64,000 nt of DNA, taken from contig CAIIXF020000011.1 in NCBI GenBank assembly GCA_903813345.2, positions 23,109,754 through 23,173,753 on the forward strand, in the 5' to 3' direction. This DNA comes from Owenia fusiformis. Its lineage: Eukaryota; Annelida; Polychaeta; Sabellida; Oweniidae. The notes under the pieces are model-generated. The model made no database searches, was not told where the DNA came from, and saw nothing but the letters and a program-made list of their open reading frames with translations. A program made the translations under genes and the position numbers. The stretch's first letter is position 1, and each line of letters begins with the position of its first letter. Positions 1 to 64,000 of the stretch are shown piece after piece.

Positions 1-720
1 ATCAACTGGTCTGTATCAAAAAAAACTGATAATGACCAGCGGACCGGCCCTTAGGGGCTACATTGTAATGTGCTGGGAGGTTTAGGCTACAGGGTTTATA
101 CCGAGGGAAATATGTGGGGGACCGTATTGGCATCATTGGTTTCAATGCATTGTACTTCTGCCTTAGTTTCAAAGGCAATAAATTCTTTTTGAAGGGTGTC
201 CTGAGATTCCAAAATTAAGAAATAATTGTACTTATTTGAGAAATTGATTTTAAAGTTTTATAAATTGAATTTTCTTTATTTTATTAAATAATATTCTTTG
301 GTTTTTGAAGATTTTTTACAAAGCAAAACATTATTTTTCATTCTAGATACAATAACATGCATATTGGCATACTTTGTTTTAATATAAGATTGTTATAACT
401 CCAAGTTTTGCAAGTCACATGACCAATTCTTAGAGAGTTGATTGGTTGAAACAGTTGATATCAGATATGACAATTTGAAATTAGAAATAAGCTGTTATTC
501 CGGTGGGAAATTGTATCAACTCCATTTCCATAGTTTTAAAAAAGGATCTTGTAAATTGTTTCAAGGTATGATATTTCATATAAGATATCTCTAGGGTGAG
601 ACCAGGTGACATACAAAAAATCAAGTTTCACATAGCAATACTAAGTAAGATACAGACCTCTAAACTTTCAAACCTTGATTTCTCAGTTCCGTAAAAATGT
701 GAGATAGTACAAAGTTATTC
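1..720. other. Non-coding stretch, nothing recognised
   Basis: AT-rich sequence with no long open frame, no paired inverted repeat and no similarity that I can see to other parts of the window. It ends where the duplicated block at 721 begins. Confidence 0.5.
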
Positions 721-1215
721 TCATGCGACGATATGTTTGTAGGTTTTATCGGATTTGTTTTCTATACATATTGAGCCTTCATAGTGGCATTGGTATGTTA
801 TTGAAGAGCTCCAGGTAATTCATCGATTTCAGACTTCTGTATTATTCATAGTAAACAGTAAAAGCAGATGGAGGCTGAACGTTTATTCTGTTGTAACGAA
901 TGAACATGTATATGTTGGTCTCAATTTAGATGTAGGCATAGGCGTACGGAAACTATAAAAAGTGCATAACAGGCCCATCCTAGAAGCAGGAGATAAAATC
1001 ACCATACAGCCGAAGCGTACATTACATCTCTTCAAAATTGTTTTATTTCTGACAGTTATAGTTACTACATGTAGTATCGGTACACTAAAAATTGAATGCA
1101 TCCTGAATTTTGTGGATAGAGATGTAATCACAAAGGTCGAAGATTGCTATCATAAACAGGTAAGTTTGTAGTTCAAAGGCCGATCCAGAAGTTCTGATAA
1201 AAATGAGGAATCTTT
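721..1215 (+). repeat. Duplicated block, copy 1 (partner 23355-23835)
   Basis: The stretch aligns over nearly its whole length with 23355-23835 in the same orientation, with scattered substitutions and small indels. A further matching piece follows at about 2655-2750 (partner 24140-24220), so the original duplication was longer and copy 1 was later interrupted by the transposon at 1301-2539. The spacing between copies is about 22.6 kb. I do not recognise the family. It could be an old segmental duplication or two copies of a dispersed element. Confidence 0.7.
962..1159 (+). pseudogene. Exon-like open frame with a membrane segment and a splice donor
   Basis: An open frame of 66 codons runs to CAG followed directly by GTAAGT at 1160, a strong 5' splice site. 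The translation has a basic stretch (PKRTLHLFK) followed by about 18 hydrophobic residues (IVLFLTVIVTTCSIGTL), the layout of a signal anchor in type II membrane proteins such as Golgi glycosyltransferases. There is no ATG in frame, and a stop lies just upstream at 956-958. The partner copy near 23585 has ATG at the equivalent of the ATC codon here, but its frame shifts soon after. Both therefore look like decayed first-exon copies. The family is not recognised, and the frame could be chance. Confidence 0.3.
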
Positions 1216-1300
1216 TTCTTTAGTAAAGGAAATCACCTGAAATTTGTACACAATTCACATAATTAATATGCCTATACTGCAGGGACTTTTCAGAATGATT

Positions 1301-2539
1301 CACGATGCCCATGTCAAGCAGCGTGCCTACTAGGCACGCAGTTTGAAACTCTGACAAACTGCGCGCATATTTCAAAATGTGAGACGGGGAGGACACGACT
1401 CCCAAAAAGAGCCAAAATACGAAAAATACAAGGTTGGTCTCGTTCTAAAGATAGTACCATTCTGTGAAGATGAACTTAATTTACTCATAGTACTCAATGT
1501 TTTTCCCGATGTAAACCTAGTTATCTCAATATAAGGGTCTTAAGTAACTTCTGTGTTCAAAATTTACAGTGTAAAGTTATATCTATGTCTTTTTATCGTC
1601 ATTTGCCGTTTATTCAGCCATTGTGTCTGTGTATGCTAGAATATATAGGATCCCTCCATCTGATTAAATCAGCAAAGTTTGTGTTCAAAACGATAATACG
1701 CCATAAACGTGATTTAAACATTTTTCTTGTCAAACTGCGCGCCTATATTCACATGTATTTCCCAAACTGCGTGCCTATCCAAGTTTGTTTTGTATTATTA
1801 GAAAACATAAGCGCCATACAAGGCACATATGTGTCTAATAGTAGAACCCCATAATTGAAACACTATGAGAGTCCATCCACCAAGATGGTGATATGAAAAT
1901 AAAAGTTTTTTTCGTTCCCAACTTAATTGTCACTTCTATTATACATTTTGACTTTCAATATGAAAATCTCATAAAATCTGACGATAAAGCAAAATTTCCA
2001 AAGCTACATGAAAAACACCTACACGTGCCTCTGTAGAAATTCCAATGATAATATGTAGTTTTAATAGTGTATGCACACAGTTTGTAATTTCTGGCTAAAA
2101 TAGGCGCGCAGTTTGTGATTTATTTCTTTTTAATCTCCTGATTATCTGTTTTATCTCGAAATATTTTGAATTATACATGATAAATGTGTAAGGAATTAAA
2201 TATAAAACTAGTCTAAAAGTATTTGTCATTTATGTTTAAAGTGCTAGATCGATTTACGTATATACATTCCTGTTAAATCAGTGACGAAAATGCCATTAAT
2301 ATGCTTATGTTTTAAAACTTAGATTCATTTGCACATAGTTTTTGCTAGTATTTGCAAGATTCGTATATTCGCCACAGAATGAACGCATTGAACAAGAAAA
2401 CAATGCAGGATAAATGTCTTTAAATTACGTTTCAAAATACAGACTCCAACTTAAATGATGCAATGTTCTTAGGCACGCAGTTTGTGATCGAAACAAACTG
2501 CGTGCCTAAGTAGGCGCGCAGCTTGACATGGGCACCGTG
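1301..2539. mobile_element. Non-autonomous DNA transposon, CAC ends, TSD TGATT
   Basis: The left end reads CACGATGCCCATGTCAAGC and the right end, reverse-complemented, reads CACGGTGCCCATGTCAAGC. The similarity continues for about 45 bp. The element is flanked by a perfect 5-bp direct repeat TGATT (1296-1300 and 2540-2544). The motif TAGGCRCGCAGTTTG or its reverse complement recurs at about 1331, 1355, 1731, 1763, 2101, 2470, 2494 and 2511, the kind of subterminal repeat that transposases bind. There is no coding capacity. CAC termini with 5-bp TSDs fit the Transib-type group, but that is inference. Confidence 0.8.
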
Positions 2540-3060
2540 TGATTGATCAACAGGAAATTCTATAATCACACTTTTACTGCCCCATCGTAGAGGCAATTGG
2601 TTCAGGACTTGAGCTCATATTGACGTCATTACTTATAATGAAAATCTGAAAAACTAATTCCAACTTACTGTGTAAAATACAATTTGATATAAAATTCAAT
2701 GAAGATACTCAAAATAACGTCCTTCGTTAAAACACTGCATTTATACATTTTGGTTTCCATCCACCCACCTTTTGTACACATCTCAGGTGTAGGCAGCAAT
2801 CTTAATTTCAACAAATGTTCTAAAATATCGGATTCCTCTTTAGGGGAGCATTGTCTGGGGAATATGGAGAATGTCTTAATATCTTCTGTCCTAATACTTC
2901 TATATTAACTTGTTGCTGATAATATTGTAGACCATGCAAGATTTGTGACATGATCTGTTGTCCCAGTCAAACATGTTTGAATCTATGTCTCTGTCGCTTT
3001 TACGCATTGCTTTACCATTAGTATGCGCCAAATCGCTTCCAAAGTGGCTTAGTTAGTCTA
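2540..3060. other. Intergenic stretch with a short remnant of the duplicated block
   Basis: About 2655-2750 matches 24140-24220 and is the continuation of the block at 721-1215. The rest shows no gene or repeat structure that I recognise. Confidence 0.4.
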
Positions 3061-4239
3061 AACCACGTATATATAAAAAACTATATTTAAAAAAGAGTTT
3101 TTTTATACCAAAACATCTGGCAAATATCCCATGTTGACACGTTACATTTTGAATTATTTTTCGTCTTTAAACGCTCATAACTCAAACAATATATGACTAT
3201 TATACTTATTTTTCGTCTTGATAAAGGTAGATGGAAGTTTTATTTAAAAGGATGAATTTTAGTTAGCGTCCCATATTGTGACGTCATAGAGTCTGAAAAA
3301 GAGAATCTGTTGACAGCGACCTTTTTTGCTCATTTTTTGGTACCTTCAACTTTTCAGGTGTACATTAAACAAAAAATACGAGATCAATTTTTAATAAATC
3401 ATACATGATTATTTTGCTCCTAAACTGTAGTTTATTAATAAATAGTTGATTTTGTTCAAAAAAGTATGTGTTTTCTGTTGTATGTGGAAAAGTGGAGGAC
3501 GAAAGGTTTTCAAAATTCATTAAAATAATAGGGCTAATTTACGCCATTCGCCTATTTTCAAGCACAGCAACACGTATATTTATTTCACCTAAAATATCAA
3601 TTGATTCGTGTTTTATGATGCTCCTAGCCCATTAACAATATATATGATATCAGAGTTATTCGTCTAAAATGTTTTGAGATATAGAGGTAAATGTGGAGGA
3701 CGAAAGGATGTTCATGTGTGTACCATAAACGTACCTCCGCACCCAATATTTAGAGGGGGCTCATATCTGAAGAACATTTCCGAATTTTTATAAAATCACA
3801 CAGATACTGCCTGGCTTCCAAGATGCAAAAATGATTTGCATGGGTAGTGTATCTTGAACACCATTTTTTATGAATGCTGGGGACGCAGTATTAAAAGGAT
3901 AGTCTCAAAATATATAGGTCTGGGAAATGTTTAAGGCATACTGAGTCGCTATAAAATGAATTGCACTACTATTTTCACAATTTTATTGATATTTGGTGTC
4001 AAATACACATATCTTGGTATATTTGAAGTCCCAAAACGGCTTAGTTTCAGAAATATCCCAAATTTAAATTCAAAAATGACCGTTAGCTCCGCACCCTCCG
4101 CTCATTTGCGCCGCACCCAATATTTCCCACAGGCTCTGTCTGCATAGGGTGCACATTCTATCATGTTAAAAGCGAGGATCCTCTGGATTACGCCACAAAA
4201 TGTGTAACAATGCGTGCGCGAGCTTTTTGCGACACGTCA
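3061..4239 (-). mobile_element. Dispersed DNA element (partner 27428-28335, inverted) carrying a nested insertion
   Basis: Positions 3061-3720 and 4151-4239 are the reverse complement of 28170-27545 and 27520-27428 in intron 1 of MFS-A. The right end carries GCGACACGTCA. In the partner copy the same motif forms inverted termini (TGACGTGTCGC and GCGACACGTCA), so the family is a terminal-inverted-repeat element. Between about 3740 and 4151 this copy carries a second element that is absent from the partner. The left boundary is uncertain because it has diverged from the partner. Confidence 0.6.
3740..4151. mobile_element. Nested ~0.4 kb element, second copy at 46156-46527
   Basis: The segment from about 3775 to 4150 is nearly identical to 46156-46525, whereas the host element's other copy at 27520-27545 lacks it. 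The empty copy therefore marks it as an insertion. The sequence CCGCACCCAATATTT occurs near both ends in direct orientation. A small open frame inside it is also present in the second copy, but I see no protein family and treat it as non-coding. The superfamily is unknown. Confidence 0.65.
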
Positions 4240-5560
4240 ATACAAATACCTTCGTTTTGAAACATTAGCAGCAATTTTATTTTCAAACGGTCAGTTTTCA
4301 ACTTTGAATGTTTCATTTTTGTTCATAAAAAGTGTATTTAAAAGTCAAGGTCATTTCAAGGTAAAATGTCAATACTTAGGTAGTTGGCTTTTTAAGACAC
4401 CTGGCCGTTGATTTGACCCTCCACAACCAATGATTAGGTGAAGTCAAGGTCTGAATGGATCAAGGAAATTTCAAGGTCAAAGGTCAATATCTAGCAAGTA
4501 GGTACGAAAGATTTCGAACGGAATGCGTGACATATACGCAATTCGCGTGAAAAGTCCGAACGAAATGCGTAGATTTTTTTTCAGCGTTCGTATTTTTGCT
4601 GTGAAGACGATCTTTTTTAGAAATTTTTCTACAGAAATATTTTTGCTTGACAATTACCAGGTAAAATGCGTATTTGCGTGACATTTTCTGTCACGCAAAA
4701 ATAACTGGCGTGACTTCAAATTCTTCAGCAAATGCGTGACAAATACGCAAATTGCGGGACAGTTGACAGGCCTGCTGTTTATGGGTCAAGGTCATCTCAA
4801 GGTCAGTGGTCAATATCTGAATAATTGGCATTTTGGGGATGCTGCTTCATGTGAGGACCCATTGATATGTGTTCTGAGGTCAAGGTCATTCCTACAAGGT
4901 CAAAATCTCTGTATTTGGCATTTTGAGGCCCTGGGGGCTGCTTTAACCCTTGGCAACTCATGCTAAGGTGACATGAGGTCAAAGTAAATATCTATGGTTC
5001 AAAATTATAGTAAGGTCAAAGGTCAATATCTAGAGAGTTGGCTCGTTTGAGGCTACACTGACATTTGATCACCAATGATAAAGTGACCTGAGATCAGTGT
5101 CATTGTTATAGGTCGAGGTCAGAGATCAATATCTAAATATTTGGCGTTTTGGAGCGGCTGCTGCACTTGACTCCATTGAAACGTGACCTGAGGTCAAGGT
5201 CAATCTAAGGTCAAATTTCAATATCTTAGTGTTTGGCGTTTTAAGGCCTCATGATAAGACTCATGATAAGGTGACGAGGTCAGTCATCATTTAATGGTTC
5301 AATTCAAGATCATCTCAAGGTCAAGGTCAATATCTAGGTATTGGTGTTTCAAGGCACTCGGGGATGCTGTGACACTTGGTGGCCCATTACTAGACGACTT
5401 GGGGTCAAAGTCATTACTGATGGGTCATGTCAATTCAAGGTCAAAAGTGAATATCTAGGTATTAAGCCTTTTAAGGCCTTTTGGCTAGTTTATCTCATGC
5501 ATCAGAAAAGGTCAAAAGTCAATAGCCAGGTATTTGGAATTATTTTTAATGCTCGGGGTG
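4240..5560 (+). repeat. Degenerate satellite of ~100-125 bp units rich in AGGTCA
   Basis: The phrase TCAAGGTCA...CAATATCTAG recurs around 4485, 5023, 5128, 5217, 5325 and 5449, with linking text of the type TTTGGCGTTTTAAGGCC. Units are strongly diverged in length. The array contains many AGGTCA hexamers, several in direct-repeat pairs with 0- or 1-bp spacing. A foreign piece with GCGTGACAAATACGCAA-like motifs at both ends interrupts it at about 4510-4765. A fragment of the same satellite in opposite orientation lies at 14890-14925. Confidence 0.7.
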
Positions 5561-7130
5561 GAAGGTGTGAGAATAGTGCAAAAAATGACTTTATGAGCTG
5601 GATGGAATTTCTGTGTATTTTTATTCTATTTGGGTGTCTTGCATAAAGGATTTCGCCTGCGAAGTATATAACTCTTGCGAACGTATCTAAATACTGGTCC
5701 GAAGAAGACATACCTTGAATTTTTAAGAAAAAAATTGGCTAAAAATGGAAACTACAAAAAGTCAAAATGTTCAACTCAAACAAATTTCTAGCTATCTAAT
5801 ATTAACACTATGTATTATTTAATGTTTTTCAGATGTTTAAGGACCTTCATTAGTGTACTAGTGTCTAGAAATAAGATAATTAAGGACAAAATTTGGCATT
5901 TTTCATCATTTTCGTTTTAGGCAGTAACATATAGTTCCTTATATCTTGAGTTTTATGCTGATTGGTTATTGCATTTTTGATTAAATCTGTTCTTGTACAT
6001 GTCTCCTTTCATTTAAGATACAATAAATGTATATTGGACCACCAATGGTCATATTAGAGCTTTCAGATCTCCCCTACCCCATTTATTATGAAAGATTACC
6101 GAAAAATATGAAAAAGTAAAATAACTTGAATTTATCAACTTTAACAATGTTGTAGCTATTCTATATCAATATTATGTGTTATTTAATGTTTTTCAGATAT
6201 TTCAGAACCCTTATTGGTATACTAGTGCCTAGCAATGAGACATTTAAGGACAGAATTTGGCATTTTTTTTATCATTTTAGCTTTCAGCAGTAACATATAG
6301 CTCCTCATATTTTAAATTTAAGACATACTGGTTGTTGCAATTATGATCAAATCTGTTCTTGTACATGTCTCCTTCCATTTAAGGTATAGAAAATGTACAT
6401 TGGGCCACCGATGGTCATATTAGAGCTTTCAGATCTCCCCTATCCCATTTATCATGAAAAATTAAAGAAAATTATGAACATATAAAATTACTTGAAATTA
6501 TAAACTTTAACAAAGCTGTTGCTATTCTATATCAATAGTATGTGGTATTTAATGTTTTTAAGATATTTCAGAACCTTTATTGGTAAACTAGTGCCTAGAA
6601 ATGAGACATTTAAGGACAAAACGTGGCATTTTTTTTTACTATTTTCGCTTTCAGCAATAACATATAGGTCCTTATATCTTGAGTATTATGCTGACTGGTT
6701 GGTGCATCTTTAGTCAAATTTGTTCTTGTAGATGTCTTCTTTCATTTGAGATATAATATATTTATGTTACTCGGGTAACAATGTATCACCACTCAAGCTT
6801 CGCTTTCATGGATGATACAGTATTACCTTATGTGGAATATTTCCTGTATCACCTGCTGAAACATGTGATAACTGATATTATTTAATGTAACCTTCATTTG
6901 ATTACATGTGTCTAAAGTTTACAGACAAAATTTGGCATTTTTAGCATTCTGCTTTTAGTAGTATCATATAATTTTCCACAATTATAATTCTTTGATGATA
7001 GATTGATATATGTTTTTTATTGAATCTGTCTTCTTTGATTTAAGTTATAGAAAATGTATGTAAGACAACTAATATTTTTATTAGAGGTCTAAGATCTCCC
7101 CTCCACCATTTAAGAAAACCAACAAAAATA
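5560..7130 (+). repeat. ~360-bp satellite, forward array (left arm of large inverted structure)
   Basis: Three to four units share the landmarks AGATCTCCCCTACCCC (about 6063 and 6427), CATATAGTTCCTTATAT and TTAATGTTTTTCAGATATTTCAG, with a period near 364 bp. The same units recur in reverse complement at 12290-14700. The boundary segment 5560-5750 pairs with 14660-14890. No protein-coding potential is evident. Confidence 0.8.
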
Positions 7131-7221
7131 GAATGAAGAAATATGACCAATTTTTCACTTTCAGCAATAGTTGTTTATATTTTTAGTTGAATGCTGATTA
7201 GTTGATATATTTTAGATCATA

Positions 7222-7450
7222 TACGAGGGTTGTCCCAGAAGTAATGCACTATATGCTCTAATTTTCTCTAATATTCTTCAATTCAGCTGAAATTTTGTGT
7301 ATATAACAATTGAAGTTTTATCTATTATATCCTGAAGTTTCAGCATCAAACATTTATAGTAAGTCTTAATATGGTTGCTATAACAACATGGGGGTAGGGG
7401 CTGGTGGGGCAGGTACCAATTTTTCTAATTATGAAAAGATCTAAAGTGAT
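7222..7450 (+). mobile_element. Truncated mariner-type end
   Basis: ACGAGGGTTGTCCCAGAAGT and the following AATGCA resemble the terminal inverted repeat of mariner-family transposons, and the repeat is preceded by TA. A related, more diverged end lies at about 45715-45745. I find no opposite terminus or transposase frame nearby, so this is a solo or truncated end. The inner boundary is arbitrary. Confidence 0.5.
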
Positions 7451-7846
7451 ACTTTATTAATATTTCTTTCCTTTAAATGATCAAAATGTTTGGGAAATTG
7501 TTAAATTTATTCAGCATGATGTTAACCAAGTACAAATTATGACATTTAGCACTGCAATGTCATAATACCACATTTCAATAGTCACGAATTCAAATACATT
7601 CATAGTCAAGAAATTACAAAAATGGCTGCAATGTTGTTAACATGATTGTTCATAACTCTCAAACTTAATCCAGCAACAGCCTGATTTTTCAAAGTCTCCC
7701 TGGTTCTATGTTAGAGCTGCATTTAAGTCATTTTAAATGTCTAAGTTGCCCATTACACCACAAGCTATATATTCAGATATGTAAGATCTCTAAATAATTT
7801 TATAGTTCTGAGAAACTCATCCTAAAATATTGTCCAACAATGTGCA

Positions 7847-8156
7847 CTTTTATCGTATGATCTGTAAAATGAAGCCCTCTGATTGGTCAGTTCTTGTGCT
7901 GTACCAATCTGTATTACTACTGAGGTTGTCCCCGTTGATCATCTCTGTCGCAATACAGAAAATATTGGTACGGAGGGGACAATCTCAGTAGCAATACAGA
8001 GGATCACACGATAAAAACGTTATTGAATGATTTGAAGTGCAATACAGGATATATTCCGTCTCGATATTCTGTATTGGCACTCGACTTCGTCTCGTTCCAA
8101 AACAAAATTTCTCGAACAGAATATATCCTGTATTGCACTTCCAATCATTCAATAAC
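7847..8156. repeat. Two adjacent hairpin palindromes
   Basis: 7847-8017 folds on itself (TTTTATCGT... against ...ACGATAAAA, with ACTGAGGTTGTCCCC against GGGGACAATCTCAGT). 8019-8156 is a second inverted repeat with arms of about 37 nt (GTTATTGAATGATTTGAAGT against its complement) around a loop of about 60 nt. They look like small foldback or MITE-type sequences. No TSD is clear. Confidence 0.65.
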
Positions 8157-8297
8157 TTATAGTGTTGTTTATTGCCACATGGACAGGTTACGAGGGTTTG
8201 TTTGTTTGTGAGTACTGGTACAAGACATCCATCTTTGATATACCTTCAAAAAGGTATTGCACTTTGAGATTCATAGTAATTTATAGTATGCTAACTT

Positions 8298-10769
8298 CAC
8301 TGGGGGGTATCGTGATGCAACAACACCGTGTTGTTGCATCAAGATGGCCAGACTTCCGGTGATAGATTTTCGTACGATATTTTGTTTTCCCAATTTAAAC
8401 CCATTTCTAGGACGAGTTGCTCAATAATAATACACGTGCAGTTAGCCCATGATCTATATTTAAAAAAACTCTCATTAGTATGCATGTAGCATCATCAAGA
8501 AGCGAGAAATTCGCCGTTTTAATTCCTCACTATTGATGCAACAACACCACTCTGTTTATCATCGATGATGCAACAACACCAATGTGCTGATGCAAAAACG
8601 CCAATATAATGTATCATTGAATATCAAGCGAAACTGTTTCACGTTCTGTTTATCTCGTAGGTGTTGGTCGGGACATGAATAAAACGCGTGAGTGCGTGGT
8701 TCATGAATGAAACGTATTTTGTTTGGTTCCTTAATGTATTTGTCTTTATGTTATCAAAGTTAAAAGGATATACAAGGTAAACTAAATACATAGGCTAAGT
8801 ATTGAATCCCCGGGAGCCAACCTCATTGATATTGTATCTGAAAAATAAAGATTATTATTCAATTATTACCGTATCGTATGGAAATTTTTTACAAAGAACT
8901 AATATAACTAGACTTTGGAAATTGAACAAGTTCAATTTCAGACTCCAGATTTGGACTTTTTTAAGCCGAGTCATCCAGAAAAAGATGGATGGATGGATGG
9001 AATAGGAAGGAGGGATAGGACAGAATAGGATGGAACGATAGGAGAGAATAGAGAAGAAAGATAGGATAGAATAGCAAGGAAGGATAAGATAGGAAGGATA
9101 GGAAGGAAAGGATATGAAGGAATGGAAGGAAAGGATAGGAAGGATAGATAGATAGGAAGGAAGGGATATGAAGGATAGATAGGAAGGAACGGATAGGGAT
9201 AAAAGGGATAGGATAGGATAGAATAAGAAGGAATGATAGGATAGAATAGTAGGATAGGATAGGATAGGAAGGATGGATGGAAGGATGGATGGATTTTTCG
9301 ACATTTTCTTGGCTACCCTTGATTTTCTATCAGGATACCATCAGATCGATTTTTCTCGAAATTTCAAAACGCCATAATTTCCGAACCGGAAGTCGGATCG
9401 AAATTTGGTTTGCAGATTCTGATTCCTGAGAAAATTCTTCATTCATAACTCAAACGTTAAATTTGGTGAATTTTTTATTTTGACCTACTTTTTGGACACC
9501 ATATCTCAAAAGTGGGTTAAAATACTTTCTGACGGCAAAGGGCTAACACTATTAGTACACTCTTGGCTACATGTATACACAATTTCGAAGAATATAATTG
9601 AAGTGTAGTGTCAGAATCACAAAAATAAGGAAAACTTTTGAATTTGACCTAGATTTTGACCTAGACATTTTTGTGTCCAAATTTTGAAGCTAGATTGCTT
9701 TTGAGGTACCCTTCATTTAAAGGCTTTCATTAAATTAAGCTGTACTCGGTCGTATATATGTCGTATTTTACACTTCAAAAAAATATTTTTTCCCTTTGAC
9801 TTAACATGGGGCACCAAATTTAGCGATTTTGAGTTTTCAAAACGCCATAACTTCCGATGAGTGTAGGTTTAATGATATTGCAGTTATACAATGCTATTAT
9901 ATAGAGGTTATTTACTGAGAGGGATTCAATATTGGTTTTATTCCGGGACACATTATGATATTTCCCGAGGGCCCAGGGGGAATCTGGGATTACTGTACCC
10001 CTATTAATTTATCTTTTCGGGACCTAAATCCTATTACCTACCTTTTTACTCAATCGGGGAGAACGAATCCAAAGAGAACAATACTTCTACATGTGCGCCG
10101 TGCACGATTTGCAATAGCTCGTCGTGTTTACCGAGAACGAAAGATGCTTGCCCACCATTTTGAATGATACTAACTGGTATCAGGGTCATCAAACTATGGA
10201 ACAGGGGTTTATGATAATAGATTGGGTTACTATAGCTTGCAATGTTAAAGGCGATTGAACTATGTTATAAAACAACTTCCAGTACATTATGATATTTAAA
10301 AGTATAAATTTTTGAAAATACATATAAAGAATCTTCGCCCGCAGGACGTGTATTTTGAATGCCTGAGAAGAACGCAAATGGGTACTGGCCCGGTGTTGCA
10401 ATAGTAGCATTTAAAAATCTGTTCCTCTCGAGATTTATGGTCTTCTGAAATTATACTATTAATTGGTGTTGTTGCATCATTGCTCAAATCTAGAGGAGTG
10501 TTGTTGCATCTTCGGTTTGGTGTTGTTGCATCAATAGTGAGGAACTAAAACCGTGAACTTCTTGCTTCTTGATGATGCTACATGTATACTAATGACAATT
10601 TCTTTAAATATAGATCGTGCGCTAACTTCACGTGTATGGTTATTGAGAAACTCGTCCTAGAAATGGGTTTAAATTGGGGAAACAACATATCGTACGAAAA
10701 TCTATCACCGGAAGTCTGGCCATCTTGATGCAACAACACGGTGTTGTTGCATCACGATACCCCCCAGTG
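8298..10769. mobile_element. 2.5 kb non-autonomous transposon, CAC ends, TSD AACTT
   Basis: The ends CACTGGGGGGTATCGTGATG and its reverse complement begin terminal inverted repeats of about 300 bp (8298-8600 and 10460-10769). A perfect 5-bp TSD, AACTT, lies at 8293-8297 and 10770-10774. Next to each end sits a near-perfect palindrome made of GATGCAACAACACC and its complement, and the same 14-mer recurs singly further in (about 8533, 8568, and mirrored at 10464-10530). The interior holds a GGATA/GGAAGGA microsatellite and about 0.9 kb of non-coding DNA. No transposase is seen. Confidence 0.85.
8985..9296 (+). repeat. Purine-rich microsatellite (GGATGGA / GGATAGGAA)
   Basis: About 310 bp of almost pure purine on the plus strand made of GGATA, GGAAGGA and GGATGGA words. 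The long reverse-strand open frame over it translates to low-complexity S/P/I/L repeats and is not a gene. Confidence 0.9.
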
Positions 10770-11021
10770 AACTTGAAGGACATAAGAAACTTTTAGAGCT
10801 CTTTTTAACTCTCATCCTTTTTTGCAAGCAACATTCTGTATCATCAGACTGAATACAAATTCGCTTAACATTGAATTCCTTTGTCTTGTCTGCGGCACTG
10901 TAGTAACCATGGGCCATAAGGAGAGTGTCAACTTTTTCATGATCAGTATTTAATAGATTGTATATAAGTTGCAACTATCATAAGTGAAATTCAACCCATT
11001 TTAAAGATACAGTTACACGTC

Positions 11022-11913
11022 GCACGAAACTGGGGACAATTAGAGTAACATTATGGCGTCAAAATACCAAAACAATACAATGGGCAGTATAGGGCGCAAT
11101 CAGCATTATAACGTCAAAAACGACAAGCGTTACATTTTGTCAAGTTTAGTCAACCTAAAAATAAGATGCTTTATTCTTATTCAATCCTGGTAAAATTAAC
11201 AGAGCAACAAGATCTCGAGGACAATATTTCTAAAATGTTTTTGATTTTTGAAAAACGGTCAGGAAGTCCACTCGGGGCGTTAGTAAAAATTGATATGTAT
11301 GGGATTTGTGGTAAAAAATCGATGCGTTACATTTTTTCAAGTCTCTAAAAGCAACTCTTATTCTCTTATTATTTGATAAATAAAGAAATCGGTTATTGTT
11401 TCGTAAATTTCGCCATGACAATATTGTGCAGTTAATTTTTTTTTGAAATTAGACCTAAATTAGAAGGTTAAATAAAGGTAAACTTATTGCTTGTCTCCTT
11501 CACCTTCAAAACCTTACACAATTTTGAAAATCTTAAAAGCGTTCATATAAGACGATTTGAACTGTAGCCGCTAGGCAATTGTGACGTCATAAAGGCACAT
11601 GTTTCAATGAATAAAATGTGAAATTTTAGTAAAATTCTGATCAGTATTTCAAAAGTTATCCCGATTTCAACGAACCGTGTAAGCGTGAAATGTTACGCCT
11701 TACAGCGTATTTGACGATGTCGGAGTACATTCAACTTCAAAAATATGGTAGATCCTATCACACTTTCCATGGAAAAATAATTTCAGTGAAATGCGAATAA
11801 AAAATACTTCAAAATGATATATAATGCACATAGTTAGCTTTTTAAATAAGGCAGATATTAACGCTTAAAGCTGAGATTACCCCGTATTTCCCGAATTGTC
11901 CCCAGGTCCGTGC
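11022..11913. mobile_element. Non-autonomous DNA transposon, TSD ACGTC
   Basis: The left end is GCACGAAACTGGGGACAATT and the right end in reverse complement is GCACGGACCTGGGGACAATT (about 18 of 20 matching). A 5-bp direct repeat, ACGTC, flanks it exactly (11017-11021 and 11914-11918). The interior has no convincing coding frame. The 5-bp TSD links it to the CAC-ended elements, although its terminus carries an extra G. Confidence 0.65.
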
Positions 11914-12184
11914 ACGTCATAAGTAACATTGCTTCACAAACCAAAGACAATTAACTTTCCATTTTGTAATCCTTTCCAAAATCATCTTCTTGGTTGTTCT
12001 TCATTTCACAATGTTTGCATTAACCAAAATATCCCCAAGCCCAATTTCCTTCATGAACTTCCTAATTACACCACCCTTAGGTGTAATATGGATTCACCAA
12101 GCCTTTGACAACATTGCAATTGATATGAAGCAATTCAACCAATATGGCTTGATCACTAGTTATATGACACTACTATTATATATT

Positions 12185-12290
12185 ATATAGATTCATGTGC
12201 AGTTTGCAACGTATTGTTACCAGAAAAGCCCTATGGTCAAAGCTAGAGAATACCCACCCCATTTGCAACTCGACTTTAAATGTCTATTTT
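12185..12290 (+). repeat. Dispersed repeat fragment (partner 49105-49195)
   Basis: The phrase GCAGTTTGCAACGTATTRTT followed by ACCAGAAAAGCCC and a CCATTTGCAACT ending is shared with 49105-49195 in the same orientation. It is probably an element end. The family is not recognised. Confidence 0.6.
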
Positions 12291-13979
12291 TAGACTTGTT
12301 TACTCATGAAGTTCCTGAAACATCTGAAAAATATCAAATAATACATAGTATTGATCTAGAATAGCTACAACTTTGTTAAAGTTTATAATTTGAAACTGTT
12401 TTGTTTTTTATATTTCAAAAGAACAGATTTGATCAAGAATCCACCAACCAACCAGCATAAAACTCAAGATAAGGAACTATATGTTATTGCTTAAAGCGAA
12501 AATGATGGAAATGCCAAATGTTGTCCTCAAATGTCTAATTTCTAAACACTAGTATACCAATGAAGTTCAAGAAACATTAAATATAACATTCAATAACACA
12601 TTATATTGATATAGAATGCTACATTTTTTATTAAAGTTTATAATTTGAAGTTCTTTAATTTTTTCATATTTTCCGCTCATCTTTCCTAATAAATGGGGTC
12701 GGGGAGATCTGAGAGCTCTAATTTGAACATTAGTTGTCTACTATACATTTTCTATACCTTAAATGGAAAAAAACATGAACAGGAATATATTTAATCAAAA
12801 ATGCCAGTTGGCATAAAACTCAAGATATAAGGAACTATATGTTATTGCTGAAAGTGGAAATGATGAAAAATGCCAAATTTTGTTCTTAAATGTCTAATTT
12901 CTGGACACTAGGATATTAATGAAGGTCCTGACACATTAAATATAGCATTCAATAACACATAAAGAATGGTTACATCTTTGTTAAAGTTTATACTGGTAAT
13001 TTGAAGTTATATTTTTATATTTTCCGGTCATCTTTCTTAATAAATGGGGTAGGGGAGATCTGAAAGCTCTGATATGAACAATGTTTGTCCAGACTAAACA
13101 TTTTCTATACCTTAAATGGAAGAAGACATGTACAAGAACAGATTTAATCGAAATTGCATCAACCAGTCAGCATAAAACTCAAGATATCGGGAACTATATG
13201 TTACAGCTGAAAGCGGCATTGATTAAAAAATGCCAAGTTTTGTCCTTAAATGTCTCATTTCTAGCCACATGAATAGCAATAAAGGTTCTGAAAAAGCTTA
13301 AAAACATTAGATAACACATAATATTGATAAAGAACAGCTACAACTTTATTAAAGTTTATAATTTCATGTTATTTTATTTTTTCATATTTTTCGGTTATTT
13401 TCCATAATAATTGGGGAAGGGGAGATCTGAACGCTCTAATATGAACATTGTTTGTCCACTATATATTTTCTATACCTTAAATGAAAGAAGACATCTACAA
13501 GAACAGATTTGATTGAAAATGCAACAACTATTCAGCATAAAACTCAAGATATGAGGAACTATATATTACTGCTGAAAGCCAAAATGATAAAAAAAATGCC
13601 AAGTTTTGTCCATAAATGTCTCATTTCTAGCCACTTGTATACTGATAAAGGTTCTGAAATATCTTAAAGACATTAAATAATACATAATGTTGATATAGAA
13701 TAGCTACAACTTTGTTAAAGTTTATAATTTCAAATTATTTTATTTTTTCATTTCTTCGGTAATTTTCCATAATAAATGGGGTAGGGAAGATCTGAAACCT
13801 CTCATACGAACATTGTTTGTCCACTATACTTTTTCTATACCTTAAATGGAATAACACATGTACAAGCACAGATTTAATCAAAAATGCCACAACCAGTCAG
13901 CATTAAACTCAAGATATAAGGAACTATATGTTATTGCTGAAAGCGAAAATGATTAAAAAATGCCAAATTTTGTCCTTAA
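12290..13979 (-). repeat. ~360-bp satellite, reverse array (right arm)
   Basis: Four to five units in reverse complement to 5560-7130, with landmarks GGGGAGATCTGA near 12701, 13047, 13418 and 13786 (spacing 345-370 bp) and ACTCAAGATATAAGGAACTA. The array is broken by the TTAA element at 13980 and resumes at 14556. Confidence 0.8.
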
Positions 13980-14551
13980 AGGGTGACGCATATCGTTTAG
14001 CAAATCGAACGCTCGTTTCTGGTGTTGCTCACCGTTTAGTATAAAAGGCCCGATCCCGGAATAATACTCAAGGGTTTACAGGTTCTAGGTCGTTGTGTCA
14101 ACACCTCTAACTGTTGTATAGTATAAGTATATTATAGATCGTCACACATTTATAAAAGGGTGATTTTTATTTTGACAAATCAATTCCACATTTATGGGTG
14201 AAATTTCAGGATCTTCTATTTGTGTACAATAAGGAAAAATTGGCATCTAAATTTCCCCATAACGTAATAGCACACAGCTTGGCATATGAAATATCCTACA
14301 AATGAAACAAAGCAAGACAAACCGGTTTCTAATACAAGGATTTATATTGGCTGTTGTACATGTATTCTTTGAACGCAATCACTCTTTGGATAACGTTTTC
14401 AAAATCATTATAAACGGATTACTTTATCTCAAAGACAATTTCAATAAACTGGATTTCACAGAACTCCCCTTATTTCTTAAAAATGGACTGATCCAGTTGA
14501 TTCGCCTGGAGCCGCCATATTGTTTTTATACGGGATGCTAATCGTCACCCT
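13980..14551. mobile_element. TTAA-flanked element inserted in the satellite
   Basis: The element begins AGGGTGACG and ends CGTCACCCT, between TTAA at 13976-13979 and TTAA at 14552-14555. Removing it and one TTAA restores the satellite text TGTCCTTAAATGTC found in neighbouring units, a clean empty-site proof. TTAA targets are used by piggyBac and Kolobok. AGGG termini favour Kolobok, which is inference. An internal 79-codon frame (14302-14541) has no recognised family. Relatives of its interior (GATTTTTATTTTGA... TGGGTGAAATTTCA) appear at about 54390-54450 and 57260-57330. Confidence 0.8.
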
Positions 14552-14555
14552 TTAA

Positions 14556-14925
14556 ATGTCATATTTTTTGACACAAGTACACTAATGAAGGTCCTGAAAC
14601 ATCTGAAAAACATCACATAACACATAATATTGATATAGAATAGCTACAACTTTGTTTGAGTCAAACATTTTGACTTTTTGTAATTTCAATTTTTAGCCAA
14701 TTTTTTCTAAAAAATTCAAGGTGTGTCTTCTTCGGACCAGTATTGAGATGTGTTCGCAAGAGTTATATTCTTCGCAGGCGAAATCACTTATGCAGGACAC
14801 CCCAATAGAATAAAAAATACACAGAAATTCCATCCAGCTCATAAAGTCATTTTTTCCTTAACGGAGCCTCTTAGAAAATTTTCCACCCCGAGTATAAGGC
14901 CATGTGGGGCTGCTGTGACCGACTC
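14556..14925 (-). repeat. Outer end of the right satellite arm
   Basis: 14556-14700 is satellite. 14660-14890 is the reverse complement of 5750-5560, including GTCTTCTTCGGACCAGTATT. 14890-14925 is a remnant of the AGGTCA satellite in reverse. It closes the large inverted structure whose left arm ends in the AGGTCA satellite itself. Confidence 0.75.
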
Positions 14926-15065
14926 GAACAGTAGATTGCTAGTATTATTAAAGATACACACGAATATGGCGGGAGAGTGGCAAAATGGTATATTTACTTT
15001 AATATGCAAATATGGCACTCTGTAAGGACCCGAGGGTTCCTTCGGGGAGTTGCGTGGTAATGCTC

Positions 15066-15135
15066 TGTGTGGGAATCAAACCTAGTACCTTCTAGTCTAG
15101 ATTTTGATGCTCTACCGCCTGAACTAGCAGCCTAG
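15066..15135 (-). repeat. tRNA-derived SINE head
   Basis: On the minus strand an A-box-like TAGTTCAGGCGGTAGAGC is followed 45 bp later (start to start) by a B-box-like GGTTTGATTCCC, the spacing of a tRNA internal RNA polymerase III promoter. The anticodon stem and T stem do not pair properly, so this is not a functional tRNA. The SINE body would extend toward about 14950 on the minus strand. I cannot see its tail. Confidence 0.5.
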
Positions 15136-15299
15136 CTACAATTCCATTAAAAAGAAAACATGGACCGATATTGTTTTGTTTAGATAAATATGTCAAATCA
15201 ATTTTCTACTACAATTCGGTTCTATGTCTATGTCAATAATCTGCAAAAGGCTAATAAGCCCATATGAAGCAGATATATAATTTAACAGTGATACAGTAA

Positions 15300-15905
15300 A
15301 ATTTTAAATGGTTAGAGCAATATATTTTTTCAATTGACATTTCAAAAGTAATAGTCGATCATTTCTGTTTTATCATGTCAATTTTTATAAAATTTGCCAA
15401 TTTGAAGTATTATAGTATTATAACAGAACAGAAGAGAGGTTATCCAAATATGAGGTCATATTAATGACTGCACTCAGTAATCTTCAGTCAAGCTGACGAA
15501 GTTTTTCATGAAAGAGTTACTTTCTGTTGTGGTTCTAAATTGAATAAGTATAAGCAGGTGCGTTTTCAAAAATGCAAATTTCGCAAAATTTAGTTATTGA
15601 TATGTAGAGATAGTCCATTAGGGTATGGTTATTCTCTTAAAAACAATTATGGTACAAATTTGGTACTTCTGACTATATAATGCTTTTTTATTCAAAATTC
15701 AATTATATTATTCTTATTTTGACTATCAAATGATTTTCATATATCTGAATAACCATTATATTAGTTTTTGGCAAAGTAAATAATAGTAGGGATCACACAA
15801 GGATCAACTGTATTGAAGATTGGTCATACTGGTATATAGCCTGCCGCTCTAAGATCAAGAGCAATGAATTGTGATTTTCCAGTTGAAACAACGAAACAAA
15901 CACAT
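15300..15905 (+). mobile_element. Fragments of dispersed TE families (partners near 18.0-18.6, 22.0 and 45.8 kb)
   Basis: 15390-15550 is the reverse complement of about 22090-21940. 15580-15905 is the reverse complement of 18560-18240 and matches 45790-45960 directly. It contains GGGATCACACAAGGATCAAC, the terminal motif of a ~340-bp MITE present at 18050-18390 and 44470-44790. A hAT-like start, CAGTGGCGTAGCCAGGA, follows at 15910 with no partner end in view. Confidence 0.6.
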
Positions 15906-16802
15906 AATCAGTGGCGTAGCCAGGATTTGGTGACCAGGGGTTCATTTTTTATATTATCCACAAATCTTCACCTTCTTTGGGGTTCCTCATATAAAACCAT
16001 TTTTGTAATTTTCTTACATACAATCTAAACCCTTCCAAAAGTGTGTCAACCGTAAACTCCCCCATCGAGTTAAGCCTCCTTATGTTTGAATTGTTATTCG
16101 TATAATATGTATAGTGTAAAGGAAAAAACTGTTTTAGTGCTGGAAAAAATATACTGACATCATGTCCGATACCTCCATTTTGTTTTGGCAAGATACAATT
16201 GAATTTGAAAAAGTTAGATAATTTGATTTTCTATATTAAAATAATGGTGAATCTTTTACTCAATAGATATCCTGAAATCTGAAGGCAAGATCATGATTTT
16301 AACATTACATTTGTTTAATGAAATTCAAATCAAGAGTTAAAATATATTTAGCTAAGTTTAAGGGCAAATCTTAACACATCTTTGAGGAACATATGAATCT
16401 TTTTAAAACGAGCTACTTTAGGGAGATAGACTTAAGAGTTCACACAAACTTCACATCTTGCTTCATCAAGCTTCGGACCTATCCTCACCTCGGGATAGAA
16501 CGTAGTGATTGAGCGTGGGAACCGACGATGCAAAGTTCACACAAAGATGTCAAATTCAAAAACATGCAATTCCCACAATTTAATACTGAGATTATGATTT
16601 TTCTAAAAAAACTCCAAATCAAAATATTTTATTTGATATATAATTTTATAATAGAGGGGTGTTCATTCATAATGACCTTACATTTAGTTACTGAAGAATA
16701 ATTAATAGGCGTACAAAAAAGTCTTCATAGCTACGTGAATACTCTTTGACGATAGATTAGTGGCAGTTGATAATTAGTTTTGTAAAAAAAATGAAACATA
16801 GG
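15906..16802. other. Non-coding stretch
   Basis: Apart from the hAT-like terminus at 15910 no gene, tandem repeat or paired inverted repeat was found. The minus-strand open frame at 15949-16191 has no recognised family and is probably chance. Confidence 0.4.
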
Positions 16803-17832
16803 CACGCCCGGTGATCGTGAATATGGGACGGAGGGGGGGGGGGAGCAGGCAATTTCTGCTAGGAAATTCAACAAATCTGGAAGATTTATTTTTTCAAGAA
16901 AAAGTTTACAATTGAATTGCTAAATGGATAGGCGCACGGTATGGTAGAATATGTTAGGTTTTCTGGGATTTTTTCTGAAACGATACGCATCTAAGGTATG
17001 AGATCTATTAAAAAAGGCGCAAGGCCATCAACAGGCACAAATCAACGTTTTTGCTATAAATCAAGCAACAATGGTCTGGACGACCTGTAATAAATACTTG
17101 TAAGTGATGTTATCATAACTAAATTAATGTCATTTCTGAATTTATAAAATAAGTTTCCATATGTGAAATAAAAAATAATCGAAAATAATGAATTTGGGAC
17201 GGAGGGGGGGGGGGGGGAGGGGACGGAGGGGGGAGCAATATGTATATAAGACATGATTAGAGATGTTTCGCGACTTTAAGTCCTTTTACTCCAAATGTCC
17301 CCATTTTTCAGTCTCCAGGGGTATATCATCCAGTTTCTTACTAAGTTAATGAGTTCATTTTTCAAATACAAGAATTCGTGTGAAGTTGTTTCACTTTATA
17401 GAATTATTACTCCCCCCCTCCGTCCCCTCCCCCCCTCCGTCCCATTTTAATTATTTTCGATTATTTTTTATTTTACGTTTGGAAACTTATTTTATAAATT
17501 CAGCAATGACATTAATTTAGTTATGATAACATCACTTACAAGTATTTATTACAGGTCGTGTAGTCCATTGTTGCTTGATTTATAGCAAAAACTTTGACTT
17601 TTGCACGTTGGTTGCGTTGCGCCTTTTTTAATAGATCTTATATCTTAAAAGAGTATCGGTTGAAAAATAATCCTAGAATACCTAACATATTCTATCATAC
17701 CGTGCGCTTATTCAATTTGCAATTCAATCGTAAACTCTGTCTTGAAAAAATAATTTTACCAGATTTGTTGAATTTTCTTGCGGAAATTGCCTGCTCCCCC
17801 CCTCCGTCCCATTTTCACGATCGCCGGGCGTG
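16803..17832. mobile_element. Foldback transposon, CAC ends, ~430-bp inverted repeats, TSD ATAGG
   Basis: The ends are CACGCCCGGTGATCGTGAA and, reverse-complemented on the right, CACGCCCGGCGATCGTGAA. The 5-bp TSD ATAGG lies at 16798-16802 and 17833-17837. Arms 16803-17233 and 17408-17832 are reverse complements over almost their full length and carry a GGGACGGAGGGGGG tract at both borders of each arm, so only about 175 bp is unpaired. No coding frame is present. It sits inside the TE-rich zone between fragments of other families. Confidence 0.85.
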
Positions 17833-17859
17833 ATAGGGTGAAATTCCAAACTGACCAAA

Positions 17860-18810
17860 TTGAAATATAGTGTGTGCCAACTCCAGAAAATCACAAAAAC
17901 CTATGTTGTGGTAGCTTTTCATTTGCGTGTGGCCATTTTTATAAAAAACAATAATTGTGAAAAATTATATTTCTGACCTGAAAATACCATCTTAATTCAA
18001 AAGTCATGGTTGTTAATGATAATATTCCTATTTCACCTATTTAATGTTTTCAAAATATTTTAATTACCATTATATTCATTTTTGGCAAAGTAAATAAATA
18101 TACATGTAGGGCTCACACAAGGATCAACTTTATTTGCAATATTTTCATATTTAGTGATGTTTTGAAAAAATATAAGGTTGAACACAATTTTATTTGTTAA
18201 ATGTTTAACAAAATAAACAGAGTGTGTTTATTTTATTGTTTTGACTGAAAAGTCGCAATTCATTGCTCTTCCTCTTAGAACGGCAGAGGATATACAAGTA
18301 CATAAACAGTCTTAAAAAACGTTGATCCTTGTGTAAGCCCTACACTCATTTACTTTACCAGAAATTGATATAATGGTTAATCGGTGGTATGAAAATCATT
18401 TCAAAGGTAAAATAGGAAGAATGTCATTGAACTTGGAATAAAAAGCATTATATGGTTAGAAATACCCAATTTCTACCATAATTGTTTTTAATAATATAAC
18501 CATACCCTCATGGACTATCTTTACATTTCATTAACCAATGTGCATTATATTTTGCATGTTTTACTGCAATTATTTGTAAAAATATTTTTAAATCTTACAT
18601 TTTTGACTGGAAAGTGAAGAGACAATACTCAAATATACTCATATTATTGGTCACATTTGGTTATTTCACCCAAACAGATTCGGGATTTTTTAGTCCAGGC
18701 ATATGAAGAAACTAGTGTGAATTAAATGGTCATATTATTTGTTGTTTGATTTAGCTAAACATAATATGTTGAACCTGCTTTGGCCATTAAACTTTAAAGA
18801 GCGAGGGAAA
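17860..18810 (+). repeat. ~1 kb dispersed repeat, copy 1 (copy 2 at 44070-45205)
   Basis: Almost the whole stretch matches 44074-45203, which has about 0.2 kb of extra sequence after position 44130. Nested within both is a ~340-bp MITE-like unit with inverted ends (TTGGCAAAGTAAATAAATAT ... GGGCTCACACAAGGATCAAC and its complement) at about 18050-18390. There is no open frame of note. Confidence 0.75.
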
Positions 18811-19110
18811 GTATCGCAACAGATTTTTGACAGTAAATAATTTTTTTCTAGTAGTTTCTGGCTGTACAAAAATGAATGCATATGAAAGGCCAATGTATAA
18901 TCTTTAAGAAAATTCAAAGAATGGTTTCAAGATCAATTGGATTATCTCATAAGCCATGTTTAATCCACCCATCAACAAGCTTTTTTTCAAAATACAATCG
19001 TCATTTTCACCATCGTCCCTCATTTTTTTTTACAATTTTCATGCAAAGTTACATTGTACTTGAACACATGTTTCATCACTTAAAATATATAAGGAACTCC
19101 TTGTGGATTA
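18740..19110 (+). repeat. Inverted repeat arm (partner 21590-21920)
   Basis: The segment is the reverse complement of 21920-21590, including CATGCAAAGTTACATTGTAC and CACCATCGTCCCTCA. The arms enclose about 2.5 kb that contains the small CAC element at 20161 but no gene. It may be one large foldback element or two copies of a dispersed repeat in opposite orientation. Confidence 0.65.
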
Positions 19111-20160
19111 GGATTATGATAATCCAATATAAGGGGATCCAATGGGGCTATGCTTTTAGTAGAGCACACTCATATAAGATGTCATTAGTGTGCCATAAAG
19201 TTAGTTCAAAATGTTTTCATAAATGAATGGTTTGACTTGTTTGATCCCCTGCTGTTTGATCCCCTGTTTAATCAATGGAGCATAACCTCAGCATTTCCCA
19301 AAAAATTCTGAATACCTGTCAAGTTGACTGTTTAATGTTTGAGTGCAGTTAAACCTGTGTGTGTGTGTAAGTTGCTAAGAAATTCTAAATACCTCTCTTT
19401 ATGATAATTTCTATGATGCCTTATTATAGCATTTACTTTGAACAGGTTTTCTGTATCTTGTTTATCAGTAATGATTCACGAGGTATACAGTGCTATTAAA
19501 ATCATAAATACAGTACAAGAATTTAGTACATCATACCTTTGCCAATAATTTTAGTAAGACAAATATTTTTATCCAGCTTCTGAAAAAACATTGAACATGT
19601 TTCTATATGATGATGTGTTATAACACACTTCCTTATTTGAGTATATCTCCAGATTGATTATTCAAATAATGAAATGAAGGATGATATGCTAAGAATAATT
19701 TTTGCATATTCATCAATTCAAGAAATGTTATCCTAAGAAAATGTTATGAGTAACATACACTCTTACCTTAATGTTAACATTAAGGAGATTAAGCTTGCAT
19801 ATAAAATCGAAACGCCAACCTATGACCAATCGCCCATACAAATGCATCGCTAAATATTTTCCATTCACATTTAGGTTGTGAAAAACATTGCAAGCTTAAA
19901 GTCCCTATTGAGAGTCTCTGAAAACTACAATCAATACCATTGAGTATGTGGTGTATACTACCTTTATCATTATTTCTAAGATTTACAATAACATATTTTT
20001 AGCAAAATGTCCGATTTTCTTCCATATTAATGTGAACAAATATAAACAAACATAGAATGATTCTATTGGTTGAGTCAACAATTTCAGTTATTAGGGAGGT
20101 TAAGATCGCACTATTTTGATGAACGTACACATGGAATGTGTAAACTTATGTTCCCCTGTT

Positions 20161-20294
20161 CACGGTGTTATAGCATGACGGTTTTCTCTTCCAGTTTTCT
20201 CTTCCATCGCGGCCATTTTATTGGATAAATAAGTGAACGTAGCTGTCCAACCTCGTTTTCAGAGGTGGCGTAACCGTCATGCTATAACACCGTG
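20161..20294. mobile_element. 134-bp MITE, CAC ends, 23-bp perfect inverted repeats
   Basis: It begins CACGGTGTTATAGCATGACG and ends with the exact reverse complement; the arms 20161-20183 and 20272-20294 are perfect over 23 bp. The flanking pentamers are CTGTT and CTATT, a 5-bp TSD with one mismatch. Its heptamer-like CACGGTG differs by one base from the RAG heptamer. Confidence 0.75.
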
Positions 20295-21589
20295 CTATTG
20301 ACTATTTTCACATCACTGGCCTCTTTTTGCCTGATTGATATAATGCCAATTGATGTAATGGTCCCTAGTTAAACCAGTTGAGATATGGACAACATTACTG
20401 GGGGTCATAACAGTACTCGTTCATGTTCAAGTTCTCACACAAGTGTTTTACACAGTCTGTAGCCAGCTTTTACCAAGGGGTAGGAGCAGTTTTACCAAGG
20501 GCAAAGCTTTTGCCTAGGGATGAACTTTTTGACAGTTTTGGCTAAAAAATCATGCGAAGTGCTCAGATTGGTGAGAAACTGCATCATTTTGAAAGAATCT
20601 CTTGGGAGAGCAGCAGCTCCCTTTATCTCTCCCCCTCTACCTGCCTGCGAGCCTGTGTACTTAACCTCTCTAATGTTCATGATCAATACTAAATGTAAAA
20701 TTTTCACATTTTTCATATTTCTACTATTCATATTGACCAATCCCCATTCATGTCATTTTAACAGGTCCTTAATCCCTTGTTTTCTAGTCGTATGTGCTTT
20801 TATTATTCAGTTTCACAATCTATTGTTTTGCCATGCCAGTTTTACATGTTTGCATGCTGAGTTTGTTTTATGTAATGTTTTTTGTTCCTTATATGGTTTA
20901 CACATTCACTCAATTGAGTTGGGGTATTGCCCCATTACTAGTTAATGTTGCCTAGAGTTTGTGACTGTACATACACAAAGTATTTCAAATATATATTTTA
21001 GAAAACATTTTATATTTGATTCCCACCCAAGGGTCTTCCACTCACCCCCATTAACATAAACAAAACATAAAAATGCCAACAAGACTGCAAGGGAAACTTA
21101 ATCTATGAATTGGACTTTGCCATATCACATGTATTAGTCCCGTCACCAGGGAGGAGGAGGGGGGTTGAGAGACGACCCTCTCCCCTAGGCACATTTTCTG
21201 TCAACATCCTGCAATTTTTCACCACTTTAGTACTTTTCAAGTGATGTTCGGATGATGCTTTCATTAAATTGCTTGCACTGATGGTTTCTCTTGAAAATTC
21301 ATGCACATAAGGTGATCTAGTATTTCAACACAGGACCCTGAAAGCGCTATTTGAGCTTGAAGTAGAAGTATTCATAGTATTACTGTTTGTATTATTAATC
21401 TCTATGATTTTTCAATAGGCTAACTCAGTCAGTGAATGCAGGATTAAAACACAACACACATGAGTAATTCACCCACCTATGCATGTTATTATTGAAAAAC
21501 ATTGCCATCTTTTACATCACTCCTAAATTATTTTTGTAAACATGCATTTAAAGAGGTTCATTTTTTCAAAAAAAACTCAAAAAAAACTT

Positions 21590-22090
21590 CATGGAGTTCC
21601 TTACATATTGTACTTGATGAAACATGTGTTCAAGTACAATGTAACTTTGCATGAAAAATTGTAAAAAAATGAGGGACGATGGTGAAAATGACGAATGTAT
21701 TTTGAAAATGCTTGTTGATGGGTGGATTAAACATGGATTATAAGATAATCCAATTGATCTGGAAACTATTCTTTGAACTTTTCTTGAAGATTATAGATTC
21801 GCCTCTCCCAAGCATTTACTTTTTACAGCCAGAAACTACTCACAAAAAATTATCAACTGTCAAAATTATCAAAAGTCTGTTGCGATACTTTCCCTGCTCC
21901 TTTGCTTTAAATTTAGATTTTGGGAAACACATTCGCTTACAGATCCAATTCAGAACTACAAGAGAAAGTAACTCTCGTGAAAAACTTAGTCAACGTGACT
22001 GTTGATTACTGATTGCAGTCATTAAACTAATGACCTCATATTTGGATATCCTCTCTTCTATGATTTTACAATTCACTTCAAATTGGCAAA
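21590..22090 (-). repeat. Inverted repeat partners of 18740-19110 and 15390-15550
   Basis: 21590-21920 pairs with 18740-19110. 21940-22090 pairs with 15390-15550 (TTTGCCAATTTGAAGT..., GAGGTCATTAGTTTAATGAC). The two pairings are nested, so several rounds of insertion are likely. Confidence 0.6.
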
Positions 22091-22099
22091 GGACCAGGT

Positions 22100-23350
22100 A
22101 TAGTATGGCAAGTGATATCTGATCGTCATATATTTTACCATGACTACTTTCTCAATATAAATATGACATTTCTCAAAAACACAATATGTTATCTTTCAAG
22201 AAAATTCAATTCTCAAAGATTATAAAAATATCATTCAAACAATCTAAAAAACTATGAAAGGGGAACCCATCTCAACATTTTTTTGAAATTATTAATTACT
22301 CAACAGAGGTTCTTCTTTTTTATTTGAACTGCATGAAAATATTATTCAACAAGTGGTCTAAAACTTTTTCATAAGTAGAATTGTAATGAGTTTTCCCAAT
22401 GGAAAATAACATGGAATTTGTGGTTTTTAACTTTATCACATTTCAATACCCGTTCCTTTTTCAAAATTTGTCACGTGGTTGATAGTTGAAGAAAACCAGG
22501 TCCCAGCTTTCCTTCAAATGGATGAATCTATTTTATCAAAAGGTGGTGCAAAGTATTTTAAACTTTAAATCAGGGGCGTATACAGGACCTAAAACTTGGG
22601 AAAGGTGAGGCAAATTGGGAAAGGTGAGGCAAAATAAAGTGGAGTTAATATATAAGGTAGTTACACAATGACACTACCATGGGAGAGCAATGATTTAAAG
22701 AATGTTTCGTTTCGAGATATTTTTGTGCTCTCACTCATGAAAATTGAGTTTTTTACTTGATGTCGACTACACACATACTTTCGATGGATAAATGAATTGA
22801 ACCAGTAATGCCTTTTCAATCTATTTCTGTCGCATTTGGTACATGATGAGCTTGATATTAAACGAAAACAAAAATGTGCTTTTCTTATAAAAAAGTTGGC
22901 CACCTTTACTCACTTCGAGAGCCATGTTAGATTTTGAAAGTTATAAATCCACATAGCTTTCGCAAGAAGTAAGGCCACTAGTGATTTTTATTTTCTTTCT
23001 ATATTTTCCTTGATTCTGAAAGGGAATATAATAGTATATCATTAGATATAAATGCAAAACATGTCGACATGACAATTTATGCCTCTTGACTAGCTACACT
23101 CATAAATATAATTTCATTCATGTACTGTAGTAGTTGTGAAATGTTTAATGTTGTTCAACCAATATAGAAGGCTGTGCTTTTTAATATACATTCTTTGAAT
23201 GCGCATAAATCGCGCATATTATTTGATTAATCATTTTTTGTTGCAGTTTCAAAGGAGTACCGAAGCAATCCCATAATGCAATCGTAGGTATATCTTAAAT
23301 TGTCGTTATGAGCAGTATTTGCCTCATCTGGCATTCTGGGTAATAGATTT
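22100..23350. other. Non-coding stretch
   Basis: The only structure noticed is a tandem pair of the 18-mer TGGGAAAGGTGAGGCAAA at about 22597-22635. No gene is supported. Confidence 0.4.
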
Positions 23351-23354
23351 AGTA

Positions 23355-23835
23355 TTGGCCGTTCTTTCGCATGTTTGTAGGTTTTATCGGATTTTTTGTA
23401 TAGATATTGAGCATTCATAGTGGCATTGTTATGTTATTGAAGAGCTCCAGATAATTCATCGATATCAGATTTCTGTATTATTCATAGCAAAAGCAGATGG
23501 AGACTGAACGTTTATTCTGTTGTAACGAATGTACATGTATATGTTTATTAGATGCAACCATAGGCGTACGGAAACTATAAAAAGTGTATAACAGGCTCAT
23601 GTTAGAAGCAGGAGATAAAATCACCACACAGCTGAAGCGTACGTTACATCAATTCAAAATTGTTATTATTTCTGACAGTTATAGTTACTAGTATTTTTAC
23701 ACTAGAACTTGAATGTATCCTAAATTTTGTGGATATATATATAATCACAAAGGTCGAAGATTGCTATCATATTAAAACAAGTAAGTTTGTAGTACAAAGC
23801 TGGCCGATCCAGATGTTCTGATAAAAATGCTGTTT
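23355..23835 (+). repeat. Duplicated block, copy 2 (partner 721-1215)
   Basis: Same block as at 721-1215. The exon-like frame here has an in-frame ATG (about 23602) but is shifted by one base in the hydrophobic segment, so it is no longer a coherent exon. A short continuation at 24140-24220 matches 2655-2750. Confidence 0.7.
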
Positions 23836-24229
23836 CTTTTTCTTAAGGATATACCAGTGTAACCTCCGAAAAAATCGACCATTTTCAATCTCAACGAAAC
23901 TAGGTTTTTATTATAGACCTAGATGTAGCGATTCAAAAACTGTAATAAAAAAGGTAGGTCAACGGATTAGTTTTTTCATAAGAAGCTTTTGAAAATAGGT
24001 ATGACGTTATAATCATTACTTTGTTTCGTTTTTCCATTCTGTCAAAACAAATACCATCAAACATGTCAAACAAGCCATTCAAATCTTTGTTCAACTTATG
24101 TTATTATTCTATATTTTTATAATTATAGTTACCAGTTACAAATATTTCTAAAATGCAATTTGATATAAAGTTCAATGAAGATACTCAAAATAATGTCCTT
24201 CTTCATTAAAACACTGCATTAATACAAAG

Positions 24230-26090
24230 CTGTCGCGAGTGCAGTTTTGAAATAAAGCTACTTTATGATTTTTTTCTCAAGAATTGTGACTTGGTTAGAC
24301 CCCAGACACAAGATATCAAGACACAATGCTACCAAATTCTGATATTGCAAGTTTCAGATCTCTAGATCGAGTATTCACTTCTGTATGGACTCTTAAAAAG
24401 ACCAAAAAAGGACAAAAAATCAGTCAGATATCGCAAAAATATGAAAAATGCACTATTCAAAACAATTTATCTCTTGAATGTTACGTCTATTTGACATAAT
24501 TTCTTATTGTGCCTCCAGTCAGTACCACCAATAATACATATAAGTAGACATAAGGTCATAGTACACGTAAGTGGAGTTACAGATCTGAAAATAGGAAAAG
24601 GTGTACCGAGTATGATTTTTACCAGTTTTTCATCTTTAACTGCAACTTTCTGGATTTTCTTTTTCCAAACCACAAAGTAGTGAGACCAAAGACATTAAAG
24701 TAGCCTGGTCATTGTACCACCAGCTATAAATAAGTAGGTGTTGTGTACAAGAACCAAGAACCAAGTATTGACTATAATTCCAAGGCATCCGAATTGATAA
24801 ATAAATGCGAATTCTCCTAAATTATTTAAGCTTGGCAAAATTTGCAGTATCAAGTGAAAGGTACTGTATATATAAAACAACTATATATCACTTTAAAGCG
24901 ACGGTTGGCAAATAGGGTGCATGGTTTTGGTATTCAGCTATCATAGAGTTAAACTCCCACAATTTTTGAAAACTAAATAGAGAATAACATGTGAGAAAGT
25001 ATAGGATAGATTAATTGTTCTTGGAAAGTTCTGGAAAGTGACATACAGGAATAGAAAGAGATACGTTCGATTGTACTTCCAGATAGAAATAAAGATCCAT
25101 AATGTTTAAAATCAATATTTTGTTCTCAGTAATAACATTCCGTATAGGGCATACCATATATGGTCTTAAGCATTACAGTGACTATCAATTAAGATGCTAA
25201 ATTTACTTTATGAATAGTACTTAGTTGTTTAAGTAAGTTCTACATTTCTTACTAAAATACAATTTACTTAAAAAATTGTTTTGAATACGTACATTTTGTC
25301 ACAATTTCACCATTCCGACTGTATTTTACATATTTTTGGGTGTCCATGGTTCAATGATTATTTGATGTGACCTGAAACTAGTCTCATATACACTTGGCGG
25401 TACAATGATACGGAATCCCGTCTTTTGGGGTTTCACGAAATCCTAGTTTTAGAGACGAAAATCCTAGGCTGACATTTCCTTGAGGCCATTGGTCAAGTAT
25501 CAACTGCCGATTTTTCCTATTAATTGCAATATAATTTCTGAGACTTATACAGATATCGGCCTATAACTTTAGGATATATATTATTCATCTTTGGACTAGT
25601 AATGTGTGCTGTAGAAAGTAGACCAATAGCAAATATATCCTTTATGTTATGAAATAATCTACTACCTAAATAATCTAGTACCCCCTGAAATCGTATGAAT
25701 TGACTTGTCTAATTTGGTCGTGAAAATTGTTTTTACCACTTTAAAGCCCATCACCTTATATTTTCTTACACCTATAATTACACCCTGTATTGCCAAAAGT
25801 TATTTCTTGCAACCTTCCGGCAAAAGTGTGCCAGCTACTGATACAGTCAGGGTTCAGTTCATATTGTTTTAGTATTCGTGGCACAATAGTTAAGGTTCAA
25901 ATCATGTTTTAGAAGTTGGGCCATCATTGTAAGGGTTCAGAACATAAAAGTACAGGCTTTAAATTATGCCGTTTTAGATCATTCGTTTCGGTCATGTTGT
26001 TTTAGGATGAGGGCATGATAGTCAGAGTTCTATAGTGAATATCTTTCATTTTAGAAATTAATGAGTTTCCATATTTCGTTTTATTATTTT
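24230..26090. other. Upstream region of MFS-A
   Basis: No repeat family was recognised except a loose series of GGTTCA...GTTTTAG phrases at about 25850-26030. TTTTATTATTTTCAG at 26079-26093 is a good splice acceptor 10 bp before the MFS-A start codon. A 5' untranslated exon and the promoter should therefore lie somewhere in this stretch, but I could not place them. Confidence 0.4.
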
Positions 26091-26103
26091 CAGGATATAA
26101 ACA

Positions 26104-26526
26104 ATGAAAGGAATAAAATACCATGGTGTGGAGTCGGTTGACAATGATGAAAATCGGATATCAGCTTCAAATAAAGATAAGTCTGCAACTTTAAATGTGA
26201 ATGCGGCATTGTATATTAACGATGCATCAAAAGTATCATACGACGATGGTAATCAACAGAACGGAGGAATGTCTAAGACTAATGACTATGTTAATGATAG
26301 CGCCCATATTAATGGATTAGTTACCAAGTACAAGGCGGCTAACGATGATAACATTGCTAATGATGATCCAGTCGAGACGAATGGAAACATCGCACATGTT
26401 ACTCTCACAGGTTATGATGATGATCTTCAGACTTTGGGAGATGAATCTATAGACCAGAAAGGTGGTGGAAAAAGAACAGGAAGGTGGATCATCACAATTC
26501 TACTCTATTTGGCCTTTGCAGGAGTG
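26104..26526 (+). CDS. MFS-A coding exon 1
   Basis: 141 codons, beginning MKGIKYHGVES (compare MEGIKYQSVDN in MFS-B and MFS-C), ending in the first half of helix 1 (ILLYLAFAGV) at GTG before GTAAGA. A splice acceptor at 26091-26093 leaves only ten untranslated bases before the ATG in this exon, which differs from MFS-B and MFS-C. Confidence 0.85.
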
Positions 26527-29500
26527 GTAAGATGTTAGTAGCATAAATTTTGCCATCATATTCAGCACATTCTCTTCCTGAATTGGTTTTTGTTGGATTA
26601 CCATTATCTGGTTTTTAGTTTTACATAATACAAATACAAGTATAATGAGTTCTTTTATATAGATATGGGCAACAAACGTTTTCCAAATTTTACATTTTAT
26701 AAATAAATATATGACAAAATATCAAAACCTTTGAAAAAACATTAAATGGCCTAATTAAAAAAGTGTCTTTCTAGTATGACCAATGAATTCATTTGAATCA
26801 GAATTTCAACATTTTCGCATGTCATACAGATACATGGTCATATACTATAAAAATTATGGAGAATGTGTTCACATCTCTTCAAAATCCGGAATCTCACGAA
26901 TGCAAAAACCTCGAAATGTGAACAACTAATCCAAACGCTTTTAGCCGGTCCCAATGGTGTTAGGATTAGACAGGTTTTACTTATAATATATATATAGTAT
27001 CGCCTGAGTATACTCACCTGCCGAATATGCCATATACCGCAGGTGAGTATGGCATATTATGAGGTTATATAATGGTTCTTTCTGTATATCGTGTTTATAC
27101 TCGAGTGAGTATATGATATATTCACAAGTGAGCGTAGCGCAGACTGTTATACATAGATTCAAGGAAATTGCATAAATTATTCAAGGAAATTGAATAAATA
27201 TTATTATTATGAAATCATACTTGAATCTGAGCAAAGCAACTAATAAAACAAAAAAGAAATGTTGTATTGTAATAGCTGAATTAGATACTTTCTTCAGTAA
27301 TACAATGTTAGATATCACATTTTCATGAAAAAGTTGCCCCGGGTATTGTGATGTCATATTACTATAGTAACCATAACTCTATCTGCATTTTATCTTTTTT
27401 TCTGAAACTCTCGAATCTTACTTGCAATGACGTGTCGCAAAAAGCTCGCGCACGCATTGTTACACATTTTGTGGCGCAATCCAGAGGATCCTCGCTTTTA
27501 ACATGATAGAATGTGACGTTTTTGAGAAAAATGTACACACATGAAAATCCTTTCGTCCTCCACATTTACCTCTATATCTCAAAACATTTTAGACGAATAA
27601 CTCTGATATCATTTATATATTGTTAATGGGCTAGGAGCATCATAAAACACGAATCAATTGATATTTTAGGTGAAATAAATATACGTGTTGCTGTGCTTGA
27701 AAATAGGCGAATGGCGTAAATTAGCCCTATTTTAATGAATTTTGAAAACCTTTCGTCCTCCACTTTTCCACATACAACAGAAAACACATACTTTTGTGAA
27801 CAAAATCAACTATTTATTAATAAACTAGAGTTTAGGAGCAAAATAATCATGTATGATTTATTAAAAATTGATCTCGTATTTTTTGTTTAATGTACACCTG
27901 AAAAGTTGAAGGTACCAAAAAATGAGCAAAAAAGGTCGCTGTCAACAGATTCTATTTTTCAGACTCTATGACGTCACAATATGGGACGCTTACTAAAATT
28001 CATCCTTTGAAATAAAACTTCCATCTACCTTTATCAAGACGAAAATTAAGTATAATAGTCATATATTGTTTGAGTTATGAGCGTTTAAAGACGAAAAATA
28101 ATTCAAAATGTAACGTGTCAACATGGAATATTTGCCAGATGTTTTGGTAAAAAAACTCTTTTTAAAAACGAACGCGCAAAAAATGTGAACGGAGTGTAGT
28201 TGATCTAAAATCTTCATCGAAACAGCTTTAAAATGATATATAACTTTAATTAGAATATTATCTTATAATCCGGGGAATCAAAGTTACATTCACGCGATAC
28301 CCTTAAAAAACAAATGCGCCACCTTTTAGCGACACGTCAATACTTCAAAGTAAAATTTCTGAAAATGTGAAAAAACTCAGTGCAGATTTGACAAAATGAC
28401 AGCACCAGTCCTGTTACTTTTGGAACACCCTGTATATCGTTGTTATAGACCCATGTTATACAACTGTAATTGGACTTAGAGTGGTATAATCACCCGTATC
28501 ACAAATACCGTGTAACCATGAATGTATGCCATATTCCGCGTAACAATTATGACACTTGATTAAGGTACATATATGCGAAGCGAAATGATAACACTGAAAC
28601 ATGGAGTGAACTATGACCATAGGGTACTCCATAGCTCGGTTTGCAGTCTTGAATTACTTTTTAATTTCATCATACCTGTCGTTTGAAGCGTATTTTGAAT
28701 GTTATTTCATATGCGTTTATCACAAATCATTCTTTTCAAATTTATCTGGCGGTTAAAGTATTTAGCTGGGGTGAAACGTTTCCGTTTCCATCTATTGTTG
28801 ATATACATAGAATATTATTGTTTTAGGGGATGATCTCAACACTAATCGGACCGACCTTCCTCGACCTAAAGGACCAGCTTGGGGTCGGTACAGCACAGAT
28901 GTCGCTGGTGTTTACATTTCACTCAGGAGGGTACACTCTAGGTGGCTTAGTGGCGGTATACTTGGCTAGCAGGCTTAACGAAACACTTCTACTTGCTGCG
29001 TTTTTGATCATAGGTGCAGGATTTACCATTGCCATACCTTGGTTTAGTCATCTTTGGCTTGTGCTCATGTTCTTCAGCTTTAATGGCATCACGTGTGGGG
29101 TGATCGATACCAGTAAGTCATAATATTAATAAGCGTATATATGTTTTCCTTTTTTAATCTAAGTACTAGTATAGCATGCTAGAAAGTTGTGTGGTAAAGG
29201 AGTGGTATCGATATGGAGAACTGAATTCAACAATGTTTTTCTTTTAAACCAATCATTGAAAACATTCTGTAAAAAACACGGTATTTTATGTAATGTTGAC
29301 TGATTGACAACAATTTAATGCGAAAGTTATTTATAAATATTTTATAGAACTGTTTTTGTTAACATTTTTTGTTTTTTTAGTGCAATTGTTTTTGCTCCTT
29401 TCTACCAATTCTTGAGAATAAATAAAATGTCTTTCCGAACCTTGCTGGAACAAAATAGCATATACAACATGTTTTTAGAGCTCTCAATATTATAGTTATA

Positions 29501-30940
29501 CAAAGGAATTTTCGGTTGATTTTAAAAAAGTATGACTGGTTTCAGAGAAACGTGTGTTCAAAAAGTTCTCCATATCGATACCACTACTTTGCTTTTTAAG
29601 AATCTTCTTCACAGTAAAACATGAAAAATAATTACACCGTATCCTCCTTGCAAAGCTTCAACGCATTGCACATCCTTTTATCAAGCCCTTTTCCACAGTT
29701 GCATCTCTATATTTATTTGAAAATTTTTCATCTTATTGTATTCTATTTGTAATTTGTTATTTTTTCAGTTGGAAGCGCTCTCTTGATTCTTACTTGGGGA
29801 GTCGATGCCGGGGCGTATCTGCAATTCTTGTACTTCTCATATGGCGTCGGTTCATTCATCACGCCATTAGTGTCTGGGCCTTTCATATCAAATGAAATTA
29901 CAGACTTCAACAGAAGGATCAACGCATCGGATATTCTCAATAACGAATCAAACAGGACACAGTTTGTATCTGGACAAGTTAAGGATATAAATTATAAATA
30001 TAAAGAACAAACTTCTTTGGTAAATGTACTTGAAAGAATAGGGAATATGTCAGCTATAGAGGAACCGGGAATCATGCTTTCAGAAATGACAGAATCTCAC
30101 ATTGAATTTGTCTACTTAATTGTCGGTTTCTTTAGCATTGTCATTGGAGTTTTCTTTTTCTTATTATATATGCTTGCAAAAAGGACACCTGGAAGTTGTC
30201 TGCATAGCAACGACCTTGTTGACAGCAGCTCTGAGAATAATGGACAGCAAATTAAAAAGAACAACTCTCTTATAGCTTCAAAAGATACTCTTTATCCTTC
30301 CTCGACCAAGTGTTTTAAAGTCCAACTATTGATTACATTATTTATCATGTTCTTTCTGTACGCTGCATTCCAAATGACGGGAGGTGGGTTAGTTATGACG
30401 TTTTCGGTGGAGGGCTTAAAATGGCCGAAGTCACACGGAGCAGCCATTACATCGGCATACTGGGGAGCTTTCACTTTATCCAGATTACTTTGTGTGGGTG
30501 TTTTTGCATCCAAAATTCTGAGCGCCAATCAGATGATCGTGATTGACCTAACAGTTTTGACATGTTCTTATACCGTGCTGGTTGTTTTTGTTCAAACCCA
30601 TTACATCGTGTTGTGGCTGACTTTGCTGTTGGCAGGGCTGGGTATGGGGACTCTCTATGCATCTGTATTACTCTTGTATCAAAAATATGTAATGCCTGTC
30701 ACTGGGGTGGTAACTGGTGTCACCGTCGTGGGTGCCTCCCTCAGTGCCACTACAGTTCCACTTTTCACAGGTTTCCTCATGGACAAAGTGCATTTCATGT
30801 GCTTTGCATATGTCCTACTAACAGCACAAATCCTATTGTTGCTTTTTGCTTTTTTAACTTACTTCTTGGTAAGACAAAACAGAAGAAATTATAAAGAAGA
30901 GAGCAGGGACTTAGACACACAAGAGAATACCATCTTATAA
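26104..30940 (+). CDS. MFS-A: MFSD4 / NaGLT1-like major facilitator, three coding exons
   Basis: Predicted 626-residue, 12-helix transporter. Coding exons are 26104-26526, 28827-29112 and 29769-30940, with GT-AG introns of phase 0 and phase 1. Residues 1-125 are an acidic, Asn/Asp-rich cytosolic tail. Helix 1 spans the first splice junction and runs into IGPTFLDLKDQLG, followed by helices 2-4 (about 166-236), helix 5 with LQFLYFSYGVGSFITPL (252-275), a luminal or extracellular loop with sequons near N288, N295, N298 and N329, helix 6 (349-373), a cytosolic loop, and helices 7-12 (419-603). GPTLLDL, GVIDT, LQ.L.F..G.G....PL and the helix-8 YWGAF segment are hallmarks I associate with MFSD4A/MFSD4B (sodium-dependent glucose transporter 1), so sugar or related solute transport is likely but the substrate is inferred. 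The start has a good context (ACAATGA). No break is seen. It is more diverged from MFS-B and MFS-C than those two are from each other. Confidence 0.88.
27428..28335 (+). mobile_element. TIR element in MFS-A intron 1 (partner 3061-4239)
   Basis: The ends TGACGTGTCGCAAAAA and TTTTAGCGACACGTCA are inverted. Most of the interior is the reverse complement of 3061-3720 plus 4151-4239. It lacks the nested ~0.4 kb insertion of that copy and so shows the empty site. No TSD could be fixed with confidence. Confidence 0.65.
28827..29112 (+). CDS. MFS-A coding exon 2
   Basis: 95 codons plus one base. The acceptor is TTGTTTTAG and the donor is A|GTAAGT. It encodes the end of helix 1 with the GPTFLDLKDQLG signature and helices 2-4. 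The loop after helix 2 (GGLVAVYLASRLN) sits where MFS motif A normally is, in a degenerate form. The exon is two codons shorter than in MFS-B and MFS-C, at SRLNETL versus SKYNMNPTL. Confidence 0.85.
29197..29589. mobile_element. ~390-bp MITE in MFS-A intron 2
   Basis: Inverted ends AGTGGTATCGATATGGAGAA at 29201 and the complement ending at 29585, possibly with four more paired bases outside (AAAG). A related single end followed by similar interior text is at 45207-45680. The TSD is not clear. Confidence 0.65.
29769..30940 (+). CDS. MFS-A coding exon 3
   Basis: 389 codons plus the two bases completing a split Ile codon, encoding helices 5-12 and a 23-residue charged tail ending ENTIL. The acceptor is TATTTTTTCAG. 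Helix 7 carries MTGGGLVMTF and the following loop GLKWPKSHG, both conserved in the paralogues. The last 0.2 kb is nearly identical to the relic at 43601-44043. Confidence 0.87.
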
Positions 30941-30968
30941 AATAAATATTCCAATGTGATACAATAAA
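30941..30968 (+). promoter_or_regulatory. Poly(A) signals of MFS-A
   Basis: AATAAA occurs immediately after the stop codon (30941-30946) and again at 30963-30968, which would give a very short 3' UTR. The relic at 43601-44043 keeps an equivalent AATAAA. Confidence 0.55.
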
Positions 30969-31737
30969 ACTACTTCTATCTTAGTCATCATTTTGGACAA
31001 AATGTTATATATGTATACGCTCGTTTCCATGGTAACCATTTATTTTTCTGCCTTATAAGAAAGAAATACTTTTTGAGTGATTTTTTTTCATTGAGTACCC
31101 ATTTAAAACTCATTGGACCAACAGAATCTACAGAACGCTAGTGTAACCATTTCAGGTAAGATGCCTTGGCCCCTAGCATCATCTCTTCAACATTCATTTT
31201 TATTCCCCACATTAGGGAGGTAAAGCGACACGTTTTTGAAAAAAACTTAGAATTATTGTTAAATGTGGATGAGTTCTCCCATTTGTAGTGCTCACTTGTC
31301 CGATCGAGTTTGAAGGTGTATGAAAAGTTATTGTAATTAGATCCCTGGAAAAGTGAATTGAGAGCGGGGATAGTAATCCCCGGGGTCGAAATATTACAAG
31401 CTCACGAACAGGTTCTCTTGAAAACTTAACCCCCATAATAGCAGGGGCGGAAACGCGTGAGGTTTTATTTGAAAAGCGTGTAGGTCTAGTTCTATTTAGT
31501 AGTATAGGTACGTTTTGTAAAGTTTAATGGCAATAAACTCATCACGTTCCCATTACATGGGGAAACATTCCATTGTTATAAATTGACAGGCTTCCATCTA
31601 CTTCTTTAGAATGCGGGGTAAATAAAAGAAATATGATGATTTTGAACAAAGAATTGTGGTTAACCCCTCTTTGCGCACGCGTCAATTTATAAGCATCGAA
31701 TCACGCCTAACCATCGACAAGGTACAGTGACAAAATA

Positions 31738-33845
31738 TAGTAGTGCACTTAAGATGTACGATGTCACTATTTCACCGATTTGAAGCATTTTTTCCCCTGT
31801 TGCCTAAGAGTGTCGATTATTTTTATGAGAATATGTTTCTCTATACTACACAATTTAGGACGGGTGGACATTAATAAAGTATTTATTGTAATTTAAAAAA
31901 ATCAGAAATGTGCGTTGTCAACTCGAATGTACGTTGTCCCTGTAATTGAAATTCATGAGATGTACGTAATAGTAAACAATGTAATGATTTCATTTCAAAA
32001 TTCACTAAGGTTTTATGAGTAACAAGTGATCTTTAACGAACATGTTCAAGTATCCTTTTTGCTTTTTCATTTTATGAAAGTATTGTTGTGGTGGCGGTTA
32101 ATTTGAGCCCATTGGTGTTAGCTTCTAGCCCAAACTCCCATCCGGTGTCTCGGAATATAATATATTGGAGACTAGCACTGCCACGGAGTCTGCCTCCAGC
32201 CTGTTTGATTATTTGGCGTTTGTACCTTACGTTTTGTTAGTTACATTGATAGATAGATCTACTAGCTTATTGAATATGACTTTTTAAAATCCCGTTCATG
32301 ATATATCTAGAAAGTTTCAATACTTCCATCAAATTGAAGTAATTCTGTAATTGTTCTGTTTCAATTTTAAATGCATCTGACCCCCTGTCTGTTAGTGTTA
32401 TGAAAAATACGTTGTTTGCATTGACTTACGGACAACTCATCCCCTAGACAACTCATCCCTGGACAACTCATCCCCTAGACAACTCATCCCCTGGACATCT
32501 CATCCCCTGGACAACTCATCCCCTGGACATCTCATCCCCTAGACAACTCATCCCCTGGACAACTCATCCATCCTTTATCACACCAGGCGAAATTGTAAAG
32601 TGTTTTTGGAAAAGAAATATTTAATAAATACACCTTGGATCATTCTAAATATCATTTTTTTACTGTATTGATACAAATAAAACTGTCAAACCATCAAAAG
32701 GTGCCATTAAAACTTTCATCTCTTGTCCTTATATGACATGACTAAATATTTCATGACAAAAAAATAAAGTTTTCTCTTTGTATGATTTTGAAACATGAAC
32801 TTCAGTAACTTCATCTATAAATACTGTGAAGAAAATAATCTTTGGATCAAGAATATTTGAACTCTGAACAACAAACATATTATGACATCAAAGGAGCTTC
32901 TCCAATCAATGTTAATATAATATTGAAATTGTGTATTAAAAGTAAAATTAAAGGTAAATATTTACATAACAAATTACAGATTAATTGGTTGATTATTTAC
33001 ATTACATTTTTATCACAAACATGTGTCAGTGAAGTTCCCTTTGCGTAACAAAAGTGAGGTATTAAAGCGATGATCGTGTTGTCTTCTGAACTATTTGTTT
33101 GCAAACATGTACATTTTCTTAGACAGATACTGACACACGTTTGTGATAAAAATGTTGTTGGAATTCTGTCTACAACTGGTGAAATAAGGAAAAAGAAAAA
33201 TTGCACCTTAGAGGCTCTGAAATTTTGTTACTGAAACGATCCGTTTACAATGTAATCGAATTAAGTACCAGTGTTCATGTTATACAATGTAATATATGTT
33301 TTTGAAACTTAAAACTGATCATGATAACCAAAACATCTAAATATCATTTGAATAATATATGAATTGATAATGTAACATAAAATTACTCAAACATGGCAGA
33401 TGATGAGTCGTCCAGGGGATGAGTTGTCCAGGGGATGAGTTGTCTAGGGGATGAGTTATCTAGGAGATGAGTTGTCCAGGGGATGAGTTGTCTAGGGGAT
33501 GAGTTGTCCAGGGATGAGTCGTCTAGGGGATGAGTTGTCCGGTTACCGTTTGCATTAGGGTTAACTTAAGTTCAATGGGACAACGTACATTCGAGTTGAC
33601 AACATACACTTATGTTTTTTTAAATTAAAGCCAAAATGTAAATACTTATTAAATCTTCAACATATCTTAATTGTGCTGTTTAAAGAAACATATTCAATTA
33701 TTATTATAAAAATCTTCGCCACTCTTAGACGACAGGGGAGGAAATGATCAAATGATGAAATGATCTTATTACCAACAGGAATCTTTCATATTTTCACATG
33801 TTGAAGACGAATTTCTAAGGTTTTCAGTGGTACCATACATCTTGA
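31738..33845. mobile_element. Foldback-like composite with inverted 17-bp minisatellites
   Basis: The outer arms (about 31740-31960 and 33560-33845) are reverse complements of each other, including TGTCAACTCGAATGTACGTT and CTAAGAGTG...CCCCTGT. Inside them sit two minisatellites of the 17-mer GACAACTCATCCCCTAG, nine units at 32427-32575 and nine in reverse at 33402-33541. A further inner inverted pair, TTTTTATCACAAACATGTGT, lies at 33005-33030 and 33129-33153. The architecture resembles Drosophila FB elements, whose long inverted repeats contain short tandem repeats. No transposase or clear TSD was found. Confidence 0.7.
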
Positions 33846-34489
33846 AATTTGCAGAAATTATAAGACCTAACCAAATACTACTGAAAATGGATAAAATGTG
33901 AACTCAAATATCTGCGATTCTTACTGATTCTTCAACCCTTAAACATTCTTCCACTGACAAATTTTAACCACATTCTTAAAGAGCTCATATTTTCTAACTT
34001 TGTTTGTTTTGGGATACCGCATATTATGCTGTAAAAACTTACATCCCACCTCTGTTATTTGCAAAGTAATTGTGATCCAAAGAAATGTTATAAGTTTCCA
34101 TAGACGAAAATATTCTCCAGCGAAATCGCAACATACCCCTATGTGGTCTTAAAATGTCAATATCTTCATTAATTATGGACTAATTCTAATAAAATGAGGC
34201 TCAAAACATTCAATATTGGATTTTCTTTTGATTTTTATAGGATATTTATAAGAAGGACTTCTCAGATTCCGGGTCACAGAAGAAAACTCCCTCCCCCCAT
34301 CTAACCGTTTGCGAAGGTAACATGCCAACAATTTCCGTGAATAATATTGTTCAATCATATTTGTGTAAGTCTAATTTCTTCAAAATTCAAGACTGAGATC
34401 ATTATGTATGGAATCAACAAAATGTTAGACCTTTCTTTAAAAGATGTGATAATTTGAGAGAATAAATTTGGCAAGACTTATTTCTTAAA

Positions 34490-34940
34490 AACGTACAGCC
34501 CTTTTTGAATGGACTCGCCTGAAATAAATACTTTGGTCAAAGTTGCTACATTTGTTTGTCTTACACTTCAAATTCGTGCAGACTTACGTGATTATCAGTG
34601 GACTTAAATTGTTTATCCCTTCTCGATTTCACCAAGCAAACAATACGTTGCGTAATAAATAGGTGAAGGCTTAAATATCTGCCTTCTGACTTAGACCAGT
34701 CAATTAAATTCGGTGTGGGGCTATCATTTGAAAAAATAAATGGGTATGACGTCATGTAGTTCGTGTACGAAGTTCGTGTACGTATTATACTAAAATACAA
34801 GGGAAACAATATTTGGGGTGTATATGTAGAAAATAGAATAGGCTGTAATATGGTCCTATGTAATGGATTGGCCCCTCATTTATAATCATACCAAAAATCG
34901 CCTGATCCGCCCCCTTGAAGCAAACATATATTAAAGCAAC
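34490..34940 (+). promoter_or_regulatory. Conserved 5' flank of MFS-B (shared with MFS-C)
   Basis: 34490-34790 aligns with 46670-46965, and the block CCAAAAATCGCCTGRTCCGY at about 34892 aligns with 47270, upstream of MFS-C. Conservation outside coding DNA shows that the duplication giving MFS-B and MFS-C included at least 0.5 kb upstream, which probably contains the promoter. A TATA-like ATATATTAAAG lies near 34926. The transcription start is not determinable. Confidence 0.5.
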
Positions 34941-35004
34941 TTGAGAAATAAAATCACGCATTGTTTGGATGCACTCACAAGAGAAGCATCATATATTGGT
35001 GGCC

Positions 35005-35391
35005 ATGGAAGGAATAAAATACCAAAGTGTAGATAACTCAGTCGAAAGCTCTGCAACTTGGAGACAAACTTCACAAAAAGACGGTTCTATTCGCTTGAAT
35101 GAAATGTTGCACACCGATGATACATCGAAAGTATCTCATGATAAGAGTGAGGAGATACTCCTCGGGAGCAAACCCCGAGACAATGAAAACTCTCGTGCTA
35201 ATGGTACGTTTGCTACGCTGACGAATGATGACATTGACGAGCATATCAATGATGACATCCTGGCAAATGAAGAAAATGCACCAATCAAAGATGAGACGAA
35301 GTTAAATGAAACTATTCACCAAATAAGTCATCCCGAGAAGACGAGGAAATTAGCCATTACATTTCTTTTATATCTAGCAATGGCCGTTGTG
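35005..35391 (+). CDS. MFS-B coding exon 1
   Basis: 129 codons ending LYLAMAVV at GTG before GTAAAC. The tail contains DDIDEHINDDILANEEN, shared exactly with MFS-C, while MFS-A has an unrelated-looking but similarly acidic stretch. It is rich in Asp, Glu, Asn and Ser, with no signal peptide. Confidence 0.85.
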
Positions 35392-38300
35392 GTAAACTAT
35401 AAAATGTTTTATTTTTTAATTTTGTTTTCGCAGTTAATGACAGTAGACAATCGGGCAAGAATATTCGATTGAATGCGATCCATTCAGGGCGAGTTGGGTC
35501 TTCGATATCTAAGTTAGTTGTAACACCTTGCATGTGCACATAGTCCCTAATCTGGACCCTCTGAAAAAAAGTTTTGTTGTCCGGTACTTTCCCACATAAA
35601 ATGATTGTACCGTTTGAAAGAACAGACTTCCCTCTTAAACAAAACACCTCTTCTATTGATGTAAACAGGGGCAAAAGGCACCAAAACGGGGTTAGACAAG
35701 GTGGCATTCTGAAGTCTCACTTTCTTGTCATCACGATTCCAGGTAAACCATCAGACGGATTTACTTCAAATTTTCATACATGTTACATGGTAAGAAGTGC
35801 TAGAGCTGATTAACTTTGCGGCGGCCATCTTGCATTCTGGTGGCCATCTTGGAATTTTTTTCAAATAAATATTGTCATCGCGATTCCACAAAAACCACAT
35901 AACAGATGTACTTCAAATGTTCACACATGTTACATGGTAAAAAGTCCTAGACCTCATTATTTTTTCGGTGGCCATCTTGCATTCTGGCAGCCATCTTGGA
36001 AGTTTTAAGATAAATCTTGTCATCACGATTTCAGGAAATCCAAACGGATTTACTTCAAATTTCCACACATGTTACATGATAAGAAAATGTAGAGGTGAAT
36101 AACTTTTCGGCAGCCATCTTGCATTCTGGCGGCCATCTTGGATATTTTGGGATAAATCTTGTCATCGTGATTCCAGGAAAACAACCTAACAGATTAACTT
36201 CAAATTTTCACATATGTTACATGGTATGAAGTTCTAGAGCTGATTAACTTTTCAGTGGCCATCTTGCATTCTTGCAGCCATTTTGGAAGGTTTATAGATA
36301 AATCTTGTAATCACGATTCCAGAAAAACCACTTCACAGTTTTACTTCGAATTTTCACACATCTTACATGGTATGAAGTTCTAGAGCTGACTTACTTTTCG
36401 GTGGCCATGTTGCATTCCGTCGGCCATCTTGGAAGTTTTTAGATAAATCTTGTCATCACGATTCCATGAAAACCACGTAACAGTTTTACTTCAAATTTTC
36501 ACACATGTTACATGGTAAGAAGTTATAGAGCTGATTAACTTTCTGATAGCCATCTTGCATTCTGGCGGCCATCTTGGAAGTTTGTAGATAAATCTTGTCA
36601 CCACGATTCCAGAAAAACCACTTTACAGATTTGCTTCAAATTTTCACACTTTATACATTTACAATGGTCCCTTCCTGGTATATTTTTTTAAGGTTTTATG
36701 ACTGTTAAATTCTATAGTCTAGTTAACACCACTTTATAAACAGGTTTATTATTACTGGTGTAACTAACACAACGAAAAAAAATATAATTAATTTATTTGA
36801 TTTTATATAACATGAAATTATTTTTTCTTTTCGATAAAACATATTGCTTATTAGAAATATATTTAGTTGAAAACTTAGAGTAAACAATCAGTTCTTCTAT
36901 CACAAAGTTTATTTTGGTTCAGTAGATTTTTCTATACATTATTTTTATGTCACCACCACTAGTGATTGGGTGACATATTGTAATAGCTTCGAACGTTTAT
37001 CTTGACACTGTTCAGTAGTTAATGTGTACTGTATACTTAACAAGGTGTGGTGACATTTTGCATGTTTCTGCATCGTCACTACTATTGAAAGCTTATGTTG
37101 ATATTGTAGCAGTGTTTTTTAAGTTCTTTTTGTTGGTACAATTAGTTTCCAAACCCTATACTTATATCGATCTGACACACAGTTTTAGTGCAGGTTTAAG
37201 TGATTTTTGTTGATTATTAAACACAAAGAGCACATGTGTCTCGAACTCGCAACATTGTGGATACAGAGCCCATTCACATAGTTTCACATGCTGGTGCTCT
37301 GAACCAGCTCGTTAGTTAATATCTGACTAAGAGACAGCTTGCTTTCCCGATGAAGAAACGTTATCTGCAGCTTTTATGAGTACTATAGTATCTACAACTA
37401 TTTTTGATCTTATGAGTATTGGATATCATTATTTTTCTTTAACATGTATTTTAATGACTTCAGTATGAATGGAATGTCCCTCGGAGTTGTGGTCGTTGAT
37501 GAGGAATTGGTCATTGAACGGTGTGGATGCTGTTTATTCCCATATTAGATTATTGTCTTGGGATATTCAGGTTTGATTTTTGTTTGCCAGTTTTACACTT
37601 TACAGTTTGCTTTTCCCACTAGGTTGCTTTACACTTTTTTCCTTTCTCATTTGTCATTTTTGTTTATATTTAGTAAGGATTGATACGCAGGTCTCTCCTT
37701 CTGTGTGATCACCTGTCCAGAAGATAATTCAACTGCATGAAGAACATTTCGTTGACATGATGCACAGTGAAAGGTTTTCCCCACATTTACATTTTCGTTT
37801 AAAAGAGCTTTAATTCCGTTATATACTCAGATCAAGGCCAATTTAGCATACATTTCGCTCTCAAAAATCGCTGTGCAATAATGGATTTTAAAGAAATGTT
37901 TGATGTTTTCAATAATCTTTTTTCTTTTTGATGAAATGTAGTTATTTATTCTAAAAATCAATCGATGTCATACACAAAATTCATTTAAGTGGTAGAAAGT
38001 ACAGAAGCAGAGTAAAAATATGTATTTTAGAATATCACCATGAGTTACCCCATTGTAGCGCCTCTTGCCCATGTTTCTATCAATATAAAACATCATATCA
38101 TACACCAAATATGCATTTATGTCAAATTATGTGGTTTAAAATACAGAAAAATAGATAACATTCTCCTTAGAATACCACCTTGTGTAACCCCACTTTACTG
38201 CCTTTTGCCCCTGTTTATATCAATATAAAAGGTAGCATGTAACCTTCCTTGTAAAAGTTTCAAGAAAATCAGTAAAGTGGTTTTCCTGGAATCACAATGA

Positions 38301-41300
38301 CAAGATTTATCCAAAAAAACTTCCAAGATGGCCGCCAGAATGCAAGATGGCCACCGAAAGGTTAACTAGCTCTAGAACTTCTTACCATGTAATATGTGTG
38401 AAAATTTGAAGTAAATCCGTTTGGTTTTCCTGAAATCGTGATGACAAGATTTATCTTTAAACTTCCAAGATGGCTGCCAGAATACAAGATGGCCACCAAA
38501 AAAATAATGAGGTCTAGAACTTTTTACAATGTTACATGTGTGAACATTTGAAGTACATCTGTTGTGTGGTTTTTGTGGAATCGCGATGACAATATTTATC
38601 TGAAAAAAATTCCAAGATGGCCGCCAGAATGCAAGATGGCCGCCGCAAAGTTAATCAGCTCTAGCACATCTTACCATGTAACATGTGTGAAAATTTGAAG
38701 TAAATCCGTCTAATGGTTTACCTGGAATCGTGATGACAAGAAAGTGAGACTTCAGAATGCCACCTTGTCTAACCCCGTTTTGGTGCCTTTTGCCCCTGTT
38801 TACATCAATAGAAGAGGTGTTTTCTTTAAGAGGGAAGTCTGTTCTTTCAAACGGTACAATCATTGTATGTGGGAAAGTACTGGACAACAAAACCCCTTTT
38901 CTAGAGCTCTTTTGGAAATCAGATCGGGGACTAACACTAAAATTACCCACTAACTTCGCTCTTATTGCAGTCGTACTCGATGTGAAAACCTTTTTTTCAA
39001 TTTTGCTATCGGAATGAGCTGAAGCGCATTTTGTGTTATGTGACATTTACTTTCTTGATTTATTGATATGTTTTCAGGGAATGATGGCAACTGTAATCGG
39101 ACCGACCTTACTTGACCTAAAAGATCAGTTGGGAGTCAGTATAGCTCAGATGTCATTGTCATTTGCTTTTTACTCGGGCGCCTACGCATTCGGGGGTCTT
39201 ATTGCAGGATTCATGGCGAGCAAATACAACATGAACCCCACATTGCAACTAGCACTGTTTTTGAGCCTGGGTGCAGGATTTACTATAGCAGTACCTTGGC
39301 TTGGAAATATCTGGCTTGTACTGGTGTTTTTCAGCTTAAATGGCATCACATTTGGGTTAATTGAAGCAGGTTAGCCAATACGTTATTGTTTGTGCTCTTA
39401 TGCTTGAAACAGGGCATTTTATATCATGCATTTAATACACGTTGTGTTTGTCCCTTGTATTGCGATCTTATGATTGAAACATTGTGGCTTATTGTAATTT
39501 GTTGATTACACATGATATTTGTCCTTTATATTGGACTCTTATGGTTGAAACAGGGTATCTTATGTCATATATTTAATACACGTGGTATTTGTCCCTTGTA
39601 TTGCGATGTTATGATTGAAACATTGTGCCTAATGTATTTTTTTTATTACACATGCTAATTGTCCTTTATATTGTGCTCTTATGATAACAATAGGGTATTT
39701 AATGTCATGTATTTAATACACGTGGTATTTGTCCTTGGTATTGCGCTCTTATGATTAAAACAGGTTATATTATGTAATGTATTTAATACACGTGGTAGTT
39801 GTCCTTGATATTGCGCTCTTATGATTACAATGGGGTATTTAATGTCATGTATTTAATACACGTGGTATTTGTCCTTGATATTGCTCTCTTATGATTGAAA
39901 CAGGGTATCTGATGTAATGTATTCAATACACGTGGTATTTGTCCTTGGTATTGCGCTCTTATGATTAAAACAGGTTATCTTATGTACTGTATTCAATACA
40001 CGTGGTATTTGTCCTTGTTATTGCGCTCTTATGATTAAAACAGGTTATCTTATGTAACGTATTTAATACACGTGGTAGTTGTCCTTGATATTGCGCTCTT
40101 ATGATTACAATGGGGTATTTAATGTCATGTATTTAATACACGTGGTATTTGTCCTTGGTATTGCGCTCTTATGATTAAAACAGGTTATCTTATGTAATGT
40201 ATTTAATACACGTGGTAGTTGTCCTTGATATTACGCTCTTATGATTACAATGGGGTATTTAATGTCATGCATTTAATACACGTGGTATTTGTCCTTGATA
40301 TTGCGCTCTTATGATTAAAACAGGTTATCTTATGTAATGTATTTAATACACGTAGTATTTGTCCTTGGTGTTGCGCTCTTACGGTATGATTGAAACGGGT
40401 TATCTTATGTACTGTATTCAATACACGTGGTATTTGTCCTTGGTATTGCGCTCTTATGATTAAAACAGGTTATCTTATGTAATGTATTTGATACACGTAG
40501 TATTTGTCCTTGGTATTGCGCTCTTATGATTAAAACAGGTTATCTTATGTAATGTATTTAATACACGTAGTATTTGTCCTTGATATTGCGCTCTTATGGT
40601 ATGATTGAAACGGGTTATCTTATGTACTGTATTCAATACACGTAGTATTTGTCCTTGATATTGCGCTCTTACAGTATGATTGAAACGGGTTATCTTATGT
40701 ACTGTATTCAATACACGTAGTATTTGTCCTTGGTATTGCGCTCTTATGATTAAAACAGGTTATCTTATGTAATGTATTTAATACACGTAGTATTTGTCCT
40801 TGGTATTGCGCTCTTATGATTAAAACAGGTTAATTATCTCATGTAATGTATTTAATACACGTAGCATTTGTCCTTGGTATTGCGCTCTTATGATAACAAT
40901 AGGGTATTTAATGTCATGTATTTAATACACGTGGTATTTGTCCTTGGTATTGCGCTCTTATGATTAAAACAGGTTATCTTATGTAATGTATTTAATACAC
41001 GTAGTATTTGTCCTTGGTATTGCGCTCTTATGATTAAAACAGGTTAATTATCTTATGTAATGTATTTAATACACGTAGCATTTGTCCTTTATATTGTGCT
41101 CTTATGATAACAATAGGGTATTTAATGTCATGTATTCAATACACGTGGTATTTGTCCTTGGTATTGCGCTCTTATGATTAAAACAGGTTATCTTATGTAA
41201 TGTATTTAATACACGTGGTATTTGTCCTTGGTATTGCGCTCTTATGATTAAAACAGGTTATCTTATGTAATGTATTTAATACACGTGGTATTTGTCCTTG

Positions 41301-42925
41301 GTATTGCGCTCTTATGATTGAAACAGGTTATTTTATGTAATGTATTTAATACACGTGGTAATTGTTCTTGATATTGCGCTCTTATGATTAAAACAGGGTA
41401 TCTAATGTAATGTATTTGATACACGTAGTATTTGTCCTTGGTATTGCGCTCTTATGATTGAAACAGGTTATTTTATGTAATGTATTTAATACACGTGGTA
41501 ATTGTTCTTGATATTGCGCTCTTATGATTAAAACAGGGTATCTAATGTTAGTGTTTAATGCAAACAATAATGATAATAGATAATGTGATGAGTTAAGACA
41601 CACATTATTTGTCCTCGATATTGTGATCTAATAATTGAAACTGGCTAGCTCATGTGCTGTACTTTAATACACTTGGTATTCGAGCTTTGTGTTTTGATAC
41701 ACATGGTATTCGTCCTTGGTACAAGCGGTTGTGTGCTAGATAATGTTGGAACAGGTTACCAACTTGTAATTCAGACCTGTAGACAATGTGATTTGTTTTT
41801 TCAGTAGGCAGCGCTCTCTTGATAAAAACTTGGAGTTCCAATTCGGGGCCATATATCCAAGTTTTGACCTTATCGTACACTATTGGAAACACATTGGCGT
41901 CCTTGATATCCAGGCCTTTTGTATCAGGGGTATCAAAGTTCAACATAAAAAACAACTATTCAGATATAGCTGATATTTCACTGACTGCTTCGGAACAATT
42001 CAAGAAGGGAAATTATACACTTGGACAGCAAGCCCCGAGAGAATATAGATCCGAAAATGAAGGAAATATGACAGATATTAGTTTATCAGAAGTTGGACTG
42101 TCAAATTTGAAGGAATCAGACATCGGATTTGTATATCTCATAATTGGATTACTGAGTGCTGCAATCGGACTTTGTTTTCTAATATTATATATACTTACAA
42201 AAAAGACATTCAGTAATTGTCTTAATAATGGAGCAGTTGCCATTAAAGGCACACGATTCAAAGAAATTGACGAACCTCGTAATACTATGAATGGTACAAC
42301 TTATACTCCTTTTGCTAAATGTTACAAACTCCAACTCATGGCTACGTTATTGTTGATGTATTTTTTGTTTACACTAATGCAAATGACGGGAGGTGGACTT
42401 GTCATGACGTTTGCCGTCGAGGGGTTAAAATGGCCGAAATCACACGGAACGGCTATCATAACAGCATACTGGGGTGCTCAAATTTTCTCCAAGTTGCCTT
42501 CTATTGTTATATTGGCATCTAAAATATTGAGTGCCAATCAGATGATTATAATAGATTTTACACTTTTAGCATGTTCTTACACTGTGATGGTTATTTTTGT
42601 TCAAAAACATTACATTGTATTATGGGTGACTTTGTTGACGGCAGGTTTAGGCCTTGGAAATCTATATGGATTGTGTTTACATTGGTACCAAACATATGTA
42701 ATGCCAGTGACTGGTGTGGTAACGGGAATCGTAGTAGTTGGTTCCAATCTTGGTTTTACAACGATGCCATTCTTTGCAGGTTTCCTAATGGAAGTCCATT
42801 TTATGTGGTTTGCATATGTACAATTAATAGCATACATTTTATTATTGCTTGTTGTTATTTTAACTTATTTTCTTGTGAGACATAACAAACGAAAATTGAC
42901 ACAAGAATGTGACAATAATATCTAA
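35005..42925 (+). CDS. MFS-B: MFSD4 / NaGLT1-like major facilitator, three coding exons
   Basis: Predicted 599 residues from exons 35005-35391, 39078-39369 and 41805-42925, with phase 0 and phase 1 introns as in MFS-A. The ATG at 35005 sits in an excellent context (GGCCATGGA) that is identical in MFS-C. An in-frame ATG twelve codons upstream (34969) is not conserved there, so I chose 35005. The acidic N-terminal tail of about 115 residues is followed by 12 helices with the GPTLLDLKDQLG, MTGGGLVMTFAVEGLKWPKS and YWGAQIFSKLPS segments of the MFSD4 family. Sequons lie in the helix 5-6 loop (NYS, NYT, NMT). Very close to MFS-C, especially at the 3' end. Introns are inflated by a foldback element (intron 1) and a minisatellite (intron 2). 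A sugar-transport role is inferred from family; the exact substrate is unknown. Confidence 0.88.
35542..38937. mobile_element. Foldback-like element in MFS-B intron 1 with ~145-bp tandem units in its arms
   Basis: The outer arms 35542-35735 and 38740-38937 are reverse complements. Inside the left arm are about six units of ~145 bp (landmark CATCTTGCATTCTGGCGGCC at 35826, 35970, 36113, 36258, 36408 and 36551). The right arm has about three units in reverse (38235-38740). The middle (36680-38190) is unique and includes the SINE-like piece at 37205-37320. The ends look like TAGTCCC/GGGACTA with a possible 3-bp ACA duplication, which is weak. The arms hold short conserved frames, including HQNGVRQGGIL, which resembles a LINE reverse-transcriptase motif. 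Confidence 0.7.
37205..37320 (-). repeat. Possible tRNA-derived SINE head
   Basis: On the minus strand TGGTTCAGAGCACC resembles an A box and AGTTCGAGACA a B box (9 of 11), about 59 bp apart. No tRNA fold is convincing. It is weaker than the SINE head at 15066-15135. Confidence 0.3.
39078..39369 (+). CDS. MFS-B coding exon 2
   Basis: 97 codons plus one base. The acceptor is GTTTTCAG and the donor is GCAG|GTTAGC, with T at +3, a weaker donor shared in form with MFS-C. It encodes the end of helix 1 (GMMATVIGPTLLDLKDQLG) and helices 2-4 ending FGLIEA. Confidence 0.87.
39370..41600 (+). repeat. 70-bp minisatellite filling MFS-B intron 2
   Basis: About 31 units of ~70 bp, with landmarks TATTGCGCTCTTATGATTAA, AACAGGTTATCTTATGTAAT, GTATTTAATACACGTAGTAT and TTGTCCTTGG. 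A few units carry a 5-6 bp expansion (TTACGGTATGATT type). The array starts at the exon 2 donor itself and ends about 60-200 bp before the exon 3 acceptor. About fifteen units keep CAGGTTA, the sequence at the true donor. The reverse-strand open frames in the array are by-products of the repeat. A short, diverged version occupies intron 2 of MFS-C. Confidence 0.92.
41805..42925 (+). CDS. MFS-B coding exon 3
   Basis: Starts after TTTTTTCAG with TA completing a split Val codon, then GSALLIKTW. It encodes helices 5-12 and a short tail ending QECDNNI. The first ~300 bp differ from MFS-C by roughly 15 percent by eye, whereas the last ~250 bp are almost identical. Confidence 0.87.
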
Positions 42926-42951
42926 GCATAACATAGGATGATAGGATGACC

Positions 42952-43053
42952 GTGGCTAATAATGCTAAAAGCACAGCCACTTACACTGTATTATTGTATG
43001 TTTTCTTTGTACAAATGATTAATTTAATAAAAAAAAAAAAAAAAAAAAAAAAA
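42952..43053 (+). mobile_element. Short poly(A)-tailed retrocopy in the MFS-B 3' UTR, 11-bp TSD
   Basis: About 73 bp of unique sequence (from GTGGCTAATAATGC) followed by AATAAA and a run of about 28 A. It is flanked by the perfect 11-bp direct repeat ATAGGATGACC (42941-42951 and 43054-43064). The paralogous MFS-C 3' UTR (GGACGATCAGATCC) lacks it. Hallmarks of LINE-mediated retroposition are clear. The source transcript is not recognised; it could be a 5'-truncated LINE or a processed RNA. Confidence 0.85.
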
Positions 43054-43083
43054 ATAGGATGACCAGATCCAGATATGAAAAGC

Positions 43084-43089
43084 AATAAA
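43084..43089 (+). promoter_or_regulatory. Poly(A) signal of MFS-B
   Basis: AATAAA downstream of the retrocopy. The retrocopy brings its own AATAAA at about 43025, so cleavage site use in MFS-B may have changed. Confidence 0.45.
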
Positions 43090-43600
43090 GTTGTATGATC
43101 ATGAATATTATTAGAAATAAATTTTCTATTATTTTCTTAGATTATAAACATTATCATTATCCTCAACGGCTAAAACAAAATGTTGATATATATAATAAGT
43201 AGTAATTCTGATGATGTTGTTAAAATTGTTGAATGAATGTAGGATAAGTAGTATTTATTAGCAGCCAGTGAACACTACACCTCTCATTTGTTTACATATA
43301 ACAAAATATTACAATAAACATAAATGTAGAAAGATTACATAATTCATAGTTTGATTCAGCCTCAATTCAGTCAATTCTATCTCAAACATTCGCATGATCT
43401 TTTCAAAGTGGCAGCAAGGCCTGTAGAGAGAAAAATTGAAACTTTTCAGAGCTGTCATGGCAACTTAACATCTTCTTTGTTAGACCTTTCTTAAAATGTG
43501 TGGGCATGCCTATCCATTTCAGCACTTAGAAGTGTAAATTAGGTTTAAAATTTCCATAAGAAACCCAAGTTATAGATTTGTAAGATTTACTACCTTTCGA

Positions 43601-44043
43601 ATCTGAGCGCCAATCAGATGATAGTGATTGACCGAACAGTTTACTGGGGAGATAACTGGTGTCACCGCCTTGGGTGCCTCCCTCAGTGCCACTACAGTTC
43701 CACTTTTCACAGGTTTCCTCATGGACAAAGTGCATTTCATGTGCTTTGCATATGTCCTACTAACAGCACAAATCCTATTGTTGCTTTTTTTAACTAACTT
43801 CTTGGTAAGACAAAACAGAAGAAATTATAAATAAGAGGGAAGTGACATATACGCACACGTGAAGACTATTTCATAAAATAAAGATTCCAAGGTGATGATA
43901 TACAATAAATATTTTAGTCACCATTTTGGACAAAATATTATAAACGAAGTTTCCTCCCACGTAATCGTTTTTTTCTGCTTTTTAATTATAATATTTTGAG
44001 TGAAACTGTAACATTAAGAACCGAATGCAAACTCGTTGGACCA
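43601..44043 (+). pseudogene. MFS-A-like 3' end relic
   Basis: 43601-43640 matches MFS-A from about 30518 and then jumps to about 30701, a deletion of roughly 143 bp. After that it follows MFS-A exon 3 and its 3' UTR to about 31128. The coding part is nearly identical to MFS-A over 180 bp (VPLFTGFLMDKVHFMCFAYV intact), but the frame ends early near NRRNYK. Exons 1 and 2 and most of exon 3 are missing. Its place between MFS-B and MFS-C supports duplication of an A+B pair. Confidence 0.88.
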
Positions 44044-44069
44044 CGTTTTTTACTTTTAATGGTCGAAGA

Positions 44070-45205
44070 AGTAGTGTGTGCCAAAACTTCAGAAAATCAC
44101 AAAAACCTATGTTGTGGTAGCTTAGTATGAAGTGACCCATTATCATTATAGATTGGTCCATCAACTATTCATTTTTACTTGTCTGCACTCAAAAAGGTGA
44201 CACGAATGGGCTAAACAGCTTGCCACAAGGTGCAACCATCAAAAAGATGAGTTTGATAAAAATTATTTTGTTCAAATAATAGCAATGGGTATACAATATA
44301 TGAGACAAATTTGATATAGATAAGTATGATAGTCAATTTGCGTGTGGCCATTTTTATAAAAAACAATAATTGTGAAGAATTATATATTTCTGACCTGAAA
44401 ATACCATCTTAATTCAAAAGTCATGGTTGTTAATGATAATATTCCTATTTCACATATTCAATGTTTTCAAAATATTTTGATTACCATTATATTCATTTTT
44501 GGCAAAGTAAATAAATATAAGGCTCACACAAGGGTCAACTTTATTTGCAATCTTTTCATATTTAGTGATGTTTTGAAAAATATAAGGTTAAACACAATTT
44601 TATATGTTAAATGTTTAACAAAATAAACATGGTGTGTTTATTTCATTGTTTCGATTGAAAATCGCAATTCATTGCTCTTCCTATTAGAACGGCAGGGGAT
44701 ATACAAGTACATAAACAGTCTTAAAAACGTTGATCCTTGTGTAAGCCCTACACTTATTTACTTTGCCAGAAACTGATATAATGGTTATTCGGTGGTATGA
44801 AAATCATTTCAAAGGTAAAATGGGAAGAATGTCATTGAACTTGGAATAAAAAGCATTATATGGTTAGAAATACCCAATTTTTACCATAATTGTTAATAAT
44901 ATTACCATACCCTAATGGACTATCTTTACATTTCAATAACCAATGTGCATTCTATTTTGCATGTTTTACTGCAATTATTTGTAAAAATAGTTATAAATCT
45001 TACATTTTTGACTGGAAAGTGAAGAGACAATGATCAAATATACTCATATTATTGGTCACATTTGGTTATTTCACTCAAACAGATTCGGGATATTTTTGGT
45101 CCAGGCATATGAAGAAACTAGTGTGGATTAAATGGTCATATTATTTGTTGTTTGATTTAGCTAAACATAATATGTTGAACCTGCTTTGACCATTAAACTT
45201 TAAAG
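44070..45205 (+). repeat. ~1 kb dispersed repeat, copy 2 (copy 1 at 17860-18810)
   Basis: Same family as 17860-18810 with an extra ~0.2 kb at about 44130-44335. It contains the same nested MITE-like unit (about 44470-44790). It directly abuts the MFS-A relic, so a rearrangement junction may lie near 44044-44070. Confidence 0.75.
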
Positions 45206-45206
45206 A

Positions 45207-45680
45207 ATGGGTATCGATATGGCGAACTTTTTAAACACACGTTTCTCTTAAACCAGTCATCAAAAATTTCTGAAAATCTTACAAATTGTCAATTTAATGA
45301 CCATCTTTTGAATGGTAACAATATAATTTGAAATATATATACATACTTTCATCTATACTGTTTTAAAAAGCACATCAAACACTTGTTTTGTTCTTGGTAT
45401 CATGTTTCCAGAGTGAAATGAAACATTTTTCCGAACCTAATTGGAACAAAACGACATAAACACAACATGTTTAGGTCTCACAATATTGTAATTGTACAAA
45501 GGAAATTTTGGTTGATTTTAAAAACGATCTTGTTTATGAAATAAAAGGGTTTTCTTGATTTTTATAAATTTTTGGGGGGATTTTGTTTTAATTTTTTGAA
45601 TACTTTTTCAAAATCAACCAAAAATTCCTTTGTATAACTTTAAATATTGAGAGGTCTAAAAACATGTTGTATAAAAGAAT
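45207..45680. repeat. Relative of the MFS-A intron 2 MITE, with hairpin
   Basis: It begins GGGTATCGATATGGCGAACT like the MITE at 29201. Then 45440-45510 and 45600-45672 form an inverted repeat (ACAAAGGAAATTTTGGTTGA against its complement) with a loop of about 100 bp. Confidence 0.55.
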
Positions 45681-45704
45681 TAACATCACTATCTGCTGCA
45701 TCAC

Positions 45705-46091
45705 TATGAATATAGAGAGTTGTCCTGGAAGTAATGCACTATATGCTCGTAATACTTTTCTATTCAAAATCAAAGGTCAATGATACTATTCCTATTTTAC
45801 CTATATAGGTTATTTTTATATTTCCGAATAACCATTATATACGTTTTTTGGCAAAGTAAATAATTGTAGGGCTCACACAAGGATCAACTTTTTGAAGGCT
45901 TTTTCGTACTGGTGTAGAGTCTCTTGCTTTCAAAGCAAGGGCGATGAATTTAGATTTTTCAGTCGAAACAAGAAGACAAACATATAATTATATTTTCTTC
46001 AACAAATAAAAGATAAAATTGAGTTTACCTTCGTATTTTTTCAAAACATCACTTAATATGAAAATGCTGTGAACAAAGTTGATCCTTGTGT
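45705..46091 (+). repeat. Mariner-like end and fragment of the GGGCTCACACAAGG family
   Basis: GAGTTGTCCTGGAAGTAATG at about 45717 is a diverged relative of the mariner-type end at 7222. From 45790 on the sequence matches 15740-15905 and the nested MITE at 18050-18390, ending GTTGATCCTTGTGTGAT next to the palindrome at 46097. Confidence 0.5.
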
Positions 46092-46096
46092 GATGC

Positions 46097-46210
46097 AAAT
46101 TATTTTTGCATCTTGGAAGCCAGGCAGTATCTGTGTGATTTTATAAAAATTCGGAAATTTTTATAAAATCACACAGATACTGCCTGGCTTCCAAGATGCA
46201 AAAATAATTT
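46097..46210. repeat. Near-perfect 114-bp palindrome
   Basis: Arms of 55 bp (46097-46151 and 46156-46210) separated by four bases (CGGA). The right arm is the start of the repeated ~0.4 kb element. The left arm is its inverted copy. Confidence 0.9.
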
Positions 46211-46527
46211 GTATAGATAGTGTACCTTGAACACCATTTTTTAAGAATGCTGGGGACTTAGTATTAAAAGGATAATTTCAAAATATATAGGTCTGGGAAA
46301 GGTTTAAGGCACACTGCGTCGCTATATAGAATGAATTGCGCTACTAATTTCACAATTCTATTGATATTTGGTGTCAAATACACATATCTTGGTATATTTG
46401 AAGTCCCAAAACGGCTTAGTTTCAGAAATATCCCAAATTTAAATTCAAAAATGACCGTTAGCTCCGCACCCTCCGCTCATTTGCTCCGCACCCAATATTT
46501 CCCACAGGCTCTGTCTGCATAGGGTGA
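46156..46527 (+). mobile_element. Second copy of the ~0.4 kb element at 3740-4151
   Basis: Nearly identical to 3775-4151, ending GTCTGCATAGGGTG in both. High similarity between copies 42 kb apart suggests recent mobility or ongoing conversion. Confidence 0.7.
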
Positions 46528-46669
46528 TTAAGGGCAATAAATATATACATACATATAAAAAGAGAGAGAATACGGGCAAAAGCAATAGACTCCGGATTTT
46601 CAATCTGGAGCCTAATAATTTGGCAAAACTGGTTTAATGTTTCAAATGTGAATTATGATGGTACGATGC

Positions 46670-47305
46670 TTGAACACGCATGGCCCTTTTTAATGGGCTC
46701 CTCTGAAATAAATACTTTGATCATCGTTGCTTTATGTATATTTGTCCTACACTTCAAGTTCTTGACTTACACGATTATCAATCGACTTCAGTTGTGTATC
46801 CCTCTTCGATTACGTAAGGCGAATAATACATGAGCAACAGATGTGTGAAATGGGTTAAAATCATGCCTTCTGATAAAGACCAGTCCATTAAATTCGGTTT
46901 GGGAACAATCCTTTGAACACATGAATGGGCATGATGTCATGTAGATTGTGTATGTATGTATAGTATATGATATTAGCCCTTGACTGTCGTGGTGACGTTA
47001 ATGCTATCGTATAAAGAAAATTTTAGGTCTTTCTGATATTTCATTTGACACGTTAGTAATTGTATCATCATTACAAAAAATGTAAAATCACAGGGCCAAC
47101 CTTAATTTCTTTATCAGTGTACCTTTATGTTTTCTAGAACAACGACTTTTTATCACATGATTTAATCTTATCCTTTAACATCATATCTTATCTGTAAATT
47201 GTATTATACAAAAATGTATTTTCTCATATAAATGAGGCAATATATATAACGACTACGACTATCTCCTCCAAAAATCGCCTGGTCCGTCCCCTCGAAGCAA
47301 ACATA
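46670..47305 (+). promoter_or_regulatory. Distal conserved 5' flank of MFS-C
   Basis: 46670-46965 matches 34490-34790, and 47265-47305 (AAAAATCGCCTGGTCCGTCC, then GAAGCAAACATA) matches 34890-34930. In MFS-B this block lies about 80 bp before the start codon. Here the MITE at 47306-48301 separates it from the proximal part (48302-48398). Confidence 0.5.
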
Positions 47306-48301
47306 GTAGCCGAGACAACACAAGTCCCAAGTCTGTATTTTTACTCTCATTTCTTCACTTTTAAGAGTTAAGTCACCAAATTTTGCATGCATATTCCTTG
47401 CAGAAATCCTAACATAGAATTTTATTGGTTTTGATTATAACTTATTTGTTGAAAATAGAGAAACATTTGATTCTGATTGGTCTATAATCAAAATTTGCCA
47501 TTTTCAGCGACAAATGCATTATTTTAACTTTATATAAAAATCACTACTTTTGGTGCAATAATTCCAAATTGACCACATGTTTCCTTTTTCAGCAGAAGTG
47601 TAACTATTTTGGGGTAATTGAGACATATCCGAGAAAAATGGTATGCAGAAACATGATATTTGAAATAAAACGGGGCCAAAAAGGACCCCTGAAGATGCCT
47701 GCATTATTTGAGATTTTTTGCGTGTTTTAATTTCCTGAAAAATGGATGGGGTAGGGGAGTGGCATATCCTTTGGGCTTATTCCAGTAACCATTTTAATCA
47801 AATGAATGATGACATATTTGGTATCATCTTTAAGGTTGTAATGTATGCGTTAATTTGGGGAAATAAAGCACCAAAATGCGGCAAATTAATGGTGTGACTC
47901 CACCACTGTTTTGCCAATTCACTGCTTGCCACAATCAATAAATGCATTTCTCATTGGTGTACTCTTCCAATGCATGATCTGATGACTGGCAAAAAATATC
48001 TAGGATGATAGTTATTGTCAATAAGATTAGAGACACCTTATTGTATCTATCATTTATAACTTCAATTTTTATTAATGACGTCAAAATGTTGCATTTGTTA
48101 CACAAAATGGATAATTCTGATTATGGACCAATACAAATCAAATGTTTCTCTATTTTTAACAAATAAATTATAATCGAAACCAATAAAATTCTATGTTAGG
48201 ATTTCTTCAAGGAATATGCATGCAAAATATGATGACTTAACTCTTAAAAGTGAAGAAATGAGAGTAAAATACAGACTTGGGACTTGTGTTGTCTCGGCTA
48301 C
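47306..48301. mobile_element. ~1 kb TIR element with TA target in the MFS-C 5' flank
   Basis: The ends GTAGCCGAGACAACACAAGT and its complement start inverted repeats of about 200 bp (47306-47510 and 48090-48301). TA flanks both ends (47304-47305 and 48302-48303), and the paralogous MFS-B flank reads AAACATATATTAAAGC with a single TA there: an empty site. There is no transposase frame. The TA target fits Tc1/mariner-type mobilisation (inference). Confidence 0.85.
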
Positions 48302-48398
48302 TATGTTAACATGGATAAAGCACCTTGAGAAATAAAAGCATGCATTGATTGAATGCCTTCACAAGAGAAGCATCATTATTATTCATGTATCAGTGGCC

Positions 48399-48785
48399 AT
48401 GGAAGGAATAAAATACCAAAGTGTAGATAACTCAGTCGAAAGCTCTGCAACTTGGAGACAAACTTCACGAAAAGACGGTTCTATTCGCTTGAATGAAATG
48501 TTGCACACCGATGATACATCGAAAGTATCTAATGACAAGAGTGAGGAGATACTCCTCGAGAGCAAACCCAGAGACAACGAAAACCCTCCTGATAATGGTA
48601 CGTTTGCTATGCTGACGAATGATGACATTGACGAGCATATCAATGATGACATCCTGGCAAATGAAGAAAATGCATCGATTAAAGATGAGACGAAGTTGGA
48701 TGGAACTGTTCATCATATGAGTCAACCTGAGAAGAAAGGGAAATTAGCCATTACATTTCTTCTATATCTAGCAGTTGCTGTGGTG
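48399..48785 (+). CDS. MFS-C coding exon 1
   Basis: 129 codons, about 90 percent identical to MFS-B exon 1, ending LYLAVAVV at GTG before GTAAAT. Similarity to MFS-B continues upstream through CTTCACAAGAGAAGCATCAT to about 48313, just inside the MITE boundary. Confidence 0.86.
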
Positions 48786-51700
48786 GTAAATAGTCGATTG
48801 GTTTCTTTTTTAAAACTTGTTTTCGTCTTATAGCTAGTGACAGAGGCATAACCAGGATCATTAATTAAGTGGGCAAGTTAAATTGACAAGGCATTTGGTA
48901 TAAAGCTTGTCTGTTCTGTTTTTTGAGTTGGGTAGATTTTTATTTGGGTAGATTCACACTACTATACCCCCATACTGTATCCTGTATTCCTTTAAAAGAA
49001 GTACAGGCTACAGGGAAGTTGCAAATGGAGGACGTTTGTTTATTTCCATAGTTCTGAATGTATACTAGATTTTACACATATTCTAAGTGTTCTACTATAC
49101 ATTGTATAGATTCATCGAGCAGTTTGCAACGTATTATTACCAGAAAAGCCCAATGGACAAAGATAGAGAATACTCGCTCCATTTGCAACTTAACCGTACC
49201 CTGTATCATTTTTAAATGTGGTCACGTGGTAGGGTAGTGTGAGATTTTAAGCCCCCATATAAAGTTTAAACCACTTTGGCTTATATTGTAGTCTTACCAA
49301 AGGTCATCAAAGTGTGATATGTGAGACCTTTTTTATTTCAAAAAGTGTTTTTTGGAGGACTTTTTGTTAAAAAATCGTGAATTTATTCGAAAATAACTTT
49401 TAGAGGTCACACTGCGGTAGAGTCATCCTGTAATGAAGAAACAACTTTGTCTGAACCTGTAACCACACGTCAGGCAATTTATATTATTATTGTTAAAAGC
49501 CCTAACGGTAAGGCCCCTGGACATGATTCGTTAACTAATGAGCATTTTAAGAACGGTGGAAGTTTACTAGAAAAGGATATTACTGATTTATTTAATACAA
49601 TGATAAAGTTGAAGTAAATACCACAGAGCCATAAACTCGGCACTATAATCTCCCATTCTGATGCTCATAGCATCTTTCTGTTTCACTTAAAGCATGCTCC
49701 GGGCTGAGAAGAGTTGAGATGTCATGGTTTATCATGATGATAATCTCCCTATTTAAGGGTAAACAGAAGGACAAATTAGTACAAAATAATTACAGAGGGC
49801 TCACTCTTACACCCCAGTCACATTTCCCACGGTCGCCGTGCGGTCTATCATTTCTGCGGCCAGTAGCTTTTCTACGCTCGCCGTAGAACTTCTGCGCTCT
49901 CATACTTTTGCAGTCACATTTCCCACGGCAGCCGCACGGTGAATTTTAAATTTCTGTTGATAAAAAATACTTATTTTCATTTTATTTACATCAGGACAAT
50001 TTATAAATGTTATTCATAGTGCTAGGATGTAATATCAAATGAAAAGTGATCGTGAAACATTGACAAATAATGATTCAATCTTGTTGAGCCAGTTGATTTC
50101 TACGGGGACCTCAGAAATGAACAAATATTCTAACTCCGAGTTATAATTTCTACGGCGACCCTGCGGCCTGTAAAAAATTGGATACGACGTACGGAGGCCG
50201 CAAGGCGAGCGTAGTTTTCCTACACTCGCCGCAGAAATACACTGATTTAATTGATCTGCGGTCGAGGCACGCCCTCCGTACGACAAATGTGACTGTGACT
50301 GCTATTTGCATAGCACACTGTCTACTGACACTTTGGGGAGTAGGCGACCATTTTGAAAAATGGCCACCATTCTTACATGTGTTTTTTTACCTTTTTCACT
50401 ATAACTCAAAAAGTAAAAGGGCGATTTAGTTCATATTTGATACGTGAATACTCATAAGCATACTACATTGTCTTCTGACCTTTTGGCAAGTAGACGGCCA
50501 TTTTGAAAAATGGCTGCCATTGACGTGTGCGAAGGGTGATCATGAATTTCTGAACCGTGGGCTCTATTATCTATTTTTGCAATTTATATCCTTTCCTGGT
50601 GATTTTTCACCCAAAATAGGAACACACCATGGATAATTTACCTTATTTAAATAATACTCAGTGAGTCAGGCGAAAAATTATCAAAAGAAATTTGAAAAAA
50701 ACAACATTTTCCAACCGATAAATTTTGTGGGTAGATTTACTCCGAAAAAAGAGAATCGTTTAACGTAATCAGAAAGATAAAAGTCTTTCTTTAAGCGAAT
50801 ACACAAGAAATTAAAAATGAAATCCTTTATATATTCATCAGATTCGATTTTTAAGACGTACAACAAACCTACATCATAGTTTTTGTTTCAAATCAGTTAA
50901 TAGTGACTCAGTTCATCCTAAGTGTAGGTGACGGTATATTTTGTCCCTAAACATATTTCCCTAGGACTTAGTGCCCGACGGACCTGTATTCCTAGGAAAG
51001 TAAGTCCATCGGACATAATTTAGCGTGGACATGTGAAACTGTCACACCGGTTACAATAGTGAGGTTTTTGATCCGTCTCGTGAACAATGCGTTCGTAAAC
51101 GATTAGATTTTCTTAAACATCGAACTGTGGTGAAACTTATTTTGTGTTAAATGAAACTTATTTTATTAGTTTAAAAAGTTGACTGGACATTTTCTTCGAA
51201 AAATTATATTGACTTGTTTTCAGGGCATGGTGGCAACCGTAATTGGACCGACCTTACTTGACCTAAAAGACCAATTGGGAGTCGGAAATGCTGAGATGTC
51301 ATTGTCATTCGCCTTTTACTCGGGAGGTTACGCACTCGGGGGTCTTATAGCAGGATTCATGGCGAGCAAATACGACGTTGACCCGATTTTGCAACTTGCA
51401 TTGTTTTTGGGCATGGGTGCAGGATTCACAATAGCAATACCTTGGCTTGGCAATATCTGGGCCGTGCTGGTGTTTTTCAGCTTAAATGGTACATCATTTG
51501 GAGTAATTGAAACAGGTTAGCTACCATACATTTATCCTTGGAATGTACTCTTATGATGGAAACAGGTTAGCTGATGTGCTGGTACTAATACGAGACCAAA
51601 TGGTATTTTTCCTTTGTATTGCGCTCTTATGAAACGGGGTATCAAATGTACTGTGTTTAATACACATGGTATCTGCCTTTGATATTGCGCTATTATGATT

Positions 51701-53263
51701 GAAACGGGGTATCAAATGTATTTGTGTTTAATACACATGGTATTTGTCTTTGGTATTTGCTCTAATGATTAAAACAAGGTAACTAATGCACTGTATTTAA
51801 TTCACGTCATGATATTTGACCGTAATTTGGTATTGCGTTCTGATCCTTGAGATGCACTTTGTTTAATTCAAATTATAATTGTCTTTAGCATTTCGCTCTT
51901 AGGATTGAATCAAGGTAGCTAATGCACGTTGTTTAATACAAATCGTATCTGTTACCCCCCCCCCATATCACACAAAACTAGATCTCAACCGTTCTTTCCA
52001 GTCCTACGAAAAAATCGTAAAACGGGTAAGTTTGGTGTGCTAGTAGGGTTAACGTGCTTTGATAGCTGAAACAGGTTGCCAACTTGTAATTACAGATATG
52101 TAGACAATGTGTTTTGTTTTTCAGTAAGCAGTGCTCTATTGATAAAAATTTGGAGTCCCAATTCTGGGCCATATATCCAAGTTTTTAGCTTATCGTACAG
52201 TGTTGGAAACACGTTGACGTCCTTGGTAGCCAGACCATTTGTATCGGAGATAGGCCTATCAAAGTTTAACATAAAAAATAACCATTCAGATATGACTAAT
52301 ATCTCACTGACTGTATCGGAACGTTTCGGGAAGAGAAGTCATACATATGGACAACAAACGCCGAAAGAGTATGGATTCGAGAATGAAGGAAATATGACAG
52401 ATCTTAGTTTATCAGGAACTGGGCTATCCAATTTGAAGGAATCAGACATCGGATTTGTATATCTCATAATTGGATTACTGAGTGCCGCAGTCGGACTTTG
52501 TTTTTTGATATTATACATACTTACAAAAACGACATGTACATTCAATAGTTGTTTTAATAACAGCACTAGCGCTACCAAAACCACAAATTATAAAGAAATT
52601 GACGATCCAAGTAATACTATAAATGATATAACTTATGCCCCTTTTGCTAAATGTTACAAATTCCAACTCTTGGCCACGTTATTGTTAATGTATTTCTTGT
52701 TTGCAATACTTCTTATGACGGGAGGTGGACTTGTTATGACATTTGCCGTCGAGGGGTTAAAATGGCCGAAATCCCAAGGAACTGCTATCATTGCAGCATA
52801 CTGGGGTGCTCAAATATTTTCCAAGTTACCTTCCATTGTAATTTTGGCATCTAAAATACTGAGTGTCAATCAGGTGATTGTGATTGATCTTACACTTTTA
52901 GCATGTTCTTACGCTGTGATGGTTATTTTTGTTCAAAAACATTACATTGTCATATGGGTAACTTTGTTGACGGCAGGTTTAGGCCTTGGAAATTTATATG
53001 GGTTGGGTTTACATTGGTACCAAACATATGTAATGCCAGTGACTGGAGTAGTAACGGGAATCGTAGTAGTTGGTTTCAATCTTGGTTTTACAACGATGCC
53101 ATTCTTTGCAGGTTTCCTAATGGAAGTCCATTTTATGTGGTTTGCATATGTACAATTAATAGCATACATTTTGTTATTGCTTGTTGTTGTTTTAACTTAT
53201 TTTCTTGTGAGACATAACAAACGAAAATTGAAACAAGAATGTAACAATAATTTCAAAGCATAA
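48399..53263 (+). CDS. MFS-C: MFSD4 / NaGLT1-like major facilitator, three coding exons
   Basis: Predicted 605 residues from exons 48399-48785, 51224-51515 and 52125-53263, with the same intron positions and phases as MFS-B. The start ATG at 48399 has the same GGCCATGGA context. Acidic tail, GMVATVIGPTLLDLKDQLG at the end of helix 1, helices 2-4, then helices 5-12 with MTGGGLVMTFAVEGLKWPKS and YWGAQIFSKLPS. Sequons NHS, NIS and NMT lie in the helix 5-6 loop, and a six-residue-longer stretch near the helix 6-7 loop (TTCTFNSCFNNSTSATKTTN) distinguishes it from MFS-B. All three exons are open and splice sites are intact, so it is probably functional. Membrane localisation and sugar-type substrate are inferred from the family. 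Confidence 0.88.
49410..49815 (+). mobile_element. LINE reverse-transcriptase fragment in MFS-C intron 1
   Basis: About 49483-49618 reads SPNGKAPGHDSLTNEHFKNG, the N-terminal reverse-transcriptase motif of non-LTR elements (usual form K-A-P-G-x-D). It is closed by a stop at 49617-49619 and followed in frame by IPQSHKLGTIIS. 49750-49805 continues with LFKGKQKDKL and NNYRGLTLTPQ, the usual next block. Between them an 85-bp insert (49655-49739) is bounded by the direct repeat ATAATCTCCC (49645-49654 and 49740-49749). The clade is not assignable from this piece. Boundaries are approximate. Confidence 0.75.
49816..50294. mobile_element. ~480-bp TIR element in MFS-C intron 1
   Basis: AGTCACATTTCCCACGGTCG at the left and AAATGTGACT at the right in inverted orientation. 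The left motif recurs internally at about 49912 (CAGTCACATTTCCCACGGCA). GC-rich segments with CTACGCTCGCCGTAGAA are also inverted within it. It abuts the LINE fragment. The TSD is not clear. Confidence 0.65.
50330..50550 (+). repeat. Diverged pair of ~130-bp units with CCATTTTGAAAAATGG
   Basis: The phrase GGCGACCATTTTGAAAAATGG (about 50343) recurs as GACGGCCATTTTGAAAAATG (about 50495), each followed by GCC(A/G)CCATT. It is a short tandem duplication in intron 1 of MFS-C with no further units. Confidence 0.5.
51224..51515 (+). CDS. MFS-C coding exon 2
   Basis: 97 codons plus one base. The acceptor is TTGTTTTCAG and the donor is ACAG|GTTAGC. The sequence across the donor, GAAACAGGTTAGCT (51509-51522), is repeated exactly at 51559-51572 inside the intron. 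Confidence 0.87.
51516..51960 (+). repeat. Short diverged form of the 70-bp minisatellite in MFS-C intron 2
   Basis: About six degenerate units with TATTGCGCTCTTATGA, GAAACGGGGTATCAAATGTA and TTTAATACACATGGTATYTG, matching the unit that expanded in MFS-B. A C-run at 51953-51963 follows. Confidence 0.8.
52125..53263 (+). CDS. MFS-C coding exon 3
   Basis: Begins after TTTTTCAG with TA completing a Val codon, then SSALLIKIW. It encodes helices 5-12 and ends QECNNNFKA. Its second half is the source of the broken copy at 54691-55351. Confidence 0.87.
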
Positions 53264-53472
53264 CAAAGGACGATCAGATCCATGATTGGAAAATATATAA
53301 AAGGACATAAGATGATCCACGACTCTGCCTTGGAAAATACAGATGTAACTTTAAGTGGGAAGCTCCCCAATCTTTACATGTATTTGTTTTTCGTTTCTGT
53401 ATACTTGAGCGAGAAAAAATTCCTCTAAACCCATGTTGGCAATGCTTGTTGGATACTGAGGTTTACATAAAA

Positions 53473-53548
53473 GATCGACTGCCGACCACCGACCAGGCCC
53501 TTTCCCAAGTTGGGTACACGTGGTCGGTGGTCAGCTGTCAGTCTTTTG
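53473..53548. repeat. Hairpin downstream of MFS-C
   Basis: AAAGATCGACTGCCGACCAC and CGACCA pair with TGGTCGGTGGTCAGCTGTCA and GTCTTTT, giving a stem of about 26 bp. It may lie in the MFS-C 3' UTR, since AATAAA follows at 53575-53580. A small MITE is equally possible. Confidence 0.6.
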
Positions 53549-53574
53549 CGTAAGATGCAAAATTAGAAGAGGAA

Positions 53575-53580
53575 AATAAA
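53575..53580 (+). promoter_or_regulatory. Possible poly(A) signal of MFS-C
   Basis: First clear AATAAA after the MFS-C stop, about 310 bp downstream. The alternative is a non-canonical signal nearer the stop codon. Confidence 0.35.
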
Positions 53581-53720
53581 ACTAAAAACTAGGAATCCAA
53601 TGACTTATGTATCTTTGCAAGGTCGTGATAAAAATGTGTTTAACCATTCTAAATCACAGTGAAAAACAAACATGAAAAACGTAACATCGTCGTGGTCTGT
53701 AATGTCAAACTTTTAAGTAT

Positions 53721-54450
53721 GTCTCAGTTGTTATAAGACCAATTTAAAATCTCGTCGTCATTTTTTTAAAGATCAATACGTAATATTTGATTTCTCAGCT
53801 GTTAAACGTCAATCTGGTAAAAACTACATTCAATATGATAAAATAACTCTACAATGTTGTGATTGAATGGCTTGTCACTCTTGATCCAGACAAGAGAACG
53901 CAAATAGCATTTGCATCATTTTTATCAGAAATACGTAATTTCATTAGCATACCTTAAATTTCAGTAAAGATTTAGTATATATCCTTGTAAAAATCATAAA
54001 TTTGCAGGCCATGAAATGTTTGCTTGCCTTTCGTCTTAACCATTTAAACTAAAATCGAAAAGAACAAAATGGGTAAAAAACGTTTCCCACGATTGGCGTG
54101 TATTCAAAACTACTTCGAATTACATGAATAAATTAAATGAATATTCGAAAAATCTTGGTGAGTTTTCATGTTCGAATCGTAATAGCCTTCAGTGCAGGTG
54201 TAATATCGACGAATACACCCCCAGGGCTAGGCACAAAAGCTTTCGAACCTACAGAAGCTACGGTAAACGTTTGTGCCTAGTCCAGAAGGATGTATTCGTC
54301 GATATAACACCTGCTCTTGGGTCTATATTTCTTATTAAAGAAAACTCAATCGTGTGAAGGTTGAGGTCAGTGTAGCAGTATTGTCGTATAGATCGCCATG
54401 CATTTGTAAAAGGGAAATTTTTATTTTGATGATCAATTTTACCTTCTATT
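53721..54450 (+). repeat. Downstream duplicated block, copy 1 (copy 2 at 55352-57310)
   Basis: Matches 55352-55966 and, after the inserted element, 57197-57310, with only scattered differences. It includes the 121-bp hairpin 54194-54314 (GCAGGTGTAATATCGACGAA against TTCGTCGATATAACACCTGC), present in copy 2 at 55825-55946. The end of the block resembles the interior of the TTAA element at 13980. Confidence 0.85.
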
Positions 54451-54690
54451 GGTGAAGTTTCATATATATATATTTCTTTATTGCGACCAATTCTGATCAT
54501 ATACATATAGTTTAACATAAAACGTTATAAAAGGTTATAAAGGAACAACATACAAAAATATAACAAAATATAGTTGTTTAGTGCAGGACGTTTAGAGCAT
54601 TGAGAAATCTAGTTCTCAGTTGGTACATATATACACCGTCCTGGCTAGTATAATACAATCATCATATTCATTTGGGGCAAAAATATTTTC

Positions 54691-55351
54691 CAAATTCCAA
54701 CTCTTGGCCACGTTATTGTTAATGTATTTCTTGTTTGCAATAATTCTTATGACGGGAGGTGGACTTGTTATGACGTTTGCCGTCGAGGGGTTAAACTGGC
54801 CGAAATCACACGGAACTGCTATCATTGCAGCATACTGGGGTGCTCAAATATTTTCCAAGTTACCTTCCATTGTAATTTTGGCATCTAAAATACTGAGTGT
54901 CAATCAGGTGATTGTGATAGATCTTACACTTTTAGCATGTTCTTATTGTGTGATGGTTTTTTTGTTCAAAAACATTACATTGTCATATGGGTGACTTTGT
55001 TGACGGCAGGTTTAGGCCTTGGAAATTTATATGGGTTGGGTTTACATTGGTACCAAACATACGTGATGCCAGTGACTGGGGTGGTAACGGGAATCGTAGT
55101 AGTTGGTTTCAATCTTGGTTTTACAACGATGCCATTCTTTGCAGGTTTCCTAAGGTTTACATTGGTACCAAACATACGTGATGCCAGTGACTGGGGTGGT
55201 AACGGGAATCGTAGTAGTTGGTTTCAATCTTGGTTTTACAACGATGCCATTCTTTGCAGGTTTCCTAATGGAAGTCCATTTTATGTGGTTTGCATATGTT
55301 CAATTAATAGCATACATTTTGTTATTGCTTGTTGTTGTTTTAACTTATTTT
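54691..55351 (+). pseudogene. Broken MFS-C exon 3 copy with an internal 115-bp duplication
   Basis: Similarity to MFS-C begins at 52657 (CAAATTCCAACTC) and ends at about 53203, where the copy jumps to sequence from 53721. It lacks exons 1 and 2, the start of exon 3 and the stop region. One base is missing in the segment VMVIFVQKHY, shifting the frame. The stretch 55039-55153 is repeated immediately at 55154-55268, so the helix 10-11 region appears twice. It is clearly non-functional as a transporter and very similar to MFS-C, so young. Confidence 0.9.
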
Positions 55352-55966
55352 GTCTCGGTTGTTATAAGACCAATCTAAAATCACGTCGTCATTTTTTTAA
55401 AGATTAATACGTAATATTTGATTTCTCAGCTGTTAAACGTCAATCTGGTAAAAACTACATTCAATATGATAAAATAACTCTCCAATGTTGTGATTGAATG
55501 GCTAGTCACTCTTGATCCAGAACAGAGAACGCACATAGCATTTGCATCATTTTTATCAGAAATACGTAATTTCATTAGCATACCTTAAATTTCAGTAAAA
55601 AATTAGTATATATCCTTGTAAAAATGATAAGTTTGCAGGCCAGGAAATGTTTGCTTGCCTTTCGTTTTAACCATTTTAACTAAAATCGAAAAGAACAAAA
55701 TGGGTAAAAAACGTTTCCCACGATTGGCGTGTATTCAAAACTACTTCGAATTACATGAATAAATTAAATGAATATTCGAAAAATCTTGGTGAGTTTTCAT
55801 GTTCGAATCGTAATAGCCTTCAGTGCAGGTGTAATATCGACGAATACACACCCCAGGGCTAGGCACAAAAGCTTTCGAACCTACAGAAGCAACAGTAAAT
55901 GTGTGTGCTTAGTCCAGAGGGATGTATTCGTCGATATAACACCTGCTCTTGGGTCTATATTTCTTA

Positions 55967-57196
55967 AGCTACGTTCACACCAACGGCGAATAGCACGCTT
56001 TAAATCGGCGAGCAAAGCGCTTTGATGGCGCTTTAAAGCGGCTTGTAAAGCGGCACCAAAGCGTAACAAAGCTTGATTAAAGCGTCGGGGTCGTAATAGG
56101 TCGTAGAAAAGCTCGGAGTAAAGCGGGATATTCGGCAAGAGCGCCAAAATTTTTTTAACTGTTTAAAAATTTTGGGCGCTCTGTTACGAATTGACTAAAG
56201 CGCCGAGAGCGTATCAAAGCTTAACAAACCGTAACAAAGCTCAGAAAAGCTTGATCCAAAGTGTAAGAAAGCTTAACATAGCTCTGATAGGTTCCTCACG
56301 CTTTGATTCCGCTTTGACCAGGCTTTGTTACACTTGAAATCACGTTTTGATAAGCCTTGATAAGCATTATTACGCTTTGATGCGATAATGACGCTTTAAA
56401 TCAGGCTCTGATACGATTGCCAAGCTCTGTTGTGCATTGTTACGTTCTGTTAAGCTCTGTCACGCATTGGAAAATGTCGAGATCGCCGATTTCATGCCGC
56501 TTTTGATCCAATGACTATATAAAGATGCAGTAGATCCATAAAACCATTGCATCTTTGACTCGAGAACACGATGGCAGAACAACAAGATCCAGAAATTCCA
56601 GATGGACCAGAGCATGACCTATCTGAAGAAGACATGATGTTTGTCGCACGGCGTGATATAGCGTGTGGAAACTTGTCAAGCGTAACAAAGCCTAGCAAAG
56701 CGTTTCAATCCTTGTGATAAAAGCGTCTCAATTCGTTGGAAAGCTTGAGAGTCCTTCATGAAAGTGTAACAAAGAGTGTCAGATATTGATGAAAGCGTCT
56801 GACCTCGTGTCAGATCTTCATGCCAGATCGTAGCAAATCTTGAGACATCTTAACGAAGCGTGTCAAGTGGTAACAGACAGTGAAGAGACTGGGGTCCCCG
56901 CTTTGAACCAAGCTCTGTAAAGCTTTCCTACGCTTTGGGTCAAGCTTTGCTGAGCTTTGTTACGGTTTGTTAAGCTTTGATACGCTCTCGGCGCTTTTAT
57001 CAATTCGTAACAGAGCGGCCAAAATTTTTAAACGGTTTAAATTTTTTTGGCGCTCTTGCCGATTATCCCGCTTTACTCCGAGCCTTTCTACGACCCATTA
57101 CGACCCTGACGCTTTAATCAAGCTTTGTTGCGCTCTGGTGCCGCTTTACAAGCCGCTTTAAAGCGCCATCAAAGCGCCATTGGTGTGAACGTAGCT
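55967..57196. mobile_element. Harbinger-like TIR element, TTA target
   Basis: The ends AGCTACGTTCACACCAACGG and, reverse-complemented on the right, AGCTACGTTCACACCAATGG begin inverted repeats of roughly 250-300 bp full of AAAGCGTAACAAAGCTT-type words. TTA flanks both sides (55964-55966 and 57197-57199). The unoccupied copy 1 reads TTTCTTATTAAAG at this point, i.e. TTA twice. A 3-bp TTA target fits PIF/Harbinger, which is inference. The interior has a unique core at about 56480-56672 with a TATA box and a short frame. Confidence 0.8.
56516..56717 (+). other. TATA box and 48-codon acidic frame inside the Harbinger-like element
   Basis: TATATAAAG at 56516-56524 is followed 47 bp later by ATG at 56571 in the context CACGATGG. 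The frame begins MAEQQDPEIPDGPEHDLSEE, then DMMFVARRDIACG, and runs out into the repeat after about 33 codons, stopping at 56715-56717. The sequence looks like the promoter and first codons of a gene, either the element's own lost protein or a captured host gene start. The family is not recognised. Confidence 0.4.
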
Positions 57197-57309
57197 TTAA
57201 AGAAAACTCAATTGTGTGAAGGTTGAGGTCAGTGTAGCAGTATTGTCGTATAGATCGCCATGCATTTGTAAAAGGGAAATTTTTATTTTGATGATCAATT
57301 TTACCTTTT

Positions 57310-59090
57310 ATTGGTGAAGTTTCATGATCTTCTGTTTGTGTTTAATGGAAAATTGATATCTTATATTTGTTCATGCATCCTTTGGATAAGTCATCCCCCC
57401 AAGCTCTCAATATTTACAGATTGTAAACTTTTCTCATTGTTTTTATCTTCATGGAGATGATTTGAATAAATTGGAATAAACCGAACCCCCTTTAAAATAA
57501 ACCCTTTAAGGCTAAAAATATGGTCGGTCTTTTACACAATGTGTTCGGTCTTTTTCACATTTTCCTCAAACGTCTGAATAATAGACTACTTGTAGTAGTT
57601 GACAAATAACTCACTTTGAAACTGTACGTGGTCCAAAAATGTTACATGGAATTTTTGAAGAATGTCAATAAGTAAATTTTTTGATATGACCCTTCTTTTC
57701 CTTAATTACAAGTTCAAGGCAGGGCCTCCATTTCGAAAAATCTTCCAATTGGATCACTTTTGATCCTGTAGATTATACCCCGCGTTTCTGATTGTTAGAG
57801 ACAAACAAAAATACATGTTAATTACATATGTACAAAAGGTAAAATTCAGATCTTTTTGATCTTACCAGGAGTAACCCTGAAAAAATCAAATGTAAATATT
57901 AGAGGGCAGTGTGACTAACTGATGAGAATCAGGGTTGTGAAATAAGCATATCCAAAGTCTCCCTATTTCTTTGGTTCTATCTGAAATATACTCGGTTGCT
58001 ATCAACAACAATCGTATCTTAGTTGCTATGAAGTACTCATTGACTGTACCTGAAGTAGATAGATACAATAAGATGATAAAAGTCTAAAAGTAAAAGTAGA
58101 CAACTATATTCACGCCGACTCCAACTTTGTGAAATGACAAATATGTTCTAAAATATCTTATGCATCTGGTGTTCTCTGAGGAATATATTTTGAAAATATT
58201 AATTATGGAATTCCAAGACATTTTCTTAAATAGTGTAGATATTTTCTGATATTTCCTGCAAGGCTTTATTGTCCACTCAAAACATGAGGATCTACAGATA
58301 AGATGACCACTTCACTTTATTAAAGTTGCCATGTCTCCAATGTGTCGACATTTTCGACTCTTAAAGCCTCAATCACTTCTATATGATGAAAATAAGCTCA
58401 AAATGAAATGTTCAGAATAAAAGAGATTTTTCCTTGCTGCCTTAGGGCGACGTATTAATAAAACATGATTCTGGGATTCAAAATGGCATAGTAAAATCAT
58501 ATATCATATTTTTGGGTGGATTTTCTTTAAAGGTCGTCCATAACCAAATATCATTCCAGGTCATCATTTTGTAGATGGCCTTTAAAATTTCTTAGATTAC
58601 ACAATGTTGTAAATCACATTCAGGATTGTTATATCTCTGAGTCTTGCATTAATTAATGATTAAAACCGATAAAACTGTAACCAATAAAATAATCTCAATA
58701 TCACTTACACTGCCCTAAAACATTTGGCAATACAAATTACCCCACTGGACGACGTTAAGGCCTGTCTATGTTTGGCGTTTTAAAAATTCTCCTTTTTTCA
58801 TAAAACTCCGACTCTATCCAAATGTAATTAAAGACAATAATTGCAAAGCACAATGGGGTCTAAACAGTCTATCAGATGAGAATCGAGGTTTGTCAAACAT
58901 TTTTATTTTTTTATGGGGGGGGGGGGGGGGGGGGGTGTACACTAGACTTTAATGTAAATAATACGCAATTCTACAAATTCAAGAGAGAAGCACTTCATAG
59001 TAAATTACACACTTTTAATTGAAATTTTCTTCCGCGATATTAGATTTAGGATGTATTCAACTGGACCAAGGATACGGAAGAAATCAACGT
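57310..59090. other. Non-coding stretch with a G21 run
   Basis: No gene or repeat family was recognised. 58915-58935 is an uninterrupted run of 21 G, a potential G-quadruplex and likely sequencing weak spot. Confidence 0.5.
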
Positions 59091-59092
59091 AA

Positions 59093-59450
59093 GTACATAC
59101 AATGGTAGTTACAATAGTTAGTACATACAATGGTAGTTACAATAGTTAGTACATACAATGGTAGTTACAATAGTTCGTACATACAATGGTAGTTGCAATA
59201 GTTCGTACATACAATGGTAGTCACAATAGCTAGTACACACAATGGTAGTTACAATAGTTAGTACACACAATGGTAGTTACAATAGTTAGTACATACAATG
59301 GCAGTTACAATAATAAGTACATACAATGGTAGTTACACTAGTACAGTTAGTACATACAATGGTAGCTACAATAGTTAGTACATACAATGGTATTTACAAT
59401 AGTTAGTACACACAATGGTAGTTACAATAGCTCGTATATACAATGGTCGT
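59093..59450 (+). repeat. 28-bp minisatellite
   Basis: About 13 units of GTACATACAATGGTAGTTAC followed by AATAGTTA. Internal variants are CAC for TAC and TCG for TTA. The small open frame at 59387-59569 starts inside it and is not supported as a gene. Confidence 0.9.
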
Positions 59451-60029
59451 TTGGTCGTGCTGAATTAAACCAAGTATTAACTATAGCGCTAAACATAACA
59501 TTAAAGACATTAATCCTTTTCTTAAATGCTATGCTGATGATTTTAATGGGAGAACATACTTTTGAATGACATACTTTTGAATTTTTCCCAGTATCACATT
59601 TGGCCGATTAAATCTCAATTTCCAAGCGTGTAATTTTGCTCTTCTTAATAATGTTTTCAACAAATATTATACATACCGGAACAGAAAACGACATAATTTA
59701 AGACGTATTGTTACAAAATGTATCTAAATGCTGTATCCTTTGGAAAATGCGGTCAACCATCTTGTAGAATATTGTCCAATGAAGGAAATCGGAAAATAAT
59801 TAAACACTCGAGGGAAATGATAAAAAAGAAAATGTCATCACTTGTTATAAAGGCAGAATCAGCTCTCGTGATCGAGCTTATTCCAGGAGACAATTACCTT
59901 GCTTGCTCCTTTTACATCAATACCCTATGACATTCCATCGGACAAAACTCCCTGTCCATGGTCGGTATTAATCCCTATTTCTATATAGTACATAAGAGTT
60001 ATATAATGGGATCACTTAAATACATGTGT

Positions 60030-60300
60030 CCTACAACCATCTAATTGCGAGTAGCCTACAATCACATACGTGTAGCATACAATCACCTAAATATGCACAG
60101 CCTACAATACGCACAGCCTACAATTATCTAATTACGAGTAGCCTACAATCGCCTAAATGCGTGTAGCCTACAATCACCAAAATCCATGTAGCCTACAATC
60201 ATCTCATTAAGAGTAGCCTACGATGGCCTAAATGCACATCTCCTACAATCACCTAATTATTAATTACTGTACGGGTAGCAAACAATCACCTGAATACAAT
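60030..60300 (+). repeat. Degenerate ~28-32-bp tandem repeat
   Basis: The phrase GTAGCCTACAATCACCTAAA recurs eight to ten times with variable linkers (ATGCG, TTACGA, TTAAGA). It is old and irregular. Confidence 0.75.
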
Positions 60301-61020
60301 GCACTACAATGAGGTAACCAAAAAAATCTTATCTCAAAACATTTAGGGCAATAAGATAACAAAGTCTAAACACTATTATTTACTGTTCATTTGTATATAA
60401 AAATTCATTGTTTTGAAATGGCTTTAAAACCACCGTAAGTATTATGTTGATCTTTTATCATGACTAATGCAATAATTATAAGAATATTAATAATAACAAT
60501 ATATTAAAGGAATATTTGAAAGTATGTAGTACGAAAGGCAGTACACAAAACATATAGATTTCATGGGGACAAGACTATGATTGCTATATGTGTACATAAA
60601 AACTTAAGAGACAAATTCATCGAGACGAATGATGTGATGAATCAACTGGATAAGACACTAAATATGGGACACCTGACTGGGTCTAATGATCTCACAATGA
60701 CCCGATGACACTGACGACGCAGAATTTACACCATCCATTCTCAAAACCACGGATTTATTTCTCATGGCTTGTCTAAACATTGGTGTCCATAATAGCTTCC
60801 TCCTCTCAGAAAGAATAAAGAAATGTGGGGAGATCTATTGTGTTCTGGAGTGGGAAAGAAAGGAAAAGAAGAGTGAGGTGTTCCCAAAACGCAGTACTAA
60901 GGTACTAAGTTGCCACACTCCAGTTGGATTAATGAATTTGAAATATAAAAATGTCAAATTCAAAAATGTTGAATTATCCAAGGATTCGAAATATGATGCG
61001 AATGTTGATTTTTTTACTTA

Positions 61021-61485
61021 ACTTTGAGGTTCTTTACCTACTTAATCAGAAGACTGAGGTTCCTTACTTACTCTATTAGAAGACTTTGAGGTTCTTTACT
61101 TACTCTATTAGAAGACTTTGAGGTTCTTTACTTACTCTATTAGAAGACTTTGAGATTCTTTACTTACTCTATTAGAAGACTTTGAGGTTCTTTACTTACT
61201 CATTTAAAAGACTTTGAGGTTCTTTACTTACTCTATTAGAAGACATTGAGGTTCTTTACTTACTCTATTAGAAGACTTTGAGGTTCTTTACTTACTCTAT
61301 TAGAAGACTTTAAAGTTCTTTACTTACTCTATTAGAAGACTTTGAGGTTCTTTACTTACTCTATTAGAAGACTTTGAGGTTCTTTACTTACTCTATTAGA
61401 AAACTTTGAGGTTCTTTACTTACTCTATGAGAAGACTTTGAGGTTCTTTACTTACTCTATTAGAAGACTGTGAGGTTCTTTCTGC
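61021..61485 (+). repeat. 32-bp minisatellite
   Basis: About 14 units of ACTTTGAGGTTCTTTACTTA followed by CTCTATTAGAAG, very homogeneous in the middle, so recently expanded. It follows the unsupported frame at 60764-61021. Confidence 0.92.
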
Positions 61486-61708
61486 AATTATCGCAAAAAT
61501 CTTTTGTAAAATGTGAATGAGTCTCCTAAGGTGAGATAAGGAGCCATGCCCTTTTTGCTAACCGACCAACATATTTTTGTTACGGATATTTGGGAAATAT
61601 TGTTACTTAAATAAGTTACTTCAGATCGCATTTCTTTAAATGAACCCATCCTCAGATTCTGAAGTCAAACTTTAGCGGTTTAGGAAAATTATATTAGGCC
61701 TGAGAGAT

Positions 61709-62335
61709 ATTAGCCCTATTTACACTACACGCGACATTTCAAGACGTCTTAGCTAAAATATTTTAGTAAAATCATGTTGAGTTTACACCACCATTTTCAA
61801 GACGTCTTACGAAATATGATTGAGTTTACACCTGTTCTTCTAAAACATCTTAGAGATACATGTAGGTAGGCATACATATAAAATGAAAAAAGCAGTTCAA
61901 CACTGGTTGAAGGATGGTTCAGTAAATAGAGCTATTCCTTTCCCGCTTCTATACCTTCTGCTAAAGAATGCATCGGTTTCAAAAAAATATGTCCTGAAGA
62001 GAGCATTGTTAAAAGCATGAAAGAGGGCAGGAAGATTTTGTCCATATATTAGGATTATGATAGAACACTGGGCGAATTAGTTCTTCTCGATATTTTTGGA
62101 TGATATTGGTAACAAAAGGACGAGACAAGAGAAAGGATCATGCCACACATGTAATCAGGAAGTTTCAAAGTTTTCGTTCAGCGCAACGCATAAAACGGGC
62201 TAAGAGCTCTTAGCTAAAACCGATGGATTTACACTCGCTTGTAAAACGTTTTAACGCTAAGACGTCTTGGCTATGACTAGGGTCCTAAAACGTTTTAGCT
62301 TAGAGCGCTCTTAGCCGAGAGCTCCTGAGAAAATC
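61709..62335. repeat. Cluster of AAGACGTCTTAGC palindromes, probable MITE
   Basis: AAGACGTCTTAGCTAAAA-like words occur at about 61742, 61799 and 62252, with GAGCTCTTAGCTAAAA and AAAACGTTTTAGC variants at 62200-62320 in both orientations. TTTACAC phrases sit near both sides. Exact ends and TSD were not found. Confidence 0.45.
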
Positions 62336-62339
62336 TGGA

Positions 62340-64000
62340 TAATGATTTTTTCTCCGATATCTGTATGTAGGTTAAAGATATAATATTAGTCTGTACTTTT
62401 CATATTTTCGTGACTTCAAATACAAATAGAACATAAAAAATGAAATACAAATTATAGTATGCCATTAAAGTCCAACGAGTGCAAAGGGTGCACGTCAAAT
62501 ATTCAACAGTAAACAATGATAATAACACATAAATATACTTGTCTGAGAAATGGGAAATGGAACAAGAATACATCCTTAGTCCAAGTAGGTATTTCACTTC
62601 TTTTCAGCGAGGCCCAATCTTGAAGAATATAAGAACATGTCTAAGTACAAGGCTTAAGAGGCCAATAAAAAATAAATTCACGCTAAAGGAGATCCAGTAA
62701 CAAAATAATTCGAAGATGTTAACAACTGAATTAGAATTGTATGTATAGGTTCCTACTTCATAAAGTACCCTCATATTCCTCATATTTCTGTATTAAACAC
62801 TCTGTATTTTAACCTTTGTTTGCAAATCATAATTTATGAGGTACACCCATTGTCTTCAATAATATCCACTAACAAGTGTTTACTTGCACCGTATTCCGAT
62901 GAATCAACTTTGTTAGACCTCTTGAGAGAAGCACCAGTTTGGGCAAGAAAGGGATAGTCAGGACTGTTTACATTTAAAAATCGCATATAAAGTACTTGAT
63001 GCGCTCCTAGATTATGTAAACTCGCATTGGAATGCTGAATACTCAAATGGGAACTTGGGAAAATATTACAATCAAACTCATGGAAATTTGAATAAACAGC
63101 ACAGGGAAAAAGTTGGGTTTGTACTTGCAGTTCAAATAAAACTTTATTAAATGTTTACATATTTGGAAATATAACCTGGATTTGGAATGATTTACTATTT
63201 ACATTTTGGTCTTAACAACGCCGAGGTCCCGTACAATATAAATCAATCATATTATTGTAATTGCACGGGATTCAATCCAGAGTTAATAACTTATAAAGAG
63301 TTTCAATTTAGTTTGTTTGATAAAAGGTCTGGAGACCCAATAGAACGTTTATAGAAGATCAAGACTTTCAATTGATAAAAAGTACAACTGATTTGCAGCA
63401 TCGAGTATCTTAACCTTATAACTAAATAAAACAAAAGTATCACCCATAACAAAATTGACACTAGTTCCATGATCAAGTAACACGACGGAGGTCTTTGGCA
63501 TGATATAAAACATTAAGAAACCATTGAGGACAATTTGACCAAATCTCCTGAAAAAGTTCACAAGGACAGTTTTACAAAAAGCTGGAACTGTGTTTTGCTT
63601 GTCTTTCTGAAATTATCAAGGATATTTGAGCGTTGGTAAAACTGCTGGATACTTTTTTTCGGAACACAAGTCCGTCTGTTTAAAAATAGGCGTGGATTTT
63701 GGGGAAATAAATCAAAATACCATTTGATATTTAGAGAATTTGTACCGAATTGTTGGATCGTTGAATTAACACGATTGCAAATTAAAGCAATTAAAAGTAT
63801 TGTTAAGATAGCTTGAGAATTACAAAGATTGTTTCGGCAATTGCTGGAGAATTACAAAGATTATTCAAGACAATACACACGAATCACCTAGATGAAAGAA
63901 TTCTAGAGAATTACAAAGATAGTTCCGGACATTGCTTGAGAATTACAAAGATCACCCCAGGCCCAATACTACAGTAATTAAGAATTACATAGATACTAGT
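62340..64000. other. Non-coding stretch with a terminal degenerate repeat
   Basis: No gene is supported. From about 63810 to 63990 the word GAGAATTACAAAGAT recurs five times at 34-57-bp intervals, a degenerate tandem array cut by the window end. Confidence 0.45.

Follow-up and report, generated by a model that had tools for sequence, protein, structure and literature searches.

Intron 2 of the transporter gene MFS-B of Owenia fusiformis is mostly occupied by about 31 copies of a 70-bp repeat. Was this repeat built from the gene's own 5′ splice site, and do its units offer alternatives to that site? MFS-B lies within the window, the 64,000-nucleotide stretch of contig CAIIXF020000011.1 that we analyzed; all features located below are on the + strand. 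The coding part of exon 1 (35005..35391) is an open frame that runs on into exon 2 (39078..39369), and the phase-1 intron 2 (39370..41804; 2,435 bp) is followed by exon 3 (41805..42925). The coding frames are open, and dN/dS between MFS-B and its paralog MFS-C, 0.31, is well below 1.

Tandem Repeats Finder (TRF) delimits the minisatellite at 39390..41559, with period 70, 30.7 copies, 85% matches, and a score of 2941; wrap-around alignment places it at 39390 to 41562. The regular array makes up ∼89% of the intron, in agreement with the ∼31-copy expansion described in a first-pass annotation made from the letters alone. Degenerate units continue 3′ of it (41579..41721; nhmmer E values of 8.5e-17 and 0.00072 in the tested stretch, 41563 to 41729), and the last intron stretch (41739..41804), which contains GGAACAGGTTACC and the polypyrimidine tract with the acceptor, is similar among MFS-B, MFS-C, and a third gene, MFS-E. 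The + strand of the window contains 21 copies of the motif CAGGTTA, 16 of them in MFS-B intron 2: the motif is present in 15 of the 31 array units, a count anticipated as about fifteen, and the 16th copy is close to the intron end. Units at the edge of the array are less homogenized than those inside it (mean identity of 0.877 for units 5 to 30; 0.758 for units 1 to 4 versus the rest). In an RNA structure calculation, a two-unit stretch had a z-score of +1.66, i.e., it was less stable than its shuffles.

The true donor of intron 2, CAG|GTTAGC (39370..39375), falls where CAG|GT lies in the repeat unit, the first unit being shortened. The same holds in MFS-C and MFS-E, whose donors also occupy the CAG|GT position of the repeat (offset 0), and the last ∼11 to 12 nucleotides (nt) of MFS-B exon 2 (AATTGAAGCAG) correspond to the final part of the unit (GATTGAAACAG). 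The next unit core follows the true donor at a distance of 43 bp in MFS-B, 50 bp in MFS-C, and 51 bp in MFS-E; because its first unit is shortened, the units of the MFS-B array are not evenly spaced at 70 bp from the donor onward. Sequence comparison thus supports anchoring of the repeat at the donor of exon 2: in all three genes, the unit spans the real exon 2/intron 2 boundary in the same register; since these genes are homologous, their agreement in register does not amount to three independent tests.

We compared these donors with an ancestral unit that was adjusted by hand (chiefly at the +5 G) from MFS-C, MFS-E, and one MFS-B unit, and that underlies the comparison with AGGT sites, the first-segment shuffles, the exon-window scan, and the core-divergence test. 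Outside CAGGT, the donors match it at 11 (MFS-B), 13 (MFS-C), and 10 (MFS-E) of 14 positions, scores equaled by 0 of 664 background AGGT sites; the donor of MFS-A, a paralog free of the array, matches at 9 of 14, which 3 of the 664 reach. With +4 and +5 also excluded, 0, 0, and 5 of 664 sites reach the MFS-B, MFS-C, and MFS-E donors, respectively, and among all 11,384 background GT sites, again without +4/+5, 11 reach MFS-B, 88 reach MFS-E, and none reaches MFS-C. When the intron part of the first segment was shuffled, its similarity to the unit was never attained (0/1,000 in each of the three genes); shuffling of the exon part attained it 17, 19, and 6 times per 1,000 (MFS-B, MFS-C, and MFS-E), so that the exonic overlap, only 11 to 12 nt long, is modest in any single gene (6 to 19 per 1,000). 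In a profile search, the first segment of MFS-E taken alone is at background level (E value of 1; best background match, 0.27).

The three genes differ in how far the repeat has grown: ∼31 regular units in MFS-B, and fewer, more diverged ones in MFS-C and MFS-E (L033), the latter located on another chromosome. Downstream of MFS-C exon 2 (51224..51515), intron 2 (51516..52124) contains several older, diverged units of the MFS-B type, and the donor sequence GAAACAGGTTAGCT recurs exactly 50 bp downstream, as the first-pass annotation had observed. It had also raised the question of whether relatives share the overlap with the donor; among paralogs of this one genome, the overlap is present in all three array-bearing genes. 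MFS-A represents the outgroup state: its intron 2 (29113..29768; 656 bp) has the same place and phase as that of MFS-B, lacks the array, and gives a single weak profile match (29273 to 29296; E value of 0.64). No array of the MFS-B type was found in intron 2 of MFS-A or of five remoter paralogs, nor any donor-anchored array at exon 2 of 20 loci (L013 to L032, these five included) searched over ∼1.5 kb on each side. MFS-A nevertheless retains the homologous coding sequence ATCGATACCA without an array, so that this exon sequence must predate the array. Copying probably ran from exon to array.

Across the 498-Mb assembly, a pattern scan that allowed up to 3 mismatches returned 37 matches, 34 of which lie within the MFS-B, MFS-C, and MFS-E introns; the other three (C7, C9, and C12) are each at the limit of 3 mismatches, and the reversed-pattern control gave 1 match. 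DNA searches, in which only the best candidates were scored, likewise placed matches in the array-bearing genes alone. With 34 of 37 matches confined to three introns, we reject a dispersed repeat or an introner/transposon as the source; a dispersed-repeat origin had been named in the first-pass annotation as the result that would contradict it, and the genome searches found none that explains the unit. Intron gain by tandem duplication is ruled out as well: in MFS-A, the position and phase of the intron are identical, and exons 2 and 3 match separately in the five remoter paralogs. In the model of Rogers (PMC4974935), duplication of AGGT-containing segments creates introns; here, too, a segment containing AG|GT would have been duplicated, but MFS intron 2 is old and no new intron resulted.

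The units of MFS-B are predicted to be weak donors. By U1 pairing energy, none of the 226 internal GT sites of the intron equals the true donor, and 31 of 31 units either pair more weakly than it or lack GT; +5 G is missing from all 16 CAGGTTA copies. Thus, the ladder of decoy donors proposed in the first-pass annotation holds in part: the unit does overlap the donor in register in three genes, but the first unit is shortened and the decoys are unequal to the true site. Simply counting matches to CAG|GTAAGT is more permissive, with 4 of 226 sites in MFS-B equal to the true donor and 3 of 47 in MFS-C equal to or better than it. In MFS-C, one decoy at +50 (CAGGTTAGC) is identical to the true donor, and a GTAAGT site at +510 (CGGGTAAGT) is stronger. 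Translation continuing beyond the true donor would encounter a stop (GTTAG) that ends at intron nt 5 in both genes. The donor-like core shows more divergence than the remainder of the unit in MFS-B (0.260 versus 0.121) and MFS-C (0.314 versus 0.192) and barely so in MFS-E (0.222 versus 0.192); over 70 circular shifts, the core value was reached by 4, 5, and 39, respectively. We rejected this divergence as evidence for selection against decoys because 29 of the core differences in MFS-B amount to one amplified +5 change relative to a hand-chosen reference.

Our favored explanation, which we regard as likely, is a donor-anchored intronic minisatellite of the "mirage" type: the exon 2/intron 2 boundary was duplicated in an ancestor of MFS-B, MFS-C, and MFS-E, expanded in MFS-B, and is normally spliced out. 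A stretch of ∼11 nt of exon plus neighboring intron would have been tandemly duplicated within a preexisting phase-1 intron of that common ancestor; the units would then have been passed on with gene duplication, remaining few in MFS-C and MFS-E and expanding to ∼31 in MFS-B, with unequal exchange or replication slippage plus local homogenization as the probable mechanism. Given that MFS-B units lack +5 G and pair more weakly with U1, and that read-through encounters an immediate stop, splicing most likely still joins the true donor to the single real acceptor of the intron.

Other readings account for parts of these data. We think it unlikely that repeat-internal CAG|GTTA sites are used appreciably as donors, such that stop-bearing extra units and copy number would tune MFS-B expression via mRNA decay, as reported for retention of a VNTR (variable-number tandem repeat) unit in human ABCA7. 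The 16 CAGGTTA copies of MFS-B, four of which equal the true donor by consensus-match count, would suit such a switch, as would the identical decoy and the GTAAGT site of MFS-C and the precedent of ABCA7, in which retention of one 25-bp unit is described (PMC5954066); it is opposed by the weaker U1 pairing or missing GT of all 31 MFS-B units and by amphioxus mirages, which are reported to leave splicing undisturbed (PMC3087553 and PMC3902484). Nor do we give much credence to an array that arose in the intron near the donor without ever copying exon sequence, its CAGGTTA being a chance resemblance. The exon overlap is indeed short, the exon 2 end is not among the best exon windows listed, and a plain B-majority unit scores only 9/14 against the MFS-B donor and 8/14 against that of MFS-E, values reached by 4 and 19 of 664 AGGT sites (0 of 664 for MFS-C). 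However, donor and unit agree in register in three genes, the order of downstream units is kept, and the 13/14 match of the MFS-C donor has no equal in that background.

It is very improbable that the array is a homotypic cluster of transcription factor sites, its expansion favored as an intronic enhancer. This reading draws on CACGTG E-boxes, which arise in MFS-B because the unit there reads TACACGTGG: 17 occur in its intron 2, none in MFS-C intron 2, and 8 elsewhere in the window. A single founder motif copied as the array grew accounts for that count, though, and MFS-C has CACATG instead (2 copies).

Tandem repeats that include a donor are already known from amphioxus, ABCA7, and IFI6, and the donor-anchored array of MFS-B is a new, long example. 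In amphioxus (PMC3087553 and PMC3902484), mirage minisatellites are described for Adh3, troponin C, the globins BflGb6 and BflGb9, and PGBD5, with Adh3 units of 10 to 72 bp. The MFS-B unit falls in this range, its edge units also escape homogenization, and the MFS-B, MFS-C, and MFS-E units likewise overlap a real exon-intron boundary and carry copies of splice signals; unlike the mirages described there, MFS-B has ∼31 units (6 and 3 are reported for BflGb6), only ∼11 nt are exonic, the donors of the expanded array are weakened, and three paralogs of an annelid rather than a lancelet are involved. The human ABCA7 intron 18 VNTR (PMC5954066) has a 25-bp unit in a C-rich region and is polymorphic in people; its first two bases are the canonical GT, its units have GT donors, one unit is retained at a low level, and downstream exon skipping rises with length. 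Like it, the MFS arrays begin at the exon's own donor (offset 0 in all three genes, via a shortened first unit), whereas the MFS-B unit is 70 bp and is known here from the sequence of one assembly. A minisatellite at an exon end in human IFI6 (IFI-6-16) gives multiple splice donors and three mRNA species (Turri et al., 1995, as cited in PMC4526556); MFS-B shares the location and the donor-like units, but its units are predicted to be weak, while downstream units of IFI6 serve as donors.

If our explanation is correct, splice site-anchored minisatellites, known from lancelets and people, extend to an annelid. Three paralogs with one repeat at different sizes would make it possible to relate decoy number and strength to splicing within a single animal, and the coincidence of the large MFS-B expansion with the lack of +5 G in 16 of 16 CAGGTTA copies predicts that weak decoys let long donor arrays be tolerated.

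A more elaborate origin concerns the start of exon 3. The unit might represent a whole ancestral short intron 2 copied with both exon edges (exon 3 start GCGCTCTCTTGAT fused to exon 2 end ATTGAAACAG), such that MFS-B intron 2 would harbor ∼31 phantom micro-exons, with selection against decoy splicing subsequently weakening their donor cores; we consider this improbable, and exon 3 start as a component of the unit was demoted to suggestive after mixed tests. Shuffled exon 3 sequence reached the observed score 3, 11, and 5 times per 1,000 for MFS-B, MFS-C, and MFS-E and 0 times in 1,000 for MFS-A. Intron end and exon 3 start together were reached, for MFS-B, MFS-C, MFS-E, and MFS-A, by 8, 5, 25, and 0 of 3,000 random windows and by 3, 3, 7, and 3 of 438 acceptor-like sites, a background that includes MFS-A's own acceptor as its top scorer. 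The exon 27-mers of MFS-B and MFS-A were reached by 10 of these 438 sites, that of MFS-C by 135, and that of MFS-E by 62. The intron 3′ end alone was not above its shuffles (124, 195, and 68 of 1,000 for MFS-B, MFS-C, and MFS-E), and profile matches to the last intron segments were weak (E values of 0.098 for MFS-E, 3.3 for MFS-C, and 5.4 for MFS-B). In the exon-window scan, exon 3 start ranked first in MFS-B at 18 nt and joint first in MFS-B at 22 nt and in MFS-A at 14 nt; for MFS-C and MFS-E, it was absent among the six best exon windows per gene and length.

Repeats of other kinds occur in this gene family. Two remoter paralogs (L035 and L037) have a short, unrelated two-copy repeat within intron 2, distant from the donor, and a further locus (L034) carries a 40-bp array with GCAGGTTTT past exon 3, outside intron 2.

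The array in intron 2 of MFS-B, one of three MFS-type transporter genes in the window, probably originated from the gene's own exon 2 donor boundary, as the first-pass annotation proposed. The intron spans 39370-41804 (plus strand; 2435 bp), and TRF finds a 70-bp unit repeated 30.7 times at 39390-41559; the regular array is followed by degenerate units up to about 41721. CAGGTTA occurs 16 times in the intron, 15 of them inside the 31 array units, confirming the earlier description of about 31 copies with some fifteen CAGGTTA-bearing units. The later units are more uniform than the first four (mean identity within units 5 to 30 is 0.877, and 0.758 between units 1 to 4 and the rest), and some units that lie far apart are identical, as local turnover predicts. 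CACGTG E-box palindromes number 17 in the B array (39370-41804) and 0 in MFS-C intron 2.

The three genes, MFS-A, MFS-B, and MFS-C (hereafter A, B, and C), are all encoded on the plus strand, and the frame of each stays open across its three coding exons; B matches Pfam MFS_1 (E 5.4e-18). The genome, which has 12 chromosome-scale contigs, gave three above-threshold matches to the erythrocruorin linker family, a family typical of annelids; the host is probably an annelid. An exon 2 protein search of the same genome gave 24 matches, including A, B, and C. MFS-E (E; L033, C3:1896000-1905600, minus strand), a paralog outside the window, carries the same repeat in its 392-bp intron 2, partly as 49-bp units from which the donor-like core has been lost. 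E may be a pseudogene, since an in-frame stop interrupts exon 1 and a frameshift falls late in exon 3, but its array has been kept. Amino-acid identity is 0.83 between B and C (dS 0.28, dN/dS 0.31), 0.775 between B and E, 0.778 between C and E, and 0.51 to 0.54 between A and these three. A partial fourth MFS copy, spotted by eye at 54690-55350, contains a perfect 115-bp tandem duplication (55039-55268) and is probably a pseudogene.

The true donor (the exon 2/intron 2 5' splice site) of B, C, and E coincides with CAG|GT of the repeat unit, and the core of the following unit lies 43, 50, and 51 bp downstream, respectively. We scored 14 positions outside CAGGT, with 664 AGGT sites as background. 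Against an ancestral unit adjusted by hand from C, E, and one B unit, the B, C, and E donors agree at 11, 13, and 10 positions, and no background site (0/664) reaches 10; the A donor matches at 9, a score that 3 of 664 reach or exceed. Against the plain B-majority unit, scores are 9, 11, and 8 (B, C, E), equalled by 4, 0, and 19 of the 664. When +4/+5 are also omitted, the scores of B, C, E, and A are reached by 0, 0, 5, and 17 of the 664 AGGT sites and by 11, 0, 88, and 366 of 11384 GT sites. We also shuffled either part of the first segment in anchored alignments: permuted intron sequence reached the real score in 0 of 1000 trials in each of B, C, and E, and permuted exon sequence in 17, 19, and 6 of 1000, respectively. 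In a profile search, the intronic portion again fell in register in C (E 0.0059) and B (E 0.031); that of E (E 1) was not above background (best 0.27). The intronic register of unit and donor is thus firm, and the exonic 11 to 12 nt probably belong to the unit; that the unit also includes the start of exon 3, on which results were mixed, is a less likely reading.

Three DNA searches of the genome, which scored only the best candidates, gave matches confined to the B, C, and E genes. With a 23-base pattern allowing up to 3 mismatches (498-Mb assembly), 34 of 37 matches fell in intron 2 of B, C, or E and the other three each had exactly 3 mismatches; the reversed pattern matched once.

The array is absent from A (a single weak profile match, E 0.64) and from five remoter genes in which both exon 2 and exon 3 were located; TRF over about 1.5 kb each side of exon 2 at 20 loci (L013 to L032), these five included, found no array starting at the donor. 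Since B, C, and E carry it and A and the remoter genes do not, the origin of the array probably falls between the divergence from A and the duplications that produced B, C, and E, provided that A has not lost it. A 40-bp repeat of 15.9 copies 3' of a distant MFS paralog (L034:3831-4468) also carries GCAGGTTTT.

The ladder of decoy donors that had been proposed for B is present in the sequence, but its predicted strength is weak. Donor strength was estimated from ViennaRNA duplex energies with the U1 5' end and from match counts to CAG|GTAAGT; both are crude and take no account of enhancers or context. The true donors score -7.1 kcal/mol in B and C and -11.0 in E. By energy, none of 226 internal GT sites in B is at least as good as the true donor, CAGGTTATC scoring -5.6; all 31 units pair less strongly or lack a GT, and G is absent from +5 in all 16 CAGGTTA copies. 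By match count, 4 of 226 sites in B tie with the true donor, and in C 3 of 47 do at least as well as the donor there. C has an identical decoy at +50 and a stronger site at +510 (CGGGTAAGT, -11.1); none of 40 internal GT sites in E rivals its donor by either measure. In B and C, read-through beyond the true donor meets an in-frame stop at nt 5 of the intron.

This kind of feature is already known: examples are the amphioxus "mirages," minisatellites spanning exon-intron boundaries (PMC3087553, PMC3902484), the ABCA7 VNTR (PMC5954066), and the IFI6 minisatellite (cited in PMC2572611, PMC4526556, and PMC3618361). An earthworm metallothionein intron also contains minisatellites, but the available text describes no donor derivation (PMC12783039). 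Literature on minisatellites and splice donors or introns, in a collection with few subscription papers, yielded no annelid mirage.

Other repeats occur in the window. Intron 1 of MFS-B holds an inverted repeat (35563-36148 and 38316-38901; 586-nt arms, 94% complementary) that overlaps 145- to 147-bp tandem repeats and looks like a foldback-type element. An inverted pair of 140-nt, 16-bp tandem arrays (GGACAACTCATCCCCT; 94% complementary, 833 nt apart) lies at 32429-32568 and 33402-33541, and a 365- to 366-bp tandem repeat occurs as inverted copies several kilobases apart at 5771-6756 and 12419-13980 (best arms 532 nt, 85% complementary).
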